From contig CM066987.1 of NCBI GenBank assembly GCA_033977485.1, positions 51,711,033 through 51,775,032 on the forward strand: DNA of 64,000 nt. Reading direction: 5' to 3'. The position numbers were made by a program, and so were the translations under genes. Numbering within the stretch: the stretch's first letter is position 1; each line of letters opens with the position of its first letter. The notes beneath the pieces are model-generated. The model was given only the letters and a program-made list of their open reading frames with translations, ran no database searches and was not told the DNA's origin. Below are positions 1 to 64,000 of the stretch, piece after piece. Source of the DNA: Hydrangea macrophylla. Lineage: Eukaryota > Streptophyta > Magnoliopsida > Cornales > Hydrangeaceae.

Positions 1-343
1 AAAGGAAGGTCTTGTATCTGGGTTCTTTGGCTAGCAAACGAAGTTTGCCCCTGGTTTTAGGGCTTCGGAGTGGTTCCGGGCAAACGCCAGTTTGCCCCTA
101 GTATGGCACAGGTTTTTTTTTTTTTTTTTTGGGTTTCCAAGGGCCGAAGGCTTTTGAGAGCCTGCCTACTTATCCCGGAATGGGTATCAGGCCTGCAGTA
201 GTTCGGTTTAAGGCTTGAAGGAAGACGCCGCTCGGGCGGTTTTATTTTCAATGACCGAACCAGGTAGGTTGCCTACGTATCCCCTAGTGGGAATCAGGTC
301 AAGCGTAGTTCATCAAGGTAGGAGGTTTTGAAAAGGAAAGGTT
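1..343 (-). other. E2 3' untranslated region with an imperfect repeated motif
   Basis: No gene is seen. On the plus strand two imperfect copies of a ~45-bp block occur, near 148-202 and 264-314. Both have the skeleton CCTAC-K-TATCC, then GG-R-ATCAGG, then GTAGTTC. A T-run lies at 113-130. This lies between the pol stop codon and the missing LTR, the place where Tat elements often carry tandem repeats. Confidence 0.6.
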
Positions 344-442
344 TCAAGCAAAATATTTCTTGAGGCGATCAAGGTTGATTAGCTGTTTAAATTCAACTCC
401 ATCTAGGTCCATGAGATAGGCTGCTCCTCCGGAAAGGAGAGT
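344..442 (-). pseudogene. E2 integrase C-terminal tail (split from the rest of pol by E1)
   Basis: The minus-strand frame ends at a stop at 344-346 and encodes the last ~32 residues of the polyprotein, ending with the typical terminal LDRLKKYFA-like motif of Tat integrases. It is the continuation of the reading frame that breaks off at 14943. Across the AGAGT target duplication the two halves stay in the same frame. Homology stops exactly at 442/443, where the E1 LTR begins. Confidence 0.85.
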
Positions 443-692
443 TGCAAAGCGGGGGTATTTGTAAAATACAACCGCGCTAAAGGAAAGAATTGTATTAGTT
501 TTTATCACAACTTCCCGTTTTATCTGCGATTTGCATTGCAAGGCTAATTTCTATACACTATGATTAATCTATGATAAGTTGTATTGTTTTAGCTGTTATT
601 TGTGCAGATTACCGCTGTGTGGACTAAACAGATGAACATCAGAATAAATGGAATGCTGGAATGAAAACAAATGAAGCCCAAGCTGAAATGTG

Positions 693-815
693 GAGTTCGA
701 TCGATCTAAGAAGGTTCGATCGATCGAGAGTTCGATCGCTCAAAGAGAGTGGAAGCGCTTGAGTCTTAAGGGTTCGATCGATCGAGAGCAGTTCGATCGA
801 TCGAACGGGGTATTT
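693..815. repeat. Palindrome cluster upstream of the E1 LTR TATA box
   Basis: Five variants of the self-complementary 14-mer TTCGATCGATCGAA, or its half, lie within 123 bp, some ending in GAG instead of GAA. The last copy ends ~65 bp upstream of the TATA box. The same cluster is present in the 3' LTR at 13570-13692. Confidence 0.85.
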
Positions 816-874
816 CCAGTAACATTTGCGTAGGCAGCAGATGCGGGTTTTAACCCTAGTTTCTTAGGTTTTCT

Positions 875-882
875 TATATATA
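875..882 (+). promoter_or_regulatory. TATA box of the E1 5' LTR
   Basis: TATATATA in the context CTTATATATAGG, inside the LTR and ~60 bp downstream of a palindrome cluster. The identical copy in the 3' LTR is at 13752-13759. Confidence 0.6.
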
Positions 883-1297
883 GGAGTATTATACACGTCC
901 ATATGGACGCCCACTTTGTTTTTCAACAGTTTAGAAGGAGAGATAGAGATTTGTGTTTGGTTTTGTAGGTTTTCATTGAATTTTCATATTGTGGACTGGA
1001 TTTCTCTGAGTTAATACTAGTGTTCTTCATTCCAGGTTATCTATATATCATTCATTTACATTCTGCACTTTGTAGGTGTAGTTTAATTGCTCATCTCGTG
1101 GTAATATATGCTAGATATTGTTAAAACCATAGATTTGATAGTTTTTATGAAAAACTCACAACCAAACAGGGTATTAATGTTTTCTTACGTTAAAAATCAA
1201 TCCTCGACACTCCAGACGATGTCTGAGTAGTCCCAGGTTGGGAGAACACGATGAAACAGTGATCTCCAGCCTCTGCCATGCAGCAGAATAATCGCTG

Positions 1298-1421
1298 TGT
1301 TCGATCGATCGAAGTTGATTCGATCGATCGAAACAGAGACAGTCAATCGATCGAAGTCAGTTCGATCGATTGAGGGATGAAGGTCTTCGATCGATTGAAA
1401 GCGCGTCGATCGATCGAACTC
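1298..1421. repeat. Second palindrome cluster in the E1 5' LTR
   Basis: Six copies or variants of TTCGATCGATCGAA occur, several with C-to-T or G-to-A changes inside CG dinucleotides (for example CGATTGA). Two sites that differ between the LTRs fall in this cluster, near 1384 and 1395. The diverged LTR of E4 has CAATCGATTG-type palindromes at the homologous place. Confidence 0.85.
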
Positions 1422-2071
1422 TCAGATTCTTGAGGATGTTCCCTGCAGTATTCCAGGACTTTTTGTTTTAGGATTTGTTATCATTCTGTCCCAAATAAAT
1501 GCTCAGTTTGTCAAAACAGTTTTAAAACTAAGGCCCTAAGGCATTTTCTTTCAATACATTTTGCAAACCATCTTCAATGCTAACACCATTGAGGATGCAA
1601 GTCTTAACTATTGGATTAAACTGCTTTCATGTATCTTAATTTAACTGTGATGATATGGTCCCGGTCATGAAAGGGCTATAGAATCTCTATCTTTAGAGGA
1701 ATACGGAAAACTGTGGGTAATATACTCCCTTGTGCTTCAAAGCAAATGCATGGTAGATGGCTAGGTTACTGCGAGTTTGTGTAATCCCAACACTTTCTTT
1801 TAATGTTAAACATCCTAATTTCAAGTACTGTTTTAATTAGCTAGTTAGATCGTTAGTCATTTTCTGTAGTAATTTTAGCTGGGGAACTTTGTGTTCCGCA
1901 CCATCGTTCAATCTTATTCTTTTTATTTTATTTTCTTTAGAGGTTAGTCTAATTCGATAGGTCAACACCTTCCCTGTGGGATCGACCTGGTCTTACCAGA
2001 TATTACTTGCACGTCTACCTACACTTGGGTATTGCACAAGACCGCACAAGATTTTTCTCGTGTCAAGTTTT

Positions 2072-2089
2072 TGGCGCCGTTGCCGGGGA
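2072..2089 (+). other. E1 primer binding site (tRNA-Asp type)
   Basis: TGGCGCCGTTGCCGGGGA lies six bases after the LTR end. It is the complement of the 3' end of plant tRNA-Asp, the usual primer of Athila elements. Confidence 0.9.
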
Positions 2090-2174
2090 AGGCGACGATC
2101 AATTCCTTAGATTACCTCAGTCTCATCGTTCATCTCTTTCTATTTTTATTTTCTCTTCTTTTCAGTTCTTTTGG

Positions 2175-2180
2175 GTAAGT
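2175..2180 (+). other. Candidate major splice donor in the E1 leader
   Basis: GTAAGT in the context TTGG|GTAAGT lies between the primer site and the gag start codon, the place of the major donor in retroviruses. Acceptor-like CAG sites after pyrimidine-rich tracts occur at 7917-7919, 8526-8528 and 9843-9845, each just before a downstream reading frame. The splicing itself is inferred. Confidence 0.45.
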
Positions 2181-2206
2181 TCTCACCCTAGGGTCTTTCC
2201 TAGTTC

Positions 2207-5200
2207 ATGTCCGAGAATTCTATTGAAGGAATTTTTGGAAATCCTGTCTACCTGTCTGACTCTGAAAGCTCCATCAACCCCATAGCCAATCCAACTGCAT
2301 CAATGGATGATCATCAGAGTGAAAATGGTGACAATGTTGTGGTACCAATTGATGAGGCACTCCGTCCTCTTTGCGATCTCATGCAACCAGAACATGCACC
2401 TACGCCCTCTTGCATTCAAATCCCACCGCATAATGGCGAATTTCAGTTTCGCAATGGGATGATTCAACTTCTTCCCACTTTTCATGGGATGGAAAGCGAG
2501 AAGGCGTATTTACATGTTACCGATTTCGAGGATGTTTGCAAAACATTCTCGCAAACTTGTCCTAGGGAGGTGACGCATATAATGCTATTCCCCTTCATTT
2601 TGAAAGATAAAGCGAAGGCGTGGCTCCACTCCCTAAAACCTAATTCAATTTTCACCTGGCATGCGATGCGCACCGCGTTTTTGAAGAAATTCTATCCTAC
2701 TCGCATGACCACAGACCTTCAGCGTCAAATCAATTCCTATAAACAAAAGAGCAATGAAACCTTCACACAAGCGTGGGAGCGTTTCAAAGATTTGCTTCTC
2801 TCGTGCCCACACCATGGGTTTGAGAAATGGCGAACTATCAGCTTCTTTTATCAGGGATTGAATGGTGAAACAAGGAAGTTGGTGGAAACGATGAGCTCGG
2901 GACCATTTCTGCGTAAAAACACTGAAGAGGCCGAAGCCCATTTCGAATGGTTAGCTGAATACGCTCATGAATGGTCAAATTCTGACAATATCTCACGCTC
3001 ACAGATATCCTGTGTAGAGGAGAAAAGCCTATACCAACTAACCAATGAAGATCACCTCATGACTAAGTATGCAGAGCTAGCAAAGAAGGTAGAGGAGTTA
3101 AGTATGAAAGGAGAGAGCTCTAGGCAAGTCTTGCCTGAAGAACCATGTGGCACATGCAACATGTTGGGATATACAACTCAATATTGTCCTAATGTGCCAT
3201 ATTTTCAAGAGCAAGCCCCTATAGAGATGAATGCCATGCAAGGTTTTCGAGGGGCGGGGAATTCCAACAATAACTTTCAAAATAACAATAGATGGAATCA
3301 CCCCGGTTTTGATTGGAGAAATAATGCTGGGGCCCAAAATCAATATCAACAGCAGCCCTACAACAATAATCAATATCAAGGGCAAAACAATAGGCCAGCC
3401 CAGCATTACAATCAAAACAGAACCAATAATTACAATCAAGCTCAACCCTCCAATGCACCACAAACCAATACCTATGTGCCACCGCACAAGAAGGTACAAG
3501 AAGAAGAGCCACTTGCTAATGCCAATCTAACGCAGCAACTCATACAGATGATGAGTAGAATGTCTGCCACATTAGAAAGGATAGATGCACGGCAAGAAGG
3601 TTCAGGAGGAACATTCCCTGCCCAACCACTTCCAAATCCAAAGGGACATAACAATGGTCCTAACAATCAAGAACATGCTAAAGCTGTGACTACACTGAGA
3701 AGTGGAAAAATCATAGGGAAAAGCATGCCTCTGTCCACTCCCGAAGTGTACGATGAGGAGGAAGTGGTGGATAAAGAAGTTGAGCTACCATCTACTCAAG
3801 AGGAGGAGCAGTCTACCAATGACGAACCAATCAAGGCAAACATTGAAGCTCCTAGAGTAGAGGAAGAAGTTGAGCGAAGGCCTGGGAAGGAGTCTGTTAA
3901 GGAGGAACCACCAAAATGCCCCTTCCCTGCACCTTATCCTCAACGGTTGAAGAAACCCAAGAATGAGACAAAGAATCAGGAGTTTCTGGAATTGTTTAAG
4001 CAAGTTAAGATTAACCTTCCACTCCTAGATGCTATCAAGCAAGTGCCGGCCTATGCTAAGTATCTCAAAGATCTATGCACGGTCAAGAGGAGGCAAAGCG
4101 TGAAGAAACATGCTTATGTCGCATGTCAAGCCAGTGCGATCATTCGAAATGAGTTGCCTCCAAAACTCAAAGATCCCGGCACACCTACTGTCTCATGCAG
4201 AATTGGGAATCAAAAGATAGACAACGCACTCCTCGATTTAGGAGCAAGCGTGAACCTGCTGCCATACTCAGTCTATAAACAGCTGGGGTTGGGTGAACTC
4301 AAACCCACCCGAGTTGCTTTGCAATTGGCAGACAGATCTGTAAAGTACCCTAGAGGGGTGTTAGAGGACGTCCTTGTCCAAATAGACACTTTTGTCTTTC
4401 CGGTTGATTTTGTGATATTGGACACAGAACCTGTGTCTAATCCTGGTGCACATATCCCGGTTATTTTTGGACGTCCATTCCTCAACACCATTGATGCCAC
4501 AATCAAGATTAGAACTGGTATCATGACTATCGTATTCGGGAACATGACGTTGAATATCAAGATCTTTTCTAATCCCCGACCTGAAGAATACGATGATGAG
4601 GAAGAAATCCATTATATAGACACGGTCATTGAAGATGAAGTTGACTTGGTCGACTATAAAGATCCTTTGGAAGTTGTGATGACTCAATTTGGCGATATTT
4701 ATCAGCCTGCAGAGTCCACCCCATTGGATGCTGACCTGAACCAGACGTGTCTTATGATGGATACGAAAGAGGAGGATAGAGCCGATTGCATGTGGATACA
4801 GCCATATGAACAACTGCCTCCTAAAACCAAGTTGGTAATGCCCTCTAGTTTCCAGTTTCCGGAGTTAGAATTGAAGGAGCTTCCCAAAGAGCTAAAATAC
4901 GCATTCCTAGGAACTGGAAAAACTTATCCTGTGATCATTTCATCTGTTTTAACTCATGAACAGGAAAGTAAGCTAGTGGAAATGCTTACCAAGCATAAGG
5001 ATGCTATGGGATGGACAATTGCTGACCTCAAAGGCATAAGCCCATCCATATGCACGCATAAGATATATCTGGAGGAAGACGCTAAACCCTCAAGGCAAAT
5101 GCAAAGGCGTCTGAACCCCAACATGCAAGAAGTAGTTAAAAAGGAAGTGCTTAAACTACTTGATGTTGGGATGATATATCCGATATCTGACAGTCCTTGG

Positions 5201-7768
5201 GTTAGTCCTACCCAAGTAGTTCCTAAGAAAGCAGGCATAACGGTCATCCCGAACAAAGATGGTGAATTGGTACCAACACGTGTTCCCACTGGATGGAGGA
5301 TGTGTATTGATTACAGGAAGTTAAATACTGTGACCCGAAAGGACCATTTTCCTTTGCCATTTATGGATCAAATGCTAGAACGCGTGGCGGGTCACAAGTA
5401 TTACTGCTTCTTGGATGGATACAGTGGATATAATCAAATTGAGATTGCTCCTGAAGATCAGGAGAAAACCACATTCACGTGTCCATTCGGTACTTTTGCC
5501 TACCGACGAATGCCGTTTGGCCTATGCAATGCACCGGCTACCTTTCAGCGGTGCATGCTGAGTATATTCAGTGACATGGTCGAAAACATCCTTGAAGTTT
5601 TCATGGATGATTTTTCAGTATTCGGCCATAGCTTCGAAGATTGCCTTACCAATCTCGAGCAGATTTTAATGAGGTGTGAGGACAAACACCTAGTCTTGAA
5701 TTGGGAGAAGTGTCACTTCATGGTGACCAAGGGAATAGTCCTCGGCCACATAATATCCGATGAAGGCATTCAAGTGGATAAGGCTAAAATCGACATAATC
5801 TCAAATTTACCTGTTCCCCGTACAGTAAGAGACATTCGTTCATTCTTGGGGCATGCAGGTTTTTATCATCGATTTATCCAAAATTTCAGTGCAATTTCTC
5901 GACCCCTTTGTCAACTTCTTGTCAAAGATGCACCTTTCGAGTGGTCAGAGAGTTGCCAAAAGTCCTTTGAGGATCTAAAAGATCTCCTCACCTCCGCACC
6001 TATAATACAGGCACCCGACTGGAGTTTGCCTTTTGAATTAATGTGCGACGCTAGTGATTACGCCATTGGCGCAGTCCTAGGCCAGAGAAAGGACAATAAG
6101 CCACATGTGATATACTACGCCACCCGAACCTTGAATGACGCTCAAATGAATTACACTACCACTGAGAAGGAGCTGCTGGCTGTAGTATTCGCCCTGGACA
6201 AGTTTAGGTCTTATCTGATAGGGTCACCAATCGTCTGTTTTACAGATCATTCGTCCCTCAAATATCTGCTGACAAAGAAAGACGCTAAACAACGGCTTAT
6301 TCGCTGGATACTCTTACTCCAAGAGTTTGATCTAACTATCAAGGACAAGAAAGGAGTAGAGAATGTGGTTGCGGATCATTTGTCCCGGTTGACTTTTGTT
6401 GACAATACTGAATCCCAATCCATTAAAGATGAGTTCCCAGACGAACAGCTACTGGCAGTAAGTAGTCTGCCTTGGTATGCTGATATTGTAAACTACCTCG
6501 TCACGGGTGAAACACCAACTCAGTGGTCGAACCAAGATAGGAAACGGTTCCTCTCGTTCGCGCGTCACTTCTTCTTTGATGACCCATACCTTTTCAAGTA
6601 CTGTGCTGATCAGGTCATCAGGCACTGCGTCCCCAATGAGGATATAACCGTAATATTAGCGTCATGCCATTCTGAGGCATGCGATGGCCACTTCGCGTCA
6701 CAAAAGACCGCACAAAAAGTCTTACAGAGCGGTTTTTACTGGCCCACAGTCTTCAAAGATGCTTATTCCTTTTGCAAGACATGCCAACGCTGTCAAAAGC
6801 TTGGAACCATTTCTAAAAGGAATTCTATGCCTTTAACCCCTATCATCACAATTGAGATATTTGATTGTTGGGGCATAGATTTTATGGGCCCATTTCCCAA
6901 GTCGAATAACTGTGAATACATACTCCTTGCTGTGGAGTATGTATCGAAATGGGTAGAAGCGATACCAACGAGACGAAATGACCATAGAACGGTCATGTCA
7001 TTTCTAAGAGAGCATATTTTGTCTCGTTTTGGTACTCCGAAAGCTTTATTAAGTGACCAAGGCAAGCATTTCTGCAATAGGCCCTTGGAGTCACTTCTCA
7101 AGAAATACGGAGTCCATCATAAAATCGCTCTTGCCTATCATCCACAGTCTAATGGGCAAGCAGAATTGGCTAACCGAAAAATCAAGCATATTCTCGAGAA
7201 GACGGTTAGTTCCAATCGAAAAGACTGGGCATACAAATTGACAGACGCGTTATGGGCATACCGTACTGCCTATAAGACGAATCTTGGTATGTCCCCATAC
7301 AGATTGGTTTACGGGAAAGCTTGCCATCTTCCTGTTGAAATTGAACATAAAGCTTACTGGGCAACGCGCTCATTGAACTTTGATATTCAAGAAGGAGGTC
7401 AGCTACGCAAGCTCCAACTTGCAGAGCTAGAGGAAATACGACGAGATGCGTATGACTCTGCAAAGTTGCATAAGGAAAAGTTGAAGGCTCGCCATGATCG
7501 TACGATTTTTCGTAAATCATTTGAGCCGGGGCAGAAAGTTTTGCTGTATGACTCTCGTCTCCACCTTTTCCCAGGAAAGCTCCGTTCCCGTTGGACAGGC
7601 CCGTTCATCGTAAAAACTGTTTTTCCACATGGGGCGGTTGAGATTGTCAACCCAAAGAACGATGATTGTTTCAAGGTCAATGGCCAAAGATTGAAACCGT
7701 TCTTGGAAAACTTCCACACTGAAGTTGAGCACATCCAGCTGGATGAGCCCAGCTATTCTCATGATTAA
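2207..7768 (+). CDS. gag-pol: E1 Gag-Pol polyprotein (Athila)
   Basis: One open frame of 1853 codons encodes all proteins for particle assembly, reverse transcription and integration. Order: retrotransposon gag domain (about residues 85-245); zinc knuckle at 314-327, where the usual histidine is tyrosine (C-x2-C-x4-Y-x4-C); a Gln/Asn-rich stretch (about 345-420); an acidic linker; aspartic protease with DLGA at 677; reverse transcriptase with FMDD at 1132-1135; RNase H; integrase with an HHCC-like zinc region and catalytic D1558, D1617 and E1653. The last two are separated by 35 residues, as is canonical. Start: the ATG at 2207 follows the primer site and candidate donor, and the diverged E4 gag also begins with a Met-Ser start. 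The lack of stops or frameshifts supports recent activity. The knuckle substitution may impair RNA packaging. Confidence 0.95.
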
Positions 7769-7927
7769 TAATCCAAAGTGAAGTTCCAATTGTTGTTGTA
7801 TTTCCTTTCTTTCCCTGCATTTTAGTTTCTCTCTCTTTTGCTTCTTTTTGGTTTTCGTTCTTTATTTCGTGTTTGTGATCTAGTTCTAATCCATTATACC
7901 TTAAACCACTCTGTTGCAGGTGCATAG
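7769..7927 (+). other. Spacer after E1 pol, ending in an acceptor-like site
   Basis: Noncoding and pyrimidine-rich, ending CTGTTGCAG|G at 7919, nine bases before the next ATG (7928). It reads like a 3' splice site for a subgenomic RNA. Confidence 0.4.
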
Positions 7928-8548
7928 ATGCGAGGTGATGATGTTCATTCTGTCGGTTCTTGGGCTGATTCAGAATGTCGCTGTGGTACTTGGACTGAGG
8001 GTGAACTCACACCCTGCCCCTTGCTTCATCAGGACCCTGAAGCTCATTCTCTTATTGATGCTGCTCAAGGGTACATTCCATATCCACCAGCCCTCCTGGA
8101 CATCAATCCATACGAAAATATGGGATTTCAGGATGATGATGATGTGGAGGAGGATGATGACCTGTACATGGGACGTATGGTGGATGATGCACTCATGGCC
8201 CAGTGGGAGAATGACGATATGTGGGAGCCATGGGAGGATCATGACCTTCAGGATGTCGTCCCAGATCGCCACAATGCCGTCTTTGTTTTCGTGGACGATT
8301 TCCTTGTTCCTGAGTTGGTCCCATACCGCTACGTGCACCTGAGCTACCTGCTATTTAGGCTCCAATGCCCATTACCAGCCAGTGCATTTTGGGAACCTAT
8401 GCCAATAGTGAGGTTGGAACTTGTCACAGTTCTTTGTATTTTTGTTTCTATTCATTGTTTTTCTTTTCGTGTTAATTCGTGTTTGTTGTGTTCTGTTATA
8501 TTATTTTCAGTTGTTGTTTTTTGTCCAGGATTGTCACTATGTTCCTAA
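7928..8548 (+). CDS. Small acidic downstream ORF of E1, unknown function
   Basis: I do not recognise the 206-residue product. It is strongly acidic from about residue 60 to 120, with runs of Asp and Glu and several Trp. After about residue 160 it becomes hydrophobic, in a T-rich stretch that looks more like an intron than coding sequence. A possible donor GTGAGG (8408) and acceptor (8528) would remove that part. It sits after an acceptor-like site. It could be one exon of an Athila downstream gene or a chance frame. Confidence 0.35.
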   Translation: MRGDDVHSVGSWADSECRCGTWTEGELTPCPLLHQDPEAHSLIDAAQGYIPYPPALLDINPYENMGFQDDDDVEEDDDLYMGRMVDDALMAQWENDDMWEPWEDHDLQDVVPDRHNAVFVFVDDFLVPELVPYRYVHLSYLLFRLQCPLPASAFWEPMPIVRLELVTVLCIFVSIHCFSFRVNSCLLCSVILFSVVVFCPGLSLCS

Positions 8549-8853
8549 ATGGTATTCCGGTATTTCTCCCACATCAACTGATTCATGGCCTTGGGCCCTA
8601 CATAAGGCCCCCACACACTCCGCCGCGAGAGGACAGTCCGTTGCGAAATCACACTCCTTTATCCTTGTCTCCGTCCGGATCACCTCTTGCATGGGCTTTC
8701 AATTCTGTGGAGACGCCAGACTTGTTTGATGATGTCCTTGCTGCTTTTCGATTGTTCTGGGAAAGGGAATCATCGAGTTTGGACTTCACTTCTGACGATT
8801 CGGCGGGTTATGAAGAGATTGTGGAAGAGGAAATCTTTATACTCGAAGATTAG
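8539..8853 (+). CDS. Second small downstream ORF of E1, unknown function
   Basis: The ATG at 8539 lies eleven bases after an acceptor-like TTGTCCAG site. About 104 residues follow: a Pro/His-rich first half and a markedly acidic C-terminus ending in Glu/Asp-rich sequence before the stop at 8853. I recognise no domain. Its position and charge resemble the preceding frame, so both may belong to one spliced downstream gene. Confidence 0.35.
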   Translation: MFLNGIPVFLPHQLIHGLGPYIRPPHTPPREDSPLRNHTPLSLSPSGSPLAWAFNSVETPDLFDDVLAAFRLFWERESSSLDFTSDDSAGYEEIVEEEIFILED

Positions 8854-9193
8854 TGCTGCATTTCAGTTGTTTCCGTTTATTTTCATCTTTTGTTTATCGA
8901 CTGGAATGTAATCCTTGACAAAAATGTTATTGGTTTTAGTGTTAGTTTTCTTTTGTTTAGTTTTCTTTAGTTAAATAAGGTCCTGACTACCATGTGGGAG
9001 AATTTAGTTACAGTGCGGATGTTTTTATAAATTTTTTATTGACAATAAATTGCAATTTTCTATTCTGAGGATGAATGTCTGTCATACATGCCTGTAATTC
9101 AACTGCTTTTCAGTCTCTCTGCATGTCCAGAATGGTTTCTGATAGTTGGGTGTGATGGTTCATGTTTCCCATTAAATTCTGGAATTTTTGTGT

Positions 9194-9312
9194 TCGATCG
9201 ATCGAACCCAGTTCGATCGATCGAAACCTGGATGTTCAAGCGCTTGTAGATTATGTTCAATCGATTGAGGGATTTGTGTTCGATCGATCGAACCAAGTTC
9301 GATCGATCGAAC
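9194..9312. repeat. Internal palindrome cluster of E1 (first)
   Basis: Four perfect TTCGATCGATCGAA copies occur as two pairs with 6-7-bp spacers, plus one decayed copy (TTCAATCGATTGA) between them. Confidence 0.85.
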
Positions 9313-9655
9313 GAAGCATTTAAACGAGGCGTCTTCAGGACACCTCTTCATTTCCCTCACTCTCACTTTCAATCGCTCGAAGACAGAGGGGGGGGGGGCG
9401 ACTCGGCAATTTTCGATTTCTGGCATCCAAAAGGAAGCCCTGATCAATCCTCTGATCATCCTCATCGTCATCTCATCATCACTTCCATCTCCACTGCGAG
9501 TGCTAAACTGAGGTAGGCCCCACTTGTTTGTAGTTTCCTTTCCTTAATGTTCGTGTTAGAAAATCCCAAGGGGGTGTCCCCTTGGTCTTAGGATCTCTTT
9601 TTGTTAGTTAGGTGTTTGTGTAACCTCCATTTCTGCGATAGCTGAACACCGCTGT

Positions 9656-9776
9656 GTTCGATCGCTCGAACTGGTTTCGAGCGATCGAAGGGAAGCTGTT
9701 CGATCGATCGAACAATGTTAAAGCGATCGAAGCCGACTCCAGTTCAATCGATCGAACCAAGTTCAATCGATCGAAC
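9656..9776. repeat. Internal palindrome cluster of E1 (second)
   Basis: Variants include TTCGATCGCTCGAA, TTCGAGCGATCGAA, a perfect copy, and two TTCAATCGATCGAA copies. Substitutions are often matched on both arms, so self-complementarity is partly kept. Confidence 0.8.
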
Positions 9777-9854
9777 TTCAGCAGTGTTAGTTTTGTTTCT
9801 TTTTCTCCCAGTTCTTATCTGTATCTTGTGTGGTCTTATTTTCAGGACTGCCAG

Positions 9855-11228
9855 ATGAATCCAGTGACGGGCTACCATAAGTCTAAGCCCCTCAGCCGTA
9901 TTATACCAGATCCGGTGCCTGCACACGGGTTCCGGAATGACGAGGATAGGCTGTGGTACGAGCGGCACTTTCAGACGAGGATGGTGATGGTCGAGCGCCC
10001 TATTGAGCACATCTGGACAGAGAACCCATGGTTCCTTACACGGATCCGCTCTATGCCTCACTGGTTCCATCTCCTGTCGTTGGCCAAGAGTGTCAATCTG
10101 TCTTGGATTCGCGGTGCTTGCGCGACTATGATCAGCGACCCGGTTGCACCATTCACCTACCATGCCTTCTTCCGGAGTCGCTCATTCATTATCAGTCCAG
10201 CCACCGTTTCAGCCGCGTTGGGGGTGCCAGAGGTACCAGATTATGTTTGCCCCCACCGGCCAGATGCACCAGTGACCCCACCATCCACTATTATCCGGGA
10301 GCTCACTAGAGGCGCCGTTCCGTCTTGGGATGACGATGCTTTGATCGAGGACCATTTTCTCACTGATGGCTACCATATGATCCACTTGGTCCTCAGTAAC
10401 TGCCTCCTAGTGACTTCCTATCGAGAGAAGATCGCGGCTTGGTATGCGCAAGTCTTATATGCAGTGGGGACGGGACAGCCAGTTTGTATATCACGCCTAT
10501 ATATTGATTTTATGGTCCACCCCACCCGTTATATCTCGTCCAAGAAGCACCTGAAGGGTGCTTGGGCTATTCAGAGGGTGATGGCTGAGGCCGGTTTTCC
10601 CGTGCTTGCTGGCGATGATGTTCGCCCTTCTCCCCGCAGATTTAGCGAGGCGGCTGCTCGCCGCTCCGACGCCCAGAAGAGGAAGCGAAAAGGGAAAGGG
10701 AAAGCAAGAGTGAGGGGGAGGAAGAAGAGGCGTGGTGGGACGGACACGGAGGCCGGAGCTTCAGGGACACCTACTGAGGTGGAGGAGCTTGATTCGGATG
10801 ATGAGGATGATCCAGTTGCTGCGGTTTAGCAGTTTGAGCTGCGACAGCGGTCGCAGGCTCAGGCCCAGGGAGAGTCTTCTTCTTCTGTGCCTCTCCCGAC
10901 AGTTCACGAGCTACTATTAGAGGAGAGAGAGGCCAGGATTAGACTCGAGGGCCGGATAGACCATCTCCAGACTTTACTGGAGTCCATTTTGATTCAGATC
11001 GGGGTTGAGTCGACTGTTCATTCTACTCCGCATCCATCGACGACCCCGTCTGCACCACCTACCACTGTGCCATCATCTGATGCTGCCCCAGATTCTGAGG
11101 CTGCTGATCCTTTTTCCACCGCTGCTTCCGAGCCATCTGCTGCCGCCCCTGCTACTACCATATTGCCGCCTACTCCCATCGACATCCCTTCTGATATCGC
11201 CGATGATACGCCGTCTGGGGTCGATTAG
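9855..11228 (+). pseudogene. E1 large downstream (env-position) ORF with one in-frame TAG
   Basis: The protein sits where Athila elements carry their third gene, sometimes called env-like. I chose the ATG at 9855, just after the acceptor-like site at 9845; the frame is open further upstream only through palindrome repeats. Residues ~1-250 resemble the plant-specific 'putative plant transposon protein' family. A Lys/Arg-rich, NLS-like stretch (about 270-300) and an acidic tail follow, then TAG at 10827-10829. The same frame reopens directly, with a coiled-coil-like segment and a Pro/Ser/Thr-rich tail to 11228 (458 codons in all). The TAG probably comes from CAG. No signal peptide or membrane segment is visible, so 'envelope' would be misleading. 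Family assignment is from memory of its pattern. Confidence 0.7.
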
Positions 11229-13309
11229 TTTTAGTTGGGGAGGTGGTATTTATATATTTTTGTTTGGTTGGATATATGTTGGTGGTTTTGGTTGTATTAT
11301 GTGGTTAGTTGTTTTTTTTTGTATGGACATTATGTATCTCTGTTTCTATTTTATTATGTTCATTTACAGTGGTTTAGTTTGTTGGATCATGGTTTTATCG
11401 TATTATTCGTATTTATTGATCCTGTTTGTTTTGGAGATTGTGTTCTACTTTTCTATGCTAGGTTGCTTTGCTTGCGATCATCATTTGCTCTATACAGGTG
11501 ATACCCATCTATTTTATTTATTGAAAATCAACTTCTGGGGACTTTGTTGTTTTCAGTTGGGGGTATGAGACAATAGATAGGTATACACCTGTAATAATCA
11601 GGTTTTGCACTTAGATATGTTTTAAATTTAATGAGAACACAGTCGGTTAAAATTTTGAAAAGTTTTAATCGTATTGTTAGAATAATTTTGAATAATCTCT
11701 CCTGCTTGTTGATTAGACAATGACACATTTGTAGTATTCTCATCTTCTTATGGATTAAATCCACGCGTTTTTCTGTATCACTGAAATAAATTGCATTTGT
11801 AAAGCTGTTATGTACCCAATACTGTGCACTAATTGGCAGCCATGTAGAAAACTTAAAAAATTGAGTTAATATGATTATTGTGCGAAAAAGAATAAGTAGT
11901 GGAGGCTAATAACCCTTTGTGAGCTATTGAGCCAGTCGTCATTTCTGAGGGGATTCTCATACATTGTCGAATGTTTTTTTTTCTTGCATATACTTCGTGA
12001 ATTCGTTGTTAAGTCTCAGTTTTCTTTAAAAGTTTTGACTGCTTGTTAGAGGAGAACGTTCAGGATTTACCAATTAAACTCAATGAACAAGTAAGTGCTA
12101 AAAATTGAAAGTTGAGAAAATGATTCAAGCCATCGTTTACCCATTCTTTTACCTGATATAACTATCACCTACATTCATTGAATGATTTCATCCCTGATCC
12201 CACACCTTAATTAAATATTTCCAATATAATCATAAGAATTCATACCCTTGATCTATACCTTGACCTCATCGAGCCGTTGAAATATTTGTTGGGAATGAGT
12301 CATCAAAGTATGTGAAATGGAAGAAAGTAGTTGTGGGATATATATTTAAAAAAAATGATGATGATGAATGCAGGTTAAAAAAAAAAAAAAAAGTATATGA
12401 AATGAATGGGAGATTAGGTGGAGAAAAGAATTAAGAATAAAAAGAGAAGTTGAAATTCCATCACATACTAAAAAAAAAAAAAAAAGCACACTCTTCTCTA
12501 CAACCCTCCTACCTACTAAATAAAAACCGCAAGTCAATTAAAGTCTTGAAGATTCTCAATAATTGATTTGAACATGGAAGTGTGAGTTGAGTTATCCACG
12601 GTATTTCGCTCCTCTAGTAAGTAGTGTTCCATTCCTGAGACTATACACTTTTAAAAAGTCCGTTTTTCATAGAGTCAAGTATGAAAGCATTAGCACTCAT
12701 AATATCATCCTTATCAAAGCTTTCATACGATGTGTGATCATGGTAAAGCAAGTTTCTGAGAGACGTTCTTTTTAGGTGTGACCAATGTGAGAATTGAGCT
12801 AAAACTGCAAGTTTTCCAAAGTACAATAGTCTATATAACTCTTAATAAGGTTGGACGCATGGTTGTTAATTTCACACACACACGGGTGCGTGATGGTAAT
12901 ACATGTGTTTTATTTTACTTGGTGATATGGGGGAGCATGTGGGTCTCTTTCAGGGGTTGATAGAGGATATTATATTATTGTGGAGATTAGTTAACAATTT
13001 AATGGAAGGGTGAATTCTACAAGTTATTCTGAATCTTTTTGAGCTTAAAATTGGAGAATTTTGTGGGTATATTCACTGAACCCTCACGAGACAACACTCG
13101 TCCACTAGGGGAAACCTAGGGGTTTAACGGCTTGTTGCATTTGCTAAATGCAACCGCGATTCCTGCGAAAGTGAGTTAGGATCTTTCTTTCTATCTTAGT
13201 TTAGGTTGTTTTTAGTTTTTCTTTGTTTCTTAGTTGTGGTAGTATTAGTTTAGGAGTTTTTTATTTTATTCTATTTTCGCTTTATCGCTAGGGACTAGCA
13301 ATAAGCTAG
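11229..13309 (+). other. E1 3' noncoding region
   Basis: About 2.1 kb with no convincing gene: T-rich at 11240-11530, AT-rich elsewhere, with A-runs at 12374-12392 and 12470-12485. A TTGGGGG motif after TTTTCAG at 11556-11562 resembles the one before the 3' LTR. Confidence 0.6.
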
Positions 13310-13319
13310 TTGGGGGTTG
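13310..13319 (+). other. E1 polypurine-tract position
   Basis: TTGGGGGTTG lies directly before the 3' LTR start. It is short and G-rich rather than a classical A/G tract. It is placed by position only. Confidence 0.5.
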
Positions 13320-14942
13320 TGCAAAGCGGGGGTATTTGTAAAATACAACCGCGCTAAAGGAAAGAATTGTATTAGTTTTTATCACAACTTCCCGTTTTAT
13401 CTGCGATTTGCATTGCAAGGCTAATTTCTATACACTATGATTAATCTATGATAAGTTGTATTGTTTTAGCTGTTATTTGTGCAGATTACCGCTGTGTGGA
13501 CTAAACAGATGAACATCAGAATAAATGGAATGCTGGAATGAAAACAAATGAAGCCCAAGCTGAAATGTGGAGTTCGATCGATCTAAGAAGGTTCGATCGA
13601 TCGAGAGTTCGATCGCTCAAAGAGAGTGGAAGCGCTTGAGTCTTAAGGGTTCGATCGATCGAGAGCAGTTCGATCGATCGAACGGGGTATTTCCAGTAAC
13701 ATTTGCGTAGGCAGCAGATGCGGGTTTTAACCCTAGTTTCTTAGGTTTTCTTATATATAGGAGTATTATACACGTCCATATGGACGCCCACTTTGTTTTT
13801 CAACAGTTTAGAAGGAGAGATAGAGATTTGTGTTTGGTTTTGTAGGTTTTCATTGAATTTTCATATTGTGGACTGGATTTCTCTGAGTTAATACTAGTGT
13901 TCTTCATTCCAGGTTATCTATATATCATTCATTTACATTCTGCACTTTGTAGGTGTAGTTTAATTGCTCATCTCGTGGTAATATATGCTAGATATTGTTA
14001 AAACCATAGATTTGATAGTTTTTATGAAAAACTTACAACCAAACAGGGTATTAATATTTTCTTACGTTAAAAATCAATCCTCGACACTCCAGACGATGTC
14101 TGAGTAGTCCCAGGTTGGGAGAACACGATGAAACAGTGATCTCCAGCCTCTGCCATGCAGCAGAATAATCGCTGTGTTCGATCGATCGAAGTTGATTCGA
14201 TCGATCGAAACAGAGACAGTCAATCGATCGAAGTCAGTTCGATCGATTGAGGGATGAAGGCCTTCGATCGATCGAAAGCGCGTCGATCGATCGAACTCTC
14301 AGATTCTTGAGGATGTTCCCTGCAGTATTCCAGGACTTTTTGTTTTAGGATTTGTTATCATTCTGTCCCAAATAAATGCTCAGTTTGTCAAAACAGTTTT
14401 AAAACTAAGGCCCTAAGGCATTTTCTTTCAATACATTTTGCAAACCATCTTCAATGCTAACACCATTGAGGATGCAAGTCTTAACTATTGGATTAAACTG
14501 CTTTCATGTATCTTAATTTAACTGTGATGATATGGTCCCGGTCATGAAAGGGCTATAGAATCTCTATCTTTAGAGGAATACGGAAAACTGTGGGTAATAT
14601 ACTCCCTTGTGCTTCAAAGCAAATGCATGGTAGATGGCTAGGTTACTGCGAATTTGTGTAATCCCAACACTTTCTTTTAAAGTTAAACATCCTAATTTCA
14701 AGTACTGTTTTAATTAGCTAGTTAGATCGTTAGTCATTTTCTGTAGTAATTTTAGCTGGGGAACTTTGTGTTCCGCACCATCGTTCAATCTTATTCTTTT
14801 TATTTTATTTTCTTTAGAGGTTAGTCTAATTCAATAGGTCAACACCTTCCCTGTGGGATCGACCTGGTCTTACCAGATATTACTTGCACGTCTACCTACA
14901 CTTGGGTATTGCACAAGAGCGCACAAGATTTTTCTCGTGTCA
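13320..14942 (+). repeat. E1 3' LTR
   Basis: It matches 443-2065 over its full length without indels, differing at about eight bases. It ends CTCGTGTCA, followed by the target duplication AGAGT (14943-14947) and the resumed E2 integrase frame. It contains the same palindrome clusters (13570-13692, 14175-14298) and TATA box (13752-13759). Confidence 0.95.
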
Positions 14943-14947
14943 AGAGT

Positions 14948-17900
14948 CTTAATGATGTATGGTCCGACCCAGTTGGGTTTGAATTTTCCTCTGGGGTCAT
15001 AAACAAGCACTTTTAGTTCTTTGAGGACCAGGTCACCCTCAGCAAGCTTCCTTGGGCGGACCTTTTTGTTGAAAGCACGAGCTTTCCTCTTCTGGTACCC
15101 CCGAGTATGATTTATTGCAGCCAGCCTCTTCTCATCGAGCAACATCAACTCCTCATACCTTCCCCGTGTCCATTCTGATTCAGCGACCTCACATTCTGCC
15201 AATACCCTAAGGTAGGGTATCTCTACCTCAACCGGGAGAACAGCCTCCATACCGTAAACCAGTGAATAAGGCGTAGCTTCTGTAGAAGTCCTCACAGAGG
15301 TTCGGTATCCCCACAAAGCAAACGACAGTTTCTCGCGCCAATCCTTATATGTATCCGTCGTTTTCCCCAAGATTGCTTTAACATTCTTATTCGCTGCCTC
15401 TACTGCTCCATTCGTCTGAGGCCTATACGGGGAAGATTGATGGCGAGCGATCTTATATTTTTCCAAGAGTGAGATAACTTCTCCCTGGAAATGACTACCA
15501 TGATCGGAGATAAACTCATTCGGGACCCCATACCTGCAGATTATGTTTTTCTCGATGAAACTCACCACGTCCTTGGCCTTCAAAGTTGCATACGAGGCTG
15601 CCTCTACCCACTTTGTAAAATAATCGATTGCCACGATTATATACCGGTGCCCGTTGGAAGCTCTCGGAACTATCTCACCAATAATATCGATCCCCCATAC
15701 AGAAAATGGCCAAGGGGTGGTCATGCTATAGAGTTGTGACGGTGGGGTATGCATCAGACTCACATGAATTTGACACTTGTGACACCTTCTAACATATTCA
15801 CAACAGTCTTTGTCCAAGGTCGTCCAATAGTACCCCTGTCGGATGATCTTCTTTGCCAGCATGTGACCGTTCATGTGGGGCCCACACACTCCCTCTTGTA
15901 TTTCCTCTATTATTCTCTTAGCTTCCTTTTCATGTAGGAACTCCAAAGTGTACCCGGTGTAGGACTTCTTCCATAGCTTATTTGCATAAATCACGAATTG
16001 AGCGGCGAATCGTCGAATCACCTTTCTGTCCTTCTCCGAGGCTCCTTCGGGGTATTCTCCTTCTTTGATGAATTTCCACACATCTTCATACCAAGGCACT
16101 CCATCTTCTCTTTCTATGGCCACGATTGTTTCGAATGATGGCTGGTTCCTCACTTCTATGGATAGCGGGATCATGGCAGTTTTGGAAGGGATTTGGATCA
16201 TCGAGGCTAAGGTGGCCAAAGAGTCGGCTAGTTGGTTTTCTTCACGAGGGAGGTAGTAAAAAGAAATCTTTTGGAACTGCGCTTTCAGACTTTCCAGATA
16301 GTCATGGTAAGGTCTCAGTTTGTAGTGTTTTACCTTCCAATCTCCTCGGACTTGGGATATGATCAAGTTGGAATCTCCGAAGACATCAATCAGTCCGACT
16401 TTCAAATCCAAGGCTGCTTCCATCCCAATTATGCATGCCTCGTACTCCGCGGTGTTGTTGGTTGAGTTATACTTGAGCTTGACGGCTAATGGGGTAGGGG
16501 CCCCATCGGGTGCTATGAGAATGACTCCAACTCCGTAACCTAGTTGGTTGGCTGCTCCATCGAAGTACATTTTCCACAAATCCTCCTTTACCTCCATTAT
16601 TCCCTTATCCGGGAACTTTAATTCTCCCTTGTCCTCGGATTCCACGGCGAGATCGGCTAAAAACTCAGCGACAGCCCTTCCCTTCACAGACTTGGTAGTG
16701 ACGTACTTGATGTCGAACTCAGCTAGCATCATAGTCCAACGGGAAATCCTACTGGTCAGGACGGGCTTTTCGAATAGGTATTTTAATGGGTCCATTCGGG
16801 ATATCAGGATTACAGGGAAGGCTAGCATGTAGTGGCGAAGACGACGGGTACACCACACCAAGGCCCAACAGGCCTTTTCCAAGGGCGAATACTTTAACTC
16901 ATATCCGACCATTCTTTTGCTCAAGTAGTAAATGGCCTTTTCCACGTGCCCTTCTTCTCCTTCTTGGGCCAGCATACACCCCATTGAATCTTCCGATACG
17001 GAGAGATAAAGTAGCAGGGGTCTCCCAGGTGAGGGTGGTGACAGGACAGGTGGGTTTTGGAGGTAGGTTTTGATTTTATCGAAGGCTTGTTGGCAAGGGG
17101 CGTCCCATTCAAATTTCTCTACCTTTCTGAGCAGTTTGAAAAGTGGGTCGCAAGTTAAGGTGAGTTTGGAAATGAAACGGCTGATGAACTGTATTCTCCC
17201 TAAGAACCCCTTGAGCTCTTTCTCATTTTTCGGTGGATTCATTTCGGTTATGGCTTTTATTTTGGTAGGGTCTACCTCTATTCCCCTCTGAGTAATGAGA
17301 AACCCCAATAATTTCCCAGTAGTGACTCCGAATGTGTACTTCTGCGGGTTTAGCCTCATTTTGAACTCCCTCAATCTTTCAAAGAACTTTCTCAAAGCCT
17401 CTAGGTGTCCCCTCCTCTCTTTGGATTTCACAATCATATCATCCACATACACCTCCACCTCTTTGTGGATCATGTCGTGTAGTAAAGTGGTGGCAGCCCT
17501 TTGATAGGTTGCACCTGCATTCTTAAGTCCGAACAGCATGACCCTATAGCAATATGTCCCCCACGGAGTGATGAACGTGGTTTTCTCCCTATCCTCGGGT
17601 GCCACGAGGATTTGATTATACCCAGAGATTCCATCCATGAAAGATAGAAGCTCATGTCCCACAGTGTTATCAACCAACACGTCGATGTGGGGTAGTGGAA
17701 AATCGTCTTTAGGGCTTGCTCTGTTTAAATCTCAAAATTCAACGCAAACCCTAACACGACCATCCTTCTTTGGGACATGTACAATGTTGACAATCCACTC
17801 AGGATACTCGATGACCATCAAGAATCCAGCCTTTAATTGCTTTTCAACCTCCTCTTTCACTTTAAGTGCCCATTCTGGCCTCATTCGCCTCAATTTTTGT

Positions 17901-18010
17901 TTTATGGGTTTTGAATTGGGAAAGAGAGGGATGTGGTGTTGGACTATTTTTGGATCAATACCTGGCATATCATTATAAGACCATGCAAAAACATCTTTGA
18001 ATTCATTCAA
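14948..18010 (-). pseudogene. E2 pol: reverse transcriptase, RNase H, archaeal-type RNase H, integrase
   Basis: Minus-strand Tat-type polymerase polyprotein. The RT begins near 18010 with the conserved FAWSYNDMPGID motif. An in-frame TGA at 17732-17734 interrupts the RT where CGA (Arg) is expected. From 17731 the frame is open to E1. Visible domains: RT with YVDD at 17438-17449; a first RNase H; a second RNase H with the FDGAANQ start and an NTAEYEA motif; integrase with HHCC zinc region, core motifs WGID, SDHG and VEAANK, and the start of the C-terminal barrel. At 14943 E1 interrupts it; the last residues are at 344-442. The product cannot be made as one protein. Confidence 0.9.
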
Positions 18011-18080
18011 TAGGTTGATTAGTTCTTTGCTTTCTTCATTGTTAAGTGTAGAGCCGATGAAGACATTTTGAGGATTATTT

Positions 18081-19049
18081 TCATTTCCTAGATATTGTTA
18101 GAGTGTCCTCAATGATTTTACATGCAGATTCTTTTTCTTTTTCAATTAGCTTTTGCAATTCAACGGGTGTTTCATGATCATCACATTCATCACATTCATT
18201 AAGCGCGTTCGAGTAGGCAGAATTAGTCATGTTTTCATTGATTTTCCTTGGAGCCATTACAACAGACATAGAAATTGAAAGACGCCTCATTTGGGCCATT
18301 ACAGACTCCGGGTGAGGGGGAAACTTATCACTAGACTTAAAAACCCACTCTTTCTTGTTCTCTCCCCCCAGATAGGTGATGAAGCATTCTTCCAGATCCC
18401 CTGCTTTGGTAATCTCTTCCATCTTTTCTTTCTCGGCCTTCCCCTTGTCGGTCTCTCCATGATCTTCCTCATCTTCTCCGCTCTCGGTTGCTTCCTCCAC
18501 CAGACCTTCGACGTATTCGCCCTTGTCTTTTCCAGGATCCGCTTTCATACCCTTCGTGCTTCCTTCATCCAGCAGATTTTTCATGACAGAGCCGTCTAGC
18601 GCACCAATCCAGTCCTTGGCAACAACAGGCTTTTCAGGCATTTGTAAGAACGGGTCTTTGTACTTGGAAAATTTATGGGAGAAAAAGATCTCGAACCCTG
18701 GTTTCAGACATTTGTCCTTCTGGTCCATCCATGGTTCTGAAAAACCACAGAAGGGGAAATCTTTTCCTTCCTTTACAAAATACCCATTGAGCGTCTTTAG
18801 GTAAGGGTCTAGTGGTGCATTAACAGCTTTCTTCTTTGCCCTCAATTCCTTCTTCGTCGGCTAGTACCCCAGGCCGTGAGTGTGAGTCTGAGTAGGGATT
18901 CTAGGAAACTCAGGCAGGCCTTGAAGGTTCTTCCCTAACCCTAATCCTGGAAAGAAACCCATCTTCTTCATGATCCCTGCGACCACCGGGCTGGCATACT
19001 GGTCAAAATGGAGCGGTAGAAACTCTCTTGGCTTTTCCTCTTCCAGCAT
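18081..19049 (-). pseudogene. E2 linker between protease and reverse transcriptase, G-patch-like
   Basis: In minus-strand order this begins with a G-patch-like segment (FFPGLGLGKNLQG, about 18930-18970), then has a TAG near 18863. A 254-codon frame (18845-18081) follows, rich in Glu, Lys and Asp. Such charged linkers between protease and RT are usual in Tat polyproteins. It has no catalytic motif that I recognise. Confidence 0.7.
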
Positions 19050-21498
19050 GTTGATGAACTCGAACCCCCCTATTTTTGTTTCTTCTTCTTACAGCTGTAA
19101 TTCTAGAACCGGTGCGCTTGATGATGCTTCGGACAAACGAACCCAACTGTCCCCGAGAATGTCGCAGACCTGGCCCTTCCAAGCGCATTTGACCTTTTGA
19201 TGAATGGTGGATGGTATGGCACCCAAGCTATCCAACCATGGCCTCCCTAGCAGTAGATTGAAGGAGGCAGGGATATCGATGATTTGGAATTCAGCTTCTT
19301 TGTCCGTTGGCTAATAGCAAGATTAAGAAAGATAATGCCCATGACTGCTCTCTGGGTGTTGTCATATGCCCTGACCTTTTGTTGAGACGGCACAAAGGAA
19401 GATTCATCTAAACCCATTCGCTTGGCTGTGCGGAAGTGACATACATTTAGAGCAGACCCATTGTCAACGAGATAAGCGGGCACGGTGTTCCCCAAACATT
19501 CGACGGTGATGTACAATGGCTTGTTGAGCATGGGTCCTCCCGGAGGCAAGTCATTTGACGAGAAAGTAATAGCCGAAGTTGGAATTTTGCCGATCAGCCC
19601 TATGAGGTCCTCCGGGGTGGTGTCGATGGACACGTCAGATTGGTTCAGAGCGTCTAGTACTGCCTGCCTATGGCTTTTGGAGGCAATCAGCAATCCCCAA
19701 ATGGTGATATTGGCCTGAGTCTTCTTCATCTGCTTTAGGACCCTGTCTTCTTCCTCTTCTTCATTCATCTTCCCTTTCCCTTTATCTAAATCTCTACCCG
19801 GATGATCCTCCTCTAGCTCATGTGGCTTAAAGTGTCTGCCTGACCGAGTTAGATGGCTGATTTCTTCTCTTGCCCACAGATTGTCAATTTCTGAATCAAT
19901 TTTCACAGTACCCTCCACTACCTCCATTTCTTTATCACTTTCGTTCCAGAGGTCATCTTCTACCTGGTTCACGTCTTGATCGTCGCTCCTTTTCATCCAC
20001 CAGTCTGACTGCCCTATTTCGTTCTCCTTCGGCTGATCTTCTACAGCATAGATTGTCAAATCCTCAGGCAGTTGATATGGCTTTCTTGGTGTCCCGGTCT
20101 TGGTGATTAGCCTAGACGGATCGGAGGTTGCTTCTTCTATCCCCAAGATATAAAGGCCCTGTGGTGGTGGCACAGCTTGATGATTTGGAAGTGGATTCTT
20201 AGTAACATTTGGAGCTTTGGTAGGTGGTTCTGAAATTACTTTGTTAACAATGAGGTTCTGGATTTCGTGCCTCAATCTCATACACCGATCCGTCGAGTGA
20301 CCTTTCTGTTGATGAAATTTGCAGAAGAGGTCTCCTTGGAAATTTGGCGGAAGTGGTCTTGGTAGCGGTCGAGGCTCCAACTGACGGAGATGCCCCTTCG
20401 CTAACAGTCTGTCAAGGGCGGTTGACAGTGATACCCCCAGATCTGAGAATTTTCTTGGTGGCTTATCTCCCCCTCTCTTAGGGTAACTTCTTGTGATATC
20501 AAATTTTCTCTCTGGCTCGCTAAGTGCATTGACATCAGTAGGGCCGGGGTGACCCCCTGAATGTCCTCCGCCTGATCCATAGTTTGGTCTCCTATATCGA
20601 TTTGGCTGTTCTTCCTTCTTGATGGTTCCTTCTTGAATCGCATCCTCAATTCTTGTTCCCACATCAAACACCTCTGCAAAGGTGTTGATGGATTGGAACC
20701 TCATTTTCTCTTGATAGACCGGCTGTAGGTTCTTCATTAACATCCGGATCTGTTCTTTCTCAGACGGCCTCTGTACCATCTTTGCGGCCTTCCCTCTCCA
20801 TCGGCTCAGATACTCGGCGAATGACTCTTTGCTTCCTTGCCTGGTTGTTTCTAGATCTCAGACGGTGACGTCTAAGTCTTGATTGTATTCGTACTGGGCC
20901 ACAAATAACTTCACGACTTCCTTCCAAATTCTGGTTTTGCCTGGCTCAAGCGTAAGGTACCATGATAGAGCAGCTCCCGTCAGGGTTTGTTGAAATAGAA
21001 CGGCCATCATGGTAGTGCTTAGACCGCTAGGCTGGAAGCCCCTATGCACATTCGGATATGACTGCGAGGATTCCCGGTGCCATCAAACTTATCAAAAACT
21101 GGCATTTTGAACCCAGCAGGCAGCGTCTCATGGACCCTGTCATACAGACCTTCTAGCTCCATTAGATAGGTATCAACCCCCTGAGCCTTGCGCATCACCC
21201 TTTCCAATTTCTCTATTTTCTCGTTCAGTTGCTTCTCCTTCTCAGCTTTCTCTCTGTCTCTATTGGCCCGTAGTGCATCAGTCCATTGCGCTTCCTGATT
21301 ATCGAACCAATCTCCTTCCCCTCCTCCCAAAGGTGGGTCTATAATAGGTGGATTTACATGTGGTGGTCGGCGGTTCAGTTCCTCTATCATCCCCATCATG
21401 CGATTCATGTTTTCGGCCTGTCGCCTCATCTGCTCCGCTTGTTGTTCTACCAGTACCCTTAACCCGGCCATCTCTTCGTTGTTTCTCTCTTCAGCCAT
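19050..21498 (-). pseudogene. E2 Gag and protease (frameshifted)
   Basis: The ATG at 21498 starts a coiled-coil-rich Gag N-terminus with a VFDKFDGTGNP motif. The frame breaks near 21045 and meets a TGA at 20858 (CGA expected). It then runs open from about 20857 to 19247 through the rest of Gag, a CKFHQQKGHSTDRC zinc knuckle near 20290-20335, and the aspartic protease with DNGSALNV near 19455-19480. Another frameshift near 19300 separates the protease end, whose LGRPWLDS motif reads in another frame near 19230-19265. Degenerate, but clearly Tat type. Confidence 0.85.
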
Positions 21499-22750
21499 GT
21501 CAGCGTATCCTCTTCTTACTAGCCTTGCTGTAGGATTCCTAAACCACGCTTGATTTGCTATTTTCGCTCCTACAACAAATTTTGAAATTTTCTCTTTTTT
21601 AAATTCTTTTTATCTTTATTTTGTAGTACAAAAACTTTCCTCTTATATGTCATGCGGATGCAATGGATGTGTGCGTGTGTGCCTACTCTATATGCCAAAG
21701 AAAGAGAAAATCCTAATCCTAACACATAAGGCACATAAGCACATAAAATCCTTACCCATGTTAGGTGTGCTGATTTCTCCTTTCATTGTGACCCTTCTGC
21801 CCTCTCAAAGTTTGGATATTCAAAAATTTTCATTTGAAAAGCATTTCCTTAAATGATGAGATCTTTCAAGGACAATTCTCAAGAATTTTGAATCTTCTAT
21901 TTTAAAAATGAGGATGTAAAAAAAAAAAAAAAAAAACATTTCTCAATAAAGATTATTAGATTGAGATTCTGCTTTGAAATTCATTTGAAGAGCATTTCTT
22001 TTAAAAAAAACAATTCCCAAAGATTAGTTTGGAGCTTTAATCAAAAGTGAACTCCAAAGATTTTTTTGAAAATGCAATTGAAAACTTTGTACTAAAGATT
22101 ACAAAAAACTCATTTGTTTTCAAAGAAAAACTTTTTTCTTTGGGTAGAAGGATCACATGATCGGATTTTCACCGTACTTTTCATGAATTTGGATGCATAC
22201 AAAGTCAATGATGCTTAGCTAACATGATATAAGAAGTATATTCTTGTAATCAAGGTTTGGCATGTTCTCCAAATGTTGTGGAATACGTGGAGAAATTGCT
22301 AAAAAGTGATTAAAAGATTATACATCCTTCATCAAGCAAGTATCGTCATCATCTCAAGTAATCCCTTCTGGGCATACAAAACTTCCTAGCACATAATCCT
22401 AATCAAGAATTAATTTCCTAAGATTGAAAGGTTCTATAGAAGCTACTATGCAAAGGCTGGGTTTTGGTCAAATAAGGGACCCTTGACACACATCCGATAG
22501 GATGCTTAATATACCAAATCATGGTACGAGATCAAGGGTGATCACATAGTCCCATGATGACTTGACCGACCGGGTTGCCCCGAGCCTCCAAGGTCATAGT
22601 TCCGTGCAATCGACTGGCTGGACATACAAGTGAAATGCAACAGGCACACAAAGATTAATTAATTCGATTAAAAGGATGCTTTCAAGTCTAATCCTCGAGT
22701 GAACCCAAAATCAGAATTCTGGTCTGCGAAACCAGAGATTCTGGATTCGA
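21499..22750 (-). other. E2 leader between primer site and gag
   Basis: 1.25 kb, AT-rich, with no coding frame. An A-run lies at 21918-21938. The extra sense ORF that Ogre elements carry before gag is not seen. Confidence 0.6.
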
Positions 22751-22768
22751 TCCCCAGCAGAGTCGCCA
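22751..22768 (-). other. E2 primer binding site
   Basis: On the minus strand TGGCGACTCTGCTGGGGA lies three bases (ATC) after the LTR. It continues as the complement of a tRNA T-arm (GATCGAA), so it pairs with a tRNA 3' end including CCA. Tat/Ogre elements are reported to use tRNA-Arg; I cannot confirm the isoacceptor here. Confidence 0.8.
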
Positions 22769-25030
22769 GATTGTGGATATCGCAGGTTTTCTTTCTACCC
22801 ACAGCTTTTCTTTTAAAATACTTTCTCAGAATCAATTTCTAAAACAAATGAGTCGCCACTTATTTTTAAAAGGAAAAAATTAAGAAACCATTTTTAAAAG
22901 GAAACTGATCTTTTGCGAAACCAAAGATTAACTAGGTCCGGGGATTATAGAATGAGAAGGGAAGGAGCCCATCGGACTAAAACACCCCTTCTCATCCTAT
23001 CTCGCGATAGGCCTCTACTTAACATCCTTTTAATTGAATTACTAATCTAAGCATGCCCTCAACTAATACATAGATATACGTATACATTACATAAACATGT
23101 CAAAATGGTGTAAAATTGCCAATTTGCAAAATATCGTTCAAAAACCACGTAATTCAAGTAGCAAGCAACATGATATGCAATGAAGAACAAGAGAACTTAC
23201 CCGGGATCCAAGCCGCAAATATTTAAACGTGCAATGCATGCGATTTAAATAAAACCTAGGAAAAGGGTCTCTAATCCACATATATACAAATAAAGCAAAT
23301 CCTAATTCTAAGCTGTCGCGCATGAGATCGAGAAATTGACAAATCAAGAAATTAAAATAAGTTAAAGAGGAATTCAAGAAGTCGTACCTTAATAGCGCTA
23401 CAAAACAAAAGGTTAGTCCACATGATATACAAGATATGAAGTTAGAGATGACAATCCTAAATTTCTAGCTTAAATCTATCAAATGTACTTAAATCTAAAG
23501 CAACTAAGTTCTAATTACAAGTGTTAAATCATATGGATGAACATATATACACGAACAAAAATAAACTATGAAATACTCGGTGGTTTAAATCACTTAAATT
23601 TTGAATCCACGCCTAACTATTCATTATTGAAGCATGGTTTGAATCTTGACTCATGAAAATATCATCTAAGCCATTATTCATAAGATTGATGAAAACTAAT
23701 GCAGAATTCTGAAAATTGCTGAGAGTAGATCATAACTTTAAAAAATGAAAAAGCATGGTTCCCGTGGTTTGATCTTGATGAATTTTGGACACAAGATGCC
23801 TCTGTGTGTCTAGTTTTTAACCCAAAAAAGAAATCAAAGTTTCAATGGTTGGATCTCCAGGAATTGGGCAAAAACTAGACACCACTCAGCATTCTACAAC
23901 CTTCTGTCCAGAGTTCTTGCAAGATTTTCTAAAAATAGCAAAAAGATCTGAAATGCTTTGTTCTATTTAGGGTGACTTCCTAACACATTAATCTACTTAT
24001 AAAAAATTATTTTGGGTCACAAACACTTTATTAAAGCTCTGATTTACTTATTTCAAAAGAAGGTCATTGTTCTGAAATTCTGGACAGATTATTGTTACTT
24101 TGCAAAACTCATAATCAAACCACTGTAGACATGAAACCACCTTAAAACAAAAATTACAGTGGTAGAATGTTGTGTTATTGACACTTTCCCGTTGGTTTCA
24201 TTTGATTCCAACGGTTAGATTTTGAACTAAAAATCTTTGATCAAAAACAGTTTGTGAACTCACTGTTTTCATTTGTCAAGCTCAACTTTTATTTGTTAAC
24301 CCCAACCATTGAACCATGAAGTTGGACTTAAACTAAACTATTTTCTCCTACCATTTGATGGTCATTGGAGGCTAAAGACCTTTATATTTGTGAATTTCAA
24401 ATGAAGTATGAATAGACTTCATGAAGCCTCAAGACAAGAAATCTAAGCCATAGAGATGGGTTTAGACTCAAAAACCACTTTCTCCTACCATTTGATGGTC
24501 ATTGGAGATGAAGACATGACTAATACTCATGAGTCTCAAAGGAATATAGAGAGGATTCCATGATACATCAAGTTGAGAGAACCCAAGTCATGAGTATGGA
24601 CTTGGATCCATCTATTTGCTTGTAAAACGAAGTGATGATCAAACTTTGACTCCCATGTGAAGCACAAACTTACATGGGATTCAAAAGATCATGTTCAAGA
24701 GACTTCAAGAGAGATATTGAGAATCTCTAAGAGTCTCAAGAAGAAAGTATGATCCACAAAAGAAAGGAAGCAAAGAAAACAAAGTAGTTTGAGGATTTAA
24801 AGATTCAAAAAGAAAGAATGCAAATAAACAACTTGTGATTAGAGGTTCACCTCCAAATTGTCCTCAAAGTTTCTCTCCTTTGAAGATCTCCCAAGCTCTT
24901 CTTCCTAGCTCTTTAAACTCTCTCTTTTTTTCTCTCAAAATATGTTAGTGTAATGGTAGTAATATCTTGTGTTTTCTTGGTGTATCTCTCCCCCTCTCTC
25001 TTGTGTGTTCTCCCAAGGAAGATCCTCCCT

Positions 25031-25039
25031 CTTTTATAG
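25031..25039 (-). promoter_or_regulatory. TATA box of the E2 5' LTR
   Basis: CTATAAAAG on the minus strand, ~130 bp downstream of a 20-bp palindrome centred on CACGTG. Confidence 0.6.
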
Positions 25040-25168
25040 ACAAAATTACCAAGTATTTTCAGTGAATTCGGAGTAAAAGACAGGTGTAAATGTATCATTT
25101 GGTGGTACAATATGTACTTCCTGAAATTAGACAGACTGTTGCCCAGGGCGGCAATCAAAAGTTATCTG

Positions 25169-25480
25169 CGGCAGTCACGTGACTGCCGCTGCGGCATTCA
25201 ATAACTACCGCGACGGCACTCAATGACTGCCGCGCGGCTCTCAGTAAATGCCGCGCAAAATTATTGATTGCCGTATTTTGGTCAACCTTACTTTATCAGT
25301 TTTTTGTTTTTATCCGCATACATATACGTATTGTACCATAAAATACGGATTTTAAAAGCAAACGGCAGTCAGAAAATGTCAGCGGCATTCAGTAAATGTC
25401 GGGCCGGCACTCATTGAATGCCGTTCGGCACTCACTGAGTACCGGCCGACACTCACTGAGTGCCGCGGAATACTGCCGTG
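25169..25480. repeat. GC-rich palindrome array in the E2 LTR
   Basis: It contains the perfect 20-bp palindrome CGGCAGTCACGTGACTGCCG (25169-25188), whose centre is a G-box. Around it are many imperfect copies of a self-complementary motif such as GGCACTCAYTGAATGCC, repeated at about 23-bp spacing between 25400 and 25465. It stands out as GC-rich in an AT-rich LTR. Confidence 0.85.
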
Positions 25481-25760
25481 TGCCGTTTTTTGTTGAATTT
25501 CCCCTTTTTAGGTCTTTTCTTTCTTCCTTTTTCTTTAAAGAAACTTATTTTCGAAGATCTTTTTCAAAAAATGGTGTTTTACACCCGAATTCTCCTAAAT
25601 ACGTGGTATTTTCTTCTTTCTGTGAAATTTTATCGCGTTTAGAGAATTTTCTGAAGAGCTTGGAATATTTCGAATCTTTCCGGTCCTTATCATCATTGGA
25701 CGTGGAGGTGACGCTCTCCTAAATTCGACGGTCGGTCAAAATTGGGGTGTCTACAGCAGC

Positions 25761-26966
25761 AAGAGTTTTGCATTCCACAAAAGGATTCCTCTAATGAACA
25801 ATCAAAGTAAGAAGATGAGATTATCTAAGAATTTTATATGTTTTTAAAAAAAAGATAATTAAAGTATGTAACACTCAACAATGGAGAAAATGATGTAAAG
25901 CTCACAAGGGTAAAGTCTCCACATATGCTTTAAACGATTTTCAGGTAACAATTGCATTAAACATCATCTTAACACAAGTAGTCATGCAACGTGCTCGATA
26001 ATCCAAGATTTGAAATTCATGAGGTTCACTATAATCAAGATAGTTCTAGGACTAGTGAGATTCAATGCGTGTCACATACTAAAATCACAAGAAAATCATA
26101 AGACAGGTGTCATCGCTCGGTACTTGAAAATGTGAAACTATACAACAATCATTGGAAACTTTATTAAAAATCATGCTTGTAGAATAAATGGCAAGAAGAA
26201 AATGGAACATCAACATGATGGGTGAATATCACACACCCCACAACTAGAACATTGCATTGTCCCTAATGCAAAATGGTTCGAAACAATGACAAAAATGAGT
26301 AGAGATAGAGTGATACACCAACAAAAGGAGTGATCCTTGATGAGCACAAAAATAATGTTCCTACACATGAATCGCTACAAAGCACATCAAGCAAATGAAA
26401 GAAGAAAACAAAAAAGGAAACACCAAAACACAAAAGAAATGAAGATGGAATGATTAGGAAATGATGCGAATGAATTTGAATGTTAGAATGCTAAATCTAC
26501 CACTAGCCAAACATACAAAAGAGAAACAATATTCCTTTAAAAGAGGGGTTCTAGAAAGTTTGGCAAAACAATCAAACTTTGCATTACTATACTATGGCTC
26601 TACTTTGATTAACATGATTTGCCCACCCTACAACTAAATTATATTAACTAAACTAAATTAACTAAACTACATGGTGGAACACATCACATTCTCTTGGTAT
26701 GAGTCAAGCATCTTAACACAAAGCATAATCACCATAATAACAAATAAGTGGTAAATTACTACACTATGCAACACCTTTGATTAGAATGACACATCCACCC
26801 TACATGAACTAATCTACATGCATGGTAGACAAATCAACTTCTCTCAGAATGACTCATGTGCAATAATACACCACTTCTATTAAGCACGGCTATGTAAGAA
26901 ATCACAAAACTCAATTACACATGCCAAAACTTTAAAGAAAAACAACCAGAGGAGATACTATTACCT
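25761..26966 (-). other. E4 3' noncoding region
   Basis: 1.2 kb, AT-rich, without a gene. On the minus strand near 26235-26275 it reads GCATTAGGGACAATGCAATG followed by GTTGTGGGGTGTG, a pattern common in the 3' regions of Athila elements (imperfect inverted GCATT/AATGC, then a G-run). It joins the protease fragment at about 26967, so the intervening pol was deleted. Confidence 0.5.
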
Positions 26967-29052
26967 TTCCCATGAAAGACAAAGTTATCAACCTGAACCA
27001 ACACATCCTCTAGAATTCCTCTTGGTGCCTTGATTGATCTATCCGCCAGTTGCAAGGTGACACAGGTGGGTTTTAACTCTCCCAAGCCCAATTGTTGGTA
27101 CACTGAGTATGGTAACAAATTGACATTAGATCCAAGATCTAAAAGTGCATTTTGAATCCGTTGCTTTCCTAAGACACAAGAAATTGTTGGGGTGCCAGGA
27201 TCTTTGTATTTTGGAGGCAGATTGTGCTTGATGATTGAACTGACTTATTCTGCCAAATATCCCTTCTTTGTCACACTTTACTTGCGCTTCACGGTGCATA
27301 AGTCTTTCAAGTATTTCGCATATGACGGGACTTGCTGGACCGCATCCAACAAGGATAGGTTGATATGGACCTATTTGAAAAGATCCAGGAATTCTTGGTT
27401 CTTTGCTTCTTTCTGAGGTCTCAACCTTTGAGGGAACGGAGCGGGAAAAGGACATTTAGGCATTTCTATGTCAACTTTTTCCTTTCCCTTTTTGAGTCAC
27501 TCTATTTCCTCCCTATGCTCTTCCTTCAATTTTTCGACTTCTCTTTTCATTTCTTCCTTTAGATGAGCTATTATGGAGGCTAGATTTTCCTCTTATCGGC
27601 TTTTTCTGCTTCCATCTCCTCTAACTCCTTCTCATTCTCTTCTACATCGGCTTTTTTTGCTTCTTTCTCCTCTAACTCCTTCTCATTCTCTTCTTGGAGT
27701 TGCTCTTCCACCTTTTCATCCATTTCATCCTCTTCATGTTCAGAAGGTATTTCATTAGTTCCCACTAACCTTACCACTTCTCAATGTGGTAATGTTCTTG
27801 TACGAGGGTACAAGAACATTAGAACTCTGTTGAGCAAAATTTTGGGTTTGAGGTGCTGGTGGTTGGTATGAAGGTTGAGATTGAGTCTGAGGGGGCTGGA
27901 GGTATTGATTCTGGTAGGATTGGGGTGGCTTGTGCAATTGACTTGAAGATTGGCCAACCACATTGGTAGAGTTAAAGCTTTCGCAACTGGGTTTTTTGGT
28001 ATTACTATAGGGATAATTTGTGGGACCCTTATAGTTATTCATTGCATTCACTCCAGCTGGAGCACTTTCTTTATACACGGGCATATAAGGGCATGCCTGT
28101 GTTGAATGTCCTATGACACTACAATTACCACACGGCTCTGGATTGATCATTTGAGCTGGCGGGCCCACCCTTTGCATTTCCATCTTTCTACCTTTTGCAC
28201 TAACAGTTAAATTTTTGCAGTTAGTTCATCTTCTGCTCTTAACTGAAACACGCTTTTTAGTTTTGATTTCCTGTCCTCCACACTATCTTACCATTGCGGC
28301 ACAATCTCAGCAAGCCATTCAAAAAAGGTTTCTGCTTCTTCCTCATTCTCGATAAGAAAGTCACCTTGGCACATTGTATCAACCAATTTCTTCGATCGTG
28401 GAAGAAGTCCATCATAGAAGAAACTGATTGTGCGTCACTTTTTTAATCCGTACAGTGGATATGACAACAACAGATCCTTGAAGCGTTCCCAAACTTGTGT
28501 GAATGTCTCACCTTCGTTCTAGGAGAATGTCTTGATTTGTCTCAACAAGTTGTTGGTCAAATGGATTGGAAAGGATTTTTTCAAAAAAACTTCTCTCATG
28601 GCATGCCAAGTCAGAATAGAACCCGGACAGAGGGATAAGAACCACGCTTTAGCCTTATCCTTCAAAGAGAAAGGAAAGAGTTTCAAGCGAATGACGTCTG
28701 GTGGGCAAGTCTGGTCTGAAAATGTTCCGCACACATCTTCAAAGTCACGGATGTTAAGATATGCTCGTTCTATGTCCATCCCATAAAAGGTTGGCAAGAA
28801 TTGAATCATGCCATTCTTAAATTAGAATGTACCTCGATGTGGTGGAATCGTGATACACAATGGGGAAGCGGTCCTACCAGGGATTAATAGTTCACGCAAT
28901 GGGCGCAAACCATTATTTATTGGTTAGAAACGATTTTCACCATTTAGACTTTCGACTTCCTCGTTCTCGAAGTTACCACCATTACCCCCGTTTCCATTAT
29001 TAGCCACACTGATAGAGCTTGAAGATAAACTAGAATTTCGGTCAAACAAAGC
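26967..29052 (-). pseudogene. E4 Gag and protease remnant
   Basis: Athila Gag lacking its first eight or so codons, which lie at 44841-44866. Segments: N-terminal Asn/Ser-rich part; gag domain (28519-28809) closely similar to E1 with IQFLPTFYGMD; intact CCHC zinc knuckle CGNCSVIGHSTQAC near 28090-28135; Pro/Gln-rich part; an acidic segment with a 17-residue tandem duplication (27597-27698); protease fragment with [17 protein letters not shown] near 27060-27120. Several stops and frameshifts interrupt it. Homology to Athila ends abruptly near 26967, after the VDNFVF motif. Confidence 0.85.
27597..27698 (-). repeat. 51-bp tandem duplication in E4 gag-pro linker
   Basis: Two adjacent ~51-bp copies starting at 27597 and 27648, each with CTCCTCTAACTCCTTCTCAT, encode a Glu/Lys-rich 17-residue repeat on the minus strand. 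Confidence 0.75.
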
Positions 29053-29663
29053 TGATATGTCCAGAAATATCTTGTAATTGCCTAACCGCCACGTGTTCAG
29101 CTAATGACCCGGGGAAGCCGGATTTGAGGCATGGAGCCCACGCTCCCGAGGGATGCTGCAGTTGCCAACCGAGATACTCGGGCGGTCGTAGTGAGGCCCT
29201 GAGGATCACGGCATTAATCACGTTTCCCCTCAATTCGTTACACAGCTGTCGCTCTATCAAGAGAATCAGTGGTTTCCTTAACTACTTAGGAAACTCACCA
29301 AATATTGGGCAAATCTATTGTGATTAGATTAGGCTTCCTAATCTAATAAAACTTACCATGTAAAGGTGGACTCTTACACTTATAAAAGAGCCCACCTACC
29401 CTCTCAAAGGGGATCCGAGTATCAACTCTCTAAGCAAATACACCTTATAGAAATCACCAACATACACGCATACACCCGGCTGGTATTACTGGTAGTGCCG
29501 CCCCACTTTGTTGGCTCACCAGGCCGCCGGTGATCTGCTAGTGAACGCGCATAGACGCAACCGTGGACGTAGGTCACCTCATTAACGGGGCCGAACCACA
29601 CACAAACCTTCTGTGATCTCGTTTTCTTCTTAAAATTGCCCTCACCAGTTTTCGGCATCATCA
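29053..29663 (+). repeat. E3 5' LTR
   Basis: Direct repeat of 44230-44840 (offset 15177), same length. It contains a G-box CACGTG at 29090-29095 and a TATA box TATAAAAG at 29381-29388, giving a probable transcript start near 29415. Confidence 0.95.
29381..29388 (+). promoter_or_regulatory. TATA box of the E3 5' LTR
   Basis: TATAAAAG in the context ACTTATAAAAGAGCCC. The identical copy in the 3' LTR is at 44558-44565. Confidence 0.75.
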
Positions 29664-29666
29664 GTT

Positions 29667-29684
29667 TGGCGCCATCTGTGGGAA
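29667..29684 (+). other. E3 primer binding site
   Basis: TGGCGCCATCTGTGGGAA starts three bases after the LTR. TGG pairs with the CCA end of a tRNA; I do not assign the tRNA. Confidence 0.75.
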
Positions 29685-29727
29685 TCGACACGATTTCCTT
29701 GTTAACAAAAATCTTTGACTGATCAAC

Positions 29728-32193
29728 ATGCCAAAGAAGAAGGGCAAGAAGACCGCCGATTCAACCGGTCAGGAGGACCTACAGATCGAGGCGCGGGCGA
29801 CCTCCATGACCTCCGACCAGGTCGCAGTAGCGCTGGAGCGGCTCTTGGAAGGCCAGCTCCGGACGCAACAGCAAATAGATGCGCTCATAGCCCAGAATGA
29901 AAAAGTGGTCGAGGACTACGAGAAAAGCCCTTCGTCGGAGAAGCGGCCTGAAAAGAGCACTCCCAGTCAGAGGCCCGAAAGGAGCGCTCCCAGCAAGAAG
30001 CCTGCCCGGTCGCGCGGAAAGACTAGGTCCGCTCCCGGGTCCCAACTAAACCGGGAAAGCCGGGCAGAGGGAGAGCGTAGCCAGCCTGCCAAGCGCCCAC
30101 AGGAAGGACCTCGGTATGTCCCTCGCCGAGCGCGACGAGTAGAGGATGCCCGAATCCTCATCGAACGGCGGCGAGCTGCCAGGGGAGAAGCATCCGGACG
30201 AAAAGTCAGGGAACCGGTCGACGATCCGCCCGCCCTAAGCCGGGATGATCTCAGGCACAGGCTATCCCGGACTCGTAGCCGAGTGCTATCCCCAAGATCG
30301 ACGCGCTTTGAGGACGAGGACGAGGCATCATCGTCCGACCCAACTTACTACTCAGGTGCAGAGAGAAGGATCGGGCGTACTGATGTCAAGGCCCAGGTCG
30401 AGGAGCTGCAGCAGCAGATTGAGAGGCTGAACCGCAAGTCCGGCCACGACCTCACTAATACAGAAACGGAGTCACCCTACACTGCCCGGGTGACACAGTT
30501 CCCGATTCCGCGGAAGTTCAAACCCCCTCATCTCAGCTCATACGACGGCAAGGGGAGTCCAGTGGACCACATCCGCACCTATAAGGCGCAGATGGCACTG
30601 GTCACTACCACGGACGAGTTGTTATGCCTGGCATTCCCCAGTACTTTAAAGGGATCAGCCGCGCAATGGTTCCATGCTCTGAAACCGCAGACGGTTGACG
30701 ATTTCAAGACCCTCGGCAAACTCTTCATCAGTCAGTTTGTCGGGATGCTGGACCGGTCGCAGCCAGACACCCAGCTACTAGCTGTCAAGCAGCAAAGGGG
30801 GGAATCTTTAAGGGAGTACGTAGATCGTTTCAACCAGCAGAGGCTCTTGATTCGCAACCTCAATGAGACTGCCGCCATCATGGCTTTCTGCTCAGGAGTT
30901 CAGCACACCAAGGTGGCCACGTCTTTTCATCGCAATCGACCTGCAACCCTGGTGGAACTCTCGGAAAGAGTGGGGAAGTACATAGACACCGAAGAGTTCC
31001 TGAAGGCAAAGCGCGCCAGCCAGACAGGAGACGAATCCCCAAAAGCAAAGCGCAAACGCGAGGGATTTGAGAAAGGTCCGGGAAAGAAGTCAAAGCAGGA
31101 CCAAAGAGAGGCTAGGGGTCAGCCCCCGATAGCTTTCACACCCCTTTACCGACCCATACATGAGGTGATGGCTGCTGCAGAAGCGCAGAGGCTACTCCCG
31201 CAGCCTACCAAGCTCAGAGCCCCTCCTGGCAAGAGGAATCGGGAGAAGTTCTGCCGCTATCACAAGGACCATGGCCATGAAACGGAGGATTGCTTCAAGT
31301 TGAAAATAGCAATCGAAAAGCTGATCGAGCAGGGCCATCTTGCCGAGTTTGTCACAGCAGACAGACGACCCCGACAGGATGCCCGAGCTCCCGGTCAGCC
31401 CCCTCCACCGCACGGCCACATCAACGTAATCTCCGGAGGAACATCTGGCGGAGGTGATTCACAGTCGGCACGGAAGAGACACGCCCGAGCATCCCGAGCG
31501 GATGTATGGCAGGTCCAATCCACCGGCCCCTCACCAACTGACGTTCTGACATTCTCATCCGATGATGTACAGGGCCTCCACTGCCCCCACGACGACCCGC
31601 TGGTAGTGACACTGTCTATAGCAAACTACGTGGTCAAAAGGGTACTGGTTGACACGGGCAGCTCGTCGGATATAATGTTCGCAGCGGCATTCGACCAACT
31701 CGGGATCGATCGAGATCGGCTCCGGCCAGTTGCTACTCCCCTGGTCGGATTCAATGGCTCTAGCACTCAACCGCTCGGCACGATCGAGCTCCCAGTACTC
31801 ATGGGGACCTATCCACAACAGGTTTCCCTGCTCACCAATTTCGTGATAGTAGACGCCCCGTCGGCCTACAACGTTATCCTGGGGAGGCCGACCCTTAACA
31901 GAGCGCGAGCAGTTGTCTCCACATACAGCCTAACCGTTAAATTCCCGACTCCTCAGGGACCGGGATGCTTGCGAGGAGACCAGACCACGGCTCGGAGTTG
32001 TTATGTTAGCTCGTTGCGACGGGGAGCAGTCACCGAGACTCTAAATATCCAAGAAATGGATCCCCGGGATCCGAGGGACATGATAGGGCCTATGGAAGAA
32101 TTGGAGCAAGTTGTGCTGGATCCGGAACACCCGGATCGGACGATCAGCGTAGGCGCGTTGCTGGAGCCCGCCTTGAAGGAAGAATTGGTCTAG
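29728..32193 (+). CDS. gag: E3 Gag and protease, ending at an in-frame TAG
   Basis: 821 codons from the ATG 44 bp after the primer site. A Lys/Arg/Glu-rich N-terminal part (1-250) precedes the Gag domain (about 255-420, with KFKPPHLSSYDGKGSPVDHI). A zinc-knuckle variant begins at Cys509 (C-x2-H-x4-H-x4-C, typical of Tat). The aspartic protease has DTGSS with Asp at 642 and an LGRPTLNR motif near 708. The frame stops at TAG (32191-32193), but the same frame continues at once with RT sequence, so the stop most likely arose by CAG to TAG. The GC-rich codon use contrasts with neighbouring E4. Confidence 0.85.
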   Translation: MPKKKGKKTADSTGQEDLQIEARATSMTSDQVAVALERLLEGQLRTQQQIDALIAQNEKVVEDYEKSPSSEKRPEKSTPSQRPERSAPSKKPARSRGKTRSAPGSQLNRESRAEGERSQPAKRPQEGPRYVPRRARRVEDARILIERRRAARGEASGRKVREPVDDPPALSRDDLRHRLSRTRSRVLSPRSTRFEDEDEASSSDPTYYSGAERRIGRTDVKAQVEELQQQIERLNRKSGHDLTNTETESPYTARVTQFPIPRKFKPPHLSSYDGKGSPVDHIRTYKAQMALVTTTDELLCLAFPSTLKGSAAQWFHALKPQTVDDFKTLGKLFISQFVGMLDRSQPDTQLLAVKQQRGESLREYVDRFNQQRLLIRNLNETAAIMAFCSGVQHTKVATSFHRNRPATLVELSERVGKYIDTEEFLKAKRASQTGDESPKAKRKREGFEKGPGKKSKQDQREARGQPPIAFTPLYRPIHEVMAAAEAQRLLPQPTKLRAPPGKRNREKFCRYHKDHGHETEDCFKLKIAIEKLIEQGHLAEFVTADRRPRQDARAPGQPPPPHGHINVISGGTSGGGDSQSARKRHARASRADVWQVQSTGPSPTDVLTFSSDDVQGLHCPHDDPLVVTLSIANYVVKRVLVDTGSSSDIMFAAAFDQLGIDRDRLRPVATPLVGFNGSSTQPLGTIELPVLMGTYPQQVSLLTNFVIVDAPSAYNVILGRPTLNRARAVVSTYSLTVKFPTPQGPGCLRGDQTTARSCYVSSLRRGAVTETLNIQEMDPRDPRDMIGPMEELEQVVLDPEHPDRTISVGALLEPALKEELV

Positions 32194-33775
32194 TTCCTGA
32201 AGCAAAACCAGGATGTCTTTGCTTGGAGCCATGAGGACATGCCCGGGATTGATCCCCGAGTGATGTCCCATCACCTCAATGTTAGCCCAGACTGCCGTCC
32301 GGTAAAGCAGAAGAGAAGGGGCATGGCGTCCGAAAGGCAAAAAGCTGTAAGTGAGGAGGTAGAGAAGCTATTAAAAGCTGGCTCCATCAGGGAGGTCCAC
32401 TACCCCGACTGGCTAGCCAACGTTGTGCTGGTCAAGAAGAGCAATGGCAAGTGGAGGATGTGTGTGGACTTCACCGACCTCAACAAGGCCTGTCCTAAGG
32501 ACTGTTATCCGTTGCCCAGGATAGACCTCCTTGTTGATTCAACAGCAGGCCACTCACTCCTGTCGTTCATGGATGCCTACTCGGGGTACAATCAGATCAG
32601 CATGTACCCCGGGGATGAAGAGAAGACAGCGTTCATCACCGACCAAGGCACGTACTGTTACAGGGTCATGCCCTTCGGCCTTAAGAACGTCGGGGCTACA
32701 TACTAGCGCTTGGTCAACTTCATGTTCAAAGATCTTATCGGAAAGTCCATGGAGGTATACGTGGACGATCTCCTGGTCAAGAGCCGAGATGAACCCGATC
32801 ACCTGGAGCATCTGGCCGGGGCCTTCAGCATTTTGAGAAAATTCAGGATGAGGTTGAACCCGGCCAAGTGCACCTTTGGGGTCTCATCCGGGAAGTTCCT
32901 CGGTCATCTGGTCAGCAGACGGGGAATAGAGGCAAACCCTGACAAAATCCAGGCCATCATCAACATGCGGTCACCCAAGTCAACAAAGGAAGTTCAGAGC
33001 TTAGCCGGACGGGTGGCCGCACTGAATAGATTCGTTTCCAGAGCAACCGATCGTTGCCTACCATTCGTTAAAATCCTCCGTAAAGCTTTTCAATGGTCGG
33101 AGGAGTGCGAGGAGGCGTTCCAGGAGCTTAAGAGATACCTGGCCTCTCCACCTCTACTCACGACACCTACGGCCGGAGAGGAACTATTCCTTTACCTGGC
33201 GGTGTCACCATCGGCAGTCAGCTCAGCACTTATTCGGGAAGAGTACGGGATACAGTTCCCAGTGTATTACACCAGCCGAGCGCTGCAGGGCGCAGAAAGC
33301 CGGTACTCTCGCATCGAGAAACTAGCCTTCGCTCTCATTACCTCGGCCCGAAGGCTTCGCCCTTACTTCCAGGCCCATGCCATCATAGTACTGACAGACC
33401 AACCCCTCCGCAAAATTCTCTCTCGGCCGGATACATCCGGCAGGCTCGTCAAGTGGGCTTTGGAACTGGAGGAGTTTGAGGTAACTTACAGACCACGGAC
33501 GGCCATCAAGGGACAAGCCGTCGCAGATTTCTTGGTCGAGTTTACGTATCTAGAAGACCCGATAGAAGAACTCGAGCCTCCGGCCTTACCGCCCGGATTG
33601 CTCGCCGGCATCCCCACATGGATACTGCATGTCGATGGCTCTTCCAACCGGCAGGGCAGTGGGGCCGGAATTATCCTGACCACCCCCGAGGGCATCCAGC
33701 TTGAATATGCTTTGAGATTCGGGTTTCGTGCCTCCAACAACGAGGCCGAGTACGAAGCCCTCCTGGTTGGGCTGC
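32194..33775 (+). pseudogene. E3 reverse transcriptase, RNase H and first half of archaeal RNase H
   Basis: This continues the Gag-protease frame after the TAG. It opens with the FAWSHEDMPGID RT start motif. A second TAG (32704-32706) sits within the RT, before RLVNFMF, where Gln is expected. YVDD is at 32758-32769. The RNase H ends near 33560, and the archaeal-type RNase H begins near 33620 with HVDGSSNRQGSGAG and reaches the NNEAEYEALLVGL motif. There the solo LTR E5 interrupts it at 33775/33776. Confidence 0.9.
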
Positions 33776-34065
33776 TGTAGACACCCCATTTTGTCGGCTA
33801 TCAGATTTAGGAGACCCATAGCTTGGTGGATCACAATGATCGTAAAAGATTCAAAAGGACTCTCGGAAGTCAGCTCTATCTCTCAGAATGCTCAGAATGA
33901 CCAAAATGCCCTTGAAAATCCGAAAATTCCCAGATTTGGTCCCAAAGTTCTGAAAACATACTACGTCGTAAGAAAAGTGATAAAATGAGTTTTTAAATAA
34001 AACCGGAAGAAATCGTCAGCTCCCAGAGACCCCCGGAAGTCCCGGAAGTTCCCCGAAAGTCCCCG

Positions 34066-34132
34066 TTGACCGGTTTGACCAAGGTTTGACCAGGTTTGAC
34101 CAAGGTTTGACCAGGTTTGACCAAGTTTGACC
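34066..34132 (+). repeat. TTGACC (W-box) tandem array in E5
   Basis: Seven TTGACC motifs at 34066, 34075, 34086, 34096, 34107, 34117 and 34127, about every 10 bp, joined by AAG, AGG or CGG-type spacers. More copies lie near 34266-34290. TTGACC/T is the core site of WRKY transcription factors. Confidence 0.85.
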
Positions 34133-34653
34133 AAAATCGTCCGAATTCACCAAAATCATTTTAAATCACGGGAAAAGTGTTAAAACAAGTTCCAAAAAGA
34201 AAATCGAGCGAAAACACCAGCTCCCGGGAACTCCCGGAGGTTTCTAGAACTTCCCGGGAATCCCAGGTTTGACCAGTTTGACCAGAATTTGACTTTGGAA
34301 CCGGGGTGCCGAAACAATTCTCAAATATTTTTCATGGATACTAGAGGTCAATAGCTTTCCAACGGTATATCGCACATAATTTCTGGATTTAAAACGAATT
34401 TATTATGAATTTCCAAAGGCGAAAAAGGCTATCAAATCGGCTTTTATCGCGAATACCGCAAAACTTTTCAAAGTGACCTATCCCCGAACTATTTTTTATG
34501 TAAAGTAGACTCCATTACCTTTCCAACGGTATATCACAACCTCAATTTGGAGTTCATACGCATTTTCTGTGAATTTCGGACGAAATAGGGCCTTTTCGTG
34601 AATACCGGAACATCAGGGGGCCTAAACAGCATTATCCAGACGAAGGGAGGAGC

Positions 34654-34714
34654 AGTGCCGCCGCGGCACTGGCCCACTGCCGCCGCGGCAGTGGCCCAGT
34701 GCCGCCGCGGCACT
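34654..34714. repeat. 22-bp GC-rich palindrome array in E5
   Basis: Three units at exact 22-bp spacing start at 34654, 34676 and 34698. Each contains a 17-mer mirrored around one base, such as AGTGCCGCCGCGGCACT; the middle unit has compensating changes on both arms (ACTGCC/GGCAGT). It lies ~145 bp upstream of the TATA box. Confidence 0.9.
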
Positions 34715-34858
34715 CTCCCCCAGAACAGTGAGTTTTTGTAATTATTTTTGTGGTCCCATTTTGATTAATTAAAAGCCAAAACGACATAGTTTTATGATTT
34801 CAGATGTTTGGAGCCAATGGGAACACTTTTAAAACCCCAAAACCACCCCAAGTTGGCC

Positions 34859-34866
34859 TATATAAA
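34859..34866 (+). promoter_or_regulatory. TATA box of solo LTR E5
   Basis: TATATAAA in the context GGCCTATATAAACACC, a typical plant LTR promoter context. Confidence 0.6.
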
Positions 34867-37086
34867 CACCCCATTACTCCTCATTTTAGGGGAGTAAAAT
34901 GCAAGTTTAGAGAAAGTTTGGGAGAGAAAGTGAAGAGATAAGGTTAGAGTGGAGAGAAAAGAAGCTTTCTTCTTTGATTTTTCAAAACAAAAGTGAGTTT
35001 CTAACTTTGTTTTTACTTCATTACTTCCATTTATTTCAACATTCAATACTCCCAACCACCATTTTAGTGAGCATTCAAGAGTGTGGAAGCTTCTTCCATG
35101 TCTAGTGTCATTACATATGAGTGATACACCAATCTACAAGTCTCATGCTTCATGAATATCATCTATTGATTATCATCTACTTGCTTGATTATATATATGT
35201 TCATCTCTCCTCATCTCATTTCTTTTTATTTTCTTTATTTACTTACTAGTTCATCATCATCTAAGTGATGACATGAAGTTTGGGGTGAGTGAATCCTTAT
35301 GGATAGTAGCTCTTGACCTCAAAAACATGTTTGATAGATGATGATCATAACCTCAATACTTCCAAGGCATTCTTGGAATGTATTGAAGTTATGCCCAAAA
35401 ATAAAATAAATCTCTCCAACAATCTTGGAGATTCTTAATGATGAGTTTGGTGTTAGTATTCTAAGTGGTCATAATCCTTATTGAGTGTTGGAAATATGTT
35501 TTCAAAACATCTATTTCAAAACCCCCTCTCAATCCCTCTCATTTGATTTCAAGAAATAAAACTTTGTTTTCTTCAATATCTCTAAAACAATGACCCAAAA
35601 CAGTGAGCTGTTCAGATTCAGAGATTTGTTTTGAATTAAATACTCAAGTTATGATGATGAAACCACTTGGAAAACCTTCCTAATACAGCATAGTTTGTCC
35701 CTAATTTTTCCCATCAATTATAGAAATATGAGAGTATTTGTTTTGGATGTGAGAAGTTCACATTCATAATCTGCCTCTGTTCTCACAGAATGTTCACCCA
35801 ACTTCTTGCACTTATTCTGGACATTTTCATCACTGTACATATACCTTTTCTATTTTTTTTATAAAACTTGGGTGTCTTAGGAAACTTTTGGTATATAATG
35901 GGTCATCATAAACCTTTTCTTTGATTTATGAAAAATCATACAAAATCAGTCAACAGTGCAGCTTTTGTTTCTGAGTCATGTGTATATTCTGATTTTTTTC
36001 TTTTAATCTGTGATAGCTATTGATGTTTGGCTTTTTGGGTTATTTTCTAGACACAATAAGAATGATCTCAGATTTTTCTCACATTTTTCTAGGCACGTTT
36101 GACCTCCCATTATAATGTTGCAAAGTGCCATATGCAGTCTGTCCACTATTCACAGCAAGCACATTTCAACTTTTATTCTTTGATTTGATGCTCATATGCA
36201 TTCCAAATTAGCTCACATCTTAGGAAGTAGTTCATACTACATTTGTATATATCCCATATTGATTTAATCCATTCATTCATGCACATTTTAGACTTCTAAG
36301 TCATTTTAGAAATCCATGAACACAAAACACACTACAACCTTTGCACATTTTTAGGTTCATACAATACATTCATGCAAGATTTGGGGTTTTTGTAACCCTT
36401 AATCCAAGAAGATTATAAGGAATGAACTTGATCACACGTTCATGCTTCCCCTCGATCTAATCATCCTTTCTCATCCGTCCCGGGGATTGAGAGATCTTCT
36501 TTTCTCAAAAAATAACATGCATCATTCTAGTTTGCTAAGCATATTTTGATTTCTTTAATTATTTGCTTCAAGAACAATTTATGTCCCCTTTAGATTAGGA
36601 AAACTTGATTAATCGATATATGATTAGACGATTTTTCCTAGGTTTATTTGTGTGATTTTCACTTTACATTGTATGATATTTGACTTAGATTTTATGAATG
36701 ATATCTTATCTTTTGATTTTCAATTTCAAGATTCTTATGTGATGTAATATACTATCATAGTATTAATTGTCGAACCAAACCTAGTATAAGATGATTATTT
36801 GGATGCTAATTGAGGCCCGTCGAAAGACGGGGCGAGTAGAGGGTGTTTTAGTCGCGACAAAGGCTCCTTCCTCTCTCGTACCAAAACCCCGAACCAAGTT
36901 CTTTGGTTATGAAGGGCCGGTGCCCTTATCCGCTTGGGTGAGTCAAAATTAGGTTTCTTGGTTCCTTAAAGACCAAGTGGCGACTCTGTATCTGTTTTCA
37001 ACAGACCTTTCGTTTTCTTTCCTTGATTCAAATCAATTTCAAAACAATCTCAACCAGAGAGAAGTGGTCCACTTCCGGTGTCCACA

Positions 37087-38650
37087 GCTGCAATTAGCCG
37101 TTTCGATGAGTGCACAACAGGTCGAGAGCTACAGCGACTCCCAGCTCGTGGTCAATCAAGTAAACCAAGAATACGAAGCACGGGAAGATAGCATGATGGC
37201 CTACTTAGCACTCGTCCGAACAGCGTCCAAACAACTCCAAGGCTTTTCCATCACTCGAATACCCAGAGAAGAGAACACCAGGGCTGACCGGCTCGCCCGC
37301 CTCGCATCGTCGGTTGAGTCAAACTTGCCCGGGATAAGGATACAATTCCTACCCGAGCCAAGTGTGATCAACTCAGAAGGCATGGAGGTCGACCCGGTCA
37401 CTCTGGGACCCAGCTGGATGGATCCGATCATGACTTTCTTGACGACAGGAAGGCTACCGGATGAGAAAGAGGAAGCAAGACGGGTCAAGTACCGAGCAGC
37501 ACGATATTATGTCCTAGACGGTGTCCTTTATAAAAGGGGGTTCACCATCCCGTACCTTCGTTGTGTCCATCCTACGCAGGTTCAAGCAATACTGTACGAA
37601 ATTCACGAAGGCGTGTGCGGGAACCACGTAGGGAGTCGGACACTCTCAAGAAAGGCCCTACTACAGGGGTACTACTGGCCAACCATGGCCCGGGATTCGC
37701 AGGAGTACGTTCGAAGGTGTGACAAGTGCCAACGGTACTCTCCCATGATAAACCAACCAGGAGAACTTCAGACACCGGTCCAAAGCCCTTGGCCATTCGC
37801 CCAATGGGGAATCGACATCGTTGGTCCCTTGCCAACGGGGAAGGGGCAGGTCAAGTTTGCCGTGATAGCCGTTGACTACTTCACAAAGTGGGCGGAGGCC
37901 GAGCCCCTGGCAACAATAACCGAGAGGAAGATGGAACATTTTGTGGAGAGAAATATCCTTAGCAGGTTCGGTATTCCGCGAGTCCTGATTAGCGACAATG
38001 GAAGACAGTTTGATACACCCGTCTTTAGACAGTTCTGCTCAGACTATGGAATACTGAACCACTACTCTTCTCCCGAGCATCCACAAGCTAATGGTCAGGC
38101 CGAAGTAACCAACCGTACGATTTTGCAGTCGATTAAGACGAGGCTCGAAGGTGCTAAAGGCCTGTGGGCCGACGAACTCCCAGCCCTTCTGTGGGCCTAC
38201 CGTACCACACCCCGGGCGGCAACAGGCGAAACCCCCTTTTCCTTGACTTATGGTTTCGAGGCAGTAGTCCCCACGGAGCTCGGGCTACCCACATACCGGG
38301 TAGCCACCTTCAATGACCCAGATAATGGAGAGGCCCTCAGGACGGAACTAGACCTGGTCGAGGAGAAAAGAGACCAAGCCTATCTCAAGGTGGCAGCTTA
38401 CAAGCAAAGGGTCTCACGGTATTACAATAGTAAGGTGAAGCATCGTAGTTTCCAGGTTGGGGACCTTGTTCTTAAAGCAGTGAACCAGTCAACCCGAGTC
38501 CCAAGCCATGGGAAGTTGGGAGCAAACTGGGAAGGACCATATACAGTCACTCGGGTCAACCGACCAGGAACCTACTGGCTACAAAGTATGGATGGGCACG
38601 ACCTCAGTCACCCCTGGAACGTGCAACATCTCCGCAAGTACTATCAGTAG
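37087..38650 (+). pseudogene. E3 second half of archaeal RNase H, and integrase
   Basis: The E3 pol resumes after E5. The archaeal RNase H continues with ESYSDSQLVVNQ and PREENTRADRLARLAS. A linker and the integrase follow: an HHCC zinc domain (37600-37735), then catalytic residues in WGIDIVG (near 37808), SDNG (Asp codon 37994-37996) and QAEVTN (Glu codon 38102-38104). The last two are separated by 35 residues. The C-terminal domain ends LRKYYQ with a stop at 38648-38650. This part has no stops; an ATG at 36977, inside E5, could open the frame but is fortuitous. Confidence 0.9.
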
Positions 38651-38795
38651 CACATAGCTACGGGAGTCTAGTGTTATGAGGAGAATTCTTTTTCTACGTA
38701 GCCTTGATAGGACAATTGTTACAGATTGTTATTTTTTGAATAAAATGGAAAGTTTGCTTTGAAACATTATTCCCTTCGGTACATCAGGCTTACCA

Positions 38796-38886
38796 AAAAG
38801 ACCTCGGGCCTAACCCCGAGGCACCAAAAGACCTCGGGCCTAACCCCGAGGCACCGAAAAGACCTCGGGCCTAACCCCGAGGCACC
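38796..38886 (+). repeat. 30-bp tandem repeat, three copies
   Basis: Copies at 38796-38825, 38826-38855 and 38856-38886 are almost identical. Each contains CCTCGGG and CCCGAGG as a small hairpin. Confidence 0.9.
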
Positions 38887-38895
38887 AAAAGGACC

Positions 38896-39430
38896 CTGCA
38901 ACCACCCATGTTCCAGGTCGGTTTCCTATGGTCGATCCCCAACACGCCCCCTCCTTAACAGGAGCCCTGGGGGCAAAAGGGTCCTACACCTAAACAGGAA
39001 ATTAACTAAAAGCTATGCTTAGGTCCAGCCGACGATGGGGCCAAACCCCTAGGTGGCCAGCGATGGCAAGCTTCAAAAGGAACCTGCAACCACCCATGTT
39101 CCAGGTCGGTTTCCTATGGTCGATCCCCGACACGCCCCCTCCTTAACAGGAGCCCTGGGGGCAAGAGGGTTCCATACCTAAACAGGAAATTAACTAAAGT
39201 TTCGCCTAGGTCCAGCCAGCGATGGGGCCAAAACCCCTAGGTGGCCAATGATGGCAAGCTTCAAATGCTCCTGCAACCACCCATGTTCCAGGTCGATTCC
39301 CTACGGCCATTCAGTCCCGTACTCCCGCACTCCTGCCTTAGCAAGATGCTTGGGGGGGCAGGGGACAGGAGGACAAAGGGTAACGCTAAGGCCAAAACAG
39401 GGAATTATATCATTCGACTAGGTGTTCTGT
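38896..39430 (+). repeat. ~188-bp tandem repeat, two full copies and one diverged copy
   Basis: Units start with CTGCAACCACCCATGTTCCA at 38896, 39084 and 39271 (spacing 188 and 187). The third diverges after ~50 bp. Hypervariable tandem repeats after pol are known in Tat elements and can seed satellite DNA. Confidence 0.85.
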
Positions 39431-39664
39431 GGGTTACGGTCCTAAAGCATTTGCTAAGGCAGATGTTAGGTTGGCCAAGGCCGTACGGATACTAGCAAAA
39501 GTTAAAAGCACAGTACAACAAAAATAACGGAAGGATAACCTCAAGGGCCTTTTCATTAATTAAAATGAGTGTACAAAGCTTGGGGGGCAATTGTAGTAAC
39601 CTCCCCGAAAAATAAAAGTCTACAAACAATAAAAGCAAATAAGCAGGAAGGAGAGACAGAGAAG

Positions 39665-41794
39665 TCAGTTTTCCGCATTAATCACGTTTTCGGTCTCCCC
39701 GACCTGTTCCCCCGGAATGGTAAGTCCCTCCTCCGCTAAGCCTTCCTCCGGGGTAGGCTCGGTGGCCTCAGCAACGACCACAGGATCTCCAACGGCCGCA
39801 AGCCCCTTGCCAGCAGCTGGAGCTTCACCGAGTCCGGGATCCTCACCGATGTCCCAGTAATCCGAGTCGATCCCCACGTAGGCCGAGAGGACCCACTCGG
39901 GATGGTCCCGAGCTACCCGCCGCTTCAGATCCTCATAACCTTGGAAGAAGCCATCGTCAAAAGCTCCCTCCAAGGCCTCTGCGGAAGGTGCCTCGGTCGC
40001 CGCCTTAGCCTGGGCGTCGGCTGCCGCGATGAGGGCCCGGGAAGTTTCCAGTTCGGCCAAAGCCGCTGCCAGGTTCGCCTGAGCCGCCCCTAAGCTCAAG
40101 GCCAGCGACTTCGTCTTGCTCGTCTCCACGGCCAGGGCAGCTTTTGCTACTTGCAGCTCTTTCCGTTCCTCAGAAAGGGCGGCTTCAGCGGCGCCCACCT
40201 TCTCGGCCAGGGATGAGTGGACGGATTCAGATCCCGCAGCTATGCAGCCAACCTACGGCAGGAGAACACACATCGGTTAAACAAGTAGTAAGTGCAGGGC
40301 AAGTCCGCGTTTAAACAAAAAGAAGCAGAACACTCACCAGGTGGGAGACGCTATATAGCCATCCTTGGATCCCTTGGGGGGTTAGCTCGGCACACGCTGT
40401 CACCTGGCTTGGCGCGAGGCAGGGCCTGAGTCTCTCCCGGGCCTCGTCATGCCCGCCCGGGGGCAAACCCGATGGAACATCAGCCATGGGCACGGGCTCT
40501 TCAACAGCCGGCCTGGGGGGAACCGATGCCCCTACGGGACTTGGACGGGTATTGGTCCCGTGGCGAATGCGCCTGAGTGGGCGGTCGCCGCCTGGAACCT
40601 CGGTGGCCGGCCTCTTTCCTTGGGCGATTGCCACCCGAGCGGCAGCAGTGGCGGTAGCGGCGACCTGTCTCTCCCGCAGCTGATCCAAGTTGCGTTTGGG
40701 AGCCATTTCTGTAGAAACAAAGATCGTACGATCAAAGGTGCAAGGGGCAGAAATAGTACAAGTACATGTTACTGGCACACTTACCAGGGATGATGGGTGT
40801 AAAGCTGGGGGCCGGAATAGGCGGCTCAGGGAAATATTTAGCGATGAGCCCTCCCGACCGGGACAGCACGTTCCAGATGCTGGCGGGCAACTTCGCTAGC
40901 TTCAAGATCCTGGCCTGGCACGCCTCAGAAATTTCTGGGGGTTTAGTTGAGCCCGCTGTAAAAAAAAAAAAGAAGAAAACTGGTCAACAATCCGCTGTGT
41001 TCCGGATAGTTCGAGATAGCAGATAAGGTCGGAAGGGCGGTCTTACCCTTCAACTCCCTGGCCCAGGATGTCTTCAGCTGGCTCCCCGGAGCCATGTCAC
41101 AGAGATGAAGGGTAGACACCTGGAAGAATTTTCCCTTCCACCCTTTATTATTACTAGGGCAGTTGTCAATGATTTTCCTGCCCGGACGGGCAGAGAACGA
41201 GAAAAACCCCAACTCATTATGCACAGGGAATGGCCGGTAAGCCCAAAGGAACTCCTGTAGGGTAAGATCATACCCGAACGCCTGGGGCCACAATGATATA
41301 CACCCCATCAAGAACCTCCACCCGTTGGGAGCCAACTGACCGGGAGCGATGTCCAGAAAAATCAATATGTCCCGAGCCACCGGGTGAAGCGGAAGTCGGA
41401 GGCCCGCCATCATAGCGTCCTCAAACAGGGTGACGAACCCTGACTGATATAGGTGCGCGCCGCCGGAATTTACGGCTAGGGCGCAACCGTCAGGAAGGGA
41501 GTACCTCTCCCTAATCCGGCGAAGGTCTCCAGAGTGAAGAACGGAAGAGGTGGACTCACAAGCGAAGACCGTGCGGTCGGTCCCCTCAGGCAGCTCGTCG
41601 CCTAAACCCCTCGAAACGGAGGCGACAGGGGCCTCCTCAGAAGACTGACTACTGGACAGGCGAATGGGGATCCAGGCCCCGCTTTGGTGGTCGGACGGGG
41701 ATTCCGGGAGCTGGCCTTGGCTAGCACCAGGGGACCCCGACCGATACTGCTCACTCTCCGATCTCGACGCGGAATTGAAGCCGGAGTGCTCCAT
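39665..41794 (-). CDS. Antisense gene B of E3: predicted four-exon gene, putative gypsy-type transposon domain
   Basis: Predicted exons on the minus strand: 41794-41047, 40955-40785, 40708-40338 and 40252-39665. All three introns start with GT (GTAAGA, GTAAGT, GTGAGT) and end with AG after pyrimidine-rich sequence. Lengths sum to 1878 bp, an exact multiple of three, and the frame stays open across each junction (625 residues). The start is the first ATG after the TATA box at 42162-42171; the frame is open upstream but without an ATG. Exon 1 resembles the plant 'putative gypsy type transposon' family (Transposase_28), with GLRLPLHPVARDIL and LAPNGWRFLMG. Exon 3 starts basic; exon 4 is Ala/Glu-rich, coiled-coil-like, then acidic. 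A 5' UTR intron is possible. Function unknown; antisense extra ORFs are described in Tat elements. Confidence 0.75.
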
Positions 41795-42623
41795 CTCTGG
41801 CCCTCCGGCAGGAAGGAACCGACACAAAGGACGACTCGCAAAGGGATCGAAAACCCCGAGCCTGATATACAGGGGGGGCAGGGTTACTAACCTGAATGGT
41901 AGCAAGTAGATGCTCCGCAGCACCAGGTAGCACTCTCTCAGAACAACGCAAGGAACACCCGTCCGGTTCAAGTGGGTTAGGGTTCCACCTGACTCGAAAA
42001 ATGCTACGAATCTGAGAAGGAAGAAATCCCACTCCCGCTCAAACCCCACAAGGTTCGTTCTCTCCAGTTTCGCTTCGAAAGGAAAAAGGAACAGGGAAGA
42101 GAAGAAAGAAAGATCAGAGACAAGAGAATCAGGAGGGTGCGCAGGAGGTGGGGCGAGTGCTCCTTATATAAAAGACCTCGAACGGCCCAGATCAGAACAG
42201 ATCCAGCAGTCCAGAAAATATCCCGCCCAAAACCGTCGCTTCGGTCACGTGGGGGGTCGCCTCAAAAGGCGCGCACATTAAATACACAAAAGGACGGTTC
42301 CGTTGGCTTGTGAACGGTTTGGTTACGCCCACGTCTCCATTCGTTAGGATCTAACCTGACCAACGGTTGATTGACGCGTGGTAGCAGCGGTCCAGGCCCG
42401 AGCAACCATAGCCCGGGCGCATTTGCGAGCCGGTCGGGAATTAACCTCACAGAGTTGTACAGAATTGATACACAGTTCAAAGGACTTAATGAAGGAAAAA
42501 GATGGCCTCGGGGACCTTTTTATAAAAGGAAAACTGTACAAAGACGGGAGCAATTATAGTAGCCTTCCCGGTAAAGAAAAAGAGAAGAAAAAATGCACAT
42601 ATGTATGTAAACAGAAAGTGCCC
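41795..42623 (-). other. Promoter and 5' UTR of antisense gene B; spacer to gene A
   Basis: 42157-42284 is the promoter block of gene B. 41795-42161 is its probable leader, which contains a possible small intron (CAG|GTTAGT near 41890). The rest is the 3' flank of gene A. No other gene is seen. Confidence 0.6.
42157..42284 (-). promoter_or_regulatory. Promoter block of antisense gene B (G-box + TATA)
   Basis: On the minus strand: TATTTAATG, a GC-rich part, CACGTG (42246-42251), then TTATATAAGG (42162-42171) 75 bp later. It is homologous over its whole length to 43829-43954 in front of gene A. Confidence 0.75.
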
Positions 42624-43718
42624 TTAAGGTCCTTGGCCCTTCAAAGCCTTGACCTCCTCCTCCAAGGCAGCCACCTTTGCCACCAGCCCCTCAACGGCGA
42701 TCTCCAGAGCGTGGACGTCCACCCCTCGCAGGGCGGAGTCCATCCGCAGCTCGTCACCCGCCTTCTCTACCGCCTGCAAGCGTTCTTCCATGTTCACGAG
42801 AGAGAAATCCGACCATGAGCCCGGCATGCGGGGACCGGTGAATATTTCCGGTCGGCTCCTCTTCGGTGGGGGCTGAGGCTCTTCTTCGACCTCCTTCTCC
42901 TTGCCCTTCCTGGACGGGCCCGGTGGCGGGCTTACATCCTCAGATGAGGAGGAGTCATTGCTGGTGGACAAGGTGACCGGCCCCTCGGGTTGGCCCGTCC
43001 TGCTGGCCGGGCGCGCCCCGGTCGCCATCGACCGGGTATAGCGGCGCGATCCAGATGCCGCAGCGGCAGCGGTTGCAGAAGATGGTCCGACGCCCGAATT
43101 CTCCGCAGGTCTCCCTTTCAAGTAGGAGAATGACATACCGGCCTCAATGGCTTGGTCAAATGCCTCTATGTCATCCTCGGAAGGGACGACTCCACGAAGG
43201 GCGGTGAAAGCCTGTTTGCAGTGGTCGGGATTATAATCCGCAGGAGGGCAGAGACCGTCATTCTCCAGCCAGTTACCAGCAACCAGGACCCAAGGGTACC
43301 GTTGCCAGTTCTTGTTTGGGAAGTCTAGACCTCGGACAAGGTCTTTTCCCTCAGTCTTAGGGCGAAAGTAGGGGCCTCCGTTGTCAATACCCAGTATATA
43401 ACACCTTGCGACGTCGGCGGCCCGGAGAAATAACCCCAGTCGCTCGTTCAGCGCCGAAATCCCCCATAAGAGGCGGGCAACGTTTGGTCGGCATTTGTGT
43501 AGTGGAATCTGCAACCCCTGAAGAAGGTCGCAGAAGGAAACCGGCAGAGGAAAGCGTAATCCCACGATGAGCAGCAGATAGCTGCTAATGAGGAAGAAAG
43601 GAGGGGCTACTTCTTCTCCTTCAGCGAAAGGATGGATCACCACGTCCTCGGGAACTTGGCAATCTTCTCGGAATGCCCTAAGCCCCTCGTCTGATGTTAG
43701 GTCAATGTGGGAGGCCAT
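42624..43718 (-). CDS. Antisense gene A of E3, 364 residues, unknown function
   Basis: An uninterrupted minus-strand frame. The ATG at 43718 lies 116 bp after a TATA box. Residues ~1-190 form a globular part with LIVGLRFPLPVSFCDLL and LLWGISALNERLGLFL. These have the same spacing and character as the matching motifs of gene B (MMAGLRLPLHPVARDIL; FLMGCISLWP), suggesting a distant paralogue in the same plant transposon-protein family. A low-complexity Ser/Ala/Pro part with a basic PPPKRSRPE patch (possible nuclear signal) follows. The C-terminus (about 305-360) is a heptad-like coiled coil rich in Glu, Ala and Leu. No splice sites are needed. Coding in an antisense direction within a retrotransposon suggests a regulatory role, but that is speculation. 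Confidence 0.7.
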   Translation of the reverse strand: MASHIDLTSDEGLRAFREDCQVPEDVVIHPFAEGEEVAPPFFLISSYLLLIVGLRFPLPVSFCDLLQGLQIPLHKCRPNVARLLWGISALNERLGLFLRAADVARCYILGIDNGGPYFRPKTEGKDLVRGLDFPNKNWQRYPWVLVAGNWLENDGLCPPADYNPDHCKQAFTALRGVVPSEDDIEAFDQAIEAGMSFSYLKGRPAENSGVGPSSATAAAAASGSRRYTRSMATGARPASRTGQPEGPVTLSTSNDSSSSEDVSPPPGPSRKGKEKEVEEEPQPPPKRSRPEIFTGPRMPGSWSDFSLVNMEERLQAVEKAGDELRMDSALRGVDVHALEIAVEGLVAKVAALEEEVKALKGQGP

Positions 43719-43828
43719 TTGGTGCAGATAAAAGTTTGGAAAGGCAAAGACAGCAGAGGATAGGAGGCTCGGAGAGTTTGCTCAGGCGATTCAGCTGGTG
43801 TTGTATAGTGAAGAAGCAAGGATAAATA

Positions 43829-43954
43829 GTGCTCCTTATATAAGCAGCACGAACGGTTGGGATCCAATCTGATCGAACGGTTCACGTACTCTCCCGCCGA
43901 AACTGTCGTTTCGGGCACGTGGGGCGTCGCCTCAGGAAGCGTGAGCATTAAATA
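43829..43954 (-). promoter_or_regulatory. Promoter block of antisense gene A (G-box + TATA)
   Basis: G-box CACGTG at 43916-43921 and TATA TTATATAAGG at 43834-43843, 73 bp apart; duplicated as the promoter block of gene B. The stretch 43955-44213 to its right has no gene and includes another CACGTG at 44045-44050. Confidence 0.75.
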
Positions 43955-44213
43955 TGGGATGTGATAGTCTGGTTGTCAGCTGGACGGTTCAGTTACCTCT
44001 TAAACTGGATGCTTTGAGCCCGAACTATGCTTGTAACCAGTAGGCACGTGGCGTCGGGGATCTTAGGCCTGTACAGCTACCGCTCGGTCCTTGCGCCGCC
44101 GGGTCGTCCCGTGATAGCCGTGGTCCGGTGGGGGACCTGGCATTTTCCCGGACGGTCTATGAAGGGCGTTCTTAATTTTCCGACCTCATCTGATAAAGCG
44201 TCATCTCAGCTCT

Positions 44214-44229
44214 GAAAATGGAGGGCAGC
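44214..44229 (+). other. E3 polypurine tract
   Basis: GAAAATGGAGGGCAGC lies directly before the 3' LTR. It is purine-rich and correctly placed to prime plus-strand DNA synthesis. Confidence 0.7.
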
Positions 44230-44840
44230 TGATATGTCCATAAATATCTTGTAATTGCCTAACCGCCACGTGTTCAGCTAATAACCCGGGGAAGCCGGAT
44301 TTGAGGCATGGAGCCCACGCTCCCGAGGGATGCTGCAGTTGCCAACCGAGATACTCGGGCGGTCGTAGTGAGGCCCTGAGGATCACGGCATTAATCACGT
44401 TTCCCCTCAATTCGTTACACAGCTGTCGCTCTATCAAGAGAATCAGTGGTTTCCTTAACTACTTAGGAAACTCACCAAATATTGGGCAAATCTATTGTGA
44501 TTAGATTAGGCTTCCTAATCTAATAAAACTTACCATGTAAAGGTGGACTCTTACACTTATAAAAGAGCCCACCTACCCTCTCAAAGGGGATCCGAGTATC
44601 AACTCTCTAAGCAAATACACCTTATAGAAATCACCAACATACACGCATACACCCGGCTGGTATTACTGGTAGTGCCGCCCCACTTTGTTGGCTCACCAGG
44701 CCGCCGGTGATCTGCTAGTGAACGCGCATAGACGCAACCGTGGACGTAGGTCACCTCATTAACGGGGCCGAACCACACACAAACCTTCTGTGATCTCGTT
44801 TTCTTCTTAAAATTGCCCTCACCAGTTTTCGGCATCATCA
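44230..44840 (+). repeat. E3 3' LTR
   Basis: 611 bp, about two mismatches to 29053-29663, followed by the target duplication AAAGC (44841-44845) and the E4 gag start. Confidence 0.95.
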
Positions 44841-45030
44841 AAAGCTAAGGTAGAATCTACGGACATAAGAAGGAAACCTCCTTGTGTGGATTTTATTTAT
44901 TTATTTTAATTAATTAATTATTTACTATTATTATTATTATTATTATTTTGGAACTATTTACAAAAGAAATAAAAATAGAAATGGGATAAAGATAGAGCAG
45001 GATGACCTAGAGGTTCGTGCTTGGACACCG
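44841..45030 (-). pseudogene. E4 gag start codon and leader
   Basis: On the minus strand the ATG is at 44864-44866. It encodes a Met-Ser start in frame with the E4 gag at 29052, beyond E3. The leader (44867-45030) is very AT-rich with an ATT/TTA run, and has a GTAAAT at the position homologous to the E1 splice donor. Confidence 0.75.
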
Positions 45031-45048
45031 TCCCCGGCAACGACACCA
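45031..45048 (-). other. E4 primer binding site, decayed tRNA-Asp type
   Basis: TGGTGTCGTTGCCGGGGA on the minus strand differs from the E1 site by two C-to-T changes and has the same six-base spacer to the LTR. Confidence 0.85.
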
Positions 45049-45054
45049 AAAACT

Positions 45055-46666
45055 TGACACGACTAGGAAAGTGTGTGCTCTTTTGTGCAACGCCCAAGTG
45101 TAGACAGCCACGCAAGTAATAAATCGGTAAGTTCGGGTTAATTCCATAGAGACAGGACAAGCTAGGAACACCTTAGATTACACCTTAAAAACAAAATGGA
45201 AAGATGAAAATTGGGGAGGAGAAAATTCTAACAACCTACTATATTAAAAACAATTGCAAAATTAAAAGACTAATAATTTAAATATGAAAATGGTGTTGAG
45301 AATACATGAATCCATGGTGTCCATACCACTACCATGATTATTATTAAAGCATAGGTGATGCATTTCCTTTCTAGCATTCCTTATTTTCAAAAGATATCAA
45401 GTTAGACAACTCTCACGCTAATCATATTAATTACATGATCAGTGGGTGAGTGATTTAACTTGCTTTAAAGTACTCAAATAGACTCGAGCTTGTTTAACTC
45501 GATGGTTCACGACTCGTACATCGAATATTAAATAGGCAATGTGGGAATTTGAAGATTACATCAAATGAAATGACCTTAAGACTTCCACTTTTAAATCTGT
45601 TTGACAAATCAAACTTCTAAAACTGATTTATGTACTGACTTTCAAAGTAAAAGTCACTGGAATGCTCAAAAGGATCTGCCTACAAATTTGACTTACCAAT
45701 CTATTGCCTTATAGGGCAATCAGTTGCTAAGGTGTCCATGGCAATCGACTGGTAATAGAGCCAATCGATTGCCAAAAACTGTTATGCAGTTTCATGGCAG
45801 AGGCTGGGAATCACCACTTCATCTCATATTTCCCAACCTACGGACTACTCTAGCATACTAGAGATTTCAGAAAACATAAGATAAACTATTTCTAAGGTTG
45901 AATCAAGATTAAACATAGGTTTGGAAATATAAACTATAAACAATGGAAGAAAAGTGGCATTAATCAAACGAATAACAATCACAGAATGTAAGAAATAATA
46001 ACTGGAACCTGGAATGAATATTCCAAGATTGGGAGAAGCAACAATGGTGGAAACATCCATAATCCATGAAAAAGAAAAGTGGCAATCGATTAGGAAAGAG
46101 TTCCAATTGATTGAACTTTTCTGCACTGCGCGCTGTTGGTAGAATTGGCATATCTCATCACTCAGACCTCCGATTGACTCGCGGTTTGCGGCCACGCGTC
46201 ACAGACTCGTTGATCTACATTTTCCATGATATTACCAACATCAAAATATGAGGTCTTAAATGACAAAAATGCCCTTCAATCAACTGCTACTGCTTCAACT
46301 TCTTCTCTTTCTGCATTACAACAACTCCATAAGCTTCTAATGCTTGATAAACTCTGTAAAAGTACACAAATACACATGTTTGAGTAACAATCTCATAGTT
46401 TCTCAATGACATCAAACTGTGTATAAAACTAGGGATTTAAGGATTAGAATGTATATAAAAGCCCATGTGATTACACTACGAATATGCACTATTCGCCTCG
46501 AATCAATATCCTATCTCATGAACTCAAACAAAGTATATCATATCTCATGAACTCAAACAAAGTTAGAATAATTAAGTACATAATTCAAGAGATTAGCAGA
46601 TGAAAATCACTTGATAATAGTTTAGAATAGAACAATTAAGAACATGCTATTATCAATAAATTTGTC
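45055..46666 (-). repeat. E4 5' LTR remnant
   Basis: The minus-strand end, GTCGTGTCA, matches the E1 LTR end. From 45055 to about 45870 it aligns with E1 LTR positions ~1210-2065, including a conserved CCAGCCTCTGCCATG at 45789-45817. Further right similarity fades, and the start of this LTR is not recognised. It carries AATCGATTGG-type palindromes at 45722-45775 and 46083-46117. No gene. Confidence 0.75.
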
Positions 46667-47088
46667 TGTTGTGCCCAAGCCCACGGAAGCAATCAAATCG
46701 AGAACAATCACACGAAATCGAGAAAATGAAATAAAGACAGCAGGCACAAGATTTCCCACGTGGTTCACCCAATCTGGGTTAATCCATCACCCAACGAAAA
46801 ACAACTTTATTAATCTTTGAAGATTATAAACCCTAATCCTCAATCAATACCTCACCATACACAAGGTTTATACTCTTTTATGAGTTTTCTCTCTCTTGAA
46901 TTCTCTCTCTAATTCAAGTTTTCGTCCTCACCGTTCAATACATCATATCATACTATATATAGAATATACACATTCCTAATCCTAGTAGAAGAATAGTTAC
47001 CCACATGGAAATACTTCTTCACCAAGAAAATCTATCCCTACAAGTAATTCTATATAATTGTGAAACTAATTCGTCCATGGAAACTTAT
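46667..47088 (-). repeat. E6 3' LTR (right limit approximate)
   Basis: The plus-strand start TGTTGTGCCC is shared with 56855. A TATATATAG promoter-like motif is at 46954-46962. The end next to the truncated protease is not sharply defined. Confidence 0.6.
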
Positions 47089-48061
47089 CTAATCTATACT
47101 TGTCAATCCATTAATTATCTTGATTCGAACCGTTCCTACTCCCTTCACTTCACTTGATGAACCGTTCCCTATAAAGACTTCTCCCTCCATTGGTTGGTAA
47201 GTGGAGAACAAATCTCTATGAGAACACATGTGTGACGAACAAGCAGAATCAAGTACCCACTCCATCCCTTTCTTCTCATCGCTTGTGATTGACAGAAGAC
47301 CTTTCGAAAACCATTCTTTATCCTTTACCATTGCAACTACCCCATCTTTCTTAGTGCCATCATGTTCTTCTTCATCCTTTTTCCTTTATGGACAAAATCG
47401 AGATATATGACCTTTTTCCCCACAATAGTAACAATTCACATCTTTCAATAACCTCCTCATTCCACCACTTCCGCCATAGCCTTCATTCTTTTTCCCATAT
47501 GGTTTCCCCTTCTCGTGACTAACCAAAGCTTGTGACTCATCCAAAGATTTCACATCTTCCATCTCCTACATCTTACTAGAGTACAAAGCCTTCTTCACCT
47601 CCTCCAAAGTGATTGTATCTCTTTCATAAAGCAAAGTGTTCATAAGATGCTTATGGGTAGATTTTATAGAAGTCAACAAAATAATAGCTTTGTCCTCATC
47701 CTCTAGCTTAACACCAACATTGGATATATCACATAGCAATTTATTAAACTCGCCAATATGGGATTGTAGATCTACCCCTTCCTTTCTCTTACAGGAATAA
47801 AGCTCCTACTTCAACATGAGGCGGTTGACGAAGTTCTTTCCCATGTAGAAATCCTCCAGCTTCTTCCATAACTCATTCTCTGAGGCTTCTTCCATTACAT
47901 AATACACCATATCATCGGTCAAACTCAATCGGATCGTACTCACCACTCTTGAGTTCATCTGCTCCCAATTCTTGTCGGTCATTCCTACTGGTGTAGACTC
48001 TTTCTCGTTCTATGCTTCTTTAATGTTTTGTTGCACCAAAACATTTCTCATATGCACTTGC
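47089..48061 (-). pseudogene. E6 Gag and protease start (copia)
   Basis: Minus-strand Gag of the copia UBN2 type from 48061 downwards, with stops. It includes the CCHC knuckle CYYCGEKGHISRFC near 47390-47432 and the protease start WVLDSACSSHMC near 47215-47250. It is cut off after the VGTVRIK motif. The Gag N-terminus is at 56741-56840, past E7. Confidence 0.85.
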
Positions 48062-49554
48062 TGATGGAAAAATAGGTTTAAAATTGATTTTAAATGTTCA
48101 GCGGAAAAGGTTAAGTTACAAAGACTTATTGGTAGCCCAGATCTACTACTTGTTAACTCTATAGATGCATACTAACAAGAGGGAGAAGAATTATACCTCA
48201 GGTCTTGAACCCAATTCTGAAATCTTCAACCTTCTTGATGATGCAGTAGCCTCCACTAGGTTATCTTCACCCTTATGTCTCCTGCGGATGCTTCCCGAAA
48301 AGACTAGAGATGGTGGGATCTCTAATAAGGAGGATAGGAAGGTTTGGGAAGCCCTAAACAGGTTCTGTTGCTTTCTCATAGGAAAAACGACGATTATTAA
48401 ACCCTGAACGTAGCTGCTCTATATATAGATTTCCAAAACCGACTTTAACCTTCGACCGATCGAAGTGACCTCGATCGATCGAACCTTCGATCGATCGAAA
48501 CACCTTCAATCGATCGAACATGTCAAGACTTCAATCGATCGATCGAACCTGTCTTGACATGATCCTCGTGTGCCTTTCCAAGTTCCTTGTGGAGCTAAGA
48601 GTGGGACCTCCTAGGCTCTTTATTGTTGGCTCAGACCAGTTGTTAATTTTCATGACCAAACTCTTTGATCAGCAAACTAACCAGCTGGTCAGTTAACGTT
48701 TACTCCACTATAAAACAGTAACTGAACTCCAACTCAAAAGAACATATCCGAAGCGATAACTAGACTTGTATGGTGTACTAATGTCCCTCTACCATCAGCA
48801 TTCGTAATCATATTCAGGTAGTCGGATAACTGTTACTGTCAACCTAAATCATGATTACTTCTTTGTTTTTCTTGAGTCCCATTCACCTCTCATGATTACC
48901 AAACATGTTGATAACTACTTATCAACAAGACTGCAGTTCTCAGTAATCAACTTGGTGACATTATCAGGGGAATGCTCACTCTAAATCAGAGGGTAAATTC
49001 TATCTCGACAATATATGTTCACAACCCTGTGAACATGACATACCCAAGATACCCAGGTGTTGATCTTTTATAGACCTCACTGATTGGTAAGTCAAAGCAG
49101 TTATATCCACAGTCTGTGTTCATAATCGTCTCAAGATTGAGAACACGTACCCTATACAAGTAATGAGTTCCTATCGACTGTTGATAGTGTTAAGCGTCAA
49201 TAGGAAAGCTCAGGTTCGTCAATGCACTGTAAGCACTAACATATTAACTAAGAGTTACACTCTAGTGATTGAGATTAATCACTCCATCCAATGGTATTTA
49301 ATCATGCTATAGTGTAGACCTAATGAGGTATCCAGTCTCATCATCCACTGTGACAAGTTCTAAGTATCAGAGGATAGTAATTCATATCTCACTTGTATGT
49401 ATCTCATACACACACGAATTATTACTATAACACTTAAGGATTAACAATCATCTCATAAAATAAACATATACAATGAAATGTAAAACTGATATCCATATAT
49501 TATAAAGTCAATGTCTCATACATAAAGTAATGGTTTGAGGGCACAAACCCAACA
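48062..49554 (-). repeat. E7 3' LTR
   Basis: 1493 bp, plus-strand ends TGATGG and CCCAACA. Minus-strand TATA at 48420-48427. Palindromes of the TTCGATCGATCGAA family at 48452-48557. Relative to the other LTR, two adjacent palindromes near 48532-48548 are merged into one. Confidence 0.92.
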
Positions 49555-49568
49555 AACTCCCACTTGCA
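49555..49568 (-). other. E7 polypurine tract
   Basis: On the minus strand GCAAGTGGGAGTT abuts the LTR start TGTTGGG, the usual copia polypurine tract. Confidence 0.8.
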
Positions 49569-49575
49569 CTCATAA

Positions 49576-52500
49576 CTATTCAGAACTACAACTAAGACCT
49601 AGACTATCTAGATGACGATCAAAGACCTTCTGTGGCAAGGCCTTTGTAAACGGATCCGCAAGATTTTCAGCTGTGGCAATCTTGGTGACAGTCACATCTC
49701 CACGTTGAACAATATCTCAAATTAGATGATATTTTCGCTCTACGTGCTTTCCCTTCCCATGGTTCCTTGGCTCCTTGGACTGAGCCACTGTCCCACAATT
49801 ATCACAATAAAGCGTAATAGGTGACAGCGATGTTGGTACCACCTCGAGCTCCATAAGGAACTTCTTGAGCCAAACAGCTTCCTTTGCGGCTTCACAAGCA
49901 GCCACATACTCAGCTTCTATAGTTAAGTCTACAATGTGTTTCTGCTTAATGCTCCTCCAACTAACAGCACCACCTCCCAAGGTAAAGAGATGTCCGGATG
50001 TTGACTTCCTCGAATCTTTATCTGATATAAAGTCTGAATTAGTGTATCCTACTGGAACTAACTCACTATCGCCATATATAAGCATTAATCTTTAGTCCTT
50101 CTCAAGTACTTAAGAATGTGCTTAACCGCTGTCCAGTGCTCTGGACCTGGATTCGATTGATACCTAATAATCATGCCAATGGCAAAGCAGATATCTGGTC
50201 TAGTACACAATATCGCATACATGAGACTTCCCACTGCCAAGGCATAGGGAATTCCTGCCATGCAATTCCTCTCTCATGTGTCTTAGGACACTGGTCCTTA
50301 GAGAACGCTAAACCATGCTTGAAAGGTAATAATCCTTGTTTTGAAGTATCCATTGAAAACCTAGTTAGCACCTTATCGATATAACCAACTTGAGATAATC
50401 CCATTATCTTTCGCTTGCGATCTCGAAAGAGTTTTATCCCAAGAATATAGCTTGCTTCTCCTAGATCCTTCATATCAAAAGTACTAGCTAGCCAAACCTT
50501 AATAGTTGACAATGTCGCTACACCATTCCCAATTAGTAGAATATCGTCAACATAAAGAACTAGAAAAGCCACCACTTTCCCTTCACATTTCTTGTATACA
50601 CAAGGTTCATCCAGATTCTGTATGAAACCAAACGATTTGACCTCTTGGTCAAAACGAATGTTCCAACTTCTGGATGCTTGCTTAAGCCCATAAATGGACT
50701 TTTATAACTTGCATACCAAGTTACCTTTCCGACCAGCTATGAACCCTTCTGGCTGCTGCATACAGATGTCCTCCTCAAGATTGCCATTCAAGAATGCAGT
50801 CTTGACGTCCATCTGCCAGATCTCATAATCTAGGCATGTAGCAATGGATAAGAGTATTCTGATGGACTTGAACATGGCTACCGGCGAGAAGGTTTCCTCA
50901 TAGTCAATGCCCTCCCTCTGAGTATAACCTTTCACTACAAGCCTTGCCTTAAAGGTCTCAACCTTTCTATCATGTCCTCTTTTCCTCTTATAAACCCACT
51001 TACAGCTAATGGGTTTAATATTGGATGGAAGTTCTACAAGATCCCAGACCTGATTAGAATCCAGAGATTCTAATTCAACCTTCGTAGCTTTCACCCAATG
51101 AGCTGAGTCTACATCATCCATTGCCTCTTTGTACGTGGTAGGATCAGATTCAGATTCTATAGAGATAGCTTCAAAAACTTCTCCTAAGAACATGTATCTA
51201 TCAGGCTGGCTGATAATCCTCCCACTACGATGAGGTACCGGTGCAGAAATGGGTAAAGAAGTGGTATTTTCTTGACTTACATCGTTATCAACTGCGGGTA
51301 GGACTGAGGGCTCTCCTTCTATCTCTCTAAGGTCTATCCTTCTCTTAGGTTTATGGTTCATGATGTAATCATCCTCCAAGAAAATAGCATTTATACTAAC
51401 AAATACTTTATGTTCTCTTGGATCATAAAAATTCCATCCATAAGTACCCTTTGGATACCCCACAAAGTAACATACTTCCGATCTAGAATCCAAGTTGCTC
51501 ATCTTTCCTTTCAGCACATGTGCCAGACACCCCCATATCCGGAGATGTTGCAAAGAAGGCTTGCGCCCAATCCACATCTCTCGTGGTGTCTTGGGAACAG
51601 ATTTGCTTGGTACTAGATTTAGTATGTAAGCAACGGTTTCCAAAGGAATAACCCCAAAGGAATAATGGCAACTCAGAATAACTCATCATCGACCTAGTCA
51701 TGTCTAAAAGAGTCTGATTCCTTCTCTCCGCTACACTGTTCTGCTGAGGCGTACCAGGTACAGTCAACTGTGACAGAATCCCATTCTGTACGAGATGATT
51801 AATAAACTCATTATAGAGGTACTCGCCACCTTGATCAGATCGAATTGCCTTAATATGTGTGCCTAATTGCCTCTTCACTTCAACCCTAAACTCTTTGAAC
51901 TTTTCAAAGGCTTCAGACTTGTGCTGCATTAGGTACACATATCCATACCTAGAGTGGTCATCAGTAAATGTTATGAAATACTCATAACCACCCCTTGCTC
52001 TAATATTTATTGGTCCACACACATCAGTATGAACTAATTCCAACAATGCATTGGTCCTATTAGCCTTTGCAGGAAAGGGCCTTTTAGTCATCTTGCCCTC
52101 TAAACAAGATTCGCAGACTTCCATTGGTTCAAGAACCAAATCGCCTAAGACCCCTTCTTTGACTAGTCTGCCAATCCTATTCAGATTGATATGGCCAAGC
52201 CTCATATGCCAAAGCCTAGTTGGATTAGTGGAAGGTTCCTTTCTTTCAGATGGTACAATTACCATTGAGTTATTAAGTTCCATACAAGAATCTTTAGAAA
52301 TATTGGGAGTAATCACATACAAGTCATTAGTTTTAACACCAGAACATATAAAAGAACCATTTCTTTTAATGACAACTTCTGTTCCAAAATGAAAAGAATA
52401 ATTTTTATTCGATAAATCTGAAACAGAAATTAAATTATGTCTCATAAAAGGGACGTAAAGTACATCTGATAAAACTAAAGTCTTATTGTCTTCAAATTCT

Positions 52501-52720
52501 AAAACTACCACTCCTATAGCAACAGCAGATACGGTTGCGCTAGAACCTAGAATAAGTACGATTTCCCCATCACTGCATCTCCTGGATGATCTGAACCCCT
52601 GCAATGAATTACAGATATGGTTAGTCGCACCAGAATCAATGCACCAAGTGTTTGAAGTATCCGTAATAAAACTTACTTCAATCACATGTGATTCAATCAT
52701 ACCTTGAACTCTTGTAGCTA
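49576..52720 (-). pseudogene. E7 protease, integrase, reverse transcriptase, RNase H (interrupted)
   Basis: Minus-strand order: protease WCIDSGATNH (near 52620-52650); GAG-pre-integrase zinc motif with LWHMRLGH and CESCLEGK; integrase core with HTDVCGP, SDQGGEY and VAERRNQ; frameshift near 51640; integrase end and RT start to a TAA at 50702-50704, where CAA (Gln) is expected before KSIYGLKQ; RT with YVDD at 50543-50554; frameshift near 50260; RNase H 50085-49717; an in-frame TGA near 49716, where Arg is expected; then the C-terminus to a TAG at 49576. No longer functional as a single polyprotein. Confidence 0.9.
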
Positions 52721-53557
52721 AGAATTCTGGATAGTTCCTCTTCCAGTGGCCCTTTTCACCACGTTGGAAACACTTTCCTTTGCCTTGGCCACCCACCTTC
52801 CCTTTGCCCTTACCTTTTCCCTTAGATTTTGTAATCTTAGGGACTGGTCCAACACTTGGACCACTAGTGCTAGCTTTCTTCTTCCCTTTCTTACCTTTCG
52901 GAGTTGATCGGGAAGAGGAAGAGCTTTTCTCAACATTCAGAACATTGTCCCCAAGTTTGATCACCCCTTCCACTGCCAGTAAAGAACTCATTAATTCGCT
53001 TATTGAGAAATCCATTTTATTCATATTATAATTTAGTTTAAATTGAGCGAATGATGGTGACAGTGTATTGAGGATCATATCAACTTGGGTCTGTGGATGG
53101 ATTTTGGCACCTAGGGTCTCCAGCTCGTTCAAATAACCAATCATTTTCAAAACATGTTCTTTGACTAGAGTCCCTTCTGACATCTTAGCACTCATTATCT
53201 TTTACATGGCTACCTGCATGGCAGGTCTACCATGCTCCCCAAATAACTTTTTCAGGGATTCGATAATGCCACTGGTGGAATTGTTCGACTGTATTGGTGT
53301 TGCAACACATTAGCCATAGAAGCCAATATGTAACAATGAGCCATCCCATTCGACTTTTTCCATTTGTCGAACTCGCGTCTGGCAGCTGCCGAAGTATTTG
53401 CCGCAGGTTCTTCGGGGCATGGGGTGGTGAGGACATATATGTGATCCTCCGCAGTTAAAACAATGTCAAGGTTTCGTTTTTATTCTGTGTAGTTATTTCC
53501 AGTTAACTTGTTTTGAGTGAGTATAGTGGCAAGTGGACTAAATGTATATCCAGACAT
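52721..53557 (-). pseudogene. E7 Gag
   Basis: ATG at 53557 (MSGYTFSPLATILTQNKLTG). A TAA follows ~80 bp later, and frameshifts occur before the open part starting at 53195. The C-terminal half is Lys/Gly-rich. The zinc knuckle near 52725-52772 reads CFQRGEKGHWKRNY, so the second and fourth zinc-binding cysteines are replaced by Arg and Tyr and zinc binding is lost. Confidence 0.8.
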
Positions 53558-55221
53558 TATGATTTACTGAAAAAATCAAAAAACAAAATAAATATAGATA
53601 TCAGGATTTGACAGTTTGAAATAAAAGAATCCTTTAAAACTCTTATTTTAAAAATAAAGTCGCCGAAATATCAAAACGAAAGATTAAAGCCTCCGTGTGG
53701 TGATTAATGTTTGATCTTTCGATTTATCATGACTTATCCGCTATGCAACTCTTGCAAAACAAGTCATGACTCCCGAACCTTTTTGATATTTAAGTTTCTT
53801 AATAATGCCCCGCGTGGGATCCCTTATCCATAGCTTAGCTAGTGTGTACCATTAACTAGGATCCAATCACAACCGTCTCAAGTAGCACCTTCGTGTGGTG
53901 GTCACCCTCTAACACGTCTGATTGATCCTATCTATAGGAAGTTCACATCTAGTAACCAATGAGTAGTGTACCCTCCGTGTGGAATGATCACCCCTGGCGA
54001 GGTGACACAGAATGCACTACTCATCTTACAATGAACCATTAATGGAAGATCGTGGGTGTTATTTGTAAGACCCTCTCCTACTAGATTTAGTAAATAAAGA
54101 TTTTGCTTTTTAGAAAATTGCTTATGCACATTACCCATGAACATCCAATGTTTACTAATGCATTGAAATGGTTTTTGAATTTTATTTTAGAAAACTTGTT
54201 TTACCTGCATATAAGTAGTAACAATATAATTTAATGACAATCACAAACCAAGCACATAAAACAAAAAACTAAAATGAAATAAAAACATCCAAACGATGTC
54301 TCTATCTCCCATGGCTCTATCTCCTTTTGGTTTGATCGCCTCCAGCTCCATCTTCATGGACAACGGCTCCTTGCTCATCTTCATGGATTTTTTAATTCTA
54401 TTACATTGGTCATATGCTTCTCTCAAAACTTACAATTTATCTAGAAAAAGAAAAATAATAATAAAATAAAAGGCTAGGGAAACCAGTGCGACCTTCCTTT
54501 TCATAGGATTGAAGTCGCAGCGCCCTTTACACATACCTTAAAACCAAACCAATAATTAAAACAACATACACCAATCTTAGACAATTAAATACGATAATTT
54601 GAAAAGTCTTGGTGCCATGGGAGATAGTGGACTAACTTGCTGCAAAAGGGTTAGTCGTACGCACATCCACACATATATAACAAATATATATAACTATTGG
54701 AGCACCTAATTGATTCACATAGTACATAAACTCTTTATGTACTGATTTAGAACATAAAACAGCATCTCACTTCTCTGTCACACTTAGATCGATCGAGAAA
54801 GGTTCGATCGATCGAAACTTCAATTGATTGAACATAGTTAAATCAATTGAACTAGCAGTTTCACAGAATGATTTGAAAAATTTACAGAATGATTAAAAAT
54901 TAAAGTATATATTTTAAAACTATGAGTTGGACAGAAAAATTGATCTCGATCGATCGAACCCCATTTAATTGATCGAACAAAACCAAAGTTTGATTGATCA
55001 AAACTGGTTCGATCGCTTGAGAACAGAAAATGTTCGATCGATCGAGACTACTTCGATCGATTGAATCCATCATGCATCCAATGCAATCACAGATTTGCAT
55101 TCTGCTGCGAAAACACTGCAGAAATAGATCTATGATGATACAGTTTTAAAAACAGTTCTAAAATAAACATGCAAATCAAAACTAGTGTTCCAAAATGCAT
55201 CTATAGATCTAAATAATCTTA
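53558..55221 (-). other. E7 leader region
   Basis: 1.7 kb between primer site and gag, with no gene. It contains three CGTGTGG-centred repeats (near 53694, 53892, 53972) and a palindrome cluster at 54787-55071. Confidence 0.7.
54787..55071. repeat. Palindrome cluster in the E7 leader
   Basis: About nine copies of TTCGATCGATCGAA and decayed forms such as TTCAATTGATTGAA and TTTGATTGATCAAA; most decay is C-to-T or G-to-A. Confidence 0.8.
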
Positions 55222-55233
55222 GCTCTAATACCA
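55222..55233 (-). other. E7 primer binding site (initiator-Met type)
   Basis: TGGTATTAGAGC on the minus strand differs by one base from TGGTATCAGAGC, the complement of plant initiator tRNA-Met, and lies two bases from the LTR. Confidence 0.85.
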
Positions 55234-55584
55234 ATTGATGGGAAAATAGGTTTAAAGCTGATTTTAAAAGTGCAGCAGAAAAGGTTAAGTTACAAAGACT
55301 TATTGGTAGCCTGGATCTACTACTTGTTAACTCTATAGATGCGTACTAACAAGAGGGAGAAGAATTATACCTCAGGTCTTGAACCCAATTCTGAAATCTT
55401 CAACCTTCTTGATGATGCAGCAGCCTCTACTAGGTTGATATGTCTCCTGCGGATGCCTCCCGGAGAGACTAGAGATGGTGGGATCTCTAATAAGGAGGAT
55501 AAGAAAGTTTGGGAAGCCCTAAACAGGTTCTGCAGCTTTCGTATAGAAAAAATGACAATTATTAAACCCTGAACACAGCTACTC

Positions 55585-55592
55585 TATTTATA
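55585..55592 (-). promoter_or_regulatory. TATA box of the E7 5' LTR
   Basis: CTATAAATAG context on the minus strand, the classical plant TATA box. The nearest palindrome ends 25 bp upstream. Confidence 0.75.
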
Positions 55593-55616
55593 GATTTCCA
55601 AAACCGACTTTAACCT

Positions 55617-55735
55617 TCGACCGATCGAAGTGACCTCGATCGATCGAACCTTCGATCGATCGAAACACCTTCAATCGATCGAATATGTCAAGACTTCAAT
55701 TGATCGAAACTAGTTTGATCGATTGAACCTGTCTT
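55617..55735. repeat. Palindrome cluster in the E7 5' LTR
   Basis: Six TTCGATCGATCGAA-family copies or decayed variants; the same array in the 3' LTR has one unit fewer. Confidence 0.85.
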
Positions 55736-56740
55736 GACATGATCCTCATGTGCCTTTCCAAGCATCCTTACGGAGCTAAGAGTGGGACCTCCTAGGATTT
55801 TTATTGTTGGCTCAGACCAATTGTTAATTCCCATGACCAAACTCTTTGATCAGCAAACTAACCAGCTGGTCAGTTAATGTTTACTCCACTATAAAACGAT
55901 AACTGAACTCCAACTCAAAAGAACATATCTGAAGCAATAACTAGACTTGTATGGTGTACTAATATCCCTCTACCATCAGCATTCATAATCATATACAGGT
56001 AGTCGGATAACTGTTACTGTCAACCTAAATCATGATTACTTCTTTGTATTCCTTGAGTCCCATTCACCCCTCATGATTACCAAACATGTTGATAACTACT
56101 TATCAACAAGACTGCAGTTCTCAGTAATCAACTTAGTGACATTCTCAAGGGAATGCTTACTCTGAATCAGAGGGTAGATTCTATCTCGACAATATATGTT
56201 CACAACCCTGTGAACATGACATACCCAAGATACCCAGATGTTGATCTTTTATAGACCTCACTGATTGGTAAGTCAAAGCAGTCATATCCACAGTCTGTGT
56301 TCATAATCGTCTCAAGATTGAGAACACGTACCTTATACAAGCAATGACTTCCTATCGACTGTTGACAGTGTTAAGCGTCAATAGGAAAGCTCAGGTCCGT
56401 CAATGCACTATAAGCACTAGCATATTAACTAAGAGTTACACTCTAGTGATTGAGATTAATCACTCCATCCAATGGTAGTTAATCATGCTACAGTGTAGAC
56501 CTGATGAGGTATCCAGTCTCATCATCCACTGTGGCAAGTTCTAAGTATCAAAGGATACTAATTCGTATCTCACTTGTATGTATCTCATACACATACGAAT
56601 TACTTACTATGATACTTAAGGATTAACAATCATCTCATGAAATAAACATACACAATAAAATGTAAAACTGATATCCATATATATATTATAAAGTCAATGT
56701 CTCATACATAAAGTAATGGTTTGAGGGCACAAACCCAACA

Positions 56741-56910
56741 CTTGCCACATGCTAAAATTCTTCTTTCCATCAAACTTTTCTATCACCAATTGTGCTCCAC
56801 CAACGTCACTATCTGAAGCCAGGGATCCTCAACCTGGTTAGCTTTGATACCACTTGTTGTGCCCAAGCTCACGGAAGCAATCAAATAGAGAACAATCACA
56901 CGAAATAGAG
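56741..56910 (-). pseudogene. E6 Gag N-terminus, primer site and 5' LTR stub
   Basis: 56741-56840 encodes the start of copia Gag (with LVIEKFDGKKNFSMW). 56841-56852 is TGGTATCAAAGC on the minus strand, an initiator-Met primer site. 56855-56910 matches the start of the LTR at 46667 with about three differences. Confidence 0.8.
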
Positions 56911-57334
56911 TGTAACTCTTAGTTATGAGAATAAGGAAAAAAATAGAGACTAAAACTCCCGTTGCCGTTAATCTAGCACACAAGAGACCTTGAAAACCTC
57001 TATACATAATCCTCAAGAGACTTTAGAAACCATAGAAGCCCTAAGAACAAAAGGTCTGTATTCACCGATCACTAACAATAGCCAAAAATAAATAAATAAA
57101 TAAAAAAGGCAACTAATAACAATACATAAAGGGCCAGCCAAATCAAGCAAAATGGAACAAAAGTGTGCCTATGAAAAAAAAAATGAACAAAAGGGTAACT
57201 CTAAAGCCCAAACCGGACTCCAGGTTACTTCTTCTGCCTAATATTAGATCAAACCCAATTGAACACCAATTAGTATATCAAGAGAAATGGCCCCAAATTG
57301 CCCTGTCCATGAAAACCAAGTTAAAGAAGAGTAA

Positions 57335-57388
57335 GGGTTGGGGTTGGGGTTGGGGTTGGGGTTGGGGTTGGGGTTGGGGTTGGGGTTA
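57335..57388 (+). repeat. (GGGGTT)n tract, about nine units
   Basis: Uninterrupted GGGGTT hexamers ending in GGGGTTAGG; G4-forming potential on the plus strand. Confidence 0.95.
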
Positions 57389-57854
57389 GGTTGTGTAGTG
57401 GTCGTGGTGGTGGCAATAGATGGGTGCCACAGTGGACGGCGATGACTGGAAGTAAGATGGAAAAAGAAAGAGAGATATATATATAGAGCAAGATCTGGAG
57501 AGAGACATGGCAAGAGAGAGATAGGGACTGCCGGTGGTCGGCGGCGGCGTATGTGGTCGTCATTGTCGTTGTCGTTGTTGTTGTCGTTGTCAGTGAGCGC
57601 CAGTGAGATCGGAGAGAGAGGGTTAGTGTTTATAGAGAGAAAGAGAGGGAAATAACAGGAAGAAATATTGGATGCAACAGTTATAAGGATGATATGGTAT
57701 CCCAAACCAATCACATCCATTTATTTATCCATTTGTCCCCCCTATTTCTGGGAGAATTTCAGTCGACCACATAAGCAAAAATAGTTTTTCTATTAGTGGT
57801 GTGATAGATAGTGACAAGGTACACCTGTTACAACCAATATTTACTCCAATAACA

Positions 57855-57855
57855 A

Positions 57856-57896
<41 letters not shown>

Positions 57897-57897
57897 A
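57855..57897 (+). repeat. (GA)n microsatellite
   Basis: GA dinucleotides with one AAG interruption near the start. Confidence 0.95.
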
Positions 57898-58767
57898 GAG
57901 AGAAATTCAAAATCTGGCGGGGAAGTGATGGGAGAGCATAAGAGGGAGAGGGAGAGGGGAGGACAGCTGAGAGGACCCTTAGATCTTAATCCAACAGCTA
58001 AAAGTGCCCAAAATGAGTGGAGGGTTGTGATCTAAATGTCAGATGGATCTTTAACTTAGGATTGTTATGGAGGGTTTTTTTTTTTTTTTTTGGCCATAAA
58101 GGTAGTTGTAGGTTATTATATATATTTGATATATTTTATTTATTTGCTATTTAACTAATCAAATTTTATTAATAATAAATAATAAGTATTAATGAAAAAT
58201 AAACCAGCTACGTATTCAATACTAGTAATATAATAGCAATGCAGCACAATGGCACAATTATATTTTAGATATTCAAAATCATTTTTTCAATTATGTACAC
58301 TTCGATAATCTATTCTGTCACCATATCTACTTTTACAATATATATCCGAACACTCTGAAAGTCCAAAGCCAAAAAAAATTGATCAAAACCGCTCATATAT
58401 AATAGCCTTGTGTAAATTTTTTTGCCATGGATCTACGTACACATCAGATTTTCTCAATCGAATCCGTCTAGAAATTACTCTCATTTCCTCAACTATTCAA
58501 TTGTAACTTTCAAGAACAAAAGCATGTACTACTGTTACTCTATTTGCTCTAAACTAGTTTTTTTTTTCCTTTAAAATAGCCAATAAGTAAAGTGCTTTTC
58601 TTCTCTGAATAATGCAGTTCTGAGGACATGCTATTAACAGAAGTTTTTTTTGGTCAACAATTAGCAGAAGTTTGAACAGAGAGAATTCTTTTTTCTCTTT
58701 TTTTTCCTGATTGCATAGAATAAAATAACAAAAAGCATAGAGCTGTCCAACAATACATATATATATA

Positions 58768-58942
58768 GGGTAATACTTGGGGCACACCCAAAGAGACAAC
58801 TTTTAGGACACAATCTAAGAGATTTGTCTATTTCTCTCATGTGTCATTGTGGGATCCGGTGACATCACAAGAGAGATATAGACACATCTTTTGGGTTGTG
58901 TCCCAAAAGTTGTGTCTTTTGGGTGTGTCCCAATCTTTACTC
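58768..58942. mobile_element. Foldback MITE, 175 bp
   Basis: The two ends are inverted over ~55 bp: GGGTAATACTTGGGGCACACCC at the left and GAGTAAAGATTGGGACACACCC as the reverse complement of the right. The pairing continues through CAACTTTTRGGACACAA. It lies in an ATATATA tract, so the target duplication is either TA or a longer AT run. No coding capacity. Confidence 0.85.
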
Positions 58943-59100
58943 ATATATATATATATGTATACAATATGCAGAGAGAGAGAGAGAAAGAGAGAGAGACGGT
59001 GTCCGAGAATAGAAAGAGCTAACCAGATAGAACAAAATGTTAATTAAGTCAATATCAAAATAACAGTTTATATGAGACTGAAACAAGTGAATTAAAAATG

Positions 59101-59760
59101 GGTTAATTACAGACACACCCCAGTTAAGCGGTTTTTCAGTTACTCCATGTATTTTAAATTGTGTTACTAATACCCCTATGGTCATATGATATGGACTTAA
59201 GTGACACAGTTACTTTTTCGCTAAGGTTAACAGAAAATGAATAAAACTACGAAATTACCACTATTACATGTTAATAAGAACACTCTTATGTACTTAAATA
59301 TTTATTTAGCCATATGTGATAATATTATTATATTATTTTGATATTATATTTGCCGCTAGTAGTGACCATTCTGTGTTTACTTTGAGATATCTTTGTGTGT
59401 GTGTGTCCAAGAGTAGATTAAAAAAAACAATAAACTAATATATCACCAAACTGTGTGTGGGTAGATCAAAAATAAAAATAAAGAATAAAATAAATTCGCA
59501 CTCACAAAGGTACCCAAAACAACCACAGAATGGTCACTAACAAATCAAAATAATATAATGCCACATATACCTAAATAAACATTTTAGCACATAAGAGAGT
59601 TCTCATTAGCATGTAATAGGGGTAACTTCGTACTTTTACCAAGTGACTCTGTCACTTAAGTCTAGATCTCAAGAAATATTAGTGACACAATTTAAAGTAC
59701 ATGGAGTAACTTAAAAAAAAGGCCTACCCACAGCCACAGGGGGTGTTTCTGTACATTGGA
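59101..59760. mobile_element. Long inverted-repeat (foldback) element, ~660 bp
   Basis: Left and right arms of nearly 300 bp are mutually reverse-complementary with mismatches. Paired landmarks include GTTACTCCATGTA at 59140-59152 with its complement at 59697-59709; GACTTAAGTGACA at 59192-59204 with 59655-59667; and GTGACCATTCTGTG at 59361-59374 with 59526-59539. Ends read TACAGACACACCCC and the complement of TACAGAAACACCCC. No coding frame. Consistent with a MITE whose transcript would fold into a long hairpin. Confidence 0.85.
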
Positions 59761-60397
59761 TTGTTAGAGTTACTACTACTGTTGGAACTAAGTTACAATA
59801 TTTTGTTATCAAAATTAATATTAAAAAAATATGATACATCAAAACTACTTGAATAAATCATAGAATTTTTGTAGATTTTAAATATACATGTATATTTTTT
59901 GCTAAAGAATTGAATTTGAATAGGTGGAAAACAAATTTAGCCTTTTTTTTTTCTCTGTCAGTCTTTCCTGGCTAGACACTTTTATTCATACCATTTTCTG
60001 TGTTAATTTAATTCCCTGTTTTCTTTCCAACTGATCTCTATCAAACTTGCTGACTTCTCTAACCTCTAATGAAATTTTCATGAAAGAAGAAAGAGTCAGA
60101 AAAACCAACACGAAATAACTTTTCTTTTTGTGGTTCAGATTCTATATTGTGCCAAGGCCAACAGAGAGCTAGCAGTATAAAGGTTGTCAAGGCCAACAGA
60201 GAGCTGGCAGGCAAGGTCTTGATGTGGAGAAATTTTTGGATACCCTTAAGGTATCACGTGGCATGTTACTTGGTACCCCGTACTCAATAGAAGCGCTCTA
60301 CACAAATAATGGAACTCATCATAGAAAATTTAAATGGTCCCAATAATCTTGTGTGGCGCTACCTCATTAAATGTGAAGCACCACATAGACACTACCT
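59761..60397. other. Spacer with a short duplication
   Basis: No gene. A 23-bp sequence (CAAGGCCAACAGAGAGCT-R-GCAG) occurs twice, at 60153-60175 and 60188-60210. Confidence 0.6.
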
Positions 60398-60634
60398 TAA
60401 GGGCTCGTTTGGTTGCCGGATTATTGGGGCGGATTGGACTATTTTAGTCCAATTCCAATTTATACTGTGTTTGTTTCAGCTTTTTAAGCATTATTTAACC
60501 CAAGTATTGTTCTTGTGTGGTTAAATTTAATGCCCCTTAAGGGGGATAAAATAATGATAGGGGGGTAGTATAAAATACACGGGGATTACTAATAAGTGGG
60601 ATTGTAAATCCAAAAGACCATTCTACCCTCACCA

Positions 60635-60642
60635 TATATATA
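60635..60642 (+). promoter_or_regulatory. Putative TATA box
   Basis: TATATATA before CATCTCACCCCTTTCTCTC, ~40 bp ahead of a probable 5' exon. Confidence 0.4.
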
Positions 60643-60682
60643 CATCTCACCCCTTTCTCTCATTCAGAAATCACTTGTAACA

Positions 60683-60825
60683 TTGAAAGCAAAGACCAGA
60701 GCAACAAGCGACCACCAAAGAGACGACGCAGAGCAAGGAGGCGACCCACTCGTTGACCAGTCGGCGCCGGGCCGCCGGCAACAACATCGCCGGTCTCTTT
60801 CAATCTCATCCCTGTCGCGTCGCCG
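60683..60825 (+). other. Probable 5' exon of the Myb-associated gene
   Basis: GC-richer than its surroundings. It ends at a consensus donor, CGCCG|GTACGT at 60825/60826. It contains an ATG at 60683 with 47 open codons, but whether it is coding or leader is unclear. Confidence 0.4.
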
Positions 60826-62711
60826 GTACGTTGTTCTACCAGATTTTCGTTTTTTTTTTTTTTTTTCAGTTTGGGTTGTGGAAATCCTAGATCTACAAAG
60901 TTTCTATGGTCTCCTACTTAGATCTATACTTTTCTTAAGTTTGCTGAAGATTGGATTGGTTTTTTGTGTTGAACTTTGGTGTTGAAATCCTAGATCTATA
61001 AAGAATAGATGTTCTTCTTGAAGTAATTGAAAAAGAAAAAAAGAAAAAAAAAATTGGTCGTGCTAGATCTCGATTTGGTTGCTCATGCATCTTTTCTTTG
61101 TAGCCTTTGCTTCTCTAGGTGCCAATTCTTTGTAGCCTTTGCTTCTCTAGGTGCCAATTCTTGCAACTATATATTTTCAACCCTGTTTTATGCGGATTTT
61201 TCAGCTGAAGTGTCTTGGTGAAACACCAACTTGACCTGTAAAACACTTGAACACCCTCAAAAGTTCAAGTCAAGTCAAGAAGCCACTTTAAAGGGTTAAT
61301 TTTTGTCATAGGATCGGCCCTCGGTGGGTTTTGAGTTTGGAATTTGAGTCTGTATTCAGATTTTCGATTGTTGTTTAATGTTCTAAAAGCATCCACTTAG
61401 TGCAAAATAATGGTCAAGGTTTTCTTTATCCACTCCAAGGTCCTAGCACCCTGTGTGGAGTAGGTCATTGTTTTTTTGAACGTCTAATTAGGAGTAATTT
61501 TTGTCATTGTATGATTAATTCAAAATTGAAATAATTTTGATTGAGTTTTGTGATCATGTAAGGGCAGGCAGATTGGTCACTCTGTTACTTCATTTATTTT
61601 TACTTATTTTTTCTTTTGGATGGACATATTGGTAACCATTTGATTAGTTAGTCACAGGAACGCAATTAAACTTTGTGAGGGTATCTCTGGTGCCTTCTAA
61701 AGCTTTGTTTGGTTCTTGAATTTAGTGAGGAAAAAGAAAAGAAAACATAAATGAAAACATTTTCCTTAGTTTACAAGTAAACAGATGAGGGAAATAAGAA
61801 ATAAAAGATAATAAGTTGAGAAATGAATAGACATTTTGAATGTTGTGATTCGTTTCCGTTCCTTTATTCGTGTATTGCAATTATATTTTAGTGTTTTTTT
61901 TTTAATTTTCAATGTTATTTAAGAATGAAGGAATACACAAGGGGAAACATGATGAACTATTTTTTTTTTTTTTTGTTCCTACTTGTTTTCCTTTCCCTTT
62001 TCTTTTCCTTCTCTAAATTCACAAACCCAACTGTATCTAAAGGTGGTGTTGCTACAGGGTAATGACACTTTTTGGAGTTCATTAATTAAGTTTCAATCTG
62101 GGAAGGGGACTAGTAGGGGTTTGTTCTCCTTTTTAGTGGGAATATGTTGAAAAAGAAAAAAAGAAGAAGAACATTGGGTTGATGTGCATTTGATTTAATT
62201 CAATGAATCAGTGGCCTAAATTGCTTGCATGTCTCTATCATAACTTTTTAGTTTTGTGTAATAGACAGGTCTGTTGAAATAGGGAATGAACATCACCTTC
62301 TTTTTTTTTTAAGCTTCATAGGGACATAAAAAAATATGCTAACTTTTCTCATCTCCACAACTTATCAAAATTCTCTGTTCAACATTTCAACATTCATTTT
62401 TAGTGGGAATATGTTGAAAAAAAAAAAGAAGAAGAAGAAGAAGAAGATTGGTTTGATGTACATTTATTGTGGAAGTGTGGAACCCCATTGTGCAAATCAA
62501 GTACAATTTGAGCATGACAAATACTAAGGGTTCGCATGGCAATGTTGTGCTTTTCAGTTTTCATTTTTGTTAACATTTTTTGTATTGATGTCTACATCTA
62601 ATTTAGACATATCAAGTGTGGACTTGTTAGTGAAGGTATATTTTATTGCTTTGGATGAAATGACAATTGTAATATACAACCTTCATATTAATAACAGATA
62701 TTTTTTTTTAG
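60826..62711 (+). other. Probable ~1.9-kb intron
   Basis: T-rich, with no coding frame. It begins GTACGT and ends in a T-run plus AG (62710-62711). It includes a direct repeat: 62130-62191 is repeated at 62397-62464 (TTTTTAGTGGGAATATGTTG, an A/AAG run, then GATGTRCATTT). Confidence 0.45.
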
Positions 62712-63242
62712 AAAGATCCTAATTTAAAGGGAGCAAGACACAAACCATGTCAATATTATCTAGCATGGTGCACCATATTTGCAAAAGATCGTGCCACTGG
62801 GGAAATGGCCGAGGGACCAGCGGATGTCGTTGATGCAATGGAGACAGAAGACATGGCTGCTGAAGTTGCTGGTTCTCAAAGTGTCACACAAACACCTCAT
62901 GATAAAATTGCTACTAAAGAAGGTAGAAGAAAGAGAGTTCGTGGGAATGATATCATGGCTACTGAACTTGGGAATATGTCAAAAGCAATTAGCAAATTTT
63001 GTGAAGACTCCAAGGATAAAATGCAAGTGCTCTGCACAAGGATTGGTTATCAACATGATGTGAGTGATGCTAGAAAGAAGATTTATGGAGAGATAGAGAA
63101 GTTGGATAACTTGGGAATAAGCGACAAACTCAAGGCAGTCACTATGATTGCAAATGATACCGGAAAAATGGATGTGTTCTTTAGTCTTCCAAATGAATTC
63201 AAGGAAGATTGGGTTAAATTACTCCTTAGGGGAGAGTTGTAG
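62712..63242 (+). CDS. C-terminal exon of a Myb/SANT-like-associated protein
   Basis: From the acceptor at 62710-62711 the frame is open to TAG at 63240-63242. The first ATG within it in this frame is at 62805. The segment has the pattern of the region after the Myb/SANT-like domain in plant Harbinger-partner and L10-interacting proteins: an IFAKDRATGE motif, an acidic linker, a basic KEGRRKRVRG patch, and a helical C-terminus with ISKFCEDSKDKM and DVFFSLPNEFKEDWVKLLL. No Myb/SANT domain is found upstream in the window, so the gene is either N-terminally truncated or a derived form. Family assignment is by remembered pattern. Confidence 0.55.
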   Translation, partial: KDPNLKGARHKPCQYYLAWCTIFAKDRATGEMAEGPADVVDAMETEDMAAEVAGSQSVTQTPHDKIATKEGRRKRVRGNDIMATELGNMSKAISKFCEDSKDKMQVLCTRIGYQHDVSDARKKIYGEIEKLDNLGISDKLKAVTMIANDTGKMDVFFSLPNEFKEDWVKLLLRGEL

Positions 63243-63278
63243 GTCATTTAGAGGTGGTTTTATGTGGTGGTGTGTAAG

Positions 63279-63416
63279 ACTATGTTTGTGTTGATGTTAA
63301 CATTATGTTTTGCTTGATGTTCGAAGTATGTTTGTGTTGATGATAGTACTATGTTTTAGTTGATGTTAAAACTATGTTTTGGTTGATATTAAAACTATGT
63401 TTTTGTTGGAACCTTA
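63279..63416 (+). repeat. 23-bp tandem repeat, six units
   Basis: Units start at 63279, 63302, 63325, 63348, 63371 and 63394, with consensus ACTATGTTTTGGTTGATGTT then AAA. It lies between two coding segments in an otherwise noncoding 240-bp gap. Confidence 0.92.
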
Positions 63417-63479
63417 AATTTGATTGTAACGATGATTATGGTTGTGTTATTATCATTCTTGTGGTGTTGGTCATAACAG

Positions 63480-63824
63480 ATGGGTAGCAAACAAAAATGG
63501 TGGTATGTAGTTTTTGAAGGGAGAAATCCGGGAATTTATACGACTTGGGAATCATGTAAGGCCCAAGTTCACAGATATTCAGAGCCTGTGTTCAGAAAAT
63601 ACCCATCTTTACAGGAAGCTGAGGAAGCATACTACAATTATAAGCGTGCAACATACCCAAATGAAGTTGACACTACTGTCCCAGTACGTATGGTTGACCC
63701 ACCTCCACCACCACCACCACTGTTGCCACATATGGTTCATCCTCCACAAGCAGCACCATTGATGTATTTCATATTTGGTTTTTTATTTGCTATTGTTGTT
63801 CAGAAGTTAATTAAATGGTTGTAA
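63480..63824 (+). CDS. Small protein with RNase H1-type hybrid-binding domain and C-terminal membrane anchor
   Basis: 114 residues. Residues ~6-52 match the hybrid-binding (Cauli_VI) fold: KWWYVVFEGRNPGIY, W-x2-C-x2-QV and EAEEAYYNY. This domain binds RNA-DNA hybrids at the N-terminus of RNase H1 and also occurs in caulimovirus P6. A Pro-run (about 72-80) follows, then a hydrophobic segment MYFIFGFLFAIVVQ (about 95-108) and a basic tail, as in tail-anchored proteins. No RNase H catalytic domain follows. The ATG lies directly after ATAACAG, so this may be an exon start. It may belong to the same transposon-like unit. Confidence 0.7.
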   Translation: MGSKQKWWYVVFEGRNPGIYTTWESCKAQVHRYSEPVFRKYPSLQEAEEAYYNYKRATYPNEVDTTVPVRMVDPPPPPPPLLPHMVHPPQAAPLMYFIFGFLFAIVVQKLIKWL

Positions 63825-64000
63825 AATGTGAACTTCTTGAAGTGGATATGTTGTTTTGAACTAGTTCGTGAAAATATCCTATGTTTGGACATTTTTTTTT
63901 GTAATCGGGGGTGTATGTTAGGACATTTTATTGACATTGTTATTATGTATTTTGTAGTTTTTTTTTTTTTGCTCAAAAAGTGTGGGACATATTTATTTTT
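63825..64000 (+). other. 3' flank at window end
   Basis: T-rich noncoding sequence with T-runs at 63892-63899 and 63959-63970; no feature recognised. Confidence 0.5.

Follow-up and report, generated by a model that had tools for sequence, protein, structure and literature searches.

A Retand-type Ty3/gypsy retrotransposon of Hydrangea macrophylla very probably carries, on the strand opposite to gag-pol, an accessory gene organised like a nuclear gene. The gene would be spliced and translated into a CUG-started and an AUG-started form, its introns would be kept by propagation through the sense RNA, and its product would be a nuclear TRP28 protein acting on the element's own family. The gene was probably acquired as genomic DNA and subsequently duplicated.

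The window, the whole 64,000-nucleotide stretch analysed here, contains a Ty3/gypsy element of 15,788 bp at positions 29053-44840. The genome that was searched comprises 2,221,998,752 bases in 19 contigs. The element has the following parts:

29053..29663, plus strand: 5' LTR, 611 nt, preceded by the target site duplication AAAGC at 29048-29052
29728..38650, plus strand: sense gag-pol with Gag, protease, reverse transcriptase, RNase H, an additional RNase H-like domain and integrase
33776..37086, no strand assigned: insert of 3311 nt with TG...CA ends and GCTGC on either side, within the second RNase H-like domain
44230..44840, plus strand: 3' LTR, 611 nt, followed by the target site duplication AAAGC at 44841-44845

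The target site duplication is 5 bp long and identical on both flanks. The motif TGGCGCC, a candidate primer binding site, begins 3 nt past the 5' LTR. Because two in-frame TAG codons (32191-32193 and 32704-32706) break the sense pol frame, the copy is non-autonomous in its present form, despite LTRs that differ at only 2 of 611 positions. The insert resembles a solo LTR that stems from a different element. In a profile search, the two halves of RVT_3 that it separates were located between RT_RNaseH and Integrase_H2C2, and an additional RNase H-like domain in this place marks Ogre and Retand elements (PMC6317226, in part). The region between pol and the 3' LTR, from 38650 to 44230, measures 5,579 bp and includes an antisense TRP28 reading frame; the range given for Retand elements in a section of PMC11963269 is 2,933-6,566 bp. 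On these sequence characters the host is a Retand-type (Tat) Ty3/gypsy element. Tandem repeats of about 30 and 188 nt are present at 38792-38895 and 38886-39303, between pol and the antisense gene, and similar repeats are described for about half of Retand elements in part of the same survey (PMC11963269). Elsewhere in the window, direct repeats at 48062-48883 and 55236-56064, 93-95% identical and 7.2 kb apart, are probably the LTRs of another element.

The region separating pol from the 3' LTR holds two genes in antisense orientation to gag-pol. That Tat elements can bear additional antisense open reading frames, as the first-pass annotation of this DNA had stated, is already established as a Retand hallmark: sections of the survey report antisense frames in all clusters, with TRP28 in 97% (Vicient 2025, PMC11963269), and place recent Retand elements in eudicots and Liliopsida only. 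The first of the two genes consists of these segments:

41047..41794, minus strand: exon 1 from the ATG, 748 nt, with the PF04195 domain
40956..41046, minus strand: intron 1, 91 nt, GTAAGA...CAG
40785..40955, minus strand: exon 2, 171 nt
40709..40784, minus strand: intron 2, 76 nt, GTAAGT...CAG
40338..40708, minus strand: exon 3, 371 nt
40253..40337, minus strand: intron 3, 85 nt, GTGAGT...TAG
39665..40252, minus strand: exon 4 with the stop codon, 588 nt

The first-pass annotation had proposed four antisense exons joined across three GT-AG introns, with an exon sum divisible by three and a frame open over 626 codons. This structure was recovered in full: the joined exons amount to 1878 nt, which is 625 codons and one stop, and the donors are GTAAGA, GTAAGT and GTGAGT. 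A blind scan for spliced reading frames, which permitted a maximum of three introns, each with a GTRAG donor and a YAG acceptor preceded by pyrimidines, and was run without input of the proposed exons, gave antisense frames of 283, 323, 438 and 625 amino acids with 0, 1, 2 and 3 introns, respectively. The longest spliced frame of the sense strand was 114 amino acids. The GC content is 42-46% in the introns and 58-66% in the exons.

The joined protein belongs to the TRP28/PF04195 family by the Pfam gathering cut-off, as residues 124-186, encoded in exon 1, match PF04195 Transposase_28 with 32.6 bits against a cut-off of 26.2; the first-pass annotation had likened exon 1 to the plant 'putative gypsy type transposon' family. 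Exon 4 encodes an Ala- and Glu-rich stretch followed by the C-terminal motif FDDGFFxGYxDLKRR. The structure prediction of the protein was poor (pLDDT 51), and a Foldseek comparison of the predicted structure with the PDB gave nothing at E <= 0.001. Therefore, the function of the protein rests on published inference, in which passages of PMC11963269 and PMC7264820 propose that proteins of this kind are nuclear regulators linked to DNA. No relative of the gene was found in two scans of a viral contig set or in one scan of genome contigs.

The same exon-intron structure is present in diverged copies of the gene. These were fetched with P0001, a relative from outside this genome, and 30 of the 119 listed matches (11602 candidates) were used; as best matches, they are biased toward intact copies. 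Exon 1 of these copies shares 48-68% identity with the window. Exons 1, 2, 3 and 4 are present in 30, 26, 29 and 28 of the 30 copies, in unchanged order. Splice sites were scored solely in copies whose match extends to the exon edge, and the splice dinucleotide was at the expected position in 124 of 138 testable sites (donors 1-3: 28/30, 23/26 and 21/21; acceptors 1-3: 20/24, 17/19 and 15/18). The splice sites are thus conserved between diverged copies, as expected of a spliced antisense gene. The positions and phases of introns 1-3 are kept, and their lengths vary between 77-87, 68-111 and 70-94 nt, with all classes modulo 3 represented. The similarity to the outside relatives P0001-P0003 does not extend past the donor codons ELxGK. 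Integrase was looked for behind the gene in four diverged copies, with a clear match on the opposite strand in two, a weak one (26%), also on the opposite strand, in one, and none in one; in the window, pol lies behind the antisense gene on the opposite strand.

The median pairwise dN/dS of exons 1-4 is 0.17, 0.28, 0.28 and 0.24, computed from 31, 26, 17 and 21 sequences after exclusion of incomplete matches and restricted to pairs with pS of 0.1-0.65. Over all pairs, pN/pS is 0.31, 0.48, 0.51 and 0.48. Stops make up 0.40-0.58% of codons in the exons of the diverged copies. The two comparisons that the first-pass annotation had suggested, of exon-intron structure and of dN/dS between copies, thus both support the gene, with medians far under 1. 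By these sequence comparisons, the exon-intron structure is old relative to the diverged copies, and the protein has been under purifying selection across them.

Copies of the young subfamily within the same genome provide a different picture. At least 40 full-length matches to the gene have 97-100% identity (40 scored of 4281 candidates), and 28 of the 40 listed, the window included, were aligned; these are the best-scoring, which favours intact ones. The donor GT is kept at all 84 sites, and the AG of acceptor 2 is lost in two copies. A premature stop is present in six copies, in one of them through the sole exon indel. Altogether, 21 copies are free of stops, frameshifts and lost acceptors, and seven are damaged. 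Intron length differs from that of the window in 27 copies, whereas an exon indel is present in only one. The dN/dS is about 0.72 for singletons and 0.91 for changes shared by at least two copies, and reaches 1.17-1.62 in stricter shared classes, which contain few sites. Selection on the antisense protein is not evident among the young copies, where dN/dS is near 1 at shared sites, and it was therefore detected only between diverged copies.

The sequence upstream of the first gene contains a putative promoter and an extension of the reading frame:

42156..42326, minus strand: antisense promoter of the first gene, with CACGTG, GCGGGA and TATATAA (42170-42164)
41795..42067, minus strand: 5' extension of the frame, 91 codons from CTG 42067 to the ATG, the proposed CUG-started N-terminus

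Among the 29 diverged copies with a TATA-like box, CACGTG is located within 220 nt above the box in 24, and GCGGGA 54-56 nt above it in 17. Eight promoters match the pattern GCGSSAAA, which we take to be of the E2F type. The promoter motifs make control of the antisense gene by the cell cycle and through the G-box possible. With its own promoter, an ATG-poor leader, four coding exons and three short introns, the gene has, in its sequence anatomy, the organisation of a nuclear gene.

The second antisense gene, gene B, is located upstream of the first in the same orientation. The features that connect the two genes are:

42624..43718, minus strand: gene B, a single uninterrupted frame, 28% identical to exon 1 over 78 amino acids
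43828..43996, minus strand: promoter region of gene B, homologous to the promoter of the first gene (118 of 171 positions identical, 69%, E 3e-21)
39496..39664, minus strand: 3' region of the first gene, with a homologous counterpart at 42460-42618, which follows gene B

The alignment of the 3' regions scores 96, against a mean of 33.6 (SD 6.1) and a maximum of 58 in 300 shuffles. The PF04195 score of gene B is 14.3 bits, under the cut-off of 26.2. Since gene B is homologous to the first gene in promoter, protein and 3' region, the cassette of promoter, gene and 3' region is, as judged from these homologies, tandemly duplicated as a whole. In 14 of the 30 diverged copies, the 1.5 kb of flank covered upstream of the first gene includes the tail of gene B.

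The earlier reading took the ATG that follows the TATA box as the start of translation. The codon at 41794 is indeed the first ATG, and none occurs over the 376 nt between it and the TATA box of the window, but the selected coding sequence continues upstream to the CTG at 42067-42065. The alignment of outside relatives extends past ATG 41794 into the upstream frame, which was found in all 30 diverged copies. In 30-codon windows going upstream, dN/dS is 0.35, 0.19, 0.21, 0.29, 0.53, 0.32, 0.22 and 0.27, so that values differ between windows, ranging from 0.19 to 0.53 over -240 to -30, and it climbs to 0.71 and 1.01 past about -273. The controls in the same region gave 1.52 and 0.69 for the other two frames and 1.02 for the opposite strand, with 4-8% stops. 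Amino-acid conservation jumps between codons -92 and -91, and codon -91 is the CTG. In a codon profile of 22 of the 31 sequences, those without indels from CTG to ATG, the mean fraction of the top residue is 0.43 for codons -115 to -92 and 0.73 for codons -91 to -1, and stops are present at 19 of 528 codons before the CTG versus 5 of 2002 after it. The conserved upstream frame makes a start at ATG 41794 only unlikely, and this codon, the first ATG, is probably not the first to be translated.

The properties of the site and of the leader are those expected of a non-AUG extension, with in-frame upstream conservation, an AUG-poor leader and a near-cognate codon in good context. The site was located in 29 of the 31 sequences, as CTG in 24, CTA in four and TTG in one. 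It has A at -3 in 29 of 29, while the G at +4 was built into the search pattern, and it is in frame with the ATG in 25 sequences and out of frame in four. The final 246 nt of the leader contain 12 ATGs, compared with 61.2 in dinucleotide shuffles. Out-of-frame ATGs of the leader number 10 against 22.9 +- 4.0 expected, and the lowest of 200 synonymous-codon resamplings was 11; three control windows in exon 1 contained 34, 72 and 44 such ATGs against 38.2, 72.7 and 51.9 expected, which is no deficit. Of the 28 young copies, 24 keep the extension open and in frame, and the other four have a 1-nt indel in it, each within a run of C. We infer that a CUG-started protein of about 716 amino acids is made in addition to an AUG-started form of 625. 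The glyco-Gag of murine leukaemia virus is a parallel for a CUG-started extension with leaky scanning to an AUG. A 5' intron with its donor at CAG/GTTAGT (about 41891) and its acceptor at the AG preceding the ATG was considered and rejected, because most copies preserve this segment at the protein level, free of indels, and other copies have a different sequence in place of GTTAGT.

The strongest alternative, which we regard as unlikely, accepts the same spliced gene but has translation begin solely at ATG 41794. Use of the conserved upstream frame would then depend not on the CUG but on a coding exon further upstream, on a distal promoter or on fusion to gene B. Of the 30 diverged copies, 26 have a GTAAG donor about 300-380 nt above the ATG, and a pyrimidine-rich stretch precedes the conserved frame in most. 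These signals make upstream splicing likely, by which an exon with an ATG could be joined. Gene B has an upstream position in the same orientation, and its tail is present in nearly half of the diverged copies. However, a TATA-like box is present 70-140 nt above the leader donor in 26 of 26 copies, and the leader exon, from the assumed start site on the TATA side to the donor, contains 3 ATGs in 2065 nt over the 26 copies, which renders an upstream coding exon with an ATG less likely. Furthermore, the leader of the window has neither an ATG nor a GTRAG donor, and conservation begins at the CTG codon itself. Alongside the preferred CUG start, most diverged copies would thus have a further leader intron, of which the donor was located; the subfamily of the window seems to have lost it, since its leader lacks GTRAG.

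It is improbable that the region serves mainly as an antisense regulatory RNA, a source of dsRNA or siRNA, with the protein secondary. Such a role has been raised for antisense frames of this region in part of PMC7264820, and a promoter is present. Nevertheless, the constraint tracks codons: the p-distance of exon 1 is 0.215, 0.186 and 0.450 at codon positions 1, 2 and 3, and that of intron 1, 0.412, resembles third positions, while the low dN/dS of 0.17-0.28 is not needed by a non-coding RNA. A chance antisense frame in GC-rich DNA, with introns picked by eye to dodge stops, would be compatible with the young copies alone, in which selection is not clear, but is hardly credible and is ruled out by the 300 dinucleotide shuffles (spliced frames of mean 110 and maximum 274 amino acids versus the real 625), by the dN/dS, and by the conserved exon order, phases and splice sites.

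Based on the anatomy of the gene and its conservation, the life of an accessory gene within the retrotransposon can be proposed. The internal promoter would drive an antisense Pol II transcript, from which the three introns would be spliced out. Translation from CUG 42067 would give the protein of about 716 amino acids, and leaky scanning to AUG 41794 the form of 625. The TRP28-domain protein may be active in the nucleus and influence how its own family is expressed or moves. The element is propagated by its sense RNA, in which the antisense splice sites would be read as reverse complements and remain unused, and the introns would return to DNA in every cycle. The gene probably entered the element as genomic DNA with introns, and a later tandem duplication may have produced gene B. 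Splicing, translation and function of the antisense gene are all predictions at this stage.

The introns would be retained because the genomic RNA is the sense strand, where antisense splice sites go unread; had the gene spread through its own mRNA, they would be gone. This argument was put forward in the first-pass annotation and is supported, as it follows from retrotransposon biology, and diverged copies retain all three introns with unchanged positions and phases, as predicted. The introns suggest that the gene entered as antisense-oriented genomic DNA rather than as a processed copy.

The known systems closest to this gene are the Retand TRP28 frames, which are likewise antisense to gag-pol, located between pol and the 3' LTR, and contain PF04195. 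The difference is that TRP28 here forms the first of four exons, in a gene that probably starts at a non-AUG codon and has been copied in tandem. The survey treats single reading frames; in its searched text, the word 'intron' is absent, and 'exon' and 'spliced' occur in the reference list only (PMC11963269). A limited literature search, with word finds in PMC11963269 and PMC7264820, gave no earlier report of introns in antisense TRP28 frames, and a passage of PMC7264820 urges the study of antisense and spliced transcripts. The gene23 of maize Grande (Gomez-Orte et al. 2013), compared here through passages of the papers citing it (PMC7264820, PMC11963269), is also an antisense accessory gene in the 3' internal region with its own promoter, and encodes a nuclear protein.

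Spliced antisense genes are described for deltaretroviruses, namely HBZ and APH-2, -3 and -4 (PMC10186651, in part). They share with the gene described here, as predicted from its sequence, a spliced antisense transcript in an element that replicates through unspliced sense RNA, and a nuclear accessory protein. In contrast, HBZ is expressed from the 3' LTR, whereas the retrotransposon gene has an internal promoter and three coding introns; no kinship is claimed. Because of this precedent, the principle of a spliced antisense gene would not be wholly new. Plant LTR elements are generally without introns, with Ogre and EVADE as exceptions, according to a section of a 2025 review (PMC12786077). 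Functional introns in a plant LTR retrotransposon are the common feature, predicted from sequence in the present case, but those of Ogre and EVADE are in the sense RNA, whereas these are antisense and invisible to the genomic RNA. We conclude that the novelty lies in the spliced structure, in the tandem arrangement of the cassette and in the probable start at a CUG.

Antisense open reading frames are a hallmark of a widespread lineage of plant retrotransposons. We give even odds to the broader proposition that Retand elements possess an antisense regulator gene that contains introns and has long been conserved, that this gene has a promoter of its own, a leader intron and a CUG start giving two N-terminal forms, that it is kept because reverse transcription reads only the other strand, and that the separate antisense TRP28 and Smc-like frames may in part be exons of one gene. 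If the frames belong together as exons of a single spliced gene that starts at a non-AUG codon, surveys of open reading frames have read fragments, and the proteins tested to date may lack their true ends. The gene would also be a natural case of introns marking the strand that a retroelement leaves uncopied: their loss would report passage through antisense RNA, and their persistence in diverged copies argues against it. The correct open reading frame would make the role of these accessory proteins testable.
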